Shown: positions 1 to 64,000 of the stretch, in pieces | Position numbering within the stretch: the first letter of the stretch is position 1 | Layout of the letters: the number at the start of each line of letters is the position of its first letter | DNA from: Pythium myriotylum | Lineage: Eukaryota > Oomycota > Peronosporomycetes > Pythiales > Pythiaceae | Length of the DNA stretch: 64,000 bases | Reading direction: 5' to 3' | Assembly (NCBI GenBank): GCA_023091665.1 | Contig: JALJCQ010000022.1 | Location: 682,001 to 746,000 of the forward strand | Position numbers and translations under genes: made by a program | Notes under the pieces: generated by a model | What the model saw: only the letters and a program-made list of their open reading frames with translations | Told to the model about the DNA's origin: nothing | Database searches by the model: none

Positions 1-1616
1 CTTCCCACCGTCATTTGAAAACCACCGACGTGCGGCATCCACGCGTCAATGGCAGTATAGTTCGATGTCCGTGGCACGTACAGCTGATTTGCAAGTTGAC
101 CGACTTTCACACGATCCACTGTTTGTCGTGGTTGCAAGGAACGTGGAATGTCGATGGTCTCTTCGTCTTCACTATCTGGGGTGCCTCGTTTGCGTTTGGC
201 TGTGTCGCGCTTTCGCATTTCAGCTCCAGACAACAGCCTCCGACACACGAAAGTCCCACCTTGCTCCAACAGATCCATCGCATGAGGCTCGAAGATGTAT
301 CCGCACAGCGATTGTGCGAGCGGGTTTCCATCGCACGACCCCAAAAGGCTTTGCATCTTCGTGCGATCGGATCGCCACTTTGTTCGAGCGATCACTTGCA
401 TCGCCAGTTCTGATGCGTACGCAACTTTGTACTCTCGATATGGTTCTTGACTGTGGATGTGAATCAACGCCTGAATGATCTTGGTCTTCGAATTGATCTC
501 CGAGTAGATGGACACCAGCATAATGCAATCATCGAGAGAACAACTGCTGCATGCGGAAATCAGCAAAGCTTCTGGGTCGGATTGAATGTCTTGCATCACC
601 AGACGAGGTACACCACCCAAGCACTCAAATCGATTATCCCACACATCTGCCGCAGTTGGATACAGTGAAGCAATTGTCGCCAGCTCTTCCTTGGTCCACA
701 GTGGCATGTAGAACACATCTGGAGTCGGTACGAGCTTCTTGAATTCACCAATGCAGTCTCGTCGCGGTGTACTCACGAGCAGAGTCGAGCAATGAAGAAT
801 GGGGAACCCAGGAATCATAGTTGGGTCGACTGAATCAACGAGGCACCACAAATCGACCGACCAGAAATGGCGATTTCCAGCAAAAGGCAGTTGATTGCAG
901 ATCAACATCGACCTGCCATCGAAGTAGATTGGTGGTGCTGCAGTGAGAAACAACACCCGTTTCTTATCCTTGACCAACCTCCACATCACATAGTAGACGA
1001 ACACTGATTTTCCAATGCCAGGCGTGCCAGTGATGACTGCATACTTGACCATGCTTGGGTCCGCATTTGACAGAACTTGAGCAGCGATCGACTTGTACGA
1101 AGATCGAATGTAGAGCTTTTGACGTTTCGTTAGCGGCAGCAACGACGGAAACTCGAGCCAACTGTTGACTTCATCGACCGTGGGGAATTGTGAGAAGAAT
1201 GGATCACTGCAGCGATCGAGAACACCATCTTGTGAAACAGCTTGGGCGGCTTCCTGCTTGGGAACCACCACCAACACGTGGATTTGATCGGTGGACGGCT
1301 CAGGCATATCCTTCAACACCTTCTGAAGGCCAGACTCTCCCTGCAGTTCATTGTCTTCGTGTGTCAGCGCTTCGATTAGAGCAGTCTTTTCCCCTTTCTT
1401 GAGCATCTTCACATCATCGGTGCTTGATTCGAGCCACGTGTTGTCGCCGTTCCTGGCGAGGAACAGATGCAGCTTGCGCGCAGAACATTTGATGTCCTCA
1501 TCCTCATCCTTCGCCTTGATAGCGTCCTTTAAGTCATCCACCAACTCGCTCGCATCGATCTTCACGGAGAAGGCGTTTCCCTCCACGCCAACCAACGCGC
1601 ACACCAACTTCACCAT
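1..1616 (-). CDS. CRN: Crinkler-type effector with P-loop NTPase, unit A (C-terminus cut by window edge)
   Basis: Reading from the ATG at 1616, the frame is open to the window edge and covers residues 1-538 of the 594-residue protein seen complete in unit B. It has the Crinkler header (LFLAR near residue 51, HVLVVVP near 113) and a Walker A motif GTPGIGKS near 197. Crinklers are oomycete proteins that act inside plant cells, many in the nucleus. This copy has the same length as unit B with no indels. It differs in a dense patch at 1048-1228 just upstream of Walker A, where the protein stays in frame but many residues change. That pattern suggests gene conversion from another CRN paralogue. 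The last residues, including part of the C-terminal domain, lie outside the window. Confidence 0.88.
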   Translation of the reverse strand, partial: MVKLVCALVGVEGNAFSVKIDASELVDDLKDAIKAKDEDEDIKCSARKLHLFLARNGDNTWLESSTDDVKMLKKGEKTALIEALTHEDNELQGESGLQKVLKDMPEPSTDQIHVLVVVPKQEAAQAVSQDGVLDRCSDPFFSQFPTVDEVNSWLEFPSLLPLTKRQKLYIRSSYKSIAAQVLSNADPSMVKYAVITGTPGIGKSVFVYYVMWRLVKDKKRVLFLTAAPPIYFDGRSMLICNQLPFAGNRHFWSVDLWCLVDSVDPTMIPGFPILHCSTLLVSTPRRDCIGEFKKLVPTPDVFYMPLWTKEELATIASLYPTAADVWDNRFECLGGVPRLVMQDIQSDPEALLISACSSCSLDDCIMLVSIYSEINSKTKIIQALIHIHSQEPYREYKVAYASELAMQVIARTKWRSDRTKMQSLLGSCDGNPLAQSLCGYIFEPHAMDLLEQGGTFVCRRLLSGAEMRKRDTAKRKRGTPDSEDEETIDIPRSLQPRQTVDRVKVGQLANQLYVPRTSNYTAIDAWMPHVGGFQMTVG

Positions 1617-1756
1617 GCTTCCAATTGCTTTCTGCGAGTGAAGTACGTTCTCACTATTCGTATTTCAGCCAATCAAACGACGTTGGTTTTTTCCCCATTT
1701 GGGTGATTGAACAACTGGAGATACAAAATATATTTATCTATATAGACACAAAAAGC

Positions 1757-2014
1757 ATGGATATTACGTATCTATCCGATACCGATGATACTGGTTATGT
1801 TGATGATGTCCAGCTCAATGAACCGGTAGATACCGAAATAATGAGTGATTTATATGAGTACCCCAAAATAGAAAAGCATTCAGCATCTGAAATAATACAG
1901 CTCTGTAAGGAAATTGATTTAATAAGTGCAGCTATCAAGAGCCGGCATCAGAGATGCCTCGGGTTCCTCTGGAACCCACAGTGTCAGAATATCAACGAAA
2001 AGCACACTAACTAG
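1757..2014 (+). CDS. Small acidic protein of virus-like block 1, unit A
   Basis: An 85-residue ORF from an ATG at 1757. The open frame continues upstream to about 1625 without a clear reason to start there. The sequence is AT-rich and the protein is acidic (runs of D and E in the first 50 residues), with a tail rich in K, N and Q. It converges with the 130-residue ORF on the other strand and the two overlap by 8 bases at the stop codons (2007-2014). I recognise no family. Its AT-rich composition matches the neighbouring adenain-like protease gene, so I assign it to the same virus-derived segment. Whether it is expressed is unknown. Confidence 0.45.
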   Translation: MDITYLSDTDDTGYVDDVQLNEPVDTEIMSDLYEYPKIEKHSASEIIQLCKEIDLISAAIKSRHQRCLGFLWNPQCQNINEKHTN

Positions 2015-2399
2015 GAAAAACACGTATTTTGTCGTATCCGTCATAATATTTGAACACAACTCCATCAACTTTATCATTTCGGATGTTCTCAATGATTGCT
2101 TTACGCAACATACGATTATGTCCAGTATCGATGCACCATTGTTTGTATCTGACATTCAATATTGTTAATGGGATTTCCAGGTAGTCTCCCTTACTAACAA
2201 ATCCATCCTTGAGTAAATCTTCTCTATCTTTTGTAAATATCTCTTCATTAAAGTATTTTGAAATGGATGTTTCAACCTTTTTTTGAGCTAATTCAGAGCG
2301 AAGATACTCCAATTCTTTCATTATCGCATCAATTCTATGATCATCTTTTGGAGCAACTTCATTAACTCCAGTATCTCTATAACGTCTGATTCCATTCAT
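2007..2399 (-). CDS. 130-residue protein of virus-like block 1, unit A
   Basis: Complete ORF from ATG at 2399 to TAG at 2007. The N-terminal half is charged and predicted helical (residues 20-60, possible coiled coil). The C-terminal half has a YKQWC-x3-GH segment followed by K/R residues and a final YDGYDKIRVF stretch. This resembles the small winged-helix tail found at the end of viral D5-like primase-helicases and related giant-virus proteins, but the match is by eye and weak. It starts 7 bases after the stop of the protease gene in the same direction, a spacing typical of compact viral genomes. Identical in all three units. Confidence 0.5.
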   Translation of the reverse strand: MNGIRRYRDTGVNEVAPKDDHRIDAIMKELEYLRSELAQKKVETSISKYFNEEIFTKDREDLLKDGFVSKGDYLEIPLTILNVRYKQWCIDTGHNRMLRKAIIENIRNDKVDGVVFKYYDGYDKIRVFPS

Positions 2400-2406
2400 A
2401 ATTATA

Positions 2407-2684
2407 TTAAAGAAGCGAAACTTCTGTATTCAAGTCGTAAAAATTTCTGAATAAGTCTGGTTGATTGTGTTGTTTGCTATAAAGATACGGCAGACTCCAT
2501 AAACCACAATAATTATCATAGGTCCCTTGAAACTGTTTATTATTACATTTCATATCACCCAGAATTCTTGGAGGCCCCAAACCCATCGAATCAAAGTATT
2601 CATTGTTGCAAACACAAACCCAATGGCCTACACCTGAGTCTAATCGAAGCAATATAATATAGCTTCCATTCCCTAGGGGGCCTC
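2407..2684 (-). pseudogene. Adenain/Polinton-like cysteine protease, N-terminus cut by E1 LTR, unit A
   Basis: About 92 codons remain. The catalytic core of a C5/Ulp1-type viral maturation protease is visible: GHWVCV (His), YFDSMG followed by PP (Asp), Gln in the NNKQFQG segment, and YCGLW (Cys). The FDSxG-x2-PP and CG-aromatic signatures are typical of adenovirus-like proteases in Polintons/Mavericks and related viruses. The frame runs without an ATG into the LTR that begins at 2685, so the gene lost its start when the LTR joined. In unit A a Leu after the catalytic Cys region is Pro (CGLWSLPYL), unlike units B and C. Confidence 0.72.
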
Positions 2685-3480
2685 TGTCGTGTGGCAGAAT
2701 CAAAAACGGACACCTGGCGTACGTAGGCTCGCTCTTGAGTCACCGACGGCAACAATATTCTCAGGAAAGGGGTGGATCTTGCGTGCTTCGAACACTCGCT
2801 TCAGACTCGGATATCACAACTTCTTTGAAGCGGAGACCCGAAACTCTGACACGACACTACAACTAGACCCTCACAAGTCTAGAGGCAGCGAGAAAGAACG
2901 GCTTGAAGGCGATGGAGCTCCTGGAGAACTCCTACGGGGAACTTGGCAGGAAGCGCAGGCAAAACCACCCGGCCCTCGGCCAGACTGATCACTTCGGATC
3001 GCGACTGTACCCAAAACAGGCGGCCGATCGACCAGACTGATCACTTCGAAACTCTTAGTAACTTCCTCGAGATACTGACGGGCTACTGTTGAGGGAGGAT
3101 CAGGGGGCTTCTGCGAGAAGGAGGAAAAATTGTGGACTGACTCCCACGGAATTAGCGGCGGAGAATCGCCCCCTTTTCCGTGGGTTATTGGGTGGTAAGC
3201 ACCCGTTCCTACCTACTGAAATCTGTCAAATATAAGGTTCCTACTCCTACTGTTTTTATGTGAGGCTTCTGAATAAAGAGAAATACGATACCTTGTACCG
3301 CCGAGTCTGGAATACGGAATCTTGACTTGGGCGCCAGACTGTTCACTTCGTTTTGGCTTGGGTAGTAAGGGTACGCCAGACTGATCACTTCCTTGGGACT
3401 TGGTCGTGGACACCTTCGCCTGACCGGCCACCTAGCGCTTGCAGAAACTCATGCCCGCGGAATCGGGGCGCTATACCACA
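2685..3480 (-). repeat. E1-A 3' LTR (796 bp)
   Basis: Direct repeat of 17355-18151, with TG...CA ends. It holds four copies of the E1 17-base motif (2980, 3032, 3334, 3376). Near the end it reads gaccggccacc, where all right-hand LTRs read gactgatcacc. It also carries private changes near 2905 not seen in other copies. Confidence 0.92.
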
Positions 3481-3490
3481 GCCGTCCCCT
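3481..3490 (-). other. Candidate polypurine tract of E1-A
   Basis: On the minus strand AGGGGACGGC lies directly before the 3' LTR, where plus-strand DNA synthesis would be primed. It is short and broken by one C. The position fits; the sequence alone is weak. Confidence 0.4.
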
Positions 3491-3541
3491 GCGAAGCTCC
3501 AGCACCGCGAAGAAGAGCGAGCACACCTGGATCACCCGTCT

Positions 3542-4600
3542 TTACAGCAGCACTGCGTTTTGGGCGTCGCCAATGACTCTCGAGTCGTTAGCGCTGGCCA
3601 GCTTCCTCATGTGGTCCTTGTCTTTCAACACAGCGCCGGCTTCCTCTGGCGTCCATCTCGACCTCCCGTACGTGATCCTCATGTCAATCGCTTGTTGGCG
3701 GAATTTCGCCCACGTGCTGTCTTGAGCGAGAGTCTGGTCATCTGCGAGAACGAACATGTACTCCTTGGCACGACTCAGGGACACCAGCAATCGCGAGGGG
3801 TTATTCTTCAAGAATCCCATTTTCACGTGACGCACCATCAAGGTGATCGTAATGTCAGCTTCGCACCCCTGGCTTGAGTCCACAGTCTTCACTTCTACGT
3901 CTAGGAAATTCTCGTAGAGATTTTTCCACTGTAGAGCATCTTCCTTTAATCTCTTGACCTGCTCCGCGTAAGGGGAGATAACTAGGATACTCTTGCGCCA
4001 CACTCTGTGCGTCATCTTGGATTGCAGTTTGAGTTGCGCCTTGATCCGCATGATCAGTTCCATCACCAGCGCTTGTTCAATCACATTCACAAACTTCTCC
4101 TCGCTCGCAGATTTCCGTCGCCCGTCAGGGTGAAAACCTTCGTTGCCCGAGTCGAGCCATATTGCAGACGGTCCTCGAGGCAGGGGCGGTCCGTTCTCGA
4201 TTCCATCCCTAGACCAACTTGCGTCATCCTGCAGAGGCGGTAGCAGCATCCCAACTAGATATCCTGGAGTGTTGCTGATAGCGGAGCGCAGCGGGTAGTC
4301 GTAAAAGGGTTGCAATAGTGTCACCAAATCTGGTCCACACCGAAAAATGTCCTCCGTCGTTAGCCCCGGGAACTTCATGCCGTAAGACGCGTAACAATGC
4401 TCGAACGTGTGGAACACAGACCAATTGAGCTTGTGCCGTCTCTCATCGCCGGGGAACCTCTCAGCGAAATTTGTCGGCAGCGAGCTGTACCCCCGCAGCT
4501 GATTGGGGTCCCCTGCTAGTAGCAGCGTGTGCGTATCTTCGCGAAGAGCTTGGATCACCGCGGCTTCTGCAACCTGCGCGCCTTCGTCGATGATCACCAC
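3542..4600 (-). pseudogene. SF1 UPF1-like helicase C-terminal part, headless copy, unit A
   Basis: Same frame as the 385-residue ORF of unit B but without its first 32 residues and without an ATG; the first possible start is a GTG at 4600. Helicase motifs II (IIDEGAQ), III (AGDPNQLRG), V (TVDSSQG) and VI (SLSRAKEY) remain. The 577-base deletion at 4608/4609 removed the ATGA junction with the upstream ORF and fused that ORF out of frame. This copy is unlikely to make an active helicase. Confidence 0.85.
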
Positions 4601-7600
4601 GTGATTCGTCTATCGCCAGGAAACGTCGCACGTAGTTCAATAGACTTGTCCTCGGAACCCACATTAAATCGAGTCTGCTTGGTTGGGCTGACGTGATACT
4701 CGCGTTCGTGACTATAAACCACCGGGATCCAGATCTCATCAACACCCCGCGACCCAGTACCTGACGTTCGTGCAAGTATCTCTCGCCTGCCACCACCGCA
4801 CCGTAATCCCATGGCGAGAGCTGCGCTTCGCAGACTTGCTGATCCATAGTCATGTCCAGAGAGAGGTATAATGTGGTCATCGAGCACAACAACGGCTGGA
4901 GATGGGTCACCGATCTTGCACCATTGCTCCCTTGTTCGTCACCTTCGCTTCCACCGCCAGGCCATTCTCCTGACATCTGATTAGTCATCGATCCCCCTGA
5001 GAGCCTCAACCGGACACACTGCGCATCTCGCTTGATGGGTGGCAAGTCGGGGCCTTCAGTGGCGTAGAGCATCTCGAGATGCGTCGCAAGCGCGCCCGCC
5101 AGCAGATAGTCTCTCACGCTCGTGAAATAGTCGAAGTTGACCCGTCGCATCTTGAAATATCGCCAGTGTCTACACTCGCCTTCATACTGGAAATGCGGGC
5201 GGTTCACATCGTACGCTAGGCAGCAGTCTTTGTCCCGGCACTCTCCGTACTTGTCTGTCCACATCTCCCGCAAGAATATTGCGCGCGATTCTTCGCCACG
5301 CGAGAGGATTGTTCCGGCCAGCATTAGTTCCCTCAGCAAGCACTTGTCGACAGGGGGTGCCGGACCGTCGGGAAGACGCATTTTGTCTAGGCCGCCTTCA
5401 ATCATATCTTGCACGCGCTGCTCACTGTCCTTGTAGAACATCCTCAACTTGGAGTCTGGTGCGAGGTCACTTGCTCTCAAACGATCACATGTGTCGGCTG
5501 AGAGAACTTTCCTTGATTGGTCTGGAGCAATTCGGACGGTGATGTATTGTGGTGCACCATCGTGTGCATTTCGCCACACCACTTCGTCCTCTTCTATCAT
5601 CGGCGCAGCGTGTGGTGGGTCTTGAGGTCCTCGGATCTCGTGGGATCCGCCTTTGATGCTCTCAGCGGCATGGTCTTCCAAGCTGGAGGGAGCGTGCCCC
5701 ACGGAAGGGACCAGACTGTTCACTACACTTCGACTGGCGACTGGTTCCTTGGCCAGACTGATCACTTCAGATGGAGGGTCTACTAAAAGGCCGACCAAGT
5801 TAGTTGCCTTCGCTACCTCCGCCAGACTGTTCACTCCAGCTTGTGTGGCCTCTGGCAAATCCTCCAGACTGTTCACTTCGTCTTCACCGCCCACTAATGG
5901 GGTAGCCAGACTGATCACTTCGGGTGCGTGGTCGGAAACTTCGTCTGCCTTGGACGAAGCTTGAGCAATCGGAACGTCGGCTGTATCTGCTGGCACGCCT
6001 TCATACACTGGAATTGAAGGCGTTTCGTCCGTGGCACCTTCGCGTACGCTTCCTCCGGGAGCCTGCAGTTCGTGGGTCTCAGTCTCTCTAGGCGCTGGAG
6101 TTTCTCTAGTAGTTCCTGTGGTCACCGTAGCGCTGTCTTCAAGGCTCTCGCCCGCATCCGTCGCTCTGACACCGTCTCCTTGCTCTAAGGTCGTCGGCAG
6201 ATTCTCTGCTTGGCCGCTCATCCCCTGGTCCGTGTCCTGCTTCGACTCTTCACTAGCTTGCTGGCTGCAATATTCCACGATGGCCGTCACCTCGCCAAGA
6301 GCCTGTGCCACGGCAAGGTCGACGTCTTCTTCATCAGGTCTGACTGGGTCATTCGTTGGTGCGTCATCATCTGACTCTTCATTCACGCCCTCGAACAAGA
6401 TCTCATCTCCACTCTCGGCGACGCTCTCGACCTCCGCATTGTCAGATCGCAGGGCCAGCAGCGTCTCAGCCAATACGGCGCTTGGCATCGTGCATCCCGA
6501 GTGGGCAGCGGTCTTCCCTGGCCGAGTGGCACCACCTTGGTTGGCCTCACACACAAACGGCTCGATGAGAATTCCTTGGCCTGGACTGGCTTCCTTCTCT
6601 TCCGTCGAACCACCGACTTCCTTATCGATAACTTTCAGCTCTTTCCAACGACGACGCACAGCAAACTCGGAGACTTCCAACGCTGCCGAGAGTTCTTTAA
6701 CTGCTTGTCCGCGCTTCCGCTTCTCTTGCTTCATAGCTTGACGGGTCTGTTGATCGTCCTTGTCCGTCCACCGCCTGGGCAGCTTCGTCGCTTCGGGCTT
6801 CCCATCACGTAAGGTGTTCAGTCGTTTATTGATGGCCACAATGGTGCGGTCACCAATGGGTACTCCATCTCGTTCTCCGAGGGCCAGGAACTCGCTCTGT
6901 ATCGCTTCGTGACATATAGCTGCGCCCTCGTCCTTATGCGCGTGTAGAGCCTTCATCAATACGGCGTCTTCGTCGGGATGCCATACTCGGCGCGCCATAG
7001 TCAGCGTTTGTCGGTCCGTGGCCGTCCCCTGGTCGCTTGAACGGTTGCTCTTGCGACTCGAATCTCGCTCTGAGATGCTGGAAAGCTTGGTCATCACCGT
7101 CTTGTATTCTCGAGATGCCCACCCGTGAGCCTGAACCTTATCAAGATACTTCGCATATATGTCTCGGTTCGAGGTCTTCGCCTTCTTCTCCGCAGTCAGA
7201 AACGCTTCTTGCTCAGGCGTCCACTTGGCGAGCTTGGGCTCTGTACTCTTCCTCAACTCTGGATCTCTTTGGCAGCGAGCTCGGCAGGCATTAGCATCAC
7301 GCAATGGGTGTCCGGTAACTTCGTTGATCTTGTTGAATTCCTCAGCGAACCGGTTCCACGTCCACTTGTTGCGGTCCTTCAGCTCGTACAGGACGCGTAA
7401 CGTCTTGAGCTGCCCTTCCGGCCAGTGTGAGCCAGCACTCTTCTTCGAGGCCGAACGAGCAGGGGCTTCAGCTTGGCTTCCGGCACGAGCGAGCTTTCTT
7501 GACGAGTTGACAGAAGTATCTCCTTCATCTTGAGCCGTGTGTCGAGCGGAAGTCGAGGGCGGTGGCGTTTCTTGATGCGTACCTTGCCGTGTAGCTTCTC

Positions 7601-7703
7601 CTTCAATTCCAGGCGGCGTCTCGATTGTGTCTTGCCGCCCTTCGTCTGAGCCCTCTACCTGGCCCTTGTCAGTCCCACGCTTGCGCTTCATGCCAGCTGC
7701 CAT
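4461..7703 (-). pseudogene. SANT-repeat/helicase ORF, truncated by 577-bp deletion, unit A
   Basis: Starts with ATG at 7703 and follows the 1194-residue protein of unit B to about residue 1032. There the deletion shifts the frame and adds a 48-residue unrelated Arg/Ser-rich tail that ends at 4461, overlapping the downstream helicase fragment in another frame. The four Myb/SANT-like repeats and the acidic linker with EVISL/EVNSL repeats are intact, while the Walker A segment is gone. It could still give a DNA-binding protein without helicase activity, but that is inference. Confidence 0.82.
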
Positions 7704-8825
7704 TGTTCCGTCCGCCAGACCTGATCACTTCGCGCCGGCCTCGATAGGGTGTCTCCGCCAGACTGTTCAACTCACTTGATTTCCTCGTTCGCAGTGGAAG
7801 TTTCTTGACGCTTCAATCGAGCTCTCCCCTTCTTACACGTTCTTATACGTTCTTAGACGTCGGGGCTGGATCCTCACCAACCAGACTGTTCACTTCCGTT
7901 TCAGGGACCTCCACCTCGTCCGCCAGACTGATCACTTCACCTGGGGCCGTTAGGTTCGCGTAAACCCTTCAGTGCGTACTTGGTCCTCTGGCTGGGATGG
8001 TTAGAAGGCCGGCCTCTCCCATTTCTTGATCGAGCCTGAAGTTTCTCGACGCGCCTTGGTGCGCCAAGCCCGCCGCTCGTTCTCGGCCTCCACCCGCGCT
8101 GCCATCTCCTTCCATGATCACTCCCGCTTGCTGCTCCAAGTTCACACAGTCCCTTAACGTCGTCCAAGGTAATTATCGTCGGCGAAGAACATCGATTTGT
8201 TGACGGCTGCTAACGCTTTTTTCTCACCCTCCATGCCAGCGCCGCCCGCGCTCTGTCAAGCCGTTGTCGACCACAGCGGACACGTACTCATAGGCGCTGC
8301 CATCATTCGGATAAGACGAATAGCCATGTTCACACACCGTTTCTGCTCCTTCACTTGCGTTCACCGTCATAGACACCGATTTCGACTGATCCTTCCCCTC
8401 ATGGTGACCAGACTGATCACTTCACCGAAACCGACCAGACCGATCCCTAACAAGCCTGGCCAGACTGATCACTTCGCTTCCCTTGGGTCCAGTATTTAAA
8501 GCCAAGTCGCACCACTCATCAACCAAACAGGTCTCTTGCCTCCGGCGCCATTCGTCACCGCGCTTCGCCCTACGAGTTCGAGTCGTCCCCAGTCATCTTC
8601 ACATCATCAACGCAGGCCGCGCCACACTACAAAGGTGCGCTCTTCCTCTCTGACATCCATACCGCTTCGTTCCTCTCTGGCGCACGGGCCTCCTCGTCGA
8701 TCACATCTCGCTTGTCATCAGTCACCTCATTTTCACCATTTTCTTCGCACATGCAACCGGCGCATCAAGACTGATCCACTCGAATGAGCCCTTCAGTTCG
8801 ACAACGCCGCGGCTTCTTGGCGGAT
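7704..8825. other. Untranslated spacer between Cys-rich ORF and SANT-helicase ORF, E1-A
   Basis: No convincing ORF. It contains six copies of the E1 motif or close variants (7715, 7758, 7881, 7923, 8408, 8460), a degenerate one near 8435, a three-fold decamer (7831-7860) and a TATTTAAA box (8493-8500). A 48-base stretch present in units B and C is missing here near 8751, between short CA matches. It probably works as the leader and promoter region of the SANT-helicase gene. Confidence 0.6.
7831..7860 (-). promoter_or_regulatory. Three-fold decamer with TATAAG, upstream of SANT-helicase ORF, unit A
   Basis: Plus strand shows tcttacacgt, tcttatacgt, tcttagacgt in a row. On the sense strand this is ACGTnTAAGA three times, and the middle copy gives TATAAGA. 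It lies about 130-155 bases before the ATG at 7703, which suits a core promoter or a factor array. Function is inference. Confidence 0.35.
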
Positions 8826-9287
8826 TCAGTCCGCGTCAAACCGTCTCAACTCGCTTGTTTCTCTCGGCGGGTTCGATCCGCTCCGAGTCCTCCTAACTCT
8901 CTCGTTTCTTTCTAAGGCTTCTACGACAGGGGTGGTCAACGTCCGCGCTTCCCATACTGCTTCGCTGATCAGGCTCAACAGCAGATCACCACTTTCGCTG
9001 ACACGTGCGTGCGCTCGCTTCTGTTCTTCGTCCGGTAGTTGGTCAGACAGCCAGATTCCAAACATGCGCTTCACTCGCCACCTCGCCCACCACATCGCCT
9101 CAATTGTCGTCTCGCCGGACAGTCTCCGTGTCAAGACGTAGCCCCTTTCGGTCAACCCAGTGCACTGGCACCGCCTAAGGCTTGTAGCTTCCATGTCAAC
9201 AATACAATATTCATTCTTGATGCATCCACCGCATACCCATGGCAGAATGCGCTCACCACAAAACGTAGCTCCTTGAAACTTGTTCAT
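8826..9287 (-). CDS. Cys-rich 153-residue orphan protein of E1, unit A
   Basis: ATG at 9287 (a GTG directly before it is in frame, and a stop lies two codons further up). The first 45 residues contain six Cys: one alone, then C-x2-C, then another single Cys, then C-x-C, a spacing that could bind zinc. The rest has WWARWRVKRMFGIWL, an aromatic basic stretch, then a charged tail. The family is unknown. It sits between pol and the SANT-helicase gene in the same direction and is kept open in all three units, which suggests that the element uses it. It could be an accessory nucleic-acid-binding protein. Confidence 0.6.
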   Translation of the reverse strand: MNKFQGATFCGERILPWVCGGCIKNEYCIVDMEATSLRRCQCTGLTERGYVLTRRLSGETTIEAMWWARWRVKRMFGIWLSDQLPDEEQKRAHARVSESGDLLLSLISEAVWEARTLTTPVVEALERNERVRRTRSGSNPPRETSELRRFDAD

Positions 9288-9680
9288 CACATGTCAACTT
9301 CGCGATTTCTTGTGCAACCAACTCGGGTCCGCACCTCAGCATTCCGCAGCCAACTTGGGCCCCCGGCGCCGGATTCCATCGCAGGCTGTACAGTGGGTTT
9401 GATCCACCTTTCAACCCCAGAACTTGACCTTACCACGTACTCGATCCGCGTCAGGTCACTATAGAGCTGTACTTCGATTCAGCTCTTTCTTCTTCTCCTT
9501 CTCCTCATCATCTTTCCTTCCTCAGCGTCTCTCCTTCAGTCGCGGCGCTCCGCATCACCTCGCCGCGCACCTTCAGTCTCGTCCCCTCATTCTTGTGACC
9601 TCGCTCCGGCCAGACTGTTCACTTGGTCCCTTCGCCGAGCACCTTCTCACACCAGACTGGTCACTTCGCCAGGTCACTCT
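9288..9680. other. Spacer between pol and Cys-rich ORF, E1-A
   Basis: No ORF with support. It holds two E1 motif copies (9610, 9653) and a 41-base pyrimidine tract on the plus strand (9483-9523), which is purine-rich in the sense RNA. The tract ends in CAG on the plus strand, like a splice acceptor of an antisense transcript, but nothing else supports that. Confidence 0.5.
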
Positions 9681-12600
9681 CTACTCGTCACTCGAATCAC
9701 TCTCATCGACCTCTTCCTCATGAGTAGTTTGAGCGGCCTCCTTGCGGTTCTCCCATGCCCGTCTTGCGTCGAACTCGTATAGCAGAGCGTTGCAGTGTAG
9801 ATTCTCTTCCGGCTCCCATGTAGGCTCCTCGTGACCGACCCATTTGATCAAGTACTCGCGCATTCGTCTACCGTTCCTCGTCCGCTTCTTATATCGGCAG
9901 TCGACCACCTTCTCCACCTCATATTCGTCATCAACACCTTCTTCGTACCACGAATCCTCAGGCAATAGAGCTTCGTCCAACTCGAGGTCTTGAATGCTCT
10001 CAATCTTTTCACGTGGCCTCCGCATCCTTGAGACGAATGGCTTGAGCCGGGAGATATGGATCATCGGCATGACTTGATTCTCGCTCCGATCGAACTTTAG
10101 CTTGTACACCGACTCACTGACACGCTCTTCTATCTGATATGGACCATGCCACAGGTGCGATAGCTTCCTCACGAGTCCTTCCTTGACCAAAACGTGATAC
10201 AGCCACACAAGCTCACCTGGCTGATACTCCGCTCTCACCGTCGACTGCAGATTCTCGTCGGCCTGCTCGTTGTTCTTCCTCGCACGTTCTTCCATTAATT
10301 TCTGCTGAATAAATTCGGCGTGCGCCTGGGCTTGTTCATGCTGCTTTGCAATTTTCTGCCGCCATTCAAGTGCGTTTCGTTCCTTGAGCGTGCCATCCTT
10401 GGGGGGAATCGCTGCTTCTAGTTGCGTTCGTGCATCCCAGCCATGCACCAGATAAAAACTAGTCTGCTTGTGCTGTAGACTCACTGACGTGTTGAGGGCC
10501 AACTCAAGCTGCTGAACATATTCATCCCAGTCCTTCTGCTCCGCATCAGCAATATAGCACTTGATCGCCCTCACCACAGTCTGCACAGAACGTTCCTGTT
10601 TTCCATTCGCTTGCGGTCGATAAGCTAGTGTCGGGCGCTGCTTCTGATTCATCATGCGGTTGAATCGCTTGAACACAGAACTCATGAAGCGCGGGTCGCG
10701 GTCGTGTCGAATCATTTCCTGGGCCCCAAATCGCTTGAACACCCCACTCAAATACGCCTCTGCAACGGATTGCGCTGTCGTGTCGGCCATCGGAATGAGA
10801 ATCACAAAACCTGAGAAGAGGCAAATGCAACAGAGGATGGCTTCATTTCCGTTGTACGTCTTGGGGAGGGGAATCGCGAAATCCATAGCGAGCACCTGAA
10901 ATGGCCTGGTCGCGACAATATTGCCACTGGACCGACCTTTGTATCGGGGCTTGCCCTTCGCAGTGGCGCAGTCTTCACACGAGGCAACATACCATTCTAC
11001 ATCCGCATACATGCCTCTCCAGTAGTATAGACGGCGCATTCGCTCGAACACACGCCCCACACCTTGGTGTGCACCAGCCCCGAGTTCTTCATGATAGGCG
11101 CATAATAAATCTTTCTGCAGAGTGTCCGGCACTACCAATCGCACCTTCAAAGCTTCCGATTTCCCTCCTTGGGGGGAGTAGTACAACACCCCATCTGAAT
11201 CGAGCACATATAGGACAGCGATCCGCGCTACCCGCTTGAGCGCGGTCGACGAAGAGAACTCCTCCTCATTGCCCTCGAGATACGCGATTACCTGCTTGCA
11301 CCATTCATCTCGGCGTTGCGCTGCCGCCACTCGTCGGAACCTCTCCACCTGAGCTTGACTTAGCATCTCCCCGCTCACATGCAATGGTGTCCATTCTCTG
11401 GCCGGCTTTGATCCATCATCCTCGAATGTCCCAATGTCAGCTGCGTTCGACCCTTCTTTTTGCTTCTTCGTGTGGCTCTCCTTCTTCGACCTCGTCCGCT
11501 TCCTCGTGTCGACAACAAACACTTCGTAGCTTGGACCGTCATGCAATCTCGCCACCTGGCTCCCGCTCACCACCCTGACTGGCGCGAGTTCGCTCTTCTC
11601 TTCCAACGTTGACTGCGATTCTTCACCAGACTGTTCGCTTGGCTCTGCACGGGTGGTAGTCGACTCCAGACTGATCAGTTGACCTGAATTTGGCTCGGTC
11701 TTGTGGCCAGACTGGTCAACTCGCCTTACCATTATAGTGGCCCCCGGTTCCGCCTCCAGCTTTCCTTCGTACACGTGTTCATCATCCACGCGGTACAACA
11801 ACTCCGGGAGAGTGTTCAAAAGCTCCAAGTCGTGCAAGCGCGCATCATCAGTGACCGAGCCTCTCGACTGGGATCGCATGGCCTCCCTGGTGAGGAAGTC
11901 TGCCGCCTGGTTGTACTTACGCGCGATGTGAATGAAACTCACACTGTCGAACAAGGTGAGCTGCTCTTTCGCCCGATTCGGCCAGACTTGTAGCGACGCT
12001 TGATTGCACCGAAGGTCACCGTTTACCTGCCCGATTACCAGGCGGGAGTCGCCACACACGAGCACCTCCTTGATACCCTGCGTCGTTGCCAGTTCGAGTG
12101 CGCCGAGCAGGCCGTGATATTCACTGTCGTTCACGGTAAGCCCTTCCTTCACATCATATTCCGCGGCAACCACCTTCCACTCAGGCAGTTTCCATAGGAT
12201 CATACCAAACGTGCCAGACCGGGTACCCTTCAACTTGACTGCCCCATCGAACGTGAGCACGTATCCGTCTGCATTTCTTCGTAGATCAGGGAAGGGTCGA
12301 ATGACTGGTATATCTTTAATTGTCTTCATCGGCGCGATGTCTTCGAGTATTGCATCCATTTGTTCTGCAGGTGTTATCGATGCTGCCAACACTGCCATCA
12401 AACCGGCGGGAGTCTCGTCGCTTCGAATAATTGTCAAGCTCCATGGCGACAACATGGCGGCCCACTGGATGGTACGACCGGTCAGACTCTTCGACGTGAA
12501 GACCCACTTCATGGTAGAGTATCTCGCGTACACTACAATCGGTTGGCCGAGCAGGTAGTGACTCGCGACGTGGAGCGTCTTCAGCAGAGCTAACACTTCT

Positions 12601-14091
12601 TGTTCTGCAGGCGTATACCGAGTCTCTGCATCCTTGAAAACTTTACTCACAAATCGAACTGGATGTAGAATCCCGTCGTGCTCTTGGCAAACTGATGCTC
12701 CGAAAGCCCACTTGTTCGTGTACAGCACTATAACAAGCTCTCGTCCGCGTTCAACATGGCGCAGAAGAGGCGCGTCGCATAGCTTCATCTTCAGTTCTTC
12801 GAAGGCTCTCTTTGCATGATCAAGTTGGCTCCCATCTCTCAGTCTCAGGTCAGTGACCTCATACAGGACTGCCGCATAAGTCGCAAAGTTGCTGATAAAC
12901 TTGTGGTAATAAATCAGGCTGCCGATGAATCGCTGCAACCCTTTCTGCGTCGACGGAAACGGCATCTGCCTGATCGACTCGAGGTTTCTTGGGGCGCTCA
13001 TCAACCCTTCTCGCGAGATCACGTGACTGAGGAACTCAACTGACTTTTTTCCAAACGAACTCTTCCGCAAACTCACGGTCACTCCCCAGTATTGAAATGC
13101 ATCGAGCAGACACTGCAGCATCACGTTCATCTCCGACCACGTCGTTGCCCCAAAGGTGATATCATCAATGTATGATCGGCGCTTGATCACCGGCAGTACA
13201 TCCGACTCCTGTGGCTCACCTCGATGAAATACGTCTCGCTTCAGCGGTACGTCAATGTCGATGCGCTCCTTCTCTCGTTGGGCCTCCATGTCATCTAACT
13301 CGTCCTCCGTCCACCCGACAGCCTTGAATCTCACATCACGGTTGCTGAGTCGTCTCACCATGCTCCACAGCGCGTTATCAATCATGCGCTGGTAGATCTG
13401 TGGGGCATTCTTCAACCCTTGAGGCATCCTCGTCCATTCGAAGTGTCCGAGCGGGCATATAAATGCAGTCACAAGTCGCGCGCGGACCGTTAAAGGTACA
13501 GCCCAGAATCCGCTCGCATTATCCAAGGAGCAAAACCACATGATCCCTTCAAAATTGTCGAGCAGATCATCTATCAGTGGCATCGCGTACACCATCAGCT
13601 TCGTTAGTCGATTCACCAGACGATAGTCGATGCAAAGGCGGATGTCTTTCCCGTTCTTCTTCAGCACAATGACGATCGGTGATGCCCATGGTGAGTTCGA
13701 ATATCTTATCAAACCTTGTCGGAGAAGGCCGCGCAGTAACTCATACAATCTTCCCAGCAGGTGCGGCGGCACTCGTCTCGCGGCTTGAGCGATCGGCTTC
13801 GCGTCCCCGACGTCCACGTCACACACGACTCCTTTCGCTGGCGGCGGTAGAGCGTTCCCGGAGCTAATAAAGCTAGCGGACCTTGCTTCCAACGTTTCTC
13901 TGATCATCTCAATCTCCTCGGCCGTCGTCTCCTCGTCGCCGATGTCAGCTTCACTCATGTCGACTTCCACCAGCGGGGCCTCGTCAAACTCAGGTAGCAA
14001 CGCAAGCTGCTCTTTCATGCTCTCAACTGACATCTCTACCCCCTCATGGACGTAGACTTCTCTTGCAAACTTCGACTGATCCAGATCTTCA

Positions 14092-14122
<31 letters not shown>

Positions 14123-15323
14123 CGTCCAGCATGCAAACCTGGGAAGACGCTCGCTCACCCGCCAGACTGTTCACTTCAGTTGCTCCCGCTCTGCCCTGGA
14201 CCAGACTGATCACTTCGGCCTCTTCATGATTGAGACATTCCGCCAGACTGATCGCTTCGGTGACCGCGCCTCTATTCGGCTCCGTACTCGCCTCTTTAGT
14301 GGCCCCTCCTTTGCTCGACTCCAGACCGATCACTTCGAGGCGGGTCTCCCCAGCAACCAGCACAGCAACGTCGCTGCCACGCAGGAGCGGCATCTTCACA
14401 GCCAAGCGCACCGCGTCATACGAAGCCGCATACGCCTCACAGCGCAGATCATCATAACTCAGCAGCGGCAACGCATCTTCGTCAGGCACTTCACACCGCT
14501 TCTTGCCCAAGTCGATCTTCAGCCCAGCGCACATCATGAAGTCGGTGCCGAGAATAATTAACGAGTGAGCTTCAAACTCAGCCACCCACATCTCGACTTC
14601 GTACACCACGAACTCTCCCAGCCGGATCTTCACCACGACCTTTCCGTGTGCTTGCATCGGTTCCTCGCTCACACCGAAGAATTCACTCGAGTCCTCGAAC
14701 GCCCGCACTCTCAACCCCAACTTACGTGCCAAGTTGGTGTGTAACAGACTGATGTTCGCTCCCGAATCCAGCATCAACGGAATCTCGAGTCCTTCAACAG
14801 CACCATGCACGAAGGCTTGTATCTTCGCGTTCGTTGACAATTCGTGGTTCTTCCACCACCCTCGTCGTTCATCACCAACGAGACGAATGTGAGTTACCTT
14901 TCTTTGCAGAGATATATCTCGAGCACCATTTGGCATCTTCATATCTTCTTCATCAGCATCTTTGTCGCAAGCGCCCTCATCACCTTCTTCAATTGGCTCA
15001 ATTGGGCACCATAGCACATGCAACTCTTCATCTTCATCACCAACTGCTTCTCTCATATATACATCTTCACATACACAGTTTCCATCACTTGTTTCTTCTT
15101 GTTTCTCATCCACAGTCGACACTACCGATTCAAACACCGCAGGTAGCGTGACATCCTTGACTGTATCTTCATACACGTTCCGTTCTTCATGCACAGTGTC
15201 ATCATAACTTGTTTCTTCATGTTTCTTCGCTCCATTTTCCACGTGAACACTTTCTTCATCAATGTAAGGCGCCTTTTGTTTCTGGTATTTCTTCGATTTG
15301 CGCCGGATCTTCTTCACATGCAA
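9681..15323 (-). CDS. pol: Ty3/gypsy Pol polyprotein, E1-A (1880 residues)
   Basis: No ATG at the start; the frame is open back into the end of gag and is -1 relative to it, so it is probably made by frameshift at 15380-15386. Domains in order: retropepsin (DSGA near residue 185, ILG near 258), linker with E1 motifs and a 10-Pro run (about 320-412), reverse transcriptase (SLDNASGFW near 599, YIDD near 718), a Ty3-type RNase H that has lost catalytic Asp residues (YTNKWAFGAS near 868, YARYST near 932), an archaeal-type RNase H with D1025, E1068, D1092 visible, integrase with HHCC zinc site (1411-1452) and D1481, D1541, E1577 (35 residues between the last two), then a chromodomain (about 1800-1853). 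Open along its full length. Confidence 0.95.
14092..14120. repeat. Poly-G tract, 29 bases, in pol linker, unit A
   Basis: A run of 29 G on the plus strand encodes the proline run between protease and reverse transcriptase. Unit B has 14 and unit C 30. Lengths 14 and 29 keep the pol frame; 30 breaks it. Confidence 0.95.
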
Positions 15324-15349
15324 AGTCGCCGCGACGTCTCCGTCACGTA

Positions 15350-15386
15350 CAGCACTGGCAGAGCGCTGCGGGGCTAGCGGTTTAAC
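15350..15386 (-). promoter_or_regulatory. Gag-Pol -1 ribosomal frameshift signal, E1-A
   Basis: In gag frame the heptamer G TTA AAC occupies 15386-15380, two codons before the gag stop TAG (15376-15374). The pol frame is exactly -1. GUUAAAC is a known slippery heptamer (arterivirus type). Eleven bases further a hairpin can form, CAGCGCT with AGTGCTG around a CTGCC loop (one G-U pair). The arrangement is the same in all three units. Confidence 0.72.
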
Positions 15387-17344
15387 TGCCGAACGAGATC
15401 ATCCACAGTAATCCCGCCGGTCTTGAGCTTTGGGCTGAGCATCTTCATCTTCTCGGTGAAAGCACGGCAGACTTGAATCGCGTGACCAGTCACTCCACAA
15501 AAATCACACTCATGAAGTTGGAAGCAGCTTTCCTTAGTATGTCCGGACTTGCCACAATGTTCACAGCGGACCTCATTGCTGTTTCCACCAGTCTGATGAG
15601 CTTGACTTCCACCATTAGAGCCTTGCTGCCTCTGACCTGCATTGACCTTACTGGCTGCAGGAGGTGGGTCATTGCTCTCTTCCGGTTGCTTCTTGGCCTG
15701 TTTCTTAGGCGTTGGCTTCGCTTGAGAGTTCTCGTACATCTCGAGCTTCTCCTCGAGCTTGTCGATCGACTTGTACTTGCTGTAACGGAATTGAGACTGA
15801 ACAGCTTTGTCATGGAGCGTGTCGAAGAACTGCTGAATGTGATCCTTCAAATCGACCGGGATACGATCTTCGTCATCGTCGTCGTCTACACGGAAATCGA
15901 TGCGCGCGCGAAGACCTGCTGCGTTAAAGCGATAGAAGTAGTCCAGCGCAGATTCATCGGGCTTCTGAGTTAGACGATAGTACGTGAGCGTAGATGGCGT
16001 GCTCTCAGTGCAATACTTTCGATAAAAGGCCTTCATCGTGAGCTTCCACTTCTTCCTCGTTGACGAAGGGAGCTGCTTCTGCCAATACCTCGCCGGACCC
16101 GTGAGAGCGTCTACGAACGAACCGAGACGTTGGCGATTGGACCAGTTGGACAGATCAGCGATGTGAAGAAACTTCGAGAGCCACGCCTTGGCTTCTTCCG
16201 GGAAAACCTTGGCACCACTGAACGACTTCACATTGACATTCTGGATGACCGTTGTCACGTGTCGATCACGTCGTCGAGGTCCAGACACATCCGAGTCGGA
16301 ATCTTCATACATTGAAAGACCGAGCTCATCTTCCATATCTGGATGGCGAGCACTGCGCTTGACTGGCTTCTTCGACTTCTTGACTGGTTTCTTGACGCGC
16401 TTGAATGCTTCTTCGTCAGATGATTCGTCCTGTTCACCGTCGTCAGACTCGGGATCTTCTAGACGCGCGAATCCTTTCTTAGCGCCTCGAGCCTGTTTCG
16501 CCGGGGCTCGCGTGGCCGCAACTCGCTTCGTGGTATCTGGGCTCAGCGCTTGTATCACTTCTGATAGCTCATCCATCGACAACATCCCTCCGGCCGTCAG
16601 CGCCATCAGCTTCGTCGCCAGCGGGTTATTCTTTCGCTTGATCTTATCCGTGGGGGAGGAGAAGGATCCTTCATCACTGGCAAACTCCAGCTTCTTCCTG
16701 ATTGGACTCTCGAGCTGAATTTCTTCATCTGAGCTGGATTCTTCATCAAAACGTTTCATCGAGCGCGGCTTCGCCGGCTTGGTCTGCGGAGTGTGGGCTA
16801 CGTCAGCAACGACCATGTACTTCGGTTCGAACGTTGTGTCCTCCTCCCGATATTGGATAACGCTGGTCTCCCACTCATACTCGGCAAGCAGAACTGACAT
16901 CATGTAGCCCATGTCCTGCGCCATCCGTTCTGGATTCAGGTAGACTGCATCTTGGTAATTGCTTCTCCGATACAAATTGTAACCGCATGACGTCAACATC
17001 TTCTCCACAAAATCAATCGCTTCGTCAATCGTCGCGAAGTCGTAGGTGGACGCCCTCAGTCGCGAACCGGCAAAGAATGTCGCAGGCCCTACTTTCGTAA
17101 TTTCATACAGGGAAAACCAGCATTCTGAGTCGGACGGCATCTTCAACACCTGTCGTTGATACCGAAGACCGATTTCGTTCGCTTCTGACAGTCGGTACAC
17201 CCGAGTTGTGTCATGGACCGCGCTCTGAACAACGAGGCGGATCGAAACATTCTTCGGGTCTGTGACTTGACCTTGCCGCATCTCTGCCTTCTCTTCCATC
17301 TTCTCATCGTGTATCGTAACAGCTAACGGCTCCGCTCCTGGCAT
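15374..17344 (-). CDS. gag: Gag polyprotein of E1-A (656 residues)
   Basis: First ATG in frame is at 17344, only 11 bases inside the 5' LTR edge and within the presumed primer binding site. The frame stays open a further 27 codons into the LTR without an ATG, so a non-AUG start there is possible. An acidic N-terminal half of unknown type is followed by a Retrotrans_gag-like capsid region (AKAWLSKFLHIADLSNW, then the DALTGPARYW segment) and two CCHC zinc knuckles at the end (CEHCGKSGHTKESC and CDFCGVTGHAIQVC). It forms the particle and binds RNA. Gag to pol is joined by the frameshift signal at its last codons. Confidence 0.92.
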   Translation of the reverse strand: MPGAEPLAVTIHDEKMEEKAEMRQGQVTDPKNVSIRLVVQSAVHDTTRVYRLSEANEIGLRYQRQVLKMPSDSECWFSLYEITKVGPATFFAGSRLRASTYDFATIDEAIDFVEKMLTSCGYNLYRRSNYQDAVYLNPERMAQDMGYMMSVLLAEYEWETSVIQYREEDTTFEPKYMVVADVAHTPQTKPAKPRSMKRFDEESSSDEEIQLESPIRKKLEFASDEGSFSSPTDKIKRKNNPLATKLMALTAGGMLSMDELSEVIQALSPDTTKRVAATRAPAKQARGAKKGFARLEDPESDDGEQDESSDEEAFKRVKKPVKKSKKPVKRSARHPDMEDELGLSMYEDSDSDVSGPRRRDRHVTTVIQNVNVKSFSGAKVFPEEAKAWLSKFLHIADLSNWSNRQRLGSFVDALTGPARYWQKQLPSSTRKKWKLTMKAFYRKYCTESTPSTLTYYRLTQKPDESALDYFYRFNAAGLRARIDFRVDDDDDEDRIPVDLKDHIQQFFDTLHDKAVQSQFRYSKYKSIDKLEEKLEMYENSQAKPTPKKQAKKQPEESNDPPPAASKVNAGQRQQGSNGGSQAHQTGGNSNEVRCEHCGKSGHTKESCFQLHECDFCGVTGHAIQVCRAFTEKMKMLSPKLKTGGITVDDLVRQLNR

Positions 17345-17352
17345 ACGCACCA
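17338..17352 (-). other. Candidate primer binding site, E1-A
   Basis: Two bases after the LTR the minus strand reads TGGTGCGTATGC. TGG next to the LTR is expected for pairing with the CCA end of a tRNA. I cannot name the tRNA. The gag ATG lies inside this site. Confidence 0.5.
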
Positions 17353-17354
17353 GT

Positions 17355-18151
17355 TGTCGTGTGGCAGAATCAAAAACGGGCACCTGGCGTACGTAGGCTC
17401 GCTCTTGAGTCACCGACGGCAACAATATTCTCAGGAAAGGGGTGGATCTTGCGTGCTTCGAACACTCGCTTCAGACCCGGATATCACAACTTCTTTGAAG
17501 CGGAGACCCGAAACTCTGACACGACACTACAACTAGACCCTCACAAGTCTAGAGGCAGCGAGAAAGAACGGCTTGGAGACGATGAAGCTCCTGGAGAACT
17601 CCTACGGGGAACTTGGCAGGAAGCGCCGGCAAAACCACCCGGCCCTCGGCCAGACTGATCACTTCGGATCGCGACTGTACCCAAAACAGGCGGCCGATCG
17701 ACCAGACTGATCACTTCGAAACTCTTAGTAACTTCCTCGAGATACTGACGGGCTACTGTTGAGGGAGGATCAGGGGGCTTCTGCGAGAAGGAGGAAAAAT
17801 TGTGGACTGACTCCCACGGAATTAGCGGCGGAGAATCGCCCCCTTTTCCGTGGGTTATTGGGTGGTAAGCACCCGTTCCTACCTACTGAAATCTGTCAAA
17901 TATAAGGTTCCTACTCCTACTGTTTTTTATGTTAGGTTTCTAAATAAAGAGAAATACGATACCTTGTACCGCCGAGTCTGGAATACGGAATCTTGACTTG
18001 GGCGCCAGACTGTTCACTTCGTCTTGACTTGGGTACTAAGGGTACGCCAGACTAATCACTTCCTTGGGACTTGGTCGTGGACACCTTCGCCTGACTGATC
18101 ACCTAGCGCTTGCAGAAACTCATGCCCGCGGAGTCGGGGCGCTATACCACA
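17355..18151 (-). repeat. E1-A 5' LTR (797 bp)
   Basis: Same ends as the LTR at 2685. Motif copies at 17650, 17702, 18005 and 18047. A weak TATA-like TTATATTT on the sense strand lies near 17900. The outer edge cuts the protease frame of E2 at 18152. Confidence 0.92.
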
Positions 18152-18744
18152 AGGTGCCGTGTTGGTGTTGAGTCCGAGGGAGTGCGGGATGGCTCCACAC
18201 TTGTCGTGGGCGCCATAACTAACTTGCGGGTGGCCCAATCAATGTGAGGATTCGCGACCTGCAGCCATGATTGACCCAATATCCCATCAAACGATTGTTG
18301 CAATGGCCACTCGATGACTGGTACCAACGAGACTTGGCCTTGGACACCGATAGGCACCGAGTACTCCAGACATTGCCGAGACCGTGGCTGACCTTGAAAA
18401 TCACGTGCAGTCACCATAGTGTGCTTCTTCAGCTCGGGTGGCTTTAACAGCCCAGATTTGATGATCGTGTGCGACGCACCGGAATCCACCAACATTCGCA
18501 CTGATTTACCCTGAATAGTCGCGTCCACAAACAACAACGACTCGGATTGGCCCTCGGCCACATCGACATCAATCTCCACGGAGCACACACTGGACCCAAC
18601 GACCGATCGAGCACCGGTTTCTGCGGCCTCCATGTCAAACTCGACCGCGCATTCTTCTGATTTCTGAGTTGGAGATTCTTCTGATACTTGAATGGATTGC
18701 TCAACGGACACTCCACTTACATCCGTTGAGCAGCGTCGTTTCCC
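18142..18744 (-). pseudogene. Retropepsin region of a second Ty3/gypsy element (E2), truncated, unit A
   Basis: Read after a -1 shift from gag of E2 at 18738-18744. Contains an acidic spacer, the aspartic protease site LVDSGASHTII and the later DGILGQSWL motif, both typical of Ty3/gypsy protease. The frame ends a few codons inside the E1 LTR, so reverse transcriptase and integrase of E2 are missing. They are not found on the other side of E1 either. E2 is therefore a remnant, cut when E1 or an E1 recombination product joined here. Confidence 0.85.
18699..18744 (-). promoter_or_regulatory. gag-protease -1 frameshift signal of E2, unit A
   Basis: G GGA AAC in gag frame at 18744-18738 is a classical slippery heptamer (as in betaretroviruses). 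After a 6-base spacer comes a perfect 10-bp stem: GCTCAACGGA pairs with TCCGTTGAGC, with a 13-base loop. The gag stop lies inside the loop region. The protease frame continues exactly -1. Confidence 0.82.
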
Positions 18745-19574
18745 TGACGACGCTTTGGGCACTGAGCAATGCGATGACCAGTTTCGCGGCAATAAAAGCC
18801 CAGGTTTTGAGTACGGCACTGTTCCTTGGTTGGCTTGAGGACACCGGCGTATGAAATGTCCATCGGTTCGGCACCAGAGTCGAGATGCGGTCGAGCGCGT
18901 CTCGGTGGTCGTTCGACACCAAAGTGGGCTCTCTCATACGCTTGTGCCGCCGCGATGGCATCTCGCAGAGTCGTGCAACGTAGGTAGTTCACTTCCTTCT
19001 TTGTTTCTGGCTTCAGGCCCTCTACAAAGCGATCTACTTTGTCCAGTTGCGACATTTCACGCACTTGGGCGATGATCTTTCTGAAGCGCGCAACGTAGTC
19101 GTCCACGTGGCCCGTCTGTCGGCACATACGGAGGGCAGCGCGGAGACGTTGCTGCTGGTCGGGCGGAATGAACTCATCCGTGAGTGCCTGTTCGAACTCG
19201 TCGATCGTCGTGATTGGCATTTGGTCGACCACAACCCGACTATGGTACCACGATGCAGCTCCAGAACGGAGGTTGCTAGCTAGCATGGCCACGACTCGAG
19301 CTTGATTCTCGTGGAGCTGGTAGTCAATGTTCTTGCCTCTCATGAACAACTTGGCCTCAAAGATGTACTCATCGACACTGTCGTCTGGCCGACCGTGGAA
19401 CATTGGCATAGATGCCCCTTCAATCTTGAACTCACGTCCATGTTGTTGTTGTTGTACTTGCTCCAACATAACCGCACGGAACTCATGGTTTTGGTTGGCC
19501 ATGTTTCGGGTGAGCTCATGGATGGAGTGTGTCAACCCCTCCAGGAGGTTCATAACCGGATGATCGCCGTCCAT
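18717..19574 (-). CDS. gag: Gag of E2 (285 residues), unit A
   Basis: ATG at 19574; the frame also extends upstream to a TTG in AT-rich DNA. It has a capsid region with the Retrotrans_gag pattern (AASWYHSRV, EFEQALTDEFIP, DYVARFRKI, VDRFVEGLKP). The zinc knuckle near the end reads GFYCRETGHRIAQC: the first Cys of the CCHC motif is Gly, so the knuckle is damaged. The C-terminal tail overlaps the protease frame. The frame is otherwise intact in all copies. Confidence 0.88.
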   Translation of the reverse strand: MDGDHPVMNLLEGLTHSIHELTRNMANQNHEFRAVMLEQVQQQQHGREFKIEGASMPMFHGRPDDSVDEYIFEAKLFMRGKNIDYQLHENQARVVAMLASNLRSGAASWYHSRVVVDQMPITTIDEFEQALTDEFIPPDQQQRLRAALRMCRQTGHVDDYVARFRKIIAQVREMSQLDKVDRFVEGLKPETKKEVNYLRCTTLRDAIAAAQAYERAHFGVERPPRRARPHLDSGAEPMDISYAGVLKPTKEQCRTQNLGFYCRETGHRIAQCPKRRQGNDAAQRM

Positions 19575-19592
19575 GATAACTTGACCTTGTTG

Positions 19593-19681
19593 CAGTCGAC
19601 GATGATTGGCCAAAATAGATTATTGGTCAAAATACGATGTTCCAGTCGACGATGATTGGCCAATATAGATGATTGGTCAAA
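19593..19681. repeat. Two 39-base direct repeats at the E2/virus junction, unit A
   Basis: cagtcgacgatgattggcca begins at 19593 and again at 19643. The two copies stay nearly identical for 39 bases (2 mismatches) with a 50-base period. They mark the border between E2 and the virus-like block and look like a junction duplication or templated insertion. Confidence 0.75.
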
Positions 19682-19691
19682 TAGTCCGGAG

Positions 19692-20018
19692 ATGAAAGAA
19701 CTGGTCAAATGCGGATGTGGTTTGAATATTCAACGTAGAAATTTACCATCTCACGAAAAAACATCTTTCCATCAAGAATGGGTTAAAGACCCCGACTTCC
19801 CCAATTATGTGATCGAATGTGGGTGTGGTATAAAAGTAAAGAATTTGGAAAAGTTAGACCATACTAAAACAGATCATCATAAAAAATGGTACAGGGAGAT
19901 GGTTAATAATAAATACAAGCAGAAAATACAATGTGGGTGTGGAAGCACAACCAGTAAAAGTGGATATTCTACACACTCTAAAACAATAAAACATTGTGAA
20001 TGGGTAAAGAGTCAATAA
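19692..20018 (+). CDS. Triple CxCG-H-H zinc-motif protein of virus-like block 2, unit A
   Basis: ATG at 19692 gives 108 residues; the open frame runs 12 codons further up but starts only with TTG. Three repeats of about 33 residues each show CGCG, then two His, then Trp (KCGCG...SFHQEW, ECGCG...DHHKKW, QCGCG...KHCEW). The spacing fits small C2H2-like zinc modules of the kind seen in giant-virus proteins. AT-rich. It lies 92 bases upstream of the ExoX-C-like ORF in the same direction. No exact family is recognised. Confidence 0.62.
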   Translation: MKELVKCGCGLNIQRRNLPSHEKTSFHQEWVKDPDFPNYVIECGCGIKVKNLEKLDHTKTDHHKKWYREMVNNKYKQKIQCGCGSTTSKSGYSTHSKTIKHCEWVKSQ

Positions 20019-20110
20019 AACAATGGGGTGCAAATACATAGATATTTTTTTTCAATTCTGACATAAAATTAGTAAGTTATATATAGGGATACATCATACA
20101 CTACACATAA

Positions 20111-20419
20111 ATGTCTGTTATTTTAGAGTTCGGAAAATACAAAGGAAAGGATCTTGAGGAAGTATATGATCAAGATGCATCATACTGTCGATGGTTATAC
20201 AACCAACAATCGGAAGAATCGGATATCAAACGATTTTTGGACGACAAGTTCCAAGATGGAGACGATAGCTATATCATGCGGTGGGGCAAGCATAAGAACA
20301 AATCCGTAAAGTGGATTGTTGAAAACGATAAGCAATATTTCAATTGGATGTGTAAAAATGAGTATATCATGAATAAATGTCCGTCACTGAAGAAAAACTT
20401 GGGTGAATTTAATGGTTAA
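20111..20419 (+). CDS. Double ExoX-C/DUF3820-like protein of virus-like block 2, unit A
   Basis: 102 residues from ATG at 20111. Two copies of the short motif GKYKGK/GKHKNK followed by an acidic stretch and YxxW: FGKYKGKDLEEVYDQDASYC near the start and WGKHKNKSVKWIVENDKQYF in the second half. This motif occurs at the end of exonuclease-X-like proteins and alone in many viral and phage proteins. AT-rich leader with tatata at 20078-20084, about 30 bases upstream. It is probably a virus-derived small protein; its role is not known. Confidence 0.62.
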   Translation: MSVILEFGKYKGKDLEEVYDQDASYCRWLYNQQSEESDIKRFLDDKFQDGDDSYIMRWGKHKNKSVKWIVENDKQYFNWMCKNEYIMNKCPSLKKNLGEFNG

Positions 20420-20640
20420 ATTATTTAGTTTTTTTGATAAGTCCCAGCCATCTGTATCAACACATCAATCACACAAATGAGCGAGTTTGCAAGGTTATAG
20501 AGAAATTGAGGTGCTGTCCTTCCATTGATCAGTATACAAATCTTTGGCCAACTGCACTACAGCAACAAATCGACGGCAAATCGACGGCAAACAGACGTTA
20601 ACGAGTTCGAGAGGTTATGAAGGATGATACGAAGATTGTG
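20420..20640. other. Short intergenic stretch between virus-like block 2 and CRN gene
   Basis: No gene. It contains aaatcgacggc twice in a row near 20571-20592, followed by a third partial copy. It is the 3' flank of the CRN gene and the 3' flank of the ExoX-C-like gene (convergent). The same stretch recurs at 41836-42056. Confidence 0.5.
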
Positions 20641-22425
20641 TTAAACCACTTCCGGATAAGGTATCAGTATCGCAAACTGCTCGATGGTTTGTGGTGTCTT
20701 CTTCGTGAACGACTGGTAGTATAGCGGTGGAAGCAAGAAGTAGAGCCGATTGCCGTTGGCACCCAGTTTCCCCAGATCATCTGCCGCACCGGCCTTGATC
20801 TCGTGCTTCCTTCCCACCGTCATTTGAAAACCACCGACGTGCGGCATCCACGCGTCAATGGCAGTATAGTTCGATGTCCGTGGCACGTACAGCTGATTTG
20901 CAAGTTGACCGACTTTCACACGATCCACTGTTTGTCGTGGTTGCAAGGAACGTGGAATGTCGATGGTCTCTTCGTCTTCACTATCTGGGGTGCCTCGTTT
21001 GCGTTTGGCTGTGTCGCGCTTTCGCATTTCAGCTCCAGACAACAGCCTCCGACACACGAAAGTCCCACCTTGCTCCAACAGATCCATCGCATGAGGCTCG
21101 AAGATGTATCCGCACAGCGATTGTGCGAGCGGGTTTCCATCGCACGACCCCAAAAGGCTTTGCATCTTCGTGCGATCGGATCGCCACTTTGTTCGAGCGA
21201 TCACTTGCATCGCCAGTTCTGATGCGTACGCAACTTTGTACTCTCGATATGGTTCTTGACTGTGGATGTGAATCAACGCCTGAATGATCTTGGTCTTCGA
21301 ATTGATCTCCGAGTAGATGGACACCAGCATAATGCAATCATCGAGAGAACAACTGCTGCATGCGGAAATCAGCAAAGCTTCTGGGTCGGATTGAATGTCT
21401 TGCATCACCAGACGAGGTACACCACCCAAGCACTCAAATCGATTATCCCACACATCTGCCGCAGTTGGATACAGTGAAGCAATTGTCGCCAGCTCTTCCT
21501 TGGTCCACAGTGGCATGTAGAACACATCTGGAGTCGGTACGAGCTTCTTGAATTCACCAATGCAGTCTCGTCGCGGTGTACTCACGAGCAGAGTCGAGCA
21601 ATGAAGAATGGGGAACCCAGGAATCATAGTTGGGTCGACTGAATCAACGAGGCACCACAAATCGACCGACCAGAAATGGCGATTTCCAGCAAAAGGCAGT
21701 TGATTGCAGATCAACATCGACCTGCCATCGAAGTAGATTGGTGGTGCTGCAGTGAGAAACAACACCCGTTTCTTATCCTTGACCAACCTCCACATCACAT
21801 AGTAGACGAACACTGATTTTCCAATGCCAGGCGTGCCAGTGATGACTGCATACTTGCGGCGACTTGGATCCACTTTCAACAACGCTTGTTCCGCGATGAC
21901 TTTATACGAGGCACGGACGTAGAGCTTATGACGTTCAGTCAACGGCAGCAACGACGGAAACTCGAGCCAACTGTCGACTTCGTCAACCCTGGTGAATTGT
22001 GAGAAGAATTGATCACTGCAGCGATCGAAAACGCCAGCTTGTGAAACAGCTTGGGCGGCTTCCTGCTTGGGAACCACCACCAACACGTGGATTTGATCGG
22101 TGGACGGCTCAGGCATATCCTTCAACACCTTCTGAAGGCCAGACTCTCCCTGCAGTTCATTGTCTTCGTGTGTCAGCGCTTCGATTAGAGCAGTCTTTTC
22201 CCCTTTCTTGAGCATCTTCACATCATCGGTGCTTGATTCGAGCCACGTGTTGTCGCCGTTCCTGGCGAGGAACAGATGCAGCTTGCGCGCAGAACATTTG
22301 ATGTCCTCATCCTCATCCTTCGCCTTGATAGCGTCCTTTAAGTCATCCACCAACTCGCTCGCATCGATCTTCACGGAGAAGGCGTTTCCCTCCACGCCAA
22401 CCAACGCGCACACCAACTTCACCAT
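20641..22425 (-). CDS. CRN: Crinkler-type effector with P-loop NTPase and nuclease-like tail, unit B (594 residues)
   Basis: Complete: ATG at 22425, stop at 20641. Ubiquitin-like Crinkler header with LFLAR at 51-55 and HVLVVVP at 113-119; P-loop NTPase with Walker A GTPGIGKS (197-204), Walker B LWCLVD (256-261) and a sensor-like LLVSTPRRD (279-287); a basic cluster RKRDTAKRKR (468-477) that could be a nuclear signal; and a tail with AIDAW (D524) and FQMTV (Q534), as in the nuclease-like domain of Crinkler/RHS-type proteins. Such proteins act in host nuclei. The domain names follow what is known of that superfamily; the nuclease call is by motif only. The gene lies between two AT-rich virus-like blocks. 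Confidence 0.93.
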   Translation of the reverse strand: MVKLVCALVGVEGNAFSVKIDASELVDDLKDAIKAKDEDEDIKCSARKLHLFLARNGDNTWLESSTDDVKMLKKGEKTALIEALTHEDNELQGESGLQKVLKDMPEPSTDQIHVLVVVPKQEAAQAVSQAGVFDRCSDQFFSQFTRVDEVDSWLEFPSLLPLTERHKLYVRASYKVIAEQALLKVDPSRRKYAVITGTPGIGKSVFVYYVMWRLVKDKKRVLFLTAAPPIYFDGRSMLICNQLPFAGNRHFWSVDLWCLVDSVDPTMIPGFPILHCSTLLVSTPRRDCIGEFKKLVPTPDVFYMPLWTKEELATIASLYPTAADVWDNRFECLGGVPRLVMQDIQSDPEALLISACSSCSLDDCIMLVSIYSEINSKTKIIQALIHIHSQEPYREYKVAYASELAMQVIARTKWRSDRTKMQSLLGSCDGNPLAQSLCGYIFEPHAMDLLEQGGTFVCRRLLSGAEMRKRDTAKRKRGTPDSEDEETIDIPRSLQPRQTVDRVKVGQLANQLYVPRTSNYTAIDAWMPHVGGFQMTVGRKHEIKAGAADDLGKLGANGNRLYFLLPPLYYQSFTKKTPQTIEQFAILIPYPEVV

Positions 22426-22565
22426 GCTTCCAATTGCTTTCTGCGAGTGAAGTACGTTCTCACTATTCGTATTTCAGCCAATCAAACGACGTTGGTTTTT
22501 TCCCCATTTGGGTGATTGAACAACTGGAGATACAAAATATATTTATCTATATAGACACAAAAAGC

Positions 22566-22823
22566 ATGGATATTACGTATCTATCCGATACCGATGATAC
22601 TGGTTATGTTGATGATGTCCAGCTCAATGAACCGGTAGATACCGAAATAATGAGTGATTTATATGAGTACCCCAAAATAGAAAAGCATTCAGCATCTGAA
22701 ATAATACAGCTCTGTAAGGAAATTGATTTAATAAGTGCAGCTATCAAGAGCCGGCATCAGAGATGCCTCGGGTTCCTCTGGAACCCACAGTGTCAGAATA
22801 TCAACGAAAAGCACACTAACTAG
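22566..22823 (+). CDS. Small acidic protein of virus-like block 1, unit B
   Basis: 85 residues from ATG at 22566, identical to the unit A copy. Convergent with the next ORF, overlapping at the stop codons. The family is not recognised. Confidence 0.45.
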   Translation: MDITYLSDTDDTGYVDDVQLNEPVDTEIMSDLYEYPKIEKHSASEIIQLCKEIDLISAAIKSRHQRCLGFLWNPQCQNINEKHTN

Positions 22824-23208
22824 GAAAAACACGTATTTTGTCGTATCCGTCATAATATTTGAACACAACTCCATCAACTTTATCATTTCGGATGTTCTCA
22901 ATGATTGCTTTACGCAACATACGATTATGTCCAGTATCGATGCACCATTGTTTGTATCTGACATTCAATATTGTTAATGGGATTTCCAGGTAGTCTCCCT
23001 TACTAACAAATCCATCCTTGAGTAAATCTTCTCTATCTTTTGTAAATATCTCTTCATTAAAGTATTTTGAAATGGATGTTTCAACCTTTTTTTGAGCTAA
23101 TTCAGAGCGAAGATACTCCAATTCTTTCATTATCGCATCAATTCTATGATCATCTTTTGGAGCAACTTCATTAACTCCAGTATCTCTATAACGTCTGATT
23201 CCATTCAT
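22816..23208 (-). CDS. 130-residue protein of virus-like block 1, unit B
   Basis: Identical to the unit A protein: charged N-terminal half, then a YKQWC-x3-GH segment and a final IRVF. It starts 7 bases after the protease remnant. A possible winged-helix tail of a D5-like viral primase-helicase; weak. Confidence 0.5.
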   Translation of the reverse strand: MNGIRRYRDTGVNEVAPKDDHRIDAIMKELEYLRSELAQKKVETSISKYFNEEIFTKDREDLLKDGFVSKGDYLEIPLTILNVRYKQWCIDTGHNRMLRKAIIENIRNDKVDGVVFKYYDGYDKIRVFPS

Positions 23209-23215
23209 AATTATA

Positions 23216-23493
23216 TTAAAGAAGCGAAACTTCTGTATTCAAGTCGTAAAAATTTCTGAATAAGTCTGGTTGATTGTGTTGTTTGCTATAAAGATACAGC
23301 AGACTCCATAAACCACAATAATTATCATAGGTCCCTTGAAACTGTTTATTATTACATTTCATATCACCCAGAATTCTTGGAGGCCCCAAACCCATCGAAT
23401 CAAAGTATTCATTGTTGCAAACACAAACCCAATGGCCTACACCTGAGTCTAATCGAAGCAATATAATATAGCTTCCATTCCCTAGGGGGCCTC
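23216..23493 (-). pseudogene. Adenain/Polinton-like protease remnant, unit B
   Basis: Same catalytic residues as in unit A (GHW, YFDSMG-x2-PP, YCGLW), with Leu where unit A has Pro after the Cys region. The N-terminus is replaced by the E1 LTR at 23494, so there is no start codon. The same junction in all units means that it arose once, before the array formed. Confidence 0.72.
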
Positions 23494-24289
23494 TGTCGTG
23501 TGGCAGAATCAAAAACGGGCACCTGGCGTACGTAGGCTCGCTCTTGAGTCACCGACGGCAACAATATTCTCAGGAAAGGGGTGGATCTTGCGTGCTTCGA
23601 ACACTCGCTTCAGACCCGGATATCACAACTTCTTTGAAGCGGAGACCCGAAACTCTGACACGACACTACAACTAGACCCTCACAAGTCTAGAGGCAGCGA
23701 GAAAGAACGGCTTGGAGACGATGAAGCTCCTGGAGAACTCCTACGGGGAACTTGGCCGGAAGCGCAGGCAAAACCACCCGGCCCTCGGCCAGACTGATCA
23801 CTTCGGATCGCGACTGTACCCAAAACAGGCGGCCGATCGACCAGACTGATCACTTCGAAACTCTTAGTAACTTCCTCGAGATACTGACGGGCTACTGTTG
23901 AGGGGAGGATCAGGGGGCTTCTGCGAGAAGGAGGAAAAATTGTGGACTGACTCCCACGGAATTAGCGGCGGAGAATCGCCCCCTTTCCGTGAGTTATTGG
24001 GTGGTAAGCACCCGTTCCTACCCACTGAAATCTGTCAAATATAAGGTTCCTACTCCTACTGTTTTTATGTGAGGCTTCTGAATAAAGAGAAATACGATAC
24101 CTTGTACCGCCGAGTCTGGAATACGGAATCTTGACTTGGGCGCCAGACTGTTCACTTCGTTTTGGCTTGGGTAGTAAGGGTACGCCAGACTAATCACTTC
24201 CTTGGGACTTGGTCGTGGACACCTTCGCCTGACCGGCCACCTAGCGCTTGCAGAAACTCATGCCCGCGGAATCGGGGCGCTATACCACA
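23494..24289 (-). repeat. E1-B 3' LTR (796 bp)
   Basis: TG...CA ends. Motif copies at 23789, 23841, 24143 and a variant at 24185. It shares left-type positions (gaccggccacc, ggaatcgg) with the other two left LTRs. Confidence 0.92.
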
Positions 24290-24299
24290 GCCGTCCCCT
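24290..24299 (-). other. Candidate polypurine tract of E1-B
   Basis: AGGGGACGGC directly before the 3' LTR on the sense strand. Short and weak, but in the right place. Confidence 0.4.
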
Positions 24300-24350
24300 G
24301 CGAAGCTCCAGCACCGCGAAGAAGAGCGAGCACACCTGGATCACCCGTCT

Positions 24351-25508
24351 TTACAGCAGCACTGCGTTTTGGGCGTCGCCAATGACTCTCGAGTCGTTAG
24401 CGCTGGCCAGCTTCCTCATGTGGTCCTTGTCTTTCAACACAGCGCCGGCTTCCTCTGGCGTCCATCTCGACCTCCCGTACGTGATCCTCATGTCAATCGC
24501 TTGTTGGCGGAATTTCGCCCACGTGCTGTCTTGAGCGAGAGTCTGGTCATCTGCGAGAACGAACATGTACTCCTTGGCACGACTCAGGGACACCAGCAAT
24601 CGCGAGGGGTTATTCTTCAAGAATCCCATTTTCACGTGACGCACCATCAAGGTGATCGTAATGTCAGCTTCGCACCCCTGGCTTGAGTCCACAGTCTTCA
24701 CTTCTACGTCTAGGAAATTCTCGTAGAGATTTTTCCACTGTAGAGCATCTTCCTTTAATCTCTTGACCTGCTCCGCGTAAGGGGAGATAACTAGGATACT
24801 CTTGCGCCACACTCTGTGCGTCATCTTGGATTGCAGTTTGAGTTGCGCCTTGATCCGCATGATCAGTTCCATCACCAGCGCTTGTTCAATCACATTCACA
24901 AACTTCTCCTCGCTCGCAGATTTCCGTCGCCCGTCAGGGTGAAAACCTTCGTTGCCCGAGTCGAGCCATATTGCAGACGGTCCTCGAGGCAGGGGCGGTC
25001 CGTTCTCGATTCCATCCCTAGACCAACTTGCGTCATCCTGCAGAGGCGGTAGCAGCATCCCAACTAGATATCCTGGAGTGTTGCTGATAGCGGAGCGCAG
25101 CGGGTAGTCGTAAAAGGGTTGCAATAGTGTCACCAAATCTGGTCCACACCGAAAAATGTCCTCCGTCGTTAGCCCCGGGAACTTCATGCCGTAAGACGCG
25201 TAACAATGCTCGAACGTGTGGAACACAGACCAATTGAGCTTGTGCCGTCTCTCATCGCCGGGGAACCTCTCAGCGAAATTTGTCGGCAGCGAGCTGTACC
25301 CCCGCAGCTGATTGGGGTCCCCTGCTAGTAGCAGCGTGTGCGTATCTTCGCGAAGAGCTTGGATCACCGCGGCTTCTGCAACCTGCGCGCCTTCGTCGAT
25401 GATCACCACGTGATTCGCTAGATGCTGATATTTCGCACTCCCCATTGTCGCTAATGTGGCGACAAGGACCTTCGCTCGAGCTAGCAAATGGTCTTCGTAC
25501 TTCTTCAT
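24351..25508 (-). CDS. UPF1-like SF1 helicase, C-terminal part with motifs II-VI, E1-B (385 residues)
   Basis: ATG at 25508 overlaps the stop of the previous ORF (ATGA at 25508-25505). Motifs: II VVIIDEGAQ (34-42), III AGDPNQLRG (62-70), IV ILVISPYAEQ (238-247), V KTVDSSQGCEADI (271-283), VI RLLVSLSRAKEY (303-314). This pattern is that of the UPF1/SMG-2 branch of superfamily 1. Motifs I and Ia sit at the end of the upstream ORF, so the enzyme is split between two frames and both parts are needed. It may be expressed by stop-start reinitiation or frameshift. The expected role is unwinding RNA or RNA-DNA hybrids for the element; this is inference. Confidence 0.88.
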   Translation of the reverse strand: MKKYEDHLLARAKVLVATLATMGSAKYQHLANHVVIIDEGAQVAEAAVIQALREDTHTLLLAGDPNQLRGYSSLPTNFAERFPGDERRHKLNWSVFHTFEHCYASYGMKFPGLTTEDIFRCGPDLVTLLQPFYDYPLRSAISNTPGYLVGMLLPPLQDDASWSRDGIENGPPLPRGPSAIWLDSGNEGFHPDGRRKSASEEKFVNVIEQALVMELIMRIKAQLKLQSKMTHRVWRKSILVISPYAEQVKRLKEDALQWKNLYENFLDVEVKTVDSSQGCEADITITLMVRHVKMGFLKNNPSRLLVSLSRAKEYMFVLADDQTLAQDSTWAKFRQQAIDMRITYGRSRWTPEEAGAVLKDKDHMRKLASANDSRVIGDAQNAVLL

Positions 25509-28500
25509 TTGGATGCCACCATGTCGGGCCGGTCAGGGTATATCCGTTCTATTAACGCCCGTCTTTTCTTCATGAGTTCGTCGAGGTAGATCCCTGCAAA
25601 CTCTTGCATGTGAGCATCACACTTTCCGAGCCTCAATATTTCATCTTCGGGCACTAGGTTCTTCTGCCGGAGCCGTCGGAGGTCTTCATCAATCGCGGCG
25701 TTCGTTTCAGACACGACTGCAATCACTTCCTTGGGGTACGCCTCACGGTGGACAGATATCGCGCGCGTCAATGTCGTCGTCTTGCCGCAGCCAAACGGGC
25801 CGCGCACTAGCATGATGCCAGTCTTCGTAACAAATTCCTCGACCACTCTCATTTGGCTTGGTCTCAGGAATAGCGACTTCGTCCACATCCTCACTCTCTT
25901 CGCTCGGGTCTGTTGAGGTCGCGGGCGTTCCTTCTGATGCATGTCCCGCATGGCAAGCGCTGTGACGAGCGGCGTAGGTCGCGATGCCGCTTGGTCTATC
26001 GCCAGGAAACGTCGCACGTAGTTCAATAGACTTGTCCTCGGAACCCACATTAAATCGAGTCTGCTTGGTTGGGCTGACGTGATACTCGCGTTCGTGACTA
26101 TAAACCACCGGGATCCAGATCTCATCAACACCCCGCGACCCAGTACCTGACGTTCGTGCAAGTATCTCTCGCCTGCCACCACCGCACCGTAATCCCATGG
26201 CGAGAGCTGCGCTTCGCAGACTTGCTGATCCATAGTCATGTCCAGAGAGAGGTATAATGTGGTCATCGAGCACAACAACGGCTGGAGATGGGTCACCGAT
26301 CTTGCACCATTGCTCCCTTGTTCGTCACCTTCGCTTCCACCGCCAGGCCATTCTCCTGACATCTGATTAGTCATCGATCCCCCTGAGAGCCTCAACCGGA
26401 CACACTGCGCATCTCGCTTGATGGGTGGCAAGTCGGGGCCTTCAGTGGCGTAGAGCATCTCGAGATGCGTCGCAAGCGCGCCCGCCAGCAGATAGTCTCT
26501 CACGCTCGTGAAATAGTCGAAGTTGACCCGTCGCATCTTGAAATATCGCCAGTGTCTACACTCGCCTTCATACTGGAAATGCGGGCGGTTCACATCGTAC
26601 GCTAGGCAGCAGTCTTTGTCCCGGCACTCTCCGTACTTGTCTGTCCACATCTCCCGCAAGAATATTGCGCGCGATTCTTCGCCACGCGAGAGGATTGTTC
26701 CGGCCAGCATTAGTTCCCTCAGCAAGCACTTGTCGACAGGGGGTGCCGGACCGTCGGGAAGACGCATTTTGTCTAGGCCGCCTTCAATCATATCTTGCAC
26801 GCGCTGCTCACTGTCCTTGTAGAACATCCTCAACTTGGAGTCTGGTGCGAGGTCACTTGCTCTCAAACGATCACATGTGTCGGCTGAGAGAACTTTCCTT
26901 GATTGGTCTGGAGCAATTCGGACGGTGATGTATTGTGGTGCACCATCGTGTGCATTTCGCCACACCACTTCGTCCTCTTCTATCATCGGCGCAGCGTGTG
27001 GTGGGTCTTGAGGTCCTCGGATCTCGTGGGATCCGCCTTTGATGCTCTCAGCGGCATGGTCTTCCAAGCTGGAGGGAGCGTGCCCCACGGAAGGGACCAG
27101 ACTGTTCACTACACTTCGACTGGCGACTGGTTCCTTGGCCAGACTGATCACTTCAGATGGAGGGTCTACTAAAAGGCCGACCAAGTTAGTTGCCTTCGCT
27201 ACCTCCGCCAGACTGTTCACTCCAGCTTGTGTGGCCTCTGGCAAATCCTCCAGACTGTTCACTTCGTCTTCACCGCCCACTAATGGGGTAGCCAGACTGA
27301 TCACTTCGGGTGCGTGGTCGGAAACTTCGTCTGCCTTGGACGAAGCTTGAGCAATCGGAACGTCGGCTGTATCTGCTGGCACGCCTTCATACACTGGAAT
27401 TGAAGGCGTTTCGTCCGTGGCACCTTCGCGTACGCTTCCTCCGGGAGCCTGCAGTTCGTGGGTCTCAGTCTCTCTAGGCGCTGGAGTTTCTCTAGTAGTT
27501 CCTGTGGTCACCGTAGCGCTGTCTTCAAGGCTCTCGCCCGCATCCGTCGCTCTGACACCGTCTCCTTGCTCTAAGGTCGTCGGCAGATTCTCTGCTTGGC
27601 CGCTCATCCCCTGGTCCGTGTCCTGCTTCGACTCTTCACTAGCTTGCTGGCTGCAATATTCCACGATGGCCGTCACCTCGCCAAGAGCCTGTGCCACGGC
27701 AAGGTCGACGTCTTCTTCATCAGGTCTGACTGGGTCATTCGTTGGTGCGTCATCATCTGACTCTTCATTCACGCCCTCGAACAAGATCTCATCTCCACTC
27801 TCGGCGACGCTCTCGACCTCCGCATTGTCAGATCGCAGGGCCAGCAGCGTCTCAGCCAATACGGCGCTTGGCATCGTGCATCCCGAGTGGGCAACGGTCT
27901 TCCCTGGCCGAGTGGCACCACCTTGGTTGGCCTCACACACAAACGGCTCGATGAGAATTCCTTGGCCTGGACTGGCTTCCTTCTCTTCCGTCGAACCACC
28001 GACTTCCTTATCGATAACTTTCAGCTCTTTCCAACGACGACGCACAGCAAACTCGGAGACTTCCAACGCTGCCGAGAGTTCTTTAATTGCTTGTCCGCGC
28101 TTCCGCTTCTCTTGCTTCATAGCTTGACGGATCTGTTGATCGTCCTTGTCCGTCCACCGCCTGGGCAGCTTCGTCGCTTCGGGCTTCCCATCACGTAAGG
28201 TGTTCAGTCGTTTATTGATGGTCACAATGGTGCGGTCACCAATGGGTACTCCATCTCGTTCTCCGAGGGCCAGGAGCTCGCTCTCTATCGCTTCGTGACA
28301 TATAGCTGCGCCCTCGTCCTTATGCGCGTGTAGAGCCTTCATCAATACGGCGTCTTCGTCGGGATGCCATACTCGGCGCGCCATAGTCAGCGTTTGTCGG
28401 TCCGTGGCCGTCCCCTGGTCGCTTGAACGGTTGCTCTTGCGACTCGAATCTCGCTCTGAGATGCTGGAAAGCTTGGTCATCACCGTCTTGTATTCTCGAG

Positions 28501-29089
28501 ATGCCCACCCGTGAGCCTGAACCTTATCAAGATACTTCGCATATATGTCTCGGTTCGAGGTCTTCGCCTTCTTCTCCGCAGTCAGAAACGCTTCTTGCTC
28601 AGGCGTCCACTTGGTGAGCTTGGGCTCTGTACTCTTCCTCAACTCTGGATCTCTTTGGCAGCGAGCTCGGCAGGCATTAGCATCACGCAATGGGTGTCCG
28701 GTAACTTCGTTGATCTTGTTGAATTCCTCAGCGAACCGGTTCCACGTCCACTTGTTGCGGTCCTTCAGCTCGTACAGGACGCGTAACGTCTTGAGCTGCC
28801 CTTCCGGCCAGTGTGAGCCAGCACTCTTCTTCGAGGCCGAACGAGCAGGGGCTTCAGCTTGGCTTCCGGCACGAGCGAGCTTTCTTGACGAGTTGACAGA
28901 AGTATCTCCTTCATCTTGAGCCGTGTGTCGAGCGGAAGTCGAGGGCGGTGGCGTTTCTTGATGCGTACCTTGCCGTGTAGCTTCTCCTTCAATTCCAGGC
29001 GGCGTCTCGATTGTGTCTTGCCGCCCTTCGTCTGAGCCCTCTACCTGGCCCTTGTCAGTCCCACGCTTGCGCTTCATGCCAGCTGCCAT
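25505..29089 (-). CDS. Four Myb/SANT-like repeats plus helicase motifs I/Ia, E1-B (1194 residues)
   Basis: ATG at 29089 (MAAGMKRKRG, possible nuclear signal). Four SANT/Myb-like segments with spaced Trp: about 92-150, 158-210, 239-300 and 309-356. An acidic disordered region follows, with repeated EVISL/EVNSL peptides that are translations of the E1 DNA motif (27097-27308). Then a Cys/His cluster (CRDKDCC, later GECRH), a beta-rich region like the insert before UPF1 cores, Walker A GPFGCGKTTT (1097-1106) and motif Ia SETNAAID. It ends in VASK with the ATGA overlap. It likely binds DNA or chromatin through the SANT repeats and brings the helicase there; that link is inference. No other retroelement of this composition is known to me. 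Confidence 0.85.
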   Translation of the reverse strand: MAAGMKRKRGTDKGQVEGSDEGRQDTIETPPGIEGEATRQGTHQETPPPSTSARHTAQDEGDTSVNSSRKLARAGSQAEAPARSASKKSAGSHWPEGQLKTLRVLYELKDRNKWTWNRFAEEFNKINEVTGHPLRDANACRARCQRDPELRKSTEPKLTKWTPEQEAFLTAEKKAKTSNRDIYAKYLDKVQAHGWASREYKTVMTKLSSISERDSSRKSNRSSDQGTATDRQTLTMARRVWHPDEDAVLMKALHAHKDEGAAICHEAIESELLALGERDGVPIGDRTIVTINKRLNTLRDGKPEATKLPRRWTDKDDQQIRQAMKQEKRKRGQAIKELSAALEVSEFAVRRRWKELKVIDKEVGGSTEEKEASPGQGILIEPFVCEANQGGATRPGKTVAHSGCTMPSAVLAETLLALRSDNAEVESVAESGDEILFEGVNEESDDDAPTNDPVRPDEEDVDLAVAQALGEVTAIVEYCSQQASEESKQDTDQGMSGQAENLPTTLEQGDGVRATDAGESLEDSATVTTGTTRETPAPRETETHELQAPGGSVREGATDETPSIPVYEGVPADTADVPIAQASSKADEVSDHAPEVISLATPLVGGEDEVNSLEDLPEATQAGVNSLAEVAKATNLVGLLVDPPSEVISLAKEPVASRSVVNSLVPSVGHAPSSLEDHAAESIKGGSHEIRGPQDPPHAAPMIEEDEVVWRNAHDGAPQYITVRIAPDQSRKVLSADTCDRLRASDLAPDSKLRMFYKDSEQRVQDMIEGGLDKMRLPDGPAPPVDKCLLRELMLAGTILSRGEESRAIFLREMWTDKYGECRDKDCCLAYDVNRPHFQYEGECRHWRYFKMRRVNFDYFTSVRDYLLAGALATHLEMLYATEGPDLPPIKRDAQCVRLRLSGGSMTNQMSGEWPGGGSEGDEQGSNGARSVTHLQPLLCSMTTLYLSLDMTMDQQVCEAQLSPWDYGAVVAGERYLHERQVLGRGVLMRSGSRWFIVTNASITSAQPSRLDLMWVPRTSLLNYVRRFLAIDQAASRPTPLVTALAMRDMHQKERPRPQQTRAKRVRMWTKSLFLRPSQMRVVEEFVTKTGIMLVRGPFGCGKTTTLTRAISVHREAYPKEVIAVVSETNAAIDEDLRRLRQKNLVPEDEILRLGKCDAHMQEFAGIYLDELMKKRRALIERIYPDRPDMVASK
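27097..27308. repeat. Cluster of five E1 motif copies inside the SANT-helicase coding linker, unit B
   Basis: CCAGACTGTTCACTACA at 27097, then copies at 27139, 27208, 27250 and 27292, alternating GATCA and GTTCA cores. In the reading frame they give EVISL or (E/V)VNSL. Spacings are irregular (42 to 69 bases). Confidence 0.85.
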
Positions 29090-30259
29090 TGTTCCGTCCG
29101 CCAGACCTGATCACTTCGCGCCGGCCTCGATAGGGTGTCTCCGCCAGACTGTTCAACTCACTTGATTTCCTCGTTCGCAGTGGAAGTTTCTTGACGCTTC
29201 AATCGAGCTCTCCCCTTCTTACACGTTCTTATACGTTCTTAGACGTCGGGGCTGGATCCTCACCAACCAGACTGTTCACTTCCGTTTCAGGGACCTCCAC
29301 CTCGTCCGCCAGACTGATCACTTCACCTGGGGCCGTTAGGTTCGCGTAAACCCTTCAGTGCGTACTTGGTCCTCTGGCTGGGATGGTTAGAAGGCCGGCC
29401 TCTCCCATTTCTTGATCGAGCCTGAAGTTTCTCGACGCGCCTTGGTGCGCCAAGCCCGCCGCTCGTTCTCGGCCTCCACCCGCGCTGCCATCTCCTTCCA
29501 TGATCACTCCCGCTTGCTGCTCCAAGTTCACACAGTCCCTTAACGTCGTCCAAGGTAATTATCGTCGGCGAAGAACATCGATTTGTTGACGGCTGCTAAC
29601 GCTTTTTTCTCACCCTCCATGCCAGCGCCGCCCGCGCTCTGTCAAGCCGTTGTCGACCACAGCGGACACGTACTCATAGGCGCTGCCATCATTCGGATAA
29701 GACGAATAGCCATGTTCACACACCGTTTCTGCTCCTTCACTTGCGTTCACCGTCATAGACACCGATTTCGACTGATCCTTCCCCTCATGGTGACCAGACT
29801 GATCACTTCACCGAAACCGACCAGACCGATCCCTAACAAGCCTGGCCAGACTGATCACTTCGCTTCCCTTGGGTCCAGTATTTAAAGCCAAGTCGCACCA
29901 ATCATCAACCAAACAGGTCTCTTGCCTCCGGCGCCATTCGTCACCGCGCTTCGCCCTACGAGTTCGAGTCGTCCCCAGTCATCTTCACATCATCAACGCA
30001 GGCCGCGCCACACTACAAAGGTGCGCTCTTCCTCTCTGACATCCATACCGCTTCGTTCCTCTCTGGCGCACGGGCCTCCTCGTCGATCACATCTCGCTTG
30101 TCATCAGTCACCTCATCTTCACCATTTTCTTCGCACATGCACAGACGCTTCCTCTCTCCTCTCTCCGCTGCATCACCTCATCCCTCTCAACCGGCGCATC
30201 AAGACTGATCCACTCGAATGAGCCCTTCAGTTCGACAACGCCGCGGCTTCTTGGCGGAT
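29090..30259. other. Untranslated spacer upstream of SANT-helicase ORF, E1-B
   Basis: Six good motif copies at 29101 (with one extra base), 29144, 29267, 29309, 29794 and 29846, and a degenerate one at 29820. Decamer array at 29217-29246 and TATTTAAA at 29879-29886. It includes 48 bases absent from unit A (near 30138-30187). No supported gene. Confidence 0.6.
29217..29246 (-). promoter_or_regulatory. Three-fold decamer with TATAAG, unit B
   Basis: Sense-strand ACGTnTAAGA three times, about 130-155 bases before the ATG at 29089; the middle copy reads TATAAGA. Candidate internal promoter. Confidence 0.35.
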
Positions 30260-30721
30260 TCAGTCCGCGTCAAACCGTCTCAACTCGCTTGTTTCTCTCG
30301 GCGGGTTCGATCCGCTCCGAGTCCTCCTAACTCTCTCGTTTCTTTCTAAGGCTTCTACGACAGGGGTGGTCAACGTCCGCGCTTCCCATACTGCTTCGCT
30401 GATCAGGCTCAACAGCAGATCACCACTTTCGCTGACACGTGCGTGCGCTCGCTTCTGTTCTTCGTCCGGTAGTTGATCAGACAGCCAGATTCCAAACATG
30501 CGCTTCACTCGCCACCTCGCCCACCACATCGCCTCAATTGTCGTCTCGCCGGACAGTCTCCGTGTCAAGACGTAGCCCCTTTCGGTCAACCCAGTGCACT
30601 GGCACCGCCTAAGGCTTGTAGCTTCCATGTCAACAATACAATATTCATTCTTGATGCATCCACCGCATACCCATGGCAGAATGCGCTCACCACAAAACGT
30701 AACTCCTTGAAACTTGTTCAT
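30260..30721 (-). CDS. Cys-rich orphan protein of E1-B (153 residues)
   Basis: ATG at 30721. Same protein as in unit A except Ala-to-Val near residue 7. Six Cys in the first 45 residues, then an aromatic-basic stretch. Unknown family. Open in all units. Confidence 0.6.
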   Translation of the reverse strand: MNKFQGVTFCGERILPWVCGGCIKNEYCIVDMEATSLRRCQCTGLTERGYVLTRRLSGETTIEAMWWARWRVKRMFGIWLSDQLPDEEQKRAHARVSESGDLLLSLISEAVWEARTLTTPVVEALERNERVRRTRSGSNPPRETSELRRFDAD

Positions 30722-31114
30722 CACATGTCAACTTCGCGATTTCTTGTGCAACCAACTCGGGTCCGCACCTCAGCATTCCGCAGCCAACTTGGGCCCCCGG
30801 CGCCGGATTCCATCGCAGGCTGTACAGTGGGTTTGATCCACCTTTCAACCCCAGAACTTGACCTTACCACGTACTCGATCCGCGTCAGGTCACTATAGAG
30901 CTGTACTTCGATTCAGCTCTTTCTTCTTCTCCTTCTCCTCATCATCTTTCCTTCCTCAGCGTCTCTCCTTCAGTCGCGGCGCTCCGCATCATCTCGCCGC
31001 GCACCTTCAGTCTCGTCCCCTCATTCTTGTGACCTCGCTCCGGCCAGACTGTTCACTTGGTCCCTTCGCCGAGCACCTTCTCACACCAGACTGGTCACTT
31101 CGCCAGGTCACTCT
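30722..31114. other. Spacer between pol and Cys-rich ORF, E1-B
   Basis: Two motif copies (31044, 31086) and the pyrimidine tract (plus strand) near 30917-30957. No gene seen. Confidence 0.5.
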
Positions 31115-34100
31115 CTACTCGTCACTCGAATCACTCTCATCGACCTCTTCCTCATGAGTAGTTTGAGCGGCCTCCTTGCGGTTCTCCCATGCCCGTCTTG
31201 CGTCGAACTCGTATAGCAGAGCGTTGCAGTGTAGATTCTCTTCCGGCTCCCATGTAGGCTCCTCGTGACCGACCCATTTGATCAAGTACTCGCGCATTCG
31301 TCTACCGTTCCTCGTCCGCTTCTTATATCGGCAGTCGACCACCTTTTCCACCTCATATTCGTCATCAACACCTTCTTCGTACCACGAATCCTCAGGCAAT
31401 AGAGCTTCGTCCAACTCGAGGTCTTGAATGCTCTCAATCTTTTCACGTGGCCTCCGCATCCTTGAGACGAATGGCTTGAGCCGGGAGATATGGATCATCG
31501 GCATGACTTGATTCTCGCTCCGATCGAACTTTAGCTTGTACACCGACTCACTGACACGCTCTTCTATCTGATATGGACCATGCCACAGGTGCGATAGCTT
31601 CCTCACGAGTCCTTCCTTGACCAAAACGTGATACAGCCACACAAGCTCACCTGGCTGATACTCCGTTCTCACCGTCGACTGCAGATTCTCGTCGGCCTGC
31701 TCGTTGTTCTTCCTCGCACGTTCTTCCATTAATTTCTGCTGAATAAATTCGGCGTGCGCCTGGGCTTGTTCATGCTGCTTTGCAATTTTCTGCCGCCATT
31801 CAAGTGCGTTTCGTTCCTTGAGCGTGCCATCCTTGGGGGGAATCGCTGCTTCTAGTTGCGTTCGTGCATCCCAGCCATGCACCAGATAAAAACTAGTCTG
31901 CTTGTGCTGTAGACTCACTGACGTGTTGAGGGCCAACTCAAGCTGCTGAACATATTCATCCCAGTTCTTCTGCTCCGCATCAGCAATATAGCACTTGATC
32001 GCCCTTACCACAGTCTGCACAGAACGTTCCTGTTTTCCATTCGCTTGCGGTCGATAAGCTAGTGTCGGGCGCTGCTTCTGATTCATCATGCGGTTGAATC
32101 GCTTGAATACAGAACTCATGAAGCGTGGGTCGCGGTCGTGTCGAATCATTTCTTGGGCCCCAAATCGCTTGAATACCCCACTCAAATACGCCTCTGCGAC
32201 GGATTGCGCTGTCGTGTCGGCCATCGGAATGAGAATTACAAAACCTGAGGAGAGGCAGATGCAACAGAGCATGGCTTCATTTCCGTTGTACGTCTTGGGG
32301 AGGGGAATCGCGAAATCCATAGCGAGCACCTGAAATGGCCTGGTCGCGACAATATTGCCACTGGACCGACCTTTGTATCGGGGCTTGCCCTTCGCAGTGG
32401 CGCAGTCTTCACACGAGGCAACATACCATTCTACATCCGCATACATGCCTCTCCAGTAGTATAGACGGCGCATTCGCTCGAACACACGCCCCACACCTTG
32501 GTGTGCACCAGCCCCGAGTTCTTCATGATAGGCGCATAATAAATCTTTCTGCAGAGTGTCCGGCACTACCAATCGCATCTTCAAAGCTTCCGATTTCCCT
32601 CCTTGGGGGGAGTAGTACAACACCCCATCTGAATCGAGCACATATAGGACAGCGATCCGCGCTACCCGCTTGAGCGCGGTCGACGAAGAGAACTCCTCCT
32701 CATTGCCCTCGAGATACGCGATTACCTGCTTGCACCATTCATCTCGGCGTTGCGCTGCCGCCACTCGTCGGAACCTCTCCACCTGAGCTTGACTTAGCAT
32801 CTCCCCGCTCACATGCAATGGTGTCCATTCTCTGGCCGGCTTTGATCCATCATCCTCGAATGTCCCAATGTCAGCTGCGTTCGACCCTTCTTTTTGCTTC
32901 TTCGTGTGGCTCTCCTTCTTCGACCTCGTCCGCTTTCTCGTGTCGACAACAAACACTTCGTAGATTGAACCGTCATACAATCCCGCCACCTGGCGCCCGC
33001 TCGCCACTTTGACTGGCGCGAATTCGCTCTTCTCTTCCAACGCTGACTGCGATTCTTCACCAGACTGTTCGCTTGACTCTGCACGGGTGGTAGTCGAATC
33101 CAGACTGATCAGTTGACCTGAATTTGGCTCAGCCTTGTGGCCAGACTGGTCAACTCGCCTTACCATTATAGTGGCCCCCGGTTCCGCCTCCAGCTTTCCT
33201 TCGTACACGTGTTCATCATCCACGCGGTACAACAACTCCGGGAGAGTGTTCAAAAGCTCCAAGTCGTGCAAGCGCGCATCATCAGTGACCGAGCCTCTCG
33301 ACTGGGATCGCATGGCCTCCCTGGTGAGGAAGTCTGCCGCCTGGTTGTACTTACGCGCGATGTGAATGAAACTCACACTGTCGAACAAGGTGAGCTGCTC
33401 TTTTGCCCGATTCGGCCAGACTTGTAGCGACGCTTGATTGCACCGAAGGTCACCGTTTACCTGCCCGATTACCAGGCGGGAGTCGCCACACACGAGCACC
33501 TCCTTGATACCCCGCGTCGTTGCCAGTTCGAGTGCGCCGAGCAGGCCGTGATATTCACTGTCGTTCACGGTAAGCCCTTCCTTCACATCATATTCCGCGG
33601 CAACCACCTTCCACTCAGGCAGTTTCCATAGGATCATACCAAACGTGCCAGACCGGGTACCCTTCAACTTGACTGCCCCATCGAACGTGAGCACGTATCC
33701 GTCTGCATTTCTTCGTAGATCAGGGAAGGGTCGAATGACTGGTATATCTTTAATTGTCTTCATCGGCGCGATGTCTTCGAGTATTGCATCCATTTGTTCT
33801 GCAGGTGTTATCGATGCTGCCAACACTGCCATCAAACCGGCGGGAGTCTCATCGCTTCGAATAATTGTCAAGCTCCATGGCGACAACATGGCGGCCCACT
33901 GGATGGTACGACCGGTCAGACTCTTCGACGTGAAGACCCACTTCATGGTAGAGTATCTCGCGTACACTACAATCGGTTGGCCGAGCAGGTAGTGACTCGC
34001 GACGTGGAGCGTCTTCAGCAGAGCTAACACTTCTTGTTCTGCAGGCGTATACCGAGTCTCTGCATCCTTGAAAACTTTACTCACAAATCGAACTGGATGT

Positions 34101-36742
34101 AGAATCCCGTCGTGCTCTTGGCAAACTGATGCTCCGAAAGCCCACTTGTTCGTGTACAGCACTATAACAAGCTCTCGTCCGCGTTCAACATGGCGCAGAA
34201 GAGGCGCGTCGCATAGCTTCATCTTCAGTTCTTCGAAGGCTCTCTTTGCATGATCAAGTTGGCTCCCATCTCTCAGTCTCAGGTCAGTGACCTCATACAG
34301 GACTGCCGCATAAGTCGCAAAGTTGCTGATAAACTTGTGGTAATAAATCAGGCTGCCGATGAATCGCTGCAACCCTTTCTGCGTCGACGGAAACGGCATC
34401 TGCCTGATCGACTCGAGGTTTCTTGGGGCGCTCATCAACCCTTCTCGCGAGATCACGTGACTGAGGAACTCAACTGACTTTTTTCCAAACGAACTCTTCC
34501 GCAAACTCACGGTCACTCCCCAGTATTGAAATGCATCGAGCAGACACTGCAGCATCACGTTCATCTCCGACCACGTCGTTGCCCCAAAGGTGATATCATC
34601 AATGTATGATCGGCGCTTGATCACCGGCAGTACATCCGACTCCTGTGGCTCACCTCGATGAAATACGTCTCGCTTCAGCGGTACGTCAATGTCGATGCGC
34701 TCCTTCTCTCGTTGGGCCTCCATGTCATCTAACTCGTCCTCCGTCCACCCGACAGCCTTGAATCTCACATCACGGTTGCTGAGTCGTCTCACCATGCTCC
34801 ACAGCGCGTTATCAATCATGCGCTGGTAGATCTGTGGGGCATTCTTCAACCCTTGAGGCATCCTCGTCCATTCGAAGTGTCCGAGCGGGCATATAAATGC
34901 AGTCACAAGTCGCGCGCGGACCGTTAAAGGTACAGCCCAGAATCCGCTCGCATTATCCAAGGAGCAAAACCACATGATCCCTTCAAAATTGTCGAGCAGA
35001 TCATCTATCAGTGGCATCGCGTACACCATCAGCTTCGTTAGTCGATTCACCAGACGATAGTCGATGCAAAGGCGGATGTCTTTCCCGTTCTTCTTCAGCA
35101 CAATGACGATCGGTGATGCCCATGGTGAGTTCGAATATCTTATCAAACCTTGTCGGAGAAGGCCGCGCAGTAACTCATACAATCTTCCCAGCAGGTGCGG
35201 CGGCACTCGTCTCGCGGCTTGAGCGATCGGCTTCGCGTCCCCGACGTCCACGTCACACACGACTCCTTTCGCTGGCGGCGGTAGAGCGTTCCCGGAGCTA
35301 ATAAAGCTAGCGGACCTTGCTTCCAACGTTTCTCTGATCATCTCAATCTCCTCGGCCGTCGTCTCCTCGTCGCCGATGTCAGCTTCACTCATGTCGACTT
35401 CCACCAGCGGGGCCTCGTCAAACTCAGGTAGCAACGCAAGCTGCTCTTTCATGCTCTCAACTGACATCTCTACCCCCTCATGGACGTAGACTTCTCTTGC
35501 AAACTTCGACTGATCCAGATCTTCAGGGGGGGGGGGGGGTTCGTCCAGCATGCAAACCTGGGAAGACGCTCGCTCACCCGCCAGACTGTTCACTTCAGTT
35601 GCTCCCGCTCTGCCCTGGACCAGACTGATCACTTCGGCCTCTTCATGATTGAGACATTCCGCCAGACTGATCGCTTCGGTGACCGCGCCTCTATTCGGCT
35701 CCGTACTCGCCTCTTTAGTGGCCCCTCCTTTGCTCGACTCCAGACCGATCACTTCGAGGCGGGTCTCCCCAGCAACCAGCACAGCAACGTCGCTGCCACG
35801 CAGGAGCGGCATATTCACAGCCAAGCGCACCGCGTCATACGAAGCCGCATACGCCTCACAGCGCAGATCATCATAACTCAGCAGCGGCAACGCATCTTCG
35901 TCAGGCACTTCACACCGCTTCTTGCCCAAGTCGATCTTCAGCCCAGCGCACATCATGAAGTCGGTGCCGAGAATAATTAACGAGTGAGCTTCAAACTCAG
36001 CCACCCACATCTCGACTTCGTACACCACGAACTCTCCCAGCCGGATCTTCACCACGACCTTTCCGTGTGCTTGCATCGGTTCCTCGCTCACACCGAAGAA
36101 TTCACTCGAGTCCTCGAACGCCCGCACTCTCAACCCCAACTTACGTGCCAAGTTGGTGTGTAACAGACTGATGTTCGCTCCCGAATCCAGCATCAACGGA
36201 ATCTCGAGTCCTTCAACAGCACCATGCACGAAGGCTTGTATCTTCTCGTTCGTTGACAATTCGTGGTTCTTCCACCACCCTCGTCGTTCATCACCAACGA
36301 GACGAATGTGAGTTACCTTTCTTTGCAGAGATATATCTCGAGCACCATTTGGCATCTTCATATCTTCTTCATCAGCATCTTTGTCGCAAGCGCCCTCATC
36401 ACCTTCTTCAATTGGCTCAATTGGGCACCATAGCACATGCAACTCTTCATCTTCATCACCAACTGCTTCTCTCATATATACATCTTCACATACACAGTTT
36501 CCATCACTTGTTTCTTCTTGTTTCTCATCCACAGTCGACACTACCGATTCAAACACCGCAGGTAGCGTGACATCCTTGACTGTATCTTCATACACGTTCC
36601 GTTCTTCATGCACAGTGTCATCATAACTTGTTTCTTCATGTTTCTTCGCTCCATTTTCCACGTGAACACTTTCTTCATCAATGTAAGGCGCCTTTTGTTT
36701 CTGGTATTTCTTCGATTTGCGCCGGATCTTCTTCACATGCAA
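31115..36742 (-). CDS. pol: Pol polyprotein of E1-B (1875 residues, intact)
   Basis: Same domain order as E1-A, numbered 5 lower after the shorter Pro run: protease, reverse transcriptase with an insert of roughly 45 residues before YIDD, decayed Ty3-type RNase H, archaeal-type RNase H, HHCC and DDE integrase, chromodomain. Entered by -1 frameshift from gag at 36799-36805; the listed start is a TTG, not a real initiation codon. The RNase H to integrase linker differs from unit A in a cluster of residues around 1220-1265. Fully open, so E1-B may be active. Confidence 0.95.
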   Translation of the reverse strand: MHVKKIRRKSKKYQKQKAPYIDEESVHVENGAKKHEETSYDDTVHEERNVYEDTVKDVTLPAVFESVVSTVDEKQEETSDGNCVCEDVYMREAVGDEDEELHVLWCPIEPIEEGDEGACDKDADEEDMKMPNGARDISLQRKVTHIRLVGDERRGWWKNHELSTNEKIQAFVHGAVEGLEIPLMLDSGANISLLHTNLARKLGLRVRAFEDSSEFFGVSEEPMQAHGKVVVKIRLGEFVVYEVEMWVAEFEAHSLIILGTDFMMCAGLKIDLGKKRCEVPDEDALPLLSYDDLRCEAYAASYDAVRLAVNMPLLRGSDVAVLVAGETRLEVIGLESSKGGATKEASTEPNRGAVTEAISLAECLNHEEAEVISLVQGRAGATEVNSLAGERASSQVCMLDEPPPPPEDLDQSKFAREVYVHEGVEMSVESMKEQLALLPEFDEAPLVEVDMSEADIGDEETTAEEIEMIRETLEARSASFISSGNALPPPAKGVVCDVDVGDAKPIAQAARRVPPHLLGRLYELLRGLLRQGLIRYSNSPWASPIVIVLKKNGKDIRLCIDYRLVNRLTKLMVYAMPLIDDLLDNFEGIMWFCSLDNASGFWAVPLTVRARLVTAFICPLGHFEWTRMPQGLKNAPQIYQRMIDNALWSMVRRLSNRDVRFKAVGWTEDELDDMEAQREKERIDIDVPLKRDVFHRGEPQESDVLPVIKRRSYIDDITFGATTWSEMNVMLQCLLDAFQYWGVTVSLRKSSFGKKSVEFLSHVISREGLMSAPRNLESIRQMPFPSTQKGLQRFIGSLIYYHKFISNFATYAAVLYEVTDLRLRDGSQLDHAKRAFEELKMKLCDAPLLRHVERGRELVIVLYTNKWAFGASVCQEHDGILHPVRFVSKVFKDAETRYTPAEQEVLALLKTLHVASHYLLGQPIVVYARYSTMKWVFTSKSLTGRTIQWAAMLSPWSLTIIRSDETPAGLMAVLAASITPAEQMDAILEDIAPMKTIKDIPVIRPFPDLRRNADGYVLTFDGAVKLKGTRSGTFGMILWKLPEWKVVAAEYDVKEGLTVNDSEYHGLLGALELATTRGIKEVLVCGDSRLVIGQVNGDLRCNQASLQVWPNRAKEQLTLFDSVSFIHIARKYNQAADFLTREAMRSQSRGSVTDDARLHDLELLNTLPELLYRVDDEHVYEGKLEAEPGATIMVRRVDQSGHKAEPNSGQLISLDSTTTRAESSEQSGEESQSALEEKSEFAPVKVASGRQVAGLYDGSIYEVFVVDTRKRTRSKKESHTKKQKEGSNAADIGTFEDDGSKPAREWTPLHVSGEMLSQAQVERFRRVAAAQRRDEWCKQVIAYLEGNEEEFSSSTALKRVARIAVLYVLDSDGVLYYSPQGGKSEALKMRLVVPDTLQKDLLCAYHEELGAGAHQGVGRVFERMRRLYYWRGMYADVEWYVASCEDCATAKGKPRYKGRSSGNIVATRPFQVLAMDFAIPLPKTYNGNEAMLCCICLSSGFVILIPMADTTAQSVAEAYLSGVFKRFGAQEMIRHDRDPRFMSSVFKRFNRMMNQKQRPTLAYRPQANGKQERSVQTVVRAIKCYIADAEQKNWDEYVQQLELALNTSVSLQHKQTSFYLVHGWDARTQLEAAIPPKDGTLKERNALEWRQKIAKQHEQAQAHAEFIQQKLMEERARKNNEQADENLQSTVRTEYQPGELVWLYHVLVKEGLVRKLSHLWHGPYQIEERVSESVYKLKFDRSENQVMPMIHISRLKPFVSRMRRPREKIESIQDLELDEALLPEDSWYEEGVDDEYEVEKVVDCRYKKRTRNGRRMREYLIKWVGHEEPTWEPEENLHCNALLYEFDARRAWENRKEAAQTTHEEEVDESDSSDE
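35526..35539. repeat. Poly-G tract, 14 bases, in pol linker, unit B
   Basis: Shortest of the three. Encodes a 5-Pro run and keeps the pol frame. Confidence 0.95.
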
Positions 36743-36768
36743 AGTCGCCGCGACGTCTCCGTCACGTA

Positions 36769-36805
36769 CAGCACTGGCAGAGCGCTGCGGGGCTAGCGGT
36801 TTAAC
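36769..36805 (-). promoter_or_regulatory. Gag-Pol -1 frameshift signal, E1-B
   Basis: GTTAAAC at 36805-36799, stop TAG at 36795-36793, hairpin CAGCGCT/AGTGCTG at 36769-36787. Same as in unit A. Confidence 0.72.
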
Positions 36806-38763
36806 TGCCGAACGAGATCATCCACAGTAATCCCGCCGGTCTTGAGCTTTGGGCTGAGCATCTTCATCTTCTCGGTGAAAGCACGGCAGACTTGAATCGC
36901 GTGACCAGTCACTCCACAAAAATCACACTCATGAAGTTGGAAGCAGCTTTCCTTAGTATGTCCGGACTTGCCACAATGTTCACAGCGGACCTCATTGCTG
37001 TTTCCACCAGTCTGATGAGCTTGACTTCCACCATTAGAGCCTTGCTGCCTCTGACCTGCATTGACCTTACTGGCTGCAGGAGGTGGGTCATTGCTCTCTT
37101 CCGGTTGCTTCTTGGCCTGTTTCTTAGGCGTTGGCTTCGCTTGAGAGTTCTCGTACATCTCGAGCTTCTCCTCGAGCTTGTCGATCGACTTGTACTTGCT
37201 GTAACGGAATTGAGACTGAACAGCTTTGTCATGGAGCGTGTCGAAGAACTGCTGAATGTGATCCTTCAAATCGACCGGGATACGATCTTCGTCATCGTCG
37301 TCGTCTACACGGAAATCGATGCGCGCGCGAAGACCTGCTGCGTTAAAGCGATAGAAGTAGTCCAGCGCAGATTCATCGGGCTTCTGAGTTAGACGATAGT
37401 ACGTGAGCGTAGATGGCGTGCTCTCAGTGCAATACTTTCGATAAAAGGCCTTCATCGTGAGCTTCCACTTCTTCCTCGTTGACGAAGGGAGCTGCTTCTG
37501 CCAATACCTCGCCGGACCCGTGAGAGCGTCTACGAACGAACCGAGACGTTGGCGATTGGACCAGTTGGACAGATCAGCGATGTGAAGAAACTTCGAGAGC
37601 CACGCCTTGGCTTCTTCCGGGAAAACCTTGGCACCACTGAACGACTTCACATTGACATTCTGGATGACCGTTGTCACGTGTCGATCACGTCGTCGAGGTC
37701 CAGACACATCCGAGTCGGAATCTTCATACATTGAAAGACCGAGCTCATCTTCCATATCTGGATGGCGAGCACTGCGCTTGACTGGCTTCTTCGACTTCTT
37801 GACTGGTTTCTTGACGCGCTTGAATGCTTCTTCGTCAGATGATTCGTCCTGTTCACCGTCGTCAGACTCGGGATCTTCTAGACGCGCGAATCCTTTCTTA
37901 GCGCCTCGAGCCTGTTTCGCCGGGGCTCGCGTGGCCGCAACTCGCTTCGTGGTATCTGGGCTCAGCGCTTGTATCACTTCTGATAGCTCATCCATCGACA
38001 ACATCCCTCCGGCCGTCAGCGCCATCAGCTTCGTCGCCAGCGGGTTATTCTTTCGCTTGATCTTATCCGTGGGGGAGGAGAAGGATCCTTCATCACTGGC
38101 AAACTCCAGCTTCTTCCTGATTGGACTCTCGAGCTGAATTTCTTCATCTGAGCTGGATTCTTCATCAAAACGTTTCATCGAGCGCGGCTTCGCCGGCTTG
38201 GTCTGCGGAGTGTGGGCTACGTCAGCAACGACCATGTACTTCGGTTCGAACGTTGTGTCCTCCTCCCGATATTGGATAACGCTGGTCTCCCACTCATACT
38301 CGGCAAGCAGAACTGACATCATGTAGCCCATGTCCTGCGCCATCCGTTCTGGATTCAGGTAGACTGCATCTTGGTAATTGCTTCTCCGATACAAATTGTA
38401 ACCGCATGACGTCAACATCTTCTCCACAAAATCAATCGCTTCGTCAATCGTCGCGAAGTCGTAGGTGGACGCCCTCAGTCGCGAACCGGCAAAGAATGTC
38501 GCAGGCCCTACTTTCGTAATTTCATACAGGGAAAACCAGCATTCTGAGTCGGACGGCATCTTCAACACCTGTCGTTGATACCGAAGACCGATTTCGTTCG
38601 CTTCTGACAGTCGGTACACCCGAGTTGTGTCATGGACCGCGCTCTGAACAACGAGGCGGATCGAAACATTCTTCGGGTCTGTGACTTGACCTTGCCGCAT
38701 CTCTGCCTTCTCTTCCATCTTCTCATCGTGTATCGTAACAGCTAACGGCTCCGCTCCTGGCAT
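36793..38763 (-). CDS. gag: Gag of E1-B (656 residues)
   Basis: ATG at 38763, 11 bases inside the LTR border. Identical in layout to unit A: acidic N-terminal half, capsid-like region, two CCHC knuckles. The residues match unit A throughout as far as I compared. Confidence 0.92.
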   Translation of the reverse strand: MPGAEPLAVTIHDEKMEEKAEMRQGQVTDPKNVSIRLVVQSAVHDTTRVYRLSEANEIGLRYQRQVLKMPSDSECWFSLYEITKVGPATFFAGSRLRASTYDFATIDEAIDFVEKMLTSCGYNLYRRSNYQDAVYLNPERMAQDMGYMMSVLLAEYEWETSVIQYREEDTTFEPKYMVVADVAHTPQTKPAKPRSMKRFDEESSSDEEIQLESPIRKKLEFASDEGSFSSPTDKIKRKNNPLATKLMALTAGGMLSMDELSEVIQALSPDTTKRVAATRAPAKQARGAKKGFARLEDPESDDGEQDESSDEEAFKRVKKPVKKSKKPVKRSARHPDMEDELGLSMYEDSDSDVSGPRRRDRHVTTVIQNVNVKSFSGAKVFPEEAKAWLSKFLHIADLSNWSNRQRLGSFVDALTGPARYWQKQLPSSTRKKWKLTMKAFYRKYCTESTPSTLTYYRLTQKPDESALDYFYRFNAAGLRARIDFRVDDDDDEDRIPVDLKDHIQQFFDTLHDKAVQSQFRYSKYKSIDKLEEKLEMYENSQAKPTPKKQAKKQPEESNDPPPAASKVNAGQRQQGSNGGSQAHQTGGNSNEVRCEHCGKSGHTKESCFQLHECDFCGVTGHAIQVCRAFTEKMKMLSPKLKTGGITVDDLVRQLNR

Positions 38764-38771
38764 ACGCACCA
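38757..38771 (-). other. Candidate primer binding site, E1-B
   Basis: TGGTGCGTATGC two bases after the 5' LTR on the sense strand; it contains the gag ATG. Confidence 0.5.
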
Positions 38772-38773
38772 GT

Positions 38774-39567
38774 TGTCGTGTGGCAGAATCAAAAACGGGC
38801 ACCTGGCGTACGTAGGCTCGCTCTTGAGTCACCGACGGCAACAATATTCTCAGGAAAGGGGTGGATCTTGCGTGCTTCGAACACTCGCTTCAGACCCGGA
38901 TATCACAACTTCTTTGAAGCGGAGACCCGAAACTCTGACACGACACTACAACTAGACCCTCACAAGTCTAGAGGCAGCGAGAAAGAACGGCTTGGAGACG
39001 ATGAAGCTCCTGGAGAACTCCTACGGGGAACTTGGCCGGAAGCGCAGGCAAAACCACCCGGCCCTCGGCCAGACTGATCACTTCGGATCGCGACTGTACC
39101 CAAAACAGGCGGCCGATCGACCAGACTGATCACTTCGAAACTCTTAGTAACTTCCTCGAGATACTGACGGGCTACTGTTGAGGGAGGATCAGGGGGCTTC
39201 TGCGAGAAGGAGGAAAAATTGTGGACTGACTCCCACGGAATTAGCGGCGGAGAATCGCCCCCTTTCCGTGGGTTATTGGGTGGCAAGCACCATTCCTACC
39301 TACTGAAATCTGTCAAATGTAAGGCTCCTACTCCTACTGTTTTTATGTGAGGCTTCTGAATAAAGAGAAATACGATAAATCGTACCGCCGAGTCTGGAAT
39401 ACGGAATCTTGACTTGGGCGCCAGACTGTTCACTTCGTCTTGACTTGGGTACTAAGGGTACGCCAGACTAATCACTTCCTTGGGACTTGGTCGTGGACAC
39501 CTTCGCCTGACTGATCACCTAGCGCTTGCAGAAACTCATGCCCGCGGAGTCGGGGCGCTATACCACA
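38774..39567 (-). repeat. E1-B 5' LTR (794 bp)
   Basis: Motif copies at 39069, 39121, 39421 and 39463. Right-type positions (gactgatcacc, ggagtcgg). Ends next to the E2 remnant. Confidence 0.92.
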
Positions 39568-40160
39568 AGGTGCCGTGTTGGTGTTGAGTCCGAGGGAGTG
39601 CGGGATGGCTCCACACTTGTCGTGGGCGCCATAACTAACTTGCGGGTGGCCCAATCAATGTGAGGATTCGCGACCTGCAGCCATGATTGACCCAATATCC
39701 CATCAAACGATTGTTGCAATGGCCACTCGATGACTGGTACCAACGAGACTTGGCCTTGGACACCGATAGGCACCGAGTACTCCAGACATTGCCGAGACCG
39801 TGGCTGACCTTGAAAATCACGTGCAGTCACCATAGTGTGCTTCTTCAGCTCGGGTGGCTTTAACAGCCCAGATTTGATGATCGTGTGCGACGCACCGGAA
39901 TCCACCAACATTCGCACTGATTTACCCTGAATAGTCGCGTCCACAAACAACAACGACTCGGATTGGCCCTCGGCCACATCGACATCAATCTCCACGGAGC
40001 ACACACTGGACCCAACGACCGATCGAGCACCGGTTTCTGCGGCCTCCATGTCAAACTCGACCGCGCATTCTTCTGATTTCTGAGTTGGAGATTCTTCTGA
40101 TACTTGAATGGATTGCTCAACGGACACTCCACTTACATCCGTTGAGCAGCGTCGTTTCCC
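39558..40160 (-). pseudogene. Retropepsin region of E2, truncated, unit B
   Basis: DSGASH site and ILG motif intact, cut by the E1 LTR before reverse transcriptase. Same sequence as unit A. Confidence 0.85.
40115..40160 (-). promoter_or_regulatory. E2 gag-protease frameshift signal, unit B
   Basis: GGGAAAC at 40160-40154, 6-base spacer, 10-bp perfect stem (40138-40147 with 40115-40124). Confidence 0.82.
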
Positions 40161-40990
40161 TGACGACGCTTTGGGCACTGAGCAATGCGATGACCAGTTT
40201 CGCGGCAATAAAAGCCCAGGTTTTGAGTACGGCACTGTTCCTTGGTTGGCTTGAGGACACCGGCGTATGAAATGTCCATCGGTTCGGCACCAGAGTCGAG
40301 ATGCGGTCGAGCGCGTCTCGGTGGTCGTTCGACACCAAAGTGGGCTCTCTCATACGCTTGTGCCGCCGCGATGGCATCTCGCAGAGTCGTGCAACGTAGG
40401 TAGTTCACTTCCTTCTTTGTTTCTGGCTTCAGGCCCTCTACAAAGCGATCTACTTTGTCCAGTTGCGACATTTCACGCACTTGGGCGATGATCTTTCTGA
40501 AGCGCGCAACGTAGTCGTCCACGTGGCCCGTCTGTCGGCACATACGGAGGGCAGCGCGGAGACGTTGCTGCTGGTCGGGCGGAATGAACTCATCCGTGAG
40601 TGCCTGTTCGAACTCGTCGATCGTCGTGATTGGCATTTGGTCGACCACAACCCGACTATGGTACCACGATGCAGCTCCAGAACGGAGGTTGCTAGCTAGC
40701 ATGGCCACGACTCGAGCTTGATTCTCGTGGAGCTGGTAGTCAATGTTCTTGCCTCTCATGAACAACTTGGCCTCAAAGATGTACTCATCGACACTGTCGT
40801 CTGGCCGACCGTGGAACATTGGCATAGATGCCCCTTCAATCTTGAACTCACGTCCATGTTGTTGTTGTTGTACTTGCTCCAACATAACCGCACGGAACTC
40901 ATGGTTTTGGTTGGCCATGTTTCGGGTGAGCTCATGGATGGAGTGTGTCAACCCCTCCAGGAGGTTCATAACCGGATGATCGCCGTCCAT
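40133..40990 (-). CDS. gag: Gag of E2, unit B
   Basis: 285 residues from ATG at 40990. Same as unit A, including Gly in place of the first knuckle Cys. Confidence 0.88.
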   Translation of the reverse strand: MDGDHPVMNLLEGLTHSIHELTRNMANQNHEFRAVMLEQVQQQQHGREFKIEGASMPMFHGRPDDSVDEYIFEAKLFMRGKNIDYQLHENQARVVAMLASNLRSGAASWYHSRVVVDQMPITTIDEFEQALTDEFIPPDQQQRLRAALRMCRQTGHVDDYVARFRKIIAQVREMSQLDKVDRFVEGLKPETKKEVNYLRCTTLRDAIAAAQAYERAHFGVERPPRRARPHLDSGAEPMDISYAGVLKPTKEQCRTQNLGFYCRETGHRIAQCPKRRQGNDAAQRM

Positions 40991-41008
40991 GATAACTTGA
41001 CCTTGTTG

Positions 41009-41097
41009 CAGTCGACGATGATTGGCCAAAATAGATTATTGGTCAAAATACGATGTTCCAGTCGACGATGATTGGCCAATATAGATGATTGGTCAAA
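41009..41097. repeat. Two 39-base direct repeats at the E2/virus junction, unit B
   Basis: Copies start at 41009 and 41059, as in unit A. Confidence 0.75.
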
Positions 41098-41107
41098 TAG
41101 TCCGGAG

Positions 41108-41434
41108 ATGAAAGAACTGGTCAAATGCGGATGTGGTTTGAATATTCAACGTAGAAATTTACCATCTCACGAAAAAACATCTTTCCATCAAGAATGGGTT
41201 AAAGACCCCGACTTCCCCAATTATGTGATCGAATGTGGGTGTGGTATAAAAGTAAAGAATTTGGAAAAGTTAGACCATACTAAAACAGATCATCATAAAA
41301 AATGGTACAGGGAGATGGTTAATAATAAATACAAGCAGAAAATACAATGTGGGTGTGGAAGCACAACCAGTAAAAGTGGATATTCTACACACTCTAAAAC
41401 AATAAAACATTGTGAATGGGTAAAGAGTCAATAA
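41108..41434 (+). CDS. Triple zinc-motif protein of virus-like block 2, unit B
   Basis: ATG at 41108; 108 residues, identical to unit A. Three CGCG-H-H-W repeats. Confidence 0.62.
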   Translation: MKELVKCGCGLNIQRRNLPSHEKTSFHQEWVKDPDFPNYVIECGCGIKVKNLEKLDHTKTDHHKKWYREMVNNKYKQKIQCGCGSTTSKSGYSTHSKTIKHCEWVKSQ

Positions 41435-41526
41435 AACAATGGGGTGCAAATACATAGATATTTTTTTTCAATTCTGACATAAAATTAGTAAGTTATATAT
41501 AGGGATACATCATACACTACACATAA

Positions 41527-41835
41527 ATGTCTGTTATTTTAGAGTTCGGAAAATACAAAGGAAAGGATCTTGAGGAAGTATATGATCAAGATGCATCATA
41601 CTGTCGATGGTTATACAACCAACAATCGGAAGAATCGGATATCAAACGATTTTTGGACGACAAGTTCCAAGATGGAGACGATAGCTATATCATGCGGTGG
41701 GGCAAGCATAAGAACAAATCCGTAAAGTGGATTGTTGAAAACGATAAGCAATATTTCAATTGGATGTGTAAAAATGAGTATATCATGAATAAATGTCCGT
41801 CACTGAAGAAAAACTTGGGTGAATTTAATGGTTAA
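41527..41835 (+). CDS. Double ExoX-C-like protein, unit B
   Basis: 102 residues, identical to unit A: FGKYKGK and WGKHKNK motifs. Confidence 0.62.
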   Translation: MSVILEFGKYKGKDLEEVYDQDASYCRWLYNQQSEESDIKRFLDDKFQDGDDSYIMRWGKHKNKSVKWIVENDKQYFNWMCKNEYIMNKCPSLKKNLGEFNG

Positions 41836-42056
41836 ATTATTTAGTTTTTTTGATAAGTCCCAGCCATCTGTATCAACACATCAATCACACAAATGAGCGA
41901 GTTTGCAAGGTTATAGAGAAATTGAGGTGCTGTCCTTCCATTGATCAGTATACAAATCTTTGGCCAACTGCACTACAGCAACAAATCGACGGCAAATCGA
42001 CGGCAAACAGACGTTAACGAGTTCGAGAGGTTATGAAGGATGATAAGAAGATTGTG

Positions 42057-43838
42057 TTAAACCACTTCCGGATAAGGTATCAGTATCGCAAACTGCTCGA
42101 TGGTTTGTGGTGTCTTCTTCGTGAACGACTGGTAGTATAGCGGTGGAAGCAAGAAGTAGAGCCGATTGCCGTTGGCACCCAGTTTCCCCAGATCATCTGC
42201 CGCACCGGCCCTGATCTCGTGCTTCCTTCCCACCGTCATTTGAAAACCACCGACGTGCGGCATCCACGCGTCAATGGCAGTATAGTTCGATGTCCGTGGC
42301 ACGTACAGCTGATTTGCAAGTTGACCGACTTTCACACGATCCACTGTTTGTCGTGGTTGCAAGGAACGTGGAATGTCGATGGTCTCTTCGTCTTCACTAT
42401 CTGGGGTGCCTCGTTTGCGTTTGGCTGTGTCGCGCTTTCGCATTTCAGCTCCAGACAACAGCCTCCGACACACGAAAGTCCCACCTTGCTCCAACAGATC
42501 CATCGCATGAGGCTCGAAGATGTATCCGCACAGCGATTGTGCGAGCGGGTTTCCATCGCACGACCCCAAAAGGCTTTGCATCTTCGTGCGATCGGATCGC
42601 CACTTTGTTCGAGCGATCACTTGCATCGCCAGTTCTGATGCGTACGCAACTTTGTACTCTCGATATGGTTCTTGACTGTGGATGTGAATCAACGCCTGAA
42701 TGATCTTGGTCTTCGAATTGATCTCCGAGTAGATGGACACCAGCATAATGCAATCATCGAGAGAACAACTGCTGCATGCGGAAATCAGCAAAGCTTCTGG
42801 GTCGGATTGAATGTCTTGCATCACCAGACGAGGTACACCACCCAAGCACTCAAATCGATTATCCCACACATCTGCCGCAGTTGGATACAGTGAAGCAATT
42901 GTCGCCAGCTCTTCCTTGGTCCACAGTGGCATGTAGAACACATCTGGAGTCGGTACGAGCTTCTTGAATTCACCAATGCAGTCTCGTCGCGGTGTACTCA
43001 CGAGCAGAGTCGAGCAATGAAGAATGGGGAACCCAGGAATCATAGTTGGGTCGACTGAATCAACGAGGCACCACAAATCGACCGACCAGAAATGGCGATT
43101 TCCAGCAAAAGGCAGTTGATTGCAGATCAACATCGACCTGCCATCGAAGTAGATTGGTGGTGCTGCAGTGAGAAACAACACCCGTTTCTTATCCTTGACC
43201 AACCTCCACATCACATAGTAGACGAACACTGATTTTCCAATGCCAGGCGTGCCAGTGATGACTGCATACTTGCGGCGACTTGGATCCACTTTCAACAACG
43301 CTTGTTCCGCGATGACTTTATACGAGGCACGGACGTAGAGCTTATGACGTTCAGTCAACGGCAGCAACGACGGAAACTCGAGCCAACTGTCGACTTCGTC
43401 AACCCTGGTGAATTGTGAGAAGAATTGATCACTGCAGCGATCGAAAACGCCAGCTTGTGAAACAGCTTGGGCGGCTTCCTGCTTGGGAACCACCACCAAC
43501 ACGTGGATTTGATCGGTGGACGGCTCAGGCATATCCTTCAACACCTTCTGAAGGCCAGACTCTCCCTGCAGTTCATTGTCTTCGTGTGTCAGCGCTTCGA
43601 TTAGAGCAGTCTTTTCCCCTTTCTTGAGCTTCTTCACATCATCTGTGCTTGATTCGAGCCACGTGTCGTCGCCCTTCTTGGCGAGGAACAGCTCGAGCTC
43701 ATCTGCATCACACTTGATCTTGTTCTCCTTCTCCTTCTTGATGGCCTTCTTCAAGTCATCCACAGACTCGCTCGCATCGATCGTCACGGAGAACGCGTTT
43801 CCCTTCACGCCAACGAGCGCGCAGAACAGCTTGAGCAT
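42057..43838 (-). CDS. CRN: Crinkler-type effector with P-loop NTPase, unit C (593 residues, different N-terminus)
   Basis: ATG at 43838. From about residue 70 on it is nearly identical to unit B. The first 70 residues differ clearly: it begins MLKLFCALVGVKG and has LFLAKK instead of LFLARN, closer to the usual Crinkler LFLAK. One codon is missing relative to unit B. The divergence continues into the promoter up to about 43935 and then stops. This is a domain or promoter exchange with another CRN gene. NTPase motifs and the tail are as in unit B (one Lys-to-Arg change in HEIRAG). Confidence 0.92.
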   Translation of the reverse strand: MLKLFCALVGVKGNAFSVTIDASESVDDLKKAIKKEKENKIKCDADELELFLAKKGDDTWLESSTDDVKKLKKGEKTALIEALTHEDNELQGESGLQKVLKDMPEPSTDQIHVLVVVPKQEAAQAVSQAGVFDRCSDQFFSQFTRVDEVDSWLEFPSLLPLTERHKLYVRASYKVIAEQALLKVDPSRRKYAVITGTPGIGKSVFVYYVMWRLVKDKKRVLFLTAAPPIYFDGRSMLICNQLPFAGNRHFWSVDLWCLVDSVDPTMIPGFPILHCSTLLVSTPRRDCIGEFKKLVPTPDVFYMPLWTKEELATIASLYPTAADVWDNRFECLGGVPRLVMQDIQSDPEALLISACSSCSLDDCIMLVSIYSEINSKTKIIQALIHIHSQEPYREYKVAYASELAMQVIARTKWRSDRTKMQSLLGSCDGNPLAQSLCGYIFEPHAMDLLEQGGTFVCRRLLSGAEMRKRDTAKRKRGTPDSEDEETIDIPRSLQPRQTVDRVKVGQLANQLYVPRTSNYTAIDAWMPHVGGFQMTVGRKHEIRAGAADDLGKLGANGNRLYFLLPPLYYQSFTKKTPQTIEQFAILIPYPEVV

Positions 43839-43905
43839 GTTTCCAATTGCTTTCTGCGAGTGAGGGGCGTTCTCTCTATTCGTATTTCAGCCAATCAAAC
43901 GGTGC

Positions 43906-43921
43906 AACCCAACGTTGGGTT
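43906..43921. promoter_or_regulatory. 16-base perfect palindrome in CRN promoter, unit C
   Basis: AACCCAACGTTGGGTT reads the same on both strands. It lies about 70 bases upstream of the CRN ATG. Units A and B have only a degenerate form (aacgacgttggttt). A dimeric factor site is possible. Confidence 0.4.
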
Positions 43922-43994
43922 TTTGACAGTACCCATTTGGGTGATTGAACAACTGGAGATACAAAATATATTTATCTATATAGACACAAAAAGC

Positions 43995-44252
43995 ATGGAT
44001 ATTACGTATCTATCCGATACCGATGATACTGGTTATGTTGATGATGTCCAGCTCAATGAACCGGTAGATACCGAAATAATGAGTGATTTATATGAGTACC
44101 CCAAAATAGAAAAGCATTCAGCATCTGAAATAATACAGCTCTGTAAGGAAATTGATTTAATAAGTGCAGCTATCAAGAGCCGGCATCAGAGATGCCTCGG
44201 GTTCCTCTGGAACCCACAGTGTCAGAATATCAACGAAAAGCACACTAACTAG
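43995..44252 (+). CDS. Small acidic protein of virus-like block 1, unit C
   Basis: 85 residues from ATG at 43995; same as units A and B. The sequence before the ATG differs because of the CRN promoter exchange upstream. Confidence 0.45.
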   Translation: MDITYLSDTDDTGYVDDVQLNEPVDTEIMSDLYEYPKIEKHSASEIIQLCKEIDLISAAIKSRHQRCLGFLWNPQCQNINEKHTN

Positions 44253-44637
44253 GAAAAACACGTATTTTGTCGTATCCGTCATAATATTTGAACACAACTC
44301 CATCAACTTTATCATTTCGGATGTTCTCAATGATTGCTTTACGCAACATACGATTATGTCCAGTATCGATGCACCATTGTTTGTATCTGACATTCAATAT
44401 TGTTAATGGGATTTCCAGGTAGTCTCCCTTACTAACAAATCCATCCTTGAGTAAATCTTCTCTATCTTTTGTAAATATCTCTTCATTAAAGTATTTTGAA
44501 ATGGATGTTTCAACCTTTTTTTGAGCTAATTCAGAGCGAAGATACTCCAATTCTTTCATTATCGCATCAATTCTATGATCATCTTTTGGAGCAACTTCAT
44601 TAACTCCAGTATCTCTATAACGTCTGATTCCATTCAT
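44245..44637 (-). CDS. 130-residue protein of virus-like block 1, unit C
   Basis: Identical to the other units. Overlaps the preceding ORF by 8 bases at the stops. Confidence 0.5.
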   Translation of the reverse strand: MNGIRRYRDTGVNEVAPKDDHRIDAIMKELEYLRSELAQKKVETSISKYFNEEIFTKDREDLLKDGFVSKGDYLEIPLTILNVRYKQWCIDTGHNRMLRKAIIENIRNDKVDGVVFKYYDGYDKIRVFPS

Positions 44638-44644
44638 AATTATA

Positions 44645-44922
44645 TTAAAGAAGCGAAACTTCTGTATTCAAGTCGTAAAAATTTCTGAATAAGTCTGGTT
44701 GATTGTGTTGTTTGCTATAAAGATACAGCAGACTCCATAAACCACAATAATTATCATAGGTCCCTTGAAACTGTTTATTATTACATTTCATATCACCCAG
44801 AATTCTTGGAGGCCCCAAACCCATCGAATCAAAGTATTCATTGTTGCACACACAAACCCGATGGCCTACACCTGAGTCTAATCGAAGCAATATAATATAG
44901 CTTCCATTCCCTAGGGGGCCTC
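44645..44922 (-). pseudogene. Adenain/Polinton-like protease remnant, unit C
   Basis: Same LTR-cut remnant. Here the catalytic GHW segment reads GHR, so the Trp next to the catalytic His is lost; the Asp and Cys segments are kept. Confidence 0.72.
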
Positions 44923-45714
44923 TGTCGTGTGGCAGAATCAAAAACGGGCACCTGGCGTACGTAGGCTCGCTCTTGAGTCACCGACGGCAACAATATTCTC
45001 AGGAAAGGGGTGGATCTTGCGTGCTTCGAACACTCGCTTCAGACCCGGATATCACAACTTCTTTGAAGCGGAGACCCGAAACTCTGACACGACACTACAA
45101 CTAGACCCTCACAAGTCTAGAGGCAGCGAGAAAGAACGGCTTGGAGACGATGAAGCTCCTGGAGATCTACGGGGAACTTGGCAGGAAGCGCAGGCAAAAC
45201 CACCCGGCCCTCGGCCAGACTGATCACTTCGGATCGCGACTGTACCCAAAACAGGCGGCCGATCGACCAGACTGATCACTTCGAAACTCTTAGTAACTTC
45301 CTCGAGATACTGACGGGCTACTGTTGAGGGAGGATCAGGGGGCTTCTGCGAGAAGGAGGAAAAATTGTGGACTGACTCCCACGGAATTAGCGGCGGAGAA
45401 TCGCCCCCTTTCCGTGGGTTATTGGGTGGCAAGCACCCGTTCCTACCTACTGAAATCTGTCAAATATAAGGCTCCTACTCCTACTGTTTTTATGTGAGGC
45501 TTCTGAATAAAGAGAAATACGATACCTTGTACCGCCGAGTCTGGAATACGGAATCTTGACTTGGGCGCCAGACTGTTCACTTCGTTTTGGCTTGGGTAGT
45601 AAGGGTACGCCAGACTGATCACTTCCTTGGGACTTGGTCGTGGACACCTTCGCCTGACCGGCCACCTAGCGCTTGCAGAAACTCATGCCCGCGGAATCGG
45701 GGCGCTATACCACA
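44923..45714 (-). repeat. E1-C 3' LTR (792 bp)
   Basis: Left-type LTR with a 3-base loss near 45165 (ggagatctacgg). Confidence 0.92.
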
Positions 45715-45724
45715 GCCGTCCCCT
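45715..45724 (-). other. Candidate polypurine tract of E1-C
   Basis: AGGGGACGGC before the 3' LTR on the sense strand, as in the other copies. Confidence 0.4.
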
Positions 45725-45775
45725 GCGAAGCTCCAGCACCGCGAAGAAGAGCGAGCACACCTGGATCACCCGTCT

Positions 45776-46933
45776 TTACAGCAGCACTGCGTTTTGGGCG
45801 TCGCCAATGACTCTCGAGTCGTTAGCGCTGGCCAGCTTCCTCATGTGGTCCTTGTCTTTCAACACAGCGCCGGCTTCCTCTGGCGTCCATCTCGACCTCC
45901 CGTACGTGATCCTCATGTCAATCGCTTGTTGGCGGAATTTCGCCCACGTGCTGTCTTGAGCGAGAGTCTGGTCATCTGCGAGAACGAACATGTACTCCTT
46001 GGCACGACTCAGGGACACCAGCAATCGCGAGGGGTTATTCTTCAAGAATCCCATTTTCACGTGACGCACCATCAAGGTGATCGTAATGTCAGCTTCGCAC
46101 CCCTGGCTTGAGTCCACAGTCTTCACTTCTACGTCTAGGAAATTCTCGTAGAGATTTTTCCACTGTAGAGCATCTTCCTTTAATCTCTTGACCTGCTCCG
46201 CGTAAGGGGAGATAACTAGGATACTCTTGCGCCACACTCTGTGCGTCATCTTGGATTGCAGTTTGAGTTGCGCCTTGATCCGCATGATCAGTTCCATCAC
46301 CAGCCCTTGTTCAATCACATTCACAAACTTCTCCTCGCTCGCAGATTTCCGTCGCCCGTCAGGGTGAAAACCTTCGTTGCCCGAGTCGAGCCATATTGCA
46401 GACGGTCCTCGAGGCAGGGGCGGTCCGTTCTCGATTCCATCCCTAGACCAACTTGCGTCATCCTGCAGAGGCGGTAGCAGCATCCCAACTAGATATCCTG
46501 GAGTGTTGCTGATAGCGGAGCGCAGCGGGTAGTCGTAAAAGGGTTGCAATAGTGTCACCAAATCTGGTCCACACCGAAAAATGTCCTCCGTCGTTAGCCC
46601 CGGGAACTTCATGCCGTAAGACGCGTAACAATGCTCGAACGTGTGGAACACAGACCAATTGAGCTTGTGCCGTCTCTCATCGCCGGGGAACCTCTCAGCG
46701 AAATTTGTCGGCAGCGAGCTGTACCCCCGCAGCTGATTGGGGTCCCCTGCTAGTAGCAGCGTGTGCGTATCTTCGCGAAGAGCTTGGATCACCGCGGCTT
46801 CTGCAACCTGCGCGCCTTCGTCGATGATCACCACGTGATTCGCTAGATGCTGATATTTCGCACTCCCCATTGTCGCTAATGTGGCGACAAGGACCTTCGC
46901 TCGAGCTAGCAAATGGTCTTCGTACTTCTTCAT
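45776..46933 (-). CDS. UPF1-like SF1 helicase, C-terminal part, E1-C
   Basis: 385 residues from ATG at 46933, overlapping the preceding stop by ATGA. All motifs II-VI present; one Ala-to-Gly change (EQGLVME) relative to unit B. Confidence 0.88.
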   Translation of the reverse strand: MKKYEDHLLARAKVLVATLATMGSAKYQHLANHVVIIDEGAQVAEAAVIQALREDTHTLLLAGDPNQLRGYSSLPTNFAERFPGDERRHKLNWSVFHTFEHCYASYGMKFPGLTTEDIFRCGPDLVTLLQPFYDYPLRSAISNTPGYLVGMLLPPLQDDASWSRDGIENGPPLPRGPSAIWLDSGNEGFHPDGRRKSASEEKFVNVIEQGLVMELIMRIKAQLKLQSKMTHRVWRKSILVISPYAEQVKRLKEDALQWKNLYENFLDVEVKTVDSSQGCEADITITLMVRHVKMGFLKNNPSRLLVSLSRAKEYMFVLADDQTLAQDSTWAKFRQQAIDMRITYGRSRWTPEEAGAVLKDKDHMRKLASANDSRVIGDAQNAVLL

Positions 46934-49900
46934 TTGGATGCCACCATGTCGGGCCGGTCAGGGTATATCCGTTCTATTAACGCCCGTCTTTTCTTCATGA
47001 GTTCGTCGAGGTAGATCCCTGCAAACTCTTGCATGTGAGCATCACACTTTCCGAGCCTCAATATTTCATCTTCGGGCACTAGGTTCTTCTGCCGGAGCCG
47101 TCGGAGGTCTTCATCAATCGCGGCGTTCGTTTCAGACACGACTGCAATCACTTCCTTGGGGTACGCCTCACGGTGGACAGATATCGCGCGCGTCAATGTC
47201 GTCGTCTTGCCGCAGCCAAACGGGCCGCGCACTAGCATGATGCCAGTCTTCGTAACAAATTCCTCGACCACTCTCATTTGGCTTGGTCTCAGGAATAGCG
47301 ACTTCGTCCACATCCTCACTCTCTTCGCTCGGGTCTGTTGAGGTCGCGGGCGTTCCTTCTGATGCATGTCCCGCATGGCAAGCGCTGCGACGAGCGGCGT
47401 AGGTCGCGATGCCGCTTGGTCTATCGCCAGGAAACGTCGCACGTAGTTCAATAGACTTGTCCTCGGAACCCACATTAAATCGAGTCTGCTTGGTTGGGCT
47501 GACGTGATACTCGCGTTCGTGACTATAAACCACCGGGATCCAGATCTCATCAACACCCCGCGACCCAGTACCTGACGTTCGTGCAAGTATCTCTCGCCTG
47601 CCACCACCGCACCGTAATCCCATGGCGAGAGCTGCGCTTCGCAGACTTGCTGATCCATAGTCATGTCCAGAGAGAGGTATAATGTGGTCATCGAGCACAA
47701 CAACGGCTGGAGATGGGTCACCGATCTTGCACCATTGCTCCCTTGTTCGTCACCTTCGCTTCCACCGCCAGGCCATTCTCCTGACATCTGATTAGTCATC
47801 GATCCCCCTGAGAGCCTCAACCGGACACACTGCGCATCTCGCTTGATGGGTGGCAAGTCGGGGCCTTCAGTGGCGTAGAGCATCTCGAGATGCGTCGCAA
47901 GCGCGCCCGCCAGCAGATAGTCTCTCACGCTCGTGAAATAGTCGAAGTTGACCCGTCGCATCTTGAAATATCGCCAGTGTCTACACTCGCCTTCATACTG
48001 GAAATGCGGGCGGTTCACATCGTACGCTAGGCAGCAGTCTTTGTCCCGGCACTCTCCGTACTTGTCTGTCCACATCTCCCGCAAGAATATTGCGCGCGAT
48101 TCTTCGCCACGCGAGAGGATTGTTCCGGCCAGCATTAGTTCCCTCAGCAAGCACTTGTCGACAGGGGGTGCCGGACCGTCGGGAAGACGCATTTTGTCTA
48201 GGCCGCCTTCAATCATATCTTGCACGCGCTGCTCACTGTCCTTGTAGAACATCCTCAACTTGGAGTCTGGTGCGAGGTCACTTGCTCTCAAACGATCACA
48301 TGTGTCGGCTGAGAGAACTTTCCTTGATTGGTCTGGAGCAATTCGGACGGTGATGTATTGTGGTGCACCATCGTGTGCATTTCGCCACACCACTTCGTCC
48401 TCTTCTATCATCGGCGCAGCGTGTGGTGGGTCTTGAGGTCCTCGGATCTCGTGGGATCCGCCTTTGATGCTCTCAGCGGCATGGTCTTCCAAGCTGGAGG
48501 GAGTGTGCCCCACGGAAGGGACCAGACTGTTCACTACACTTCGACTGGCGACTGGTTCCTTGGCCAGACTGATCACTTCAGATGGAGGGTCTACTAAAAG
48601 GTCGACCAAGTTAGTTGCCTTCGCTACCTCCGCCAGACTGTTCACTCCAGCTTGTGTGGCCTCTGGCAAATCCTCCAGACTGTTCACTTCGTCTTCACCG
48701 CCCACTAATGGGGTAGCCAGACTGATCACTTCGGGTGCGTGGTCGGAAACTTCGTCTGCCTTGGACGAAGCTTGAGCAATCGGAACGTCGGCTGTATCTG
48801 CTGGCACGCCTTCATACACTGGAATTGAAGGCGTTTCGTCCGTGGCACCTTCGCGTACGCTTCCTCCGGGAGCCTGCAGTTCGTGGGTCTCAGTCTCTCT
48901 AGGCGCTGGAGTTTCTCTAGTAGTTCCTGTGGTCACCGTAGCGCTGTCTTCAAGGCTCTCGCCCGCATCCGTCGCTCTGACACCGTCTCCTTGCTCTAAG
49001 GTCGTCGGCAGATTCTCTGCTTGGCCGCTCATCCCCTGGTCCGTGTCCTGCTTCGACTCTTCACTAGCTTGCTGGCTGCAATATTCCACGATGGCCGTCG
49101 CCTCGCCAAGAGCCTGTGCCACGGCAAGGTCGACGTCTTCTTCATCAGGTCTGACTGGGTCATTCGTTGGTGCGTCATCATCTGACTCTTCATTCACGCC
49201 CTCGAACAAGATCTCATCTCCACTCTCGGCGACGCTCTCGACCTCCGCATTGTCAGATCGCAGGGCCAGCAGCGTCTCAGCCAATACGGCGCTTGGCATC
49301 GTGCATCCCGAGTGGGCAACGGTCTTCCCTGGCCGAGTGGCACCACCTTGGTTGGCCTCACACACAAACGGCTCGATGAGAATTCCTTGGCCTGGACTGG
49401 CTTCCTTCTCTTCCGTCGAACCACCGACTTCCTTATCGATAACTTTCAGCTCTTTCCAACGACGACGCACAGCAAACTCGGAGACTTCCAACGCTGCCGA
49501 GAGTTCTTTAATTGCTTGTCCGCGCTTCCGCTTCTCTTGCTTCATAGCTTGACGGGTCTGTTGATCGTCCTTGTCCGTCCACCGCCTGGGCAGCTTCGTC
49601 GCTTCGGGCTTCCCATCACGTAAGGTGTTCAGTCGTTTATTGATGGCCACAATGGTGCGGTCACCAATGGGTACTCCATCTCGTTCTCCGAGGGCCAGGA
49701 GCTCGCTCTGTATCGCTTCGTGACATATAGCTGCGCCCTCGTCCTTATGCGCGTGTAGAGCCTTCATCAATACGGCGTCTTCGTCGGGATGCCATACTCG
49801 GCGCGCCATAGTCAGCGTTTGTCGGTCCGTGGCCGTCCCCTGGTCGCTTGAACGGTTGCTCTTGCGACTCGAATCTCGCTCTGAGATGCTGGAAAGCTTG

Positions 49901-50514
49901 GTCATCACCGTCTTGTATTCTCGAGATGCCCACCCGTGAGCCTGAACCTTATCAAGATACTTCGCATATATGTCTCGGTTCGAGGTCTTCGCCTTCTTCT
50001 CCGCAGTCAGAAACGCTTCTTGCTCAGGCGTCCACTTGGTGAGCTTGGGCTCTGTACTCTTCCTCAACTCTGGATCTCTTTGGCAGCGAGCTCGGCAGGC
50101 ATTAGCATCACGCAATGGGTGTCCGGTAACTTCGTTGATCTTGTTGAATTCCTCAGCGAACCGGTTCCACGTCCACTTGTTGCGGTCCTTCAGCTCGTAC
50201 AGGACGCGTAACGTCTTGAGCTGCCCTTCCGGCCAGTGTGAGCCAGCACTCTTCTTCGAGGCCGAACGAGCAGGGGCTTCAGCTTGGCTTCCGGCACGAG
50301 CGAGCTTTCTTGACGAGTTGACAGAAGTATCTCCTTCATCTTGAGCCGTGTGTCGAGCGGAAGTCGAGGGCGGTGGCGTTTCTTGATGCGTACCTTGCCG
50401 TGTAGCTTCTCCTTCAATTCCAGGCGGCGTCTCGATTGTGTCTTGCCGCCCTTCGTCTGAGCCCTCTACCTGGCCCTTGTCAGTCCCACGCTTGCGCTTC
50501 ATGCCAGCTGCCAT
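46930..50514 (-). CDS. SANT repeats plus helicase motifs I/Ia, E1-C (1194 residues)
   Basis: ATG at 50514. Same layout as unit B with a few substitutions (for example Gly-to-Asp in the EVISL linker). SANT repeats and Walker A intact. Confidence 0.85.
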   Translation of the reverse strand: MAAGMKRKRGTDKGQVEGSDEGRQDTIETPPGIEGEATRQGTHQETPPPSTSARHTAQDEGDTSVNSSRKLARAGSQAEAPARSASKKSAGSHWPEGQLKTLRVLYELKDRNKWTWNRFAEEFNKINEVTGHPLRDANACRARCQRDPELRKSTEPKLTKWTPEQEAFLTAEKKAKTSNRDIYAKYLDKVQAHGWASREYKTVMTKLSSISERDSSRKSNRSSDQGTATDRQTLTMARRVWHPDEDAVLMKALHAHKDEGAAICHEAIQSELLALGERDGVPIGDRTIVAINKRLNTLRDGKPEATKLPRRWTDKDDQQTRQAMKQEKRKRGQAIKELSAALEVSEFAVRRRWKELKVIDKEVGGSTEEKEASPGQGILIEPFVCEANQGGATRPGKTVAHSGCTMPSAVLAETLLALRSDNAEVESVAESGDEILFEGVNEESDDDAPTNDPVRPDEEDVDLAVAQALGEATAIVEYCSQQASEESKQDTDQGMSGQAENLPTTLEQGDGVRATDAGESLEDSATVTTGTTRETPAPRETETHELQAPGGSVREGATDETPSIPVYEGVPADTADVPIAQASSKADEVSDHAPEVISLATPLVGGEDEVNSLEDLPEATQAGVNSLAEVAKATNLVDLLVDPPSEVISLAKEPVASRSVVNSLVPSVGHTPSSLEDHAAESIKGGSHEIRGPQDPPHAAPMIEEDEVVWRNAHDGAPQYITVRIAPDQSRKVLSADTCDRLRASDLAPDSKLRMFYKDSEQRVQDMIEGGLDKMRLPDGPAPPVDKCLLRELMLAGTILSRGEESRAIFLREMWTDKYGECRDKDCCLAYDVNRPHFQYEGECRHWRYFKMRRVNFDYFTSVRDYLLAGALATHLEMLYATEGPDLPPIKRDAQCVRLRLSGGSMTNQMSGEWPGGGSEGDEQGSNGARSVTHLQPLLCSMTTLYLSLDMTMDQQVCEAQLSPWDYGAVVAGERYLHERQVLGRGVLMRSGSRWFIVTNASITSAQPSRLDLMWVPRTSLLNYVRRFLAIDQAASRPTPLVAALAMRDMHQKERPRPQQTRAKRVRMWTKSLFLRPSQMRVVEEFVTKTGIMLVRGPFGCGKTTTLTRAISVHREAYPKEVIAVVSETNAAIDEDLRRLRQKNLVPEDEILRLGKCDAHMQEFAGIYLDELMKKRRALIERIYPDRPDMVASK

Positions 50515-51684
50515 TGTTCCGTCCGCCAGACCTGATCACTTCGCGCCGGCCTCGATAGGGTGTCTCCGCCAGACTGTTCAACTCACTTGATTTCCTCGTT
50601 CGCAGTGGAAGTTTCTTGACGCTTCAATCGAGCTCTCCCCTTCTTACACGTTCTTATACGTTCTTAGACGTCGGGGCTGGATCCTCACCAACCAGACTGT
50701 TCACTTCCGTTTCAGGGACCTCCACCTCGTCCGCCAGACTGATCACTTCACCTGGGGCCGTTAGGTTCGCGTAAACCCTTCAGTGCGTACTTGGTCCTCT
50801 GGCTGGGATGGTTAGAAGGCCGGCCTCTCCCATTTCTTGATCGAGCCTGAAGTTTCTCGACGCGCCTTGGTGCGCCAAGCCCGCCGCTCGTTCTCGGCCT
50901 CCACCCGCGCTGCCATCTCCTTCCATGATCACTCCCGCTTGCTGCTCCAAGTTCACACAGTCCCTTAACGTCGTCCAAGGTAATTATCGTCGGCGAAGAA
51001 CATCGATTTGTTGACGGCTGCTAACGCTTTTTTCTCACCCTCCATGCCAGCGCCGCCCGCGCTCTGTCAAGCCGTTGTCGACCACAGCGGACACGTACTC
51101 ATAGGCGCTGCCATCATTCGGATAAGACGAATAGCCATGTTCACACACCGTTTCTGCTCCTTCACTTGCGTTCACCGTCATAGACACCGATTTCGACTGA
51201 TCCTTCCCCTCATGGTGACCAGACTGATCACTTCACCGAAACCGACCAGACCGATCCCTAACAAGCCTGGCCAGACTGATCACTTCGCTTCCCTTGGGTC
51301 CAGTATTTAAAGCCAAGTCGCACCAATCATCAACCAAACAGGTCTCTTGCCTCCGGCGCCATTCGTCACCGCGCTTCGCCCTACGAGTTCGAGTCGTCCC
51401 CAGTCATCTTCACATCATCAACGCAGGCCGCGCCACACTACAAAGGTGCGCTCTTCCTCTCTGACATCCATACCGCTTCGTTCCTCTCTGGCGCACGGGC
51501 CTCCTCGTCGATCACATCTCGCTTGTCATCAGTCACCTCATCTTCACCATTTTCTTCGCACATGCACAGACGCTTCCTCTCTCCTCTCTCCGCTGCATCA
51601 CCTCATCCCTCTCAACCGGCGCATCAAGACTGATCCACTCGAATGAGCCCTTCAGTTCGACAACGCCGCGGCTTCTTGGCGGAT
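50515..51684. other. Untranslated spacer upstream of SANT-helicase ORF, E1-C
   Basis: Same motif copies as unit B, the decamer array at 50642-50671 and TATTTAAA near 51304. No gene seen. Confidence 0.6.
50642..50671 (-). promoter_or_regulatory. Three-fold decamer with TATAAG, unit C
   Basis: Same as in units A and B: ACGTnTAAGA three times on the sense strand. Confidence 0.35.
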
Positions 51685-52146
51685 TCAGTCCGCGTCAAAC
51701 CGTCTCAACTCGCTTGTTTCTCTCGGCGGGTTCGATCCGCTCCGAGTCCTCCTAACTCTCTCGTTTCTTTCTAAGGCTTCTACGACAGGGGTGGTCAACG
51801 TCCGCGCTTCCCATACTGCTTCGCTGATCAGGCTCAACAGCAGATCACCACTTTCGCTGACACGTGCGTGCGCTCGCTTCTGTTCTTCGTCCGGTAGTTG
51901 ATCAGACAGCCAGATTCCAAACATGCGCTTCACTCGCCACCTCGCCCACCACATCGCCTCAATTGTCGTCTCGCCGGACAGTCTCCGTGTCAAGACGTAG
52001 CCCCTTTCGGTCAACCCAGTGCACTGGCACCGCCTAAGGCTTGTAGCTTCCATGTCAACAATACAATATTCATTCTTGATGCATCCACCGCATACCCATG
52101 GCAGAATGCGCTCACCACAAAACGTAGCTCCTTGAAACTTGTTCAT
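51685..52146 (-). CDS. Cys-rich orphan protein of E1-C (153 residues)
   Basis: ATG at 52146. Same residues as unit A, including Ala near residue 7. Confidence 0.6.
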   Translation of the reverse strand: MNKFQGATFCGERILPWVCGGCIKNEYCIVDMEATSLRRCQCTGLTERGYVLTRRLSGETTIEAMWWARWRVKRMFGIWLSDQLPDEEQKRAHARVSESGDLLLSLISEAVWEARTLTTPVVEALERNERVRRTRSGSNPPRETSELRRFDAD

Positions 52147-52539
52147 CACATGTCAACTTCGCGATTTCTTGTGCAACCAACTCGGGTCCGCACCTCAGCA
52201 TTCCGCAGCCAACTTGGGCCCCCGGCGCCGGATTCCATCGCAGGCTGTACAGTGGGTTTGATCCACCTTTCAACCCCAGAACTTGACCTTACCACGTACT
52301 CGATCCGCGTCAGGTCACTATAGAGCTGTACTTCGATTCAGCTCTTTCTTCTTCTCCTTCTCCTCATCATCTTTCCTTCCTCAGCGTCTCTCCTTCAGTC
52401 GCGGCGCTCCGCATCACCTCGCCGCGCACCTTCAGTCTCGTCCCCTCATTCTTGTGACCTCGCTCCGGCCAGACTGTTCACTTGGTCCCTTCGCCGAGCA
52501 CCTTCTCACACCAGACTGGTCACTTCGCCAGGTCACTCT
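52147..52539. other. Spacer between pol and Cys-rich ORF, E1-C
   Basis: Two motif copies (52469 and 52511) and the pyrimidine tract. No gene. Confidence 0.5.
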
Positions 52540-55500
52540 CTACTCGTCACTCGAATCACTCTCATCGACCTCTTCCTCATGAGTAGTTTGAGCGGCCTCC
52601 TTGCGGTTCTCCCATGCCCGTCTTGCGTCGAACTCGTATAGCAGAGCGTTGCAGTGTAGATTCTCTTCCGGCTCCCATGTAGGCTCCTCGTGACCGACCC
52701 ATTTGATCAAGTACTCGCGCATTCGTCTACCGTTCCTCGTCCGCTTCTTATATCGGCAGTCGACCACCTTTTCCACCTCATATTCGTCATCAACACCTTC
52801 TTCGTACCACGAATCCTCAGGCAATAGAGCTTCGTCCAACTCGAGGTCTTGAATGCTCTCAATCTTTTCACGTGGCCTCCGCATCCTTGAGACGAATGGC
52901 TTGAGCCGGGAGATATGGATCATCGGCATGACTTGATTCTCGCTCCGATCGAACTTTAGCTTGTACACCGACTCACTGACACGCTCTTCTATCTGATATG
53001 GACCATGCCACAGGTGCGATAGCTTCCTCACGAGTCCTTCCTTGACCAAAACGTGATACAGCCACACAAGCTCACCTGGCTGATACTCCGTTCTCACCGT
53101 CGACTGCAGATTCTCGTCGGCCTGCTCGTTGTTCTTCCTCGCACGTTCTTCCATTAATTTCTGCTGAATAAATTCGGCGTGCGCCTGGGCTTGTTCATGC
53201 TGCTTTGCAATTTTCTGCCGCCATTCAAGTGCGTTTCGTTCCTTGAGCGTGCCATCCTTGGGGGGAATCGCTGCTTCTAGTTGCGTTCGTGCATCCCAGC
53301 CATGCACCAGATAAAAACTAGTCTGCTTGTGCTGTAGACTCACTGACGTGTTGAGGGCCAACTCAAGCTGCTGAACATATTCATCCCAGTTCTTCTGCTC
53401 CGCATCAGCAATATAGCACTTGATCGCCCTTACCACAGTCTGCACAGAACGTTCCTGTTTTCCATTCGCTTGCGGTCGATAAGCTAGTGTCGGGCGCTGC
53501 TTCTGATTCATCATGCGGTTGAATCGCTTGAATACAGAACTCATGAAGCGTGGGTCGCGGTCGTGTCGAATCATTTCTTGGGCCCCAAATCGCTTGAATA
53601 CCCCACTCAAATACGCCTCTGCGACGGATTGCGCTGTCGTGTCGGCCATCGGAATGAGAATTACAAAACCTGAGAAGAGGCAGATGCAACAGAGCATGGC
53701 TTCATTTCCGTTGTACGTCTTGGGGAGGGGAATCGCGAAATCCATAGCGAGCACCTGAAATGGCCTGGTCGCGACAATATTGCCACTGGACCGACCTTTG
53801 TATCGGGGCTTGCCCTTCGCAGTGGCGCAGTCTTCACACGAGGCAACATACCATTCTACATCCGCATACATGCCTCTCCAGTAGTATAGACGGCGCATTC
53901 GCTCGAACACACGCCCCACACCTTGGTGTGCACCAGCCCCGAGTTCTTCATGATAGGCGCATAATAAATCTTTCTGCAGAGTGCCCGGCACTACCAATCG
54001 CATCTTCAAAGCTTCCGATTTCCCTCCTTGGGGGGAGTAGTACAACACCCCATCTGAATCGAGCACATATAGGACAGCGATCCGCGCTACCCGCTTGAGC
54101 GCGGTCGACGAAGAGAACTCCTCCTCATTGCCCTCGAGATACGCGATTACCTGCTTGCACCATTCATCTCGGCGTTGCGCTGCCGCCACTCGTCGGAACC
54201 TCTCCACCTGAGCTTGACTTAGCATCTCCCCGCTCACATGCAATGGTGTCCATTCTCTGGCCGGCTTTGATCCATCATCCTCGAATGTCCCAATGTCAGC
54301 TGCGTTCGACCCTTCTTTTTGCTTCTTCGTGTGGCTCTCCTTCTTCGACCTCGTCCGCTTTCTCGTGTCGACAACAAACACTTCGTAGATTGAACCGTCA
54401 TACAATCCCGCCACCTGGCGCCCGCTCGCCACTTTGACTGGCGCGAATTCGCTCTTCTCTTCCAACGCTGACTGCGATTCTTCACCAGACTGTTCGCTTG
54501 ACTCTGCACGGGTGGTAGTCGAATCCAGACTGATCAGTTGACCTGAATTTGGCTCAGCCTTGTGGCCAGACTGGTCAACTCGCCTTACCATTATAGTGGC
54601 CCCCGGTTCCGCCTCCAGCTTTCCTTCGTACACGTGTTCATCATCCACGCGGTACAACAACTCCGGGAGAGTGTTCAAAAGCTCCAAGTCGTGCAAGCGC
54701 GCATCATCAGTGACCGAGCCTCTCGACTGGGATCGCATGGCCTCCCTGGTGAGGAAGTCTGCCGCCTGGTTGTACTTACGCGCGATGTGAATGAAACTCA
54801 CACTGTCGAACAAGGTGAGCTGCTCTTTTGCCCGATTCGGCCAGACTTGTAGCGACGCTTGATTGCACCGAAGGTCACCGTTTACCTGCCCGATTACCAG
54901 GCGGGAGTCGCCACACACGAGCACCTCCTTGATACCCCGCGTCGTTGCCAGTTCGAGTGCGCCGAGCAGGCCGTGATATTCACTGTCGTTCACGGTAAGC
55001 CCTTCCTTCACATCATATTCCGCGGCAACCACCTTCCACTCAGGCAGTTTCCATAGGATCATACCAAACGTGCCAGACCGGGTACCCTTCAACTTGACTG
55101 CCCCATCGAACGTGAGCACGTATCCGTCTGCATTTCTTCGTAGATCAGGGAAGGGTCGAATGACTGGTATATCTTTAATTGTCTTCATCGGCGCGATGTC
55201 TTCGAGTATTGCATCCATTTGTTCTGCAGGTGTTATCGATGCTGCCAACACTGCCATCAAACCGGCGGGAGTCTCATCGCTTCGAATAATTGTCAAGCTC
55301 CATGGCGACAACATGGCGGCCCACTGGATGGTACGACCGGTCAGACTCTTCGACGTGAAGACCCACTTCATGGTAGAGTATCTCGCGTACACTATAATCG
55401 GTTGGCCGAGCAGGTAGTGACTCGCGACGTGGAGCGTCTTCAGCAGAGCTAACACTTCTTGTTCTGCAGGCGTATACCGAGTCTCTGCATCCTTGAAAAC

Positions 55501-56948
55501 TTTACTCACAAATCGAACTGGATGTAGAATCCCGTCGTGCTCTTGGCAAACTGATGCTCCGACAGCCCACTTGTTCGTGTACAGCACTATAACAAGCTCT
55601 CGTCCGCGTTCAACATGGCGCAGAAGAGGCGCGTCGCATAGCTTCATCTTCAGTTCTTCGAAGGCTCTCTTTGCATGATCAAGTTGGCTCCCATCTCTCA
55701 GTCTCAGGTCAGTGACCTCATACAGGACTGCCGCATAAGTCGCAAAGTTGCTGATAAACTTGTGGTAATAAATCAGGCTGCCGATGAATCGCTGCAACCC
55801 TTTCTGCGTCGACGGAAACGGCATCTGCCTGATCGACTCGAGGTTTCTTGGGGCGCTCATCAACCCTTCTCGCGAGACCACGTGACTGAGGAACTCAACT
55901 GACTTTTTTCCAAACGAACTCTTCCGCAAACTCACGGTCACTCCCCAGTATTGAAATGCATCGAGCAGACACTGCAGCATCACGTTCATCTCCGACCGTC
56001 GTTGCCCCAAAGGTGATATCATCAATGTATGATCGGCGCTTGATCACCGGCAGTACATCCGACTCCTGTGGCTCACCTCGATGAAATACGTCTCGCTTCA
56101 GCGGTACGTCAATGTCGATGCGCTCCTTCTCTCGTTGGGCCTCCATGTCATCTAACTCGTCCTCCGTCCACCCGACAGCCTTGAATCTCACATCACGGTT
56201 GCTGAGTCGTCTCACCATGCTCCACAGCGCGTTATCAATCATGCGCTGGTAGATCTGTGGGGCATTCTTCAACCCTTGAGGCATCCTCGTCCATTCGAAG
56301 TGTCCGAGCGGGCATATAAATGCAGTCACAAGTCGCGCGCGGACCGTTAAAGGTACAGCTCAGAATCCGCTCGCATTATCCAAGGAGCAAAACCACATGA
56401 TCCCTTCAAAATTGTCGAGCAGATCATCTATCAGTGGCAACGCGTACACCATCAGCTTCGTTAGTCGATTCACCAGACGATAGTCGATGCAAAGGCGGAT
56501 GTCTTTCCCGTTCTTCTTCAGCACAATGACGATCGGTGATGCCCATGGTGAGTTCGAATATCTTATCAAACCTTGTCGGAGAAGGCCGCGCAGTAACTCA
56601 TACAATCTTCCCAGCAGGTGCGGCGGCACTCGTCTCGCGGCTTGAGCGATCGGCTTCGCGTCCCCGACGTCCACGTCACACACGACTCCTTTCGCTGGCG
56701 GCGGTAGAGCGTTCCCGGAGCTAATAAAGCTAGCGGACCTTGCTTCCAACGTTTCTCTGATCATCTCAATCTCCTCGGCCGTCGTCTCCTCGTCGCCGAT
56801 GTCAGCTTCACTCATGTCGACTTCCACCAGCGGGGCCTCGTCAAACTCAGGTAGCAACGCAAGCTGCTCTTTCATGCTCTCAACTGACATCTCTACCCCC
56901 TCATGGACGTAGACTTCTCTTGCAAACTTCGACTGATCCAGATCTTCA

Positions 56949-56980
<32 letters not shown>

Positions 56981-58181
56981 CGTCCAGCATGCAAACCTGG
57001 GAAGACGCTCGCTCACCCGCCAGACTGTTCACTTCAGTTGCTCCCGCTCTGCCCTGGACCAGACTGATCACTTCGGCCTCTTCATGATTGAGACATTCCG
57101 CCAGACTGATCGCTTCGGTGACCGCGCCTCTATTCGGCTCCGTACTCGCCTCTTTAGTGGCCCCTCCTTTGCTCGACTCCAGACCGATCACTTCGAGGCG
57201 GGTCTCCCCAGCAACCAGCACAGCAACGTCGCTGCCACGCAGGAGCGGCATCTTCACAGCCAAGCGCACCGCGTCATACGAAGCCGCATACGCCTCACAG
57301 CGCAGATCATCATAACTCAGCAGCGGCAACGCATCTTCGTCAGGCACTTCACACCGCTTCTTGCCCAAGTCGATCTTCAGCCCAGCGCACATCATGAAGT
57401 CGGTGCCGAGAATAATTAACGAGTGAGCTTCAAACTCAGCCACCCACATCTCGACTTCGTACACCACGAACTCTCCCAGCCGGATCTTCACCACGACCTT
57501 TCCGTGTGCTTGCATCGGTTCCTCGCTCACACCGAAGAATTCACTCGAGTCCTCGAACGCCCGCACTCTCAACCCCAACTTACGTGCCAAGTTGGTGTGT
57601 AACAGACTGATGTTCGCTCCCGAATCCAGCATCAACGGAATCTCGAGTCCTTCAACAGCACCATGCACGAAGGCTTGTATCTTCTCGTTCGTTGACAATT
57701 CGTGGCTCTTCCACCACCCTCGTCGTTCATCACCAACGAGACGAATGTGAGTTACCTTTCTTTGCAGAGATATATCTCGAGCACCATTTGGCATCTTCAT
57801 ATCTTCTTCATCAGCATCTTTGTCGCAAGCGCCCTCATCACCTTCTTCAATTGGCTCAATTGGGCACCATAGCACACGCAACTCTTCATCTTCATCACCA
57901 ACTGCTTCTCTCATATATACATCTTCACATACACAGTTTCCATCACTTGTTTCTTCTTGTTTCTCATCCACAGTCGACACTACCGATTCAAACACCGCAG
58001 GTAGCGTGACATCCTTGACTGTATCTTCATACACGTTCCGTTCTTCATGCACAGTGTCATCATAACTTGTTTCTTCATGTTTCTTCGCTCCATTTTCCAC
58101 GTGAACACTTTCTTCATCAATGTAAGGCGCCTTTTGTTTCTGGTATTTCTTCGATTTGCGCCGGATCTTCTTCACATGCAA
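52540..58181 (-). pseudogene. pol: Pol of E1-C, broken at three places
   Basis: In reading order: the poly-G tract is 30 bases (56949-56978), which shifts the frame after the Pro run; a Trp codon in the reverse transcriptase GFWAVP segment is a TGA stop (56362-56360); and two bases are missing near 55996, shifting the frame again before the reverse transcriptase thumb. The parts upstream and downstream are otherwise very close to unit B. The element could move only with proteins from another copy. Confidence 0.9.
56949..56978. repeat. Poly-G tract, 30 bases, in pol linker, unit C
   Basis: One base longer than unit A and 16 longer than unit B; out of frame for pol. Confidence 0.92.
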
Positions 58182-58207
58182 AGTCGCCGCGACGTCTCCG
58201 TCACGTA

Positions 58208-58244
58208 CAGCACTGGCAGAGCGCTGCGGGGCTAGCGGTTTAAC
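58208..58244 (-). promoter_or_regulatory. Gag-Pol -1 frameshift signal, E1-C
   Basis: GTTAAAC at 58244-58238 and the downstream hairpin are kept even though pol is broken. Confidence 0.7.
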
Positions 58245-60202
58245 TGCCGAACGAGTTCATCCACAGTAATCCCGCCGGTCTTGAGCTTTGGGCTGAGCAT
58301 CTTCATCTTCTCGGTGAAACCACGGCAGACTTGAATCGTGTGACCAGTCACTCCACAAAACTCACACTCATGAAGTCGGAAGCAGCTTTCCTTAGTATGT
58401 CCGGACTTGCCGCAATGTTCACAGCGGACCTCATTGCTGTTTCCACCAGTCTGATGAGCTTGACTTCCACCATTAGAGCCTTGCTGCCTCTGACCTGCAT
58501 TGACCTTACTGGCTGCAGGAGGTGGGTCATTGCTCTCTTCCGGTTGCTTCTTGGCCTGTTTCTTAGGCGTTGGCTTCGCTTGAGAGTTCTCGTACATCTC
58601 GAGCTTCTCCTCGAGCTTGTCGATCGACTTGTACTTGCTGTAACGGAATTGAGACTGAACAGCTTTGTCATGGAGCGTGTCGAAGAACTGCTGAATGTGA
58701 TCCTTCAAATCGACCGGGATACGATCTTCGTCATCGTCGTCGTCTACACGGAAATCGATGCGCGCGCGAAGACCTGCTGCGTTAAAGCGATAGAAGTAGT
58801 CCAGCGCAGATTCATCGGGCTTCTGAGTTAGACGATAGTACGTGAGCGTAGATGGCGTGCTCTCAGTGCAATACTTTCGATAAAAGGCCTTCATCGTGAG
58901 CTTCCACTTCTTCCTCGTTGACGAAGGGAGCTGCTTCTGCCAATACCTCGCCGGACCCGTGAGAGCGTCTACGAACGAACCGAGACGTTGGCGATTGGAC
59001 CAGTTGGACAGATCAGCGATGTGAAGAAACTTCGAGAGCCACGCCTTGGCTTCTTCCGGGAAAACCTTGGCACCACTGAACGACTTCACATTGACATTCT
59101 GGATGACCGTTGTCACGTGTCGATCACGTCGTCGAGGTCCAGACACATCCGAGTCGGAATCTTCATACATTGAAAGACCGAGCTCATCTTCCATATCTGA
59201 ATGGCGAGCACTGCGCTTGACTGGCTTCTTCGACTTCTTGACTGGTTTCTTGACGCGCTTGAATGCTTCTTCGTCAGATGATTCGTCCTGTTCACCGTCG
59301 TCAGACTCGGGATCTTCTAGACGCGCGAATCCTTTCTTAGCGCCTCGAGCCTGTTTCGCCGGGGCTCGCGTGGCCGCAACTCGCTTCGTGGTATCTGGGC
59401 TCAGCGCTTGTATCACTTCTGATAGCTCATCCATCGACAACATCCCTCCGGCCGTCAGCGCCATCAGCTTCGTCGCCAGCGGGTTATTCTTTCGCTTGAT
59501 CTTATCCGTGGGGGAGGAGAAGGATCCTTCATCACTGGCAAACTCCAGCTTCTTCCTGATTGGACTCTCGAGCTGAATTTCTTCATCTGAGCTGGATTCT
59601 TCATCAAAACGTTTCATCGAGCGCGGCTTCGCCGGCTTGGTCTGCGGAGTGTGGGCTACGTCAGCAACGACCATGTACTTCGGTTCGAACGTTGTGTCCT
59701 CCTCCCGATATTGGATAACGCTGGTCTCCCACTCATACTCGGCAAGCAGAACTGACATCATGTAGCCCATGTCCTGCGCCATCCGTTCTGGATTCAGGTA
59801 GACTGCATCTTGGTAATTGCTTCTCCGATACAAATTGTAACCGCATGACGTCAACATCTTCTCCACAAAATCAATCGCTTCGTCAATCGTCGCGAAGTCG
59901 TAGGTGGACGCCCTCAGTCGCGAACCGGCAAAGAATGTCGTAGGCCCTACTTTCGTAATTTCATACAGGGAAAACCAGCATTCTGAGTCGGACGGCATCT
60001 TCAACACCTGTCGTTGATACCGAAGACCGATTTCGTTCGCTTCTGACAGTCGGTACACCCGAGTTGTGTCATGGACCGCGCTCTGAACAACGAGGCGGAT
60101 CGAAACATTCTTCGGGTCTGTGACTTGACCTTGCCGCATCTCTGCCTTCTTTTCCATCTTCTCACCGTGTATCGTAACAGCTAACGGCTCCGCTCCTGGC
60201 AT
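58232..60202 (-). CDS. gag: Gag of E1-C (656 residues)
   Basis: ATG at 60202. Open. It has more substitutions than A versus B, several near the zinc knuckles (for example CFRLHECEFCG, GHTIQVCRGF) and near the C-terminus (VDELVRQ). The knuckle Cys and His residues are all kept. Confidence 0.92.
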   Translation of the reverse strand: MPGAEPLAVTIHGEKMEKKAEMRQGQVTDPKNVSIRLVVQSAVHDTTRVYRLSEANEIGLRYQRQVLKMPSDSECWFSLYEITKVGPTTFFAGSRLRASTYDFATIDEAIDFVEKMLTSCGYNLYRRSNYQDAVYLNPERMAQDMGYMMSVLLAEYEWETSVIQYREEDTTFEPKYMVVADVAHTPQTKPAKPRSMKRFDEESSSDEEIQLESPIRKKLEFASDEGSFSSPTDKIKRKNNPLATKLMALTAGGMLSMDELSEVIQALSPDTTKRVAATRAPAKQARGAKKGFARLEDPESDDGEQDESSDEEAFKRVKKPVKKSKKPVKRSARHSDMEDELGLSMYEDSDSDVSGPRRRDRHVTTVIQNVNVKSFSGAKVFPEEAKAWLSKFLHIADLSNWSNRQRLGSFVDALTGPARYWQKQLPSSTRKKWKLTMKAFYRKYCTESTPSTLTYYRLTQKPDESALDYFYRFNAAGLRARIDFRVDDDDDEDRIPVDLKDHIQQFFDTLHDKAVQSQFRYSKYKSIDKLEEKLEMYENSQAKPTPKKQAKKQPEESNDPPPAASKVNAGQRQQGSNGGSQAHQTGGNSNEVRCEHCGKSGHTKESCFRLHECEFCGVTGHTIQVCRGFTEKMKMLSPKLKTGGITVDELVRQLNR

Positions 60203-60210
60203 ACGCACCA
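60196..60210 (-). other. Candidate primer binding site, E1-C
   Basis: TGGTGCGTATGC two bases after the 5' LTR, as in the other copies. Confidence 0.5.
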
Positions 60211-60212
60211 GT

Positions 60213-61006
60213 TGTCGTGTGGCAGAATCAAAAACGGGCACCTGGCGTACGTAGGCTCGCTCTTGAGTCACCGACGGCAACAATATTCTCAGGAAAGGGG
60301 TGGATCTTGCGTGCTTCGAACACTCGCTTCAGACCCGGATATCACAACTTCTTTGAAGCGGAGACCCGAAACTCTGACACGACACTACAACTAGACCCTC
60401 ACAAGTCTAGAGGCAGCGAGAAAGAACGGCTTGGAGACGATGAAGCTCCTGGAGAACTCCTACGGGGAACTTGGCAGGAAGCGCAGGCAAAACCACCCGG
60501 CCCTCGGCCAGACTGATCACTTCGGATCGCGACTGTACCCAAAACAGGCGGCCGATCGACCAGACTGATCACTTCGAAACTCTTAGTAACTTCCTCGAGA
60601 TACTGACGGGCTACTGTTGAGGGAGGATCAGGGGGCTTCTGCGAGAAGGAGGGAAAATTGTGGACTGACTCCCAATCAATTAGCGGCGGAGAATCGCCCC
60701 CTTTCCGTGGGTTATTGGGTGGCAAGCACCATTCCTACCTACTGAAATCTGTCAAATGTACGGCTCCTACTCCTACTGTTTTTATGTGAGGCTTCTGAAT
60801 AAAGAGAAATACGATACCTTGTACCGCCGAGTCTGGAATACGGAATCTTGACTTGGGCGCCAGACTGTTCACTTCGTCTTGACTTGGGTACTAAGGGTAC
60901 GCCAGACTGATCACTTCCTTGGGACTTGGTCGTGGACACCTTCGCCTGACTGATCACCTAGCGCTTGCAGAAACTCATGCCCGCGGAGTCGGGGCGCTAT
61001 ACCACA
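60213..61006 (-). repeat. E1-C 5' LTR (794 bp)
   Basis: Right-type LTR. Private changes near 60675 (cccaatcaatta instead of cccacggaatta). Confidence 0.92.
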
Positions 61007-61599
61007 AGGTGCCGTGTTGGTGTTGAGTCCGAGGGAGTGCGGGATGGCTCCACACTTGTCGTGGGCGCCATAACTAACTTGCGGGTGGCCCAATCAATGT
61101 GAGGATTCGCGACCTGCAGCCATGATTGACCCAATATCCCATCAAACGATTGTTGCAATGGCCACTCGATGACTGGTACCAACGAGACTTGGCCTTGGAC
61201 ACCGATAGGCACCGAGTACTCCAGACATTGCCGAGACCGTGGCTGACCTTGAAAATCACGTGCAGTCACCATAGTGTGCTTCTTCAGCTCGGGTGGCTTT
61301 AACAGCCCAGATTTGATGATCGTGTGCGACGCACCGGAATCCACCAACATTCGCACTGATTTACCCTGAATAGTCGCGTCCACAAACAACAACAACTCGG
61401 ATTGGCCCTCGGCCACATCGACATCAATCTCCACGGAGCACACACTGGACCCAACGACCGATCGAGCACCGGTTTCTGCGGCCTCCATGTCAAACTCGAC
61501 CGCGCATTCTTCTGATTTCTGAGTTGGAGATTCTTCTGATACTTGAATGGATTGCTCAACGGACACTCCACTTACATCCGTTGAGCAGCGTCGTTTCCC
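60997..61599 (-). pseudogene. Retropepsin region of E2, truncated, unit C
   Basis: One Ser-to-Leu change before the protease core; DSGASH intact; cut by the E1 LTR. Confidence 0.85.
61554..61599 (-). promoter_or_regulatory. E2 gag-protease frameshift signal, unit C
   Basis: GGGAAAC at 61599-61593 and the 10-bp stem (61577-61586 with 61554-61563). Confidence 0.82.
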
Positions 61600-62429
61600 T
61601 GACGACGCTTTGGGCACTGAGCAATGCGATGACCAGTTTCGCGGCAATAAAAGCCCAGGTTTTGAGTACGGCACTGTTCCTTGGTTGGCTTGAGGACACC
61701 GGCGTATGAAATGTCCATCGGTTCGGCACCAGAGTCGAGATGCGGTCGAGCGCGTCTCGGTGGTCGTTCGACACCAAAGTGGGCTCTCTCATACGCTTGT
61801 GCCGCCGCGATGGCATCTCGCAGAGTCGTGCAACGTAGGTAGTTCACTTCCTTCTTTGTTTCTGGCTTCAGGCCCTCTACAAAGCGATCTACTTTGTCCA
61901 GTTGCGACATTTCACGCACTTGGGCGATGATCTTTCTGAAGCGCGCAACGTAGTCGTCCACGTGGCCCGTCTGTCGGCACATACGGAGGGCAGCGCGGAG
62001 ACGTTGCTGCTGGTCGGGCGGAATGAACTCATCCGTGAGTGCCTGTTCGAACTCGTCGATCGTCGTGATTGGCATTTGGTCGACCACAACCCGACTATGG
62101 TACCACGATGCAGCTCCAGAACGGAGGTTGCTAGCTAGCATGGCCACGACTCGAGCTTGATTCTCGTGGAGCTGGTAGTCAATGTTCTTGCCTCTCATGA
62201 ACAACTTGGCCTCAAAGATGTACTCATCGACACTGTCGTCTGGCCGACCGTGGAACATTGGCATAGATGCCCCTTCAATCTTGAACTCACGTCCATGTTG
62301 TTGTTGTTGTACTTGCTCCAACATAACCGCACGGAACTCATGGTTTTGGTTGGCCATGTTTCGGGTGAGCTCATGGATGGAGTGTGTCAACCCCTCCAGG
62401 AGGTTCATAACCGGATGATCGCCGTCCAT
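61572..62429 (-). CDS. gag: Gag of E2, unit C
   Basis: 285 residues from ATG at 62429, same as the other units. Confidence 0.88.
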   Translation of the reverse strand: MDGDHPVMNLLEGLTHSIHELTRNMANQNHEFRAVMLEQVQQQQHGREFKIEGASMPMFHGRPDDSVDEYIFEAKLFMRGKNIDYQLHENQARVVAMLASNLRSGAASWYHSRVVVDQMPITTIDEFEQALTDEFIPPDQQQRLRAALRMCRQTGHVDDYVARFRKIIAQVREMSQLDKVDRFVEGLKPETKKEVNYLRCTTLRDAIAAAQAYERAHFGVERPPRRARPHLDSGAEPMDISYAGVLKPTKEQCRTQNLGFYCRETGHRIAQCPKRRQGNDAAQRM

Positions 62430-62447
62430 GATAACTTGACCTTGTTG

Positions 62448-62536
62448 CAGTCGACGATGATTGGCCAAAATAGATTATTGGTCAAAATACGATGTTCCAG
62501 TCGACGATGATTGGCCAATATAGATGATTGGTCAAA
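62448..62536. repeat. Two 39-base direct repeats at the E2/virus junction, unit C
   Basis: Copies start at 62448 and 62498. Confidence 0.75.
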
Positions 62537-62546
62537 TAGTCCGGAG

Positions 62547-62651
62547 ATGAAAGAACTGGTCAAATGCGGATGTGGTTTGAATATTCAACGTAGAAATTTA
62601 CCATCTCACGAAAAAACATCTTTCCATCAAGAATGGGTTAAAGACCCCGAC
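62547..62651 (+). pseudogene. Zinc-motif protein, cut by the inversion junction
   Basis: First 35 codons only, including the first CGCG repeat. Sequence turns into the inverted copy after ccccgac at 62651. Confidence 0.85.
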
Positions 62652-62685
62652 AGATGGCTGGGACTTATCAAAAAAACTAAATAAT

Positions 62686-62994
62686 TTAACCATTAAATTC
62701 ACCCAAGTTTTTCTTCAGTGACGGACATTTATTCATGATATACTCATTTTTACACATCCAATTGAAATATTGCTTATCGTTTTCAACAATCCACTTTACG
62801 GATTTGTTCTTATGCTTGCCCCACCGCATGATATAGCTATCGTCTCCATCTTGGAACTTGTCGTCCAAAAATCGTTTGATATCCGATTCTTCCGATTGTT
62901 GGTTGTATAACCATCGACAGTATGATGCATCTTGATCATATACTTCCTCAAGATCCTTTCCTTTGTATTTTCCGAACTCTAAAATAACAGACAT
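62686..62994 (-). CDS. Double ExoX-C-like protein, inverted copy
   Basis: Complete and identical to the copies at 20111 and 41527, now on the minus strand. Its 3' end lies 34 bases from the inversion joint. Confidence 0.62.
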   Translation of the reverse strand: MSVILEFGKYKGKDLEEVYDQDASYCRWLYNQQSEESDIKRFLDDKFQDGDDSYIMRWGKHKNKSVKWIVENDKQYFNWMCKNEYIMNKCPSLKKNLGEFNG

Positions 62995-63086
62995 TTATGT
63001 GTAGTGTATGATGTATCCCTATATATAACTTACTAATTTTATGTCAGAATTGAAAAAAAATATCTATGTATTTGCACCCCATTGTT

Positions 63087-63413
63087 TTATTGACTCTTTA
63101 CCCATTCACAATGTTTTATTGTTTTAGAGTGTGTAGAATATCCACTTTTACTGGTTGTGCTTCCACACCCACATTGTATTTTCTGCTTGTATTTATTATT
63201 AACCATCTCCCTGTACCATTTTTTATGATGATCTGTTTTAGTATGGTCTAACTTTTCCAAATTCTTTACTTTTATACCACACCCACATTCGATCACATAA
63301 TTGGGGAAGTCGGGGTCTTTAACCCATTCTTGATGGAAAGATGTTTTTTCGTGAGATGGTAAATTTCTACGTTGAATATTCAAACCACATCCGCATTTGA
63401 CCAGTTCTTTCAT
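63087..63413 (-). CDS. Triple zinc-motif protein, inverted complete copy
   Basis: ATG at 63413, 108 residues, all three CGCG-H-H-W repeats. Same gene as the truncated one at 62547. Confidence 0.62.
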   Translation of the reverse strand: MKELVKCGCGLNIQRRNLPSHEKTSFHQEWVKDPDFPNYVIECGCGIKVKNLEKLDHTKTDHHKKWYREMVNNKYKQKIQCGCGSTTSKSGYSTHSKTIKHCEWVKSQ

Positions 63414-63530
63414 CTCCGGACTATTTGACCAATCATCTATATTGGCCAATCATCGTCGACTGGAACATCGTATTTTGACCAATAATCTATTTTGGCCAAT
63501 CATCGTCGACTGCAACAAGGTCAAGTTATC

Positions 63531-64000
63531 ATGGACGGCGATCATCCGGTTATGAACCTCCTGGAGGGATTGACACACTCCATCCATGAGCTCACCCGAA
63601 ACATGGCCAACCAAAACCATGAGTTCCGTGCGGTTATGTTGGAGCAAGTACAACAACAACAACATGGACGTGAGTTCAAGATTGAAGGGGCATCTATGCC
63701 AATGTTCCACGGTCGGCCAGACGACAGTGTCGATGAGTACATCTTTGAGGCCAAGTTGTTCATGAGAGGCAAGAACATCGACTACCAGCTCCACGAGAAT
63801 CAAGCTCGAGTCGTGGCCATGCTAGCTAGCAACCTCCGTTCTGGAGCTGCATCGTGGTACCATAGTCGGGTTGTGGTCGACCAAATGCCAATCACGACGA
63901 TCGACGAGTTCGAACAGGCACTCACGGATGAGTTCATTCCGCCCGACCAGCAGCAACGTCTCCGCGCTGCCCTCCGTATGTGCCGACAGACGGGCCACGT
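63531..64000 (+). CDS. gag: Gag of E2, inverted copy, cut by window edge
   Basis: ATG at 63531; the first 156 codons are open to the edge. A few bases differ from the unit C copy on the other arm, so the arms are not perfectly identical. Confidence 0.85.
   Translation, partial: MDGDHPVMNLLEGLTHSIHELTRNMANQNHEFRAVMLEQVQQQQHGREFKIEGASMPMFHGRPDDSVDEYIFEAKLFMRGKNIDYQLHENQARVVAMLASNLRSGAASWYHSRVVVDQMPITTIDEFEQALTDEFIPPDQQQRLRAALRMCRQTGH

Follow-up and report, generated by a model that had tools for sequence, protein, structure and literature searches.

We analysed a 64,000-nucleotide window on contig C22 of the 58.7-Mb Pythium myriotylum genome and found that it consists of a ~21-kb unit repeated three times in tandem. 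Each unit carries, on the minus strand, one copy of a 16-kb chromodomain-bearing Ty3/gypsy LTR retrotransposon, which we term E1. E1-B, at the centre, is bounded by a 5′ LTR (38774-39567) and a 796-bp 3′ LTR (23494-24289, reading TGTGGTATAG...CCACACGACA in sense orientation) that are 97.7% identical and have TG...CA ends, and between them the sense order is gag, pol, ~2 kb with no recognised gene, and a gene for a SANT-like/helicase protein. The gag gene (36793-38844) matches Retrotrans_gag; its listed frame opens within the 5′ LTR, and its start is provisional. In pol (31115-36742), Pfam identified an aspartic protease, reverse transcriptase (RT), RNase H, integrase and chromodomain, arranged as in Ty3/gypsy elements. 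A primer-binding-site-like stretch, TGGTGCGTATGCCAGGAGC, begins two bases past the 5′ LTR in sense orientation (TGGTGCGTATGCC); among 14 loci checked we found no tRNA gene matching it, and eight of the 14 gave no Rfam match. The pol-helicase interval (29090-31114) contains a small open reading frame (ORF; 30260-30724), which we rejected as a gene based on a dN/dS of 0.52-0.63, the lack of any domain, and the failure to find it in the related subfamily C22b described below. Pfam also identified a Crinkler-domain gene, which fits an oomycete.

One gene for a SANT-like/helicase protein

Downstream of pol in E1-B, two minus-strand ORFs lie between the LTRs, where a preliminary description had placed them. 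The upstream ORF (25505-29089, 1194 aa) encodes SANT-like repeats, a linker and the start of a helicase with the Walker A sequence GPFGCGKT, and the second (24351-25508, 385 aa) encodes SF1 motifs II-VI and stops ~60 bp short of the 3′ LTR. The two ORFs are one gene, as four other loci carry a single 1586-codon frame (C22:654790, C22:810042, C22:788599 and C15:370148, two of them read in detail), and the split is damage in the window copies. Counting frames as found, with none repaired, we saw broken frames in 9 of 11 copies read, including all three in the window. E1-B and E1-C (44923-61006) do share the same frames, as previously claimed, and E1-A (2685-18151) has other damage in its helicase gene, but these copies are tandem duplicates, so the agreement between E1-B and E1-C says little and the informative copies are elsewhere in the genome.

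Profile searches bore out the SF1 helicase spanning both ORFs. Pfam AAA_11 matched the end of the 1194-aa ORF at 6e-10, and AAA_12 and AAA_11 matched the 385-aa ORF at 3e-20 and 3e-13, all above their curated cut-offs; sequences that we take to be SF1 motifs I-VI are present in an alignment with relatives. AAA_12 and AAA_11 give a far better fit than Viral_helicase1, but that profile too passes its cut-off (1.3e-6); the named best matches are of cellular types. Among proteins of solved structure, those closest in sequence include SEN1, ZNFX1, UPF1 and IGHMBP2, and we class the enzyme as a UPF1/SEN1/IGHMBP2-type SF1 helicase. UPF1 itself has an N-terminal Cys/His domain, for which the 1194-residue part gave no Pfam match at E values up to 1.

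The assignment of the N-terminal repeats is more tentative. Four Trp-anchored tri-helical repeats, delimited by eye at residues ~93-357 (28019-28813), are present as first described, and their Trp spacing and helix pattern agree with SANT/Myb repeats, but Myb_DNA-bind_6 scores 20 bits, short of its 22.9-bit cut-off. The same profile was matched by all four scanned members of the protein family at E values up to 5, with the window's member scoring best. Sequence comparison of this part with solved structures yielded no match, and a single-sequence structure model was poor (pLDDT 51) with no significant fold matches. We therefore call the repeats SANT/Myb-like, a weaker label than that of the helicase.

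The helicase gene moves with the element

We identified at least 19 E1-type helicase loci in the genome with an identity of 90% or above, a count that takes in fragments. Of 70 candidate LTR matches, the best 40 were scored. We examined the ends of seven E1 copies outside the window and found perfect 4-bp target duplications at four of them, each different (gtcg, actc, agac and gcaa). Of the remaining three, the copies on C30 and C19 each have one end unlocated, with a foreign LTR-like stretch at that end of the C30 copy, and the C14 copy has a doubtful 5′ end and mismatched flanks. The window copies have no target duplication, as expected for duplicated or recombined copies.

Nei-Gojobori comparisons between copies, which the preliminary description had proposed, revealed a dN/dS of 0.046-0.095 for the RecA part of the helicase in 10 of 13 comparisons (dS 0.15-0.93). 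The three higher values involve few changes (C22-C12a, 0.157; C12a-C12b, 0.236; C22-C12b, 0.382). The SANT-like part ranged from 0.17 to 0.39, with a single outlier of 0.80 on 18 changes, and the linker, at 0.25-0.70, is the least constrained part of the protein in most comparisons. For reference, window gag and pol against the C1 copy, and pol against the C15 copy, gave 0.14-0.18. As dS is uneven across regions of one gene, the copies are probably mosaics. Together these results show that the helicase gene is under purifying selection and travels as an inherited, selected part of E1.

The order of pol followed by helicase recurs in two other, distant subfamilies, C22b/C3 and C26/C30. Between C22b and E1, gag is ~50% identical and pol 74% (RT 77%, RNase H 85%, integrase 87%), and identity then falls to 35-38% in the helicase and to only 24% in the SANT-like part of the C22b/C3 type. 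The C3 protein, a 1658-codon frame, has four SANT-like repeats in which three anchor Trp residues are kept and the fourth is Tyr. Elements of the C26/C30 type encode gag, pol (57-62% identical to E1) and helicase (~32%), followed by a ~0.95-kb repeated stretch that we take as a candidate LTR with undefined ends; the C30 copy shows rearrangement around an element nested within it, and the C26 protein has five SANT-like repeats as read by eye. These comparisons indicate that the third gene is old in this retroelement lineage, and that it either diverges much faster than its neighbours or was exchanged between lineages. The original proposal that the element brings its own helicase is thus upheld by the number of loci, their separate target duplications, the low dN/dS and the shared gene order.

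We also searched for homologues elsewhere. Among the best 53 of 7997 matches to the helicase core, the only close homologue was P0003, a 995-aa protein on a 22-kb contig (36% identical over 85%); the others ranged from 21 to 39% identity, with the upper end of that range coming from short segments. P0003 and the C26 protein are 36.5% identical over 802 columns. A search with full-length P0001 yielded one weak match, and searches for homologues of the P0057 core, and of P0003 in viral contigs, yielded none.

Dispersed DNA words in E1 and C26, and a probable third in C22b

E1 carries a short word, AAGTGAWCAGTCTGG, whose repeats read GAAGTGATCAGTCTGG or GAAGTGAACAGTCTGG on the sense strand. Counting exact matches only, with near misses present besides, we found 57 sites of its 14-base core in the window, all 57 within the three E1 spans and in element-sense orientation. 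The 18 cores of E1-B comprise three in each LTR (39069, 39121 and 39421; 23789, 23841 and 24143), two in pol (35581 and 35620), five between pol and helicase (29267, 29309, 29794, 29846 and 31044), and five in the helicase linker (27097, 27139, 27208, 27250 and 27292, spanning 27097-27305), the last in frame and read as EVISL/EVNSL/VNSL. Genome-wide, the 15-mer AAGTGAWCAGTCTGG occurs 379 times and its reversal 0 times. With a 16-base word, a 13-kb stretch on C15 holds 15 exact sites, 3 with one mismatch and 3 with two.

Compared with other copies, 8 of 1134 motif bases are changed against 1515 of 24640 surrounding bases in the same stretches, a rate about nine times slower, with a Fisher p of ~1e-20 that is indicative only, because the sites used are those exact in the window copy and the comparisons share ancestry. 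This comparison drew on up to seven copies with uneven coverage, the LTRs being represented in four and the pol motif in one. The C1 copy alone gave 1 of 224 motif bases changed versus 380 of 4089 others. Because the motif is present and constrained in LTRs and non-coding DNA as well as in the linker, we rejected the possibility that it is a mere peptide repeat. Close-set sites in the C1 copy lie 40-42 bp apart in nine of 14 cases and 52 bp apart in two; the other intervals are 25, 27 and 69 bp, and the statistics of spacing are weak.

The C26/C30 type carries a different word, ATGACAGTGATCG, which, when up to two mismatches are allowed, is found 23 times along 11.4 kb, and on both strands. 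An exact 13-mer of it occurs 61 times genome-wide (0 for the reversed form); 45 of the 61 are grouped in six clusters, delimited by eye, where helicase matches are present too. Between C26 and the C30 and C33 copies, 0 of 231 motif bases are changed compared to 371 of 12241 others, and five of nine close spacings are 51-52 bp. E1 and C26 thus each combine a distinct form of the gene with a distinct word that is dispersed and slow to change.

C22b probably carries a third word, AGTTARCACTCTG, which is weak on counts and no denser than controls. With up to two mismatches it occurs at 7 sites along 14 kb, in sense orientation in C22b, compared to a mean of 1.08 and up to 6 in shuffles; AG-rich words in C22b also reach 7 sites (shuffle top, 5), and the exact 13-mer AGTTAACACTCTG of the C22b/C3 word occurs 4 times in the genome. 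We favour this word not for its counts but because three pairs of sites lie exactly 42 bp apart, an arrangement seen 0 times in 100 shuffles, and because at a homologous place in pol C22b has its own word where E1 has one-mismatch forms of its own. All three subfamilies have in-frame sites in the protein linker, read by eye as EVISL/EVNSL, EVNTL and DDSDR.

Allowing one mismatch, the best word counts were 18 in 13.1 kb for E1, 19 in 10.7 kb for C26 and 5 in 14 kb for C22b. Six control stretches, shorter at 2.4-6.9 kb and judged helicase-free on the stretch itself, gave best counts of 3, 3, 3, 3, 2 and 2; two of the six apparently derive from copies of a single element. These low counts, together with the absence of reversed-pattern matches, led us to reject background as the source of the motif. 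At five other helicase-bearing loci, mostly fragments (C13, C9, C23, C31 and C3b), no clear word was found.

Possible roles and known systems

Based on these associations within one genome, our tentative preference, held at a little under an even chance, is that the third gene of E1 encodes a self-recognising protein that would bind the element's own word and counter silencing or drive transcription. The SANT/Myb-like array would recognise the word in DNA of copies of the same element, perhaps with paired sites on one helix face given spacings of 40-42 and 51-52 bp, and the attached UPF1/SEN1/ZNFX1-type helicase would act there on nascent transcripts, RNA-DNA hybrids or RNPs involved in silencing. 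Copies would thereby be kept from silencing or have their transcription driven, and new specificities could arise when protein and word change together. SEN1, ZNFX1, UPF1 and IGHMBP2 act on nascent RNA, RNA-DNA hybrids or in small-RNA pathways, which leads us to favour a step in which the bound helicase would clear silencing RNA or R-loops. The preliminary description had already suggested chromatin targeting through the SANT repeats; it had missed the element-specific DNA motif, which is why we now favour that idea, with binding itself being inferred. Its two other suggestions, resisting host RNA decay and unwinding the element's own RNA, found no specific support, and a motif on both strands in one subfamily argues for DNA recognition instead, as does the near-integral helical spacing, within its weak statistics.

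Alternatively, a host factor for transcription or chromatin could bind the word, which would form an enhancer or insulator array, with the helicase serving a separate purpose such as assisting reverse transcription of a 16-kb RNA. Sites are present in the LTRs, within genes and ahead of the helicase gene, which fits such a factor, and it is by association that the element's protein is predicted to bind them; yet E1 and C26 differ in word within one genome, which a shared factor would not require, and the six helicase-free stretches hold no such dense arrays. We consider this rather unlikely. A role on RNA, with the helicase shielding the element's RNA from decay or acting as a suppressor of RNA silencing and recognising the word as an RNA tag, appears less likely again, as the C26 word lies on both strands and the spacing fits turns of the DNA helix (with the same statistical caveat). 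It does draw on the company of SEN1, ZNFX1, UPF1 and IGHMBP2 among the nearest solved relatives, on the sense orientation of every exact E1 core in the window and of the C22b sites, and on the weak silencing-suppressor activity described for insect retrotransposon SF1 helicases in the excerpted text of PMC6338049.

Tethering, whereby the protein on the word in resident elements would guide integration into or beside them, we regard as improbable. In one E1 copy the region of the 3′ LTR does contain a C26-type LTR-like stretch, and contig C22 has a cluster of E1 copies, but that cluster is largely segmental duplication of the ~21-kb unit, and the four insertions that have target duplications are each at a different location. 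Finally, the damaged frames of 9 of the 11 copies read might suggest a captured host fragment carried neutrally, the one-off origin that the preliminary description had set against its own proposal. We reject this explanation, to which we give almost no credence, because dN/dS is far below 1; the four open frames and the same gene order in three subfamilies, along with the multiple loci and target duplications, also run against it.

E1 resembles other chromodomain-bearing Ty3/gypsy elements in its LTRs, gag, protease-RT-RNase H-integrase-chromodomain order and short target duplications, and differs from the typical element in its 16-kb length, its third gene of ~1580 residues and its element-specific motif array. 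Its protein shares the AAA_11/AAA_12 SF1 core with SEN1, UPF1, IGHMBP2 and ZNFX1, but is distant from them and has an N-terminal SANT-like array and an acidic linker. Retroelement SF1 helicases and enzymatic third ORFs are not new. In the portions of PMC5563155 and PMC6338049 available to us, insect retrotransposons are reported to carry SF1 helicases from plus-RNA viruses with motifs kept, fused to LINE proteins or Copia fragments, whereas the E1 helicase is UPF1/SEN1/IGHMBP2-like, encoded by a separate gene and joined to SANT-like repeats. Bdelloid rotifer LTR elements likewise have an enzymatic ORF after pol, an exonuclease or esterase with no significant departure from neutrality reported, and unlike E1 no motif array is described in the extracts of PMC5408684 at hand. 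Our searches of the open-access literature turned up neither a third gene coding for a UPF1/SEN1-like helicase with SANT-like repeats nor an LTR element whose motif array co-varies.

Retrotransposons are usually viewed as passive under silencing and dependent on host factors. With a helicase gene under selection and a constrained, subfamily-specific word, E1 offers a directly testable case of a retrotransposon marking its own DNA. We think it somewhat less likely than not that E1 is a helicase-effector counterpart, among retrotransposons, of the VANDAL/VANC systems; its SANT-like-array helicase would read an element-specific word that co-changes between subfamilies and so keep copies expressible. 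If confirmed, this would carry sequence-specific anti-silencing beyond DNA transposons into LTR elements, and its protein-word pairs would form a natural series in which to study the joint change of DNA-binding specificity and its targets. As set out in parts of PMC5735166, VANC proteins bind a VANDAL motif that differs between subfamilies, and the VANC21 motif is short, dense, in one orientation and changes with its protein; Spm TnpA and MURA are further cases (PMC10398659, in part). A dense, element-specific motif of this kind is present in E1 and C26, and is not dense in C22b. To judge from the same portions of PMC5735166 and PMC10398659, E1 shares with VANDAL/VANC a short, dense, subfamily-specific motif in one orientation, and differs in being a retrotransposon known here from its sequence, in pairing SANT-like repeats with a helicase, in using both strands in one subfamily, and in placing many motifs in coding DNA, whereas VANC motifs lie mainly in non-coding DNA.

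Reversal of the tandem array

The tandem array, which comprises three units of about 21 kb in the window, reverses direction near the right edge. Comparison of the window with itself revealed a perfect inverted repeat of 1351 nt, pairing 62650-64000 with 19105-20455, and a genome search located more copies on the opposite strand at 746-812 kb of the same contig, C22.

A gene with a Crinkler N-terminal domain (20641-22425, minus strand) is sited between units of E1, the Ty3/gypsy element with the SANT-like/helicase gene, and the self-comparison showed that it has been duplicated along with them. The domain match (PF20147, 1.7e-22) comes from a profile scan of this copy only; the further copies, at 42057-43838 and as a cut frame at 3-1616, were assigned by repetition.

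DNA adjoining the E1 LTRs

An AT-rich stretch next to the 3' LTR of copy E1-B (22816-23470, minus strand) contains a 130-aa ORF and is possibly the remnant of a polinton-like element. Adjoining the 5' LTR of E1-A is a fragment of another element, encoding a Ty3-type gag and an aspartic protease (18142-19613, minus strand). Within the AT-rich stretch at 22816-23470 (minus strand) we also recognised by eye a segment resembling an adenovirus-type cysteine protease.

Helicase loci and short repeats elsewhere in the genome

One LTR element of about 7 kb, with LTR repeats of 304-308 bp, is apparently present at both the C3 and C30 helicase loci (stretches L009/L010 and L015/L016). In the E1 copy at C30, an LTR-like stretch from an element of the C26-type helicase-bearing subfamily occupies the place expected for the 3' LTR end (L033 325-1001).

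The 12-mer CTGGCATACGCA, from the primer-binding-site-like region following the E1-B 5' LTR, forms long runs at C7:516841-548590, recurring about every 985 bp; the single unit examined matched neither a tRNA nor an Rfam family. At C13, the distant helicase relative has on its upstream side a tandem repeat (L018 1450-1596) whose 41-bp period is close to the 42-bp spacing of E1 motif cores.
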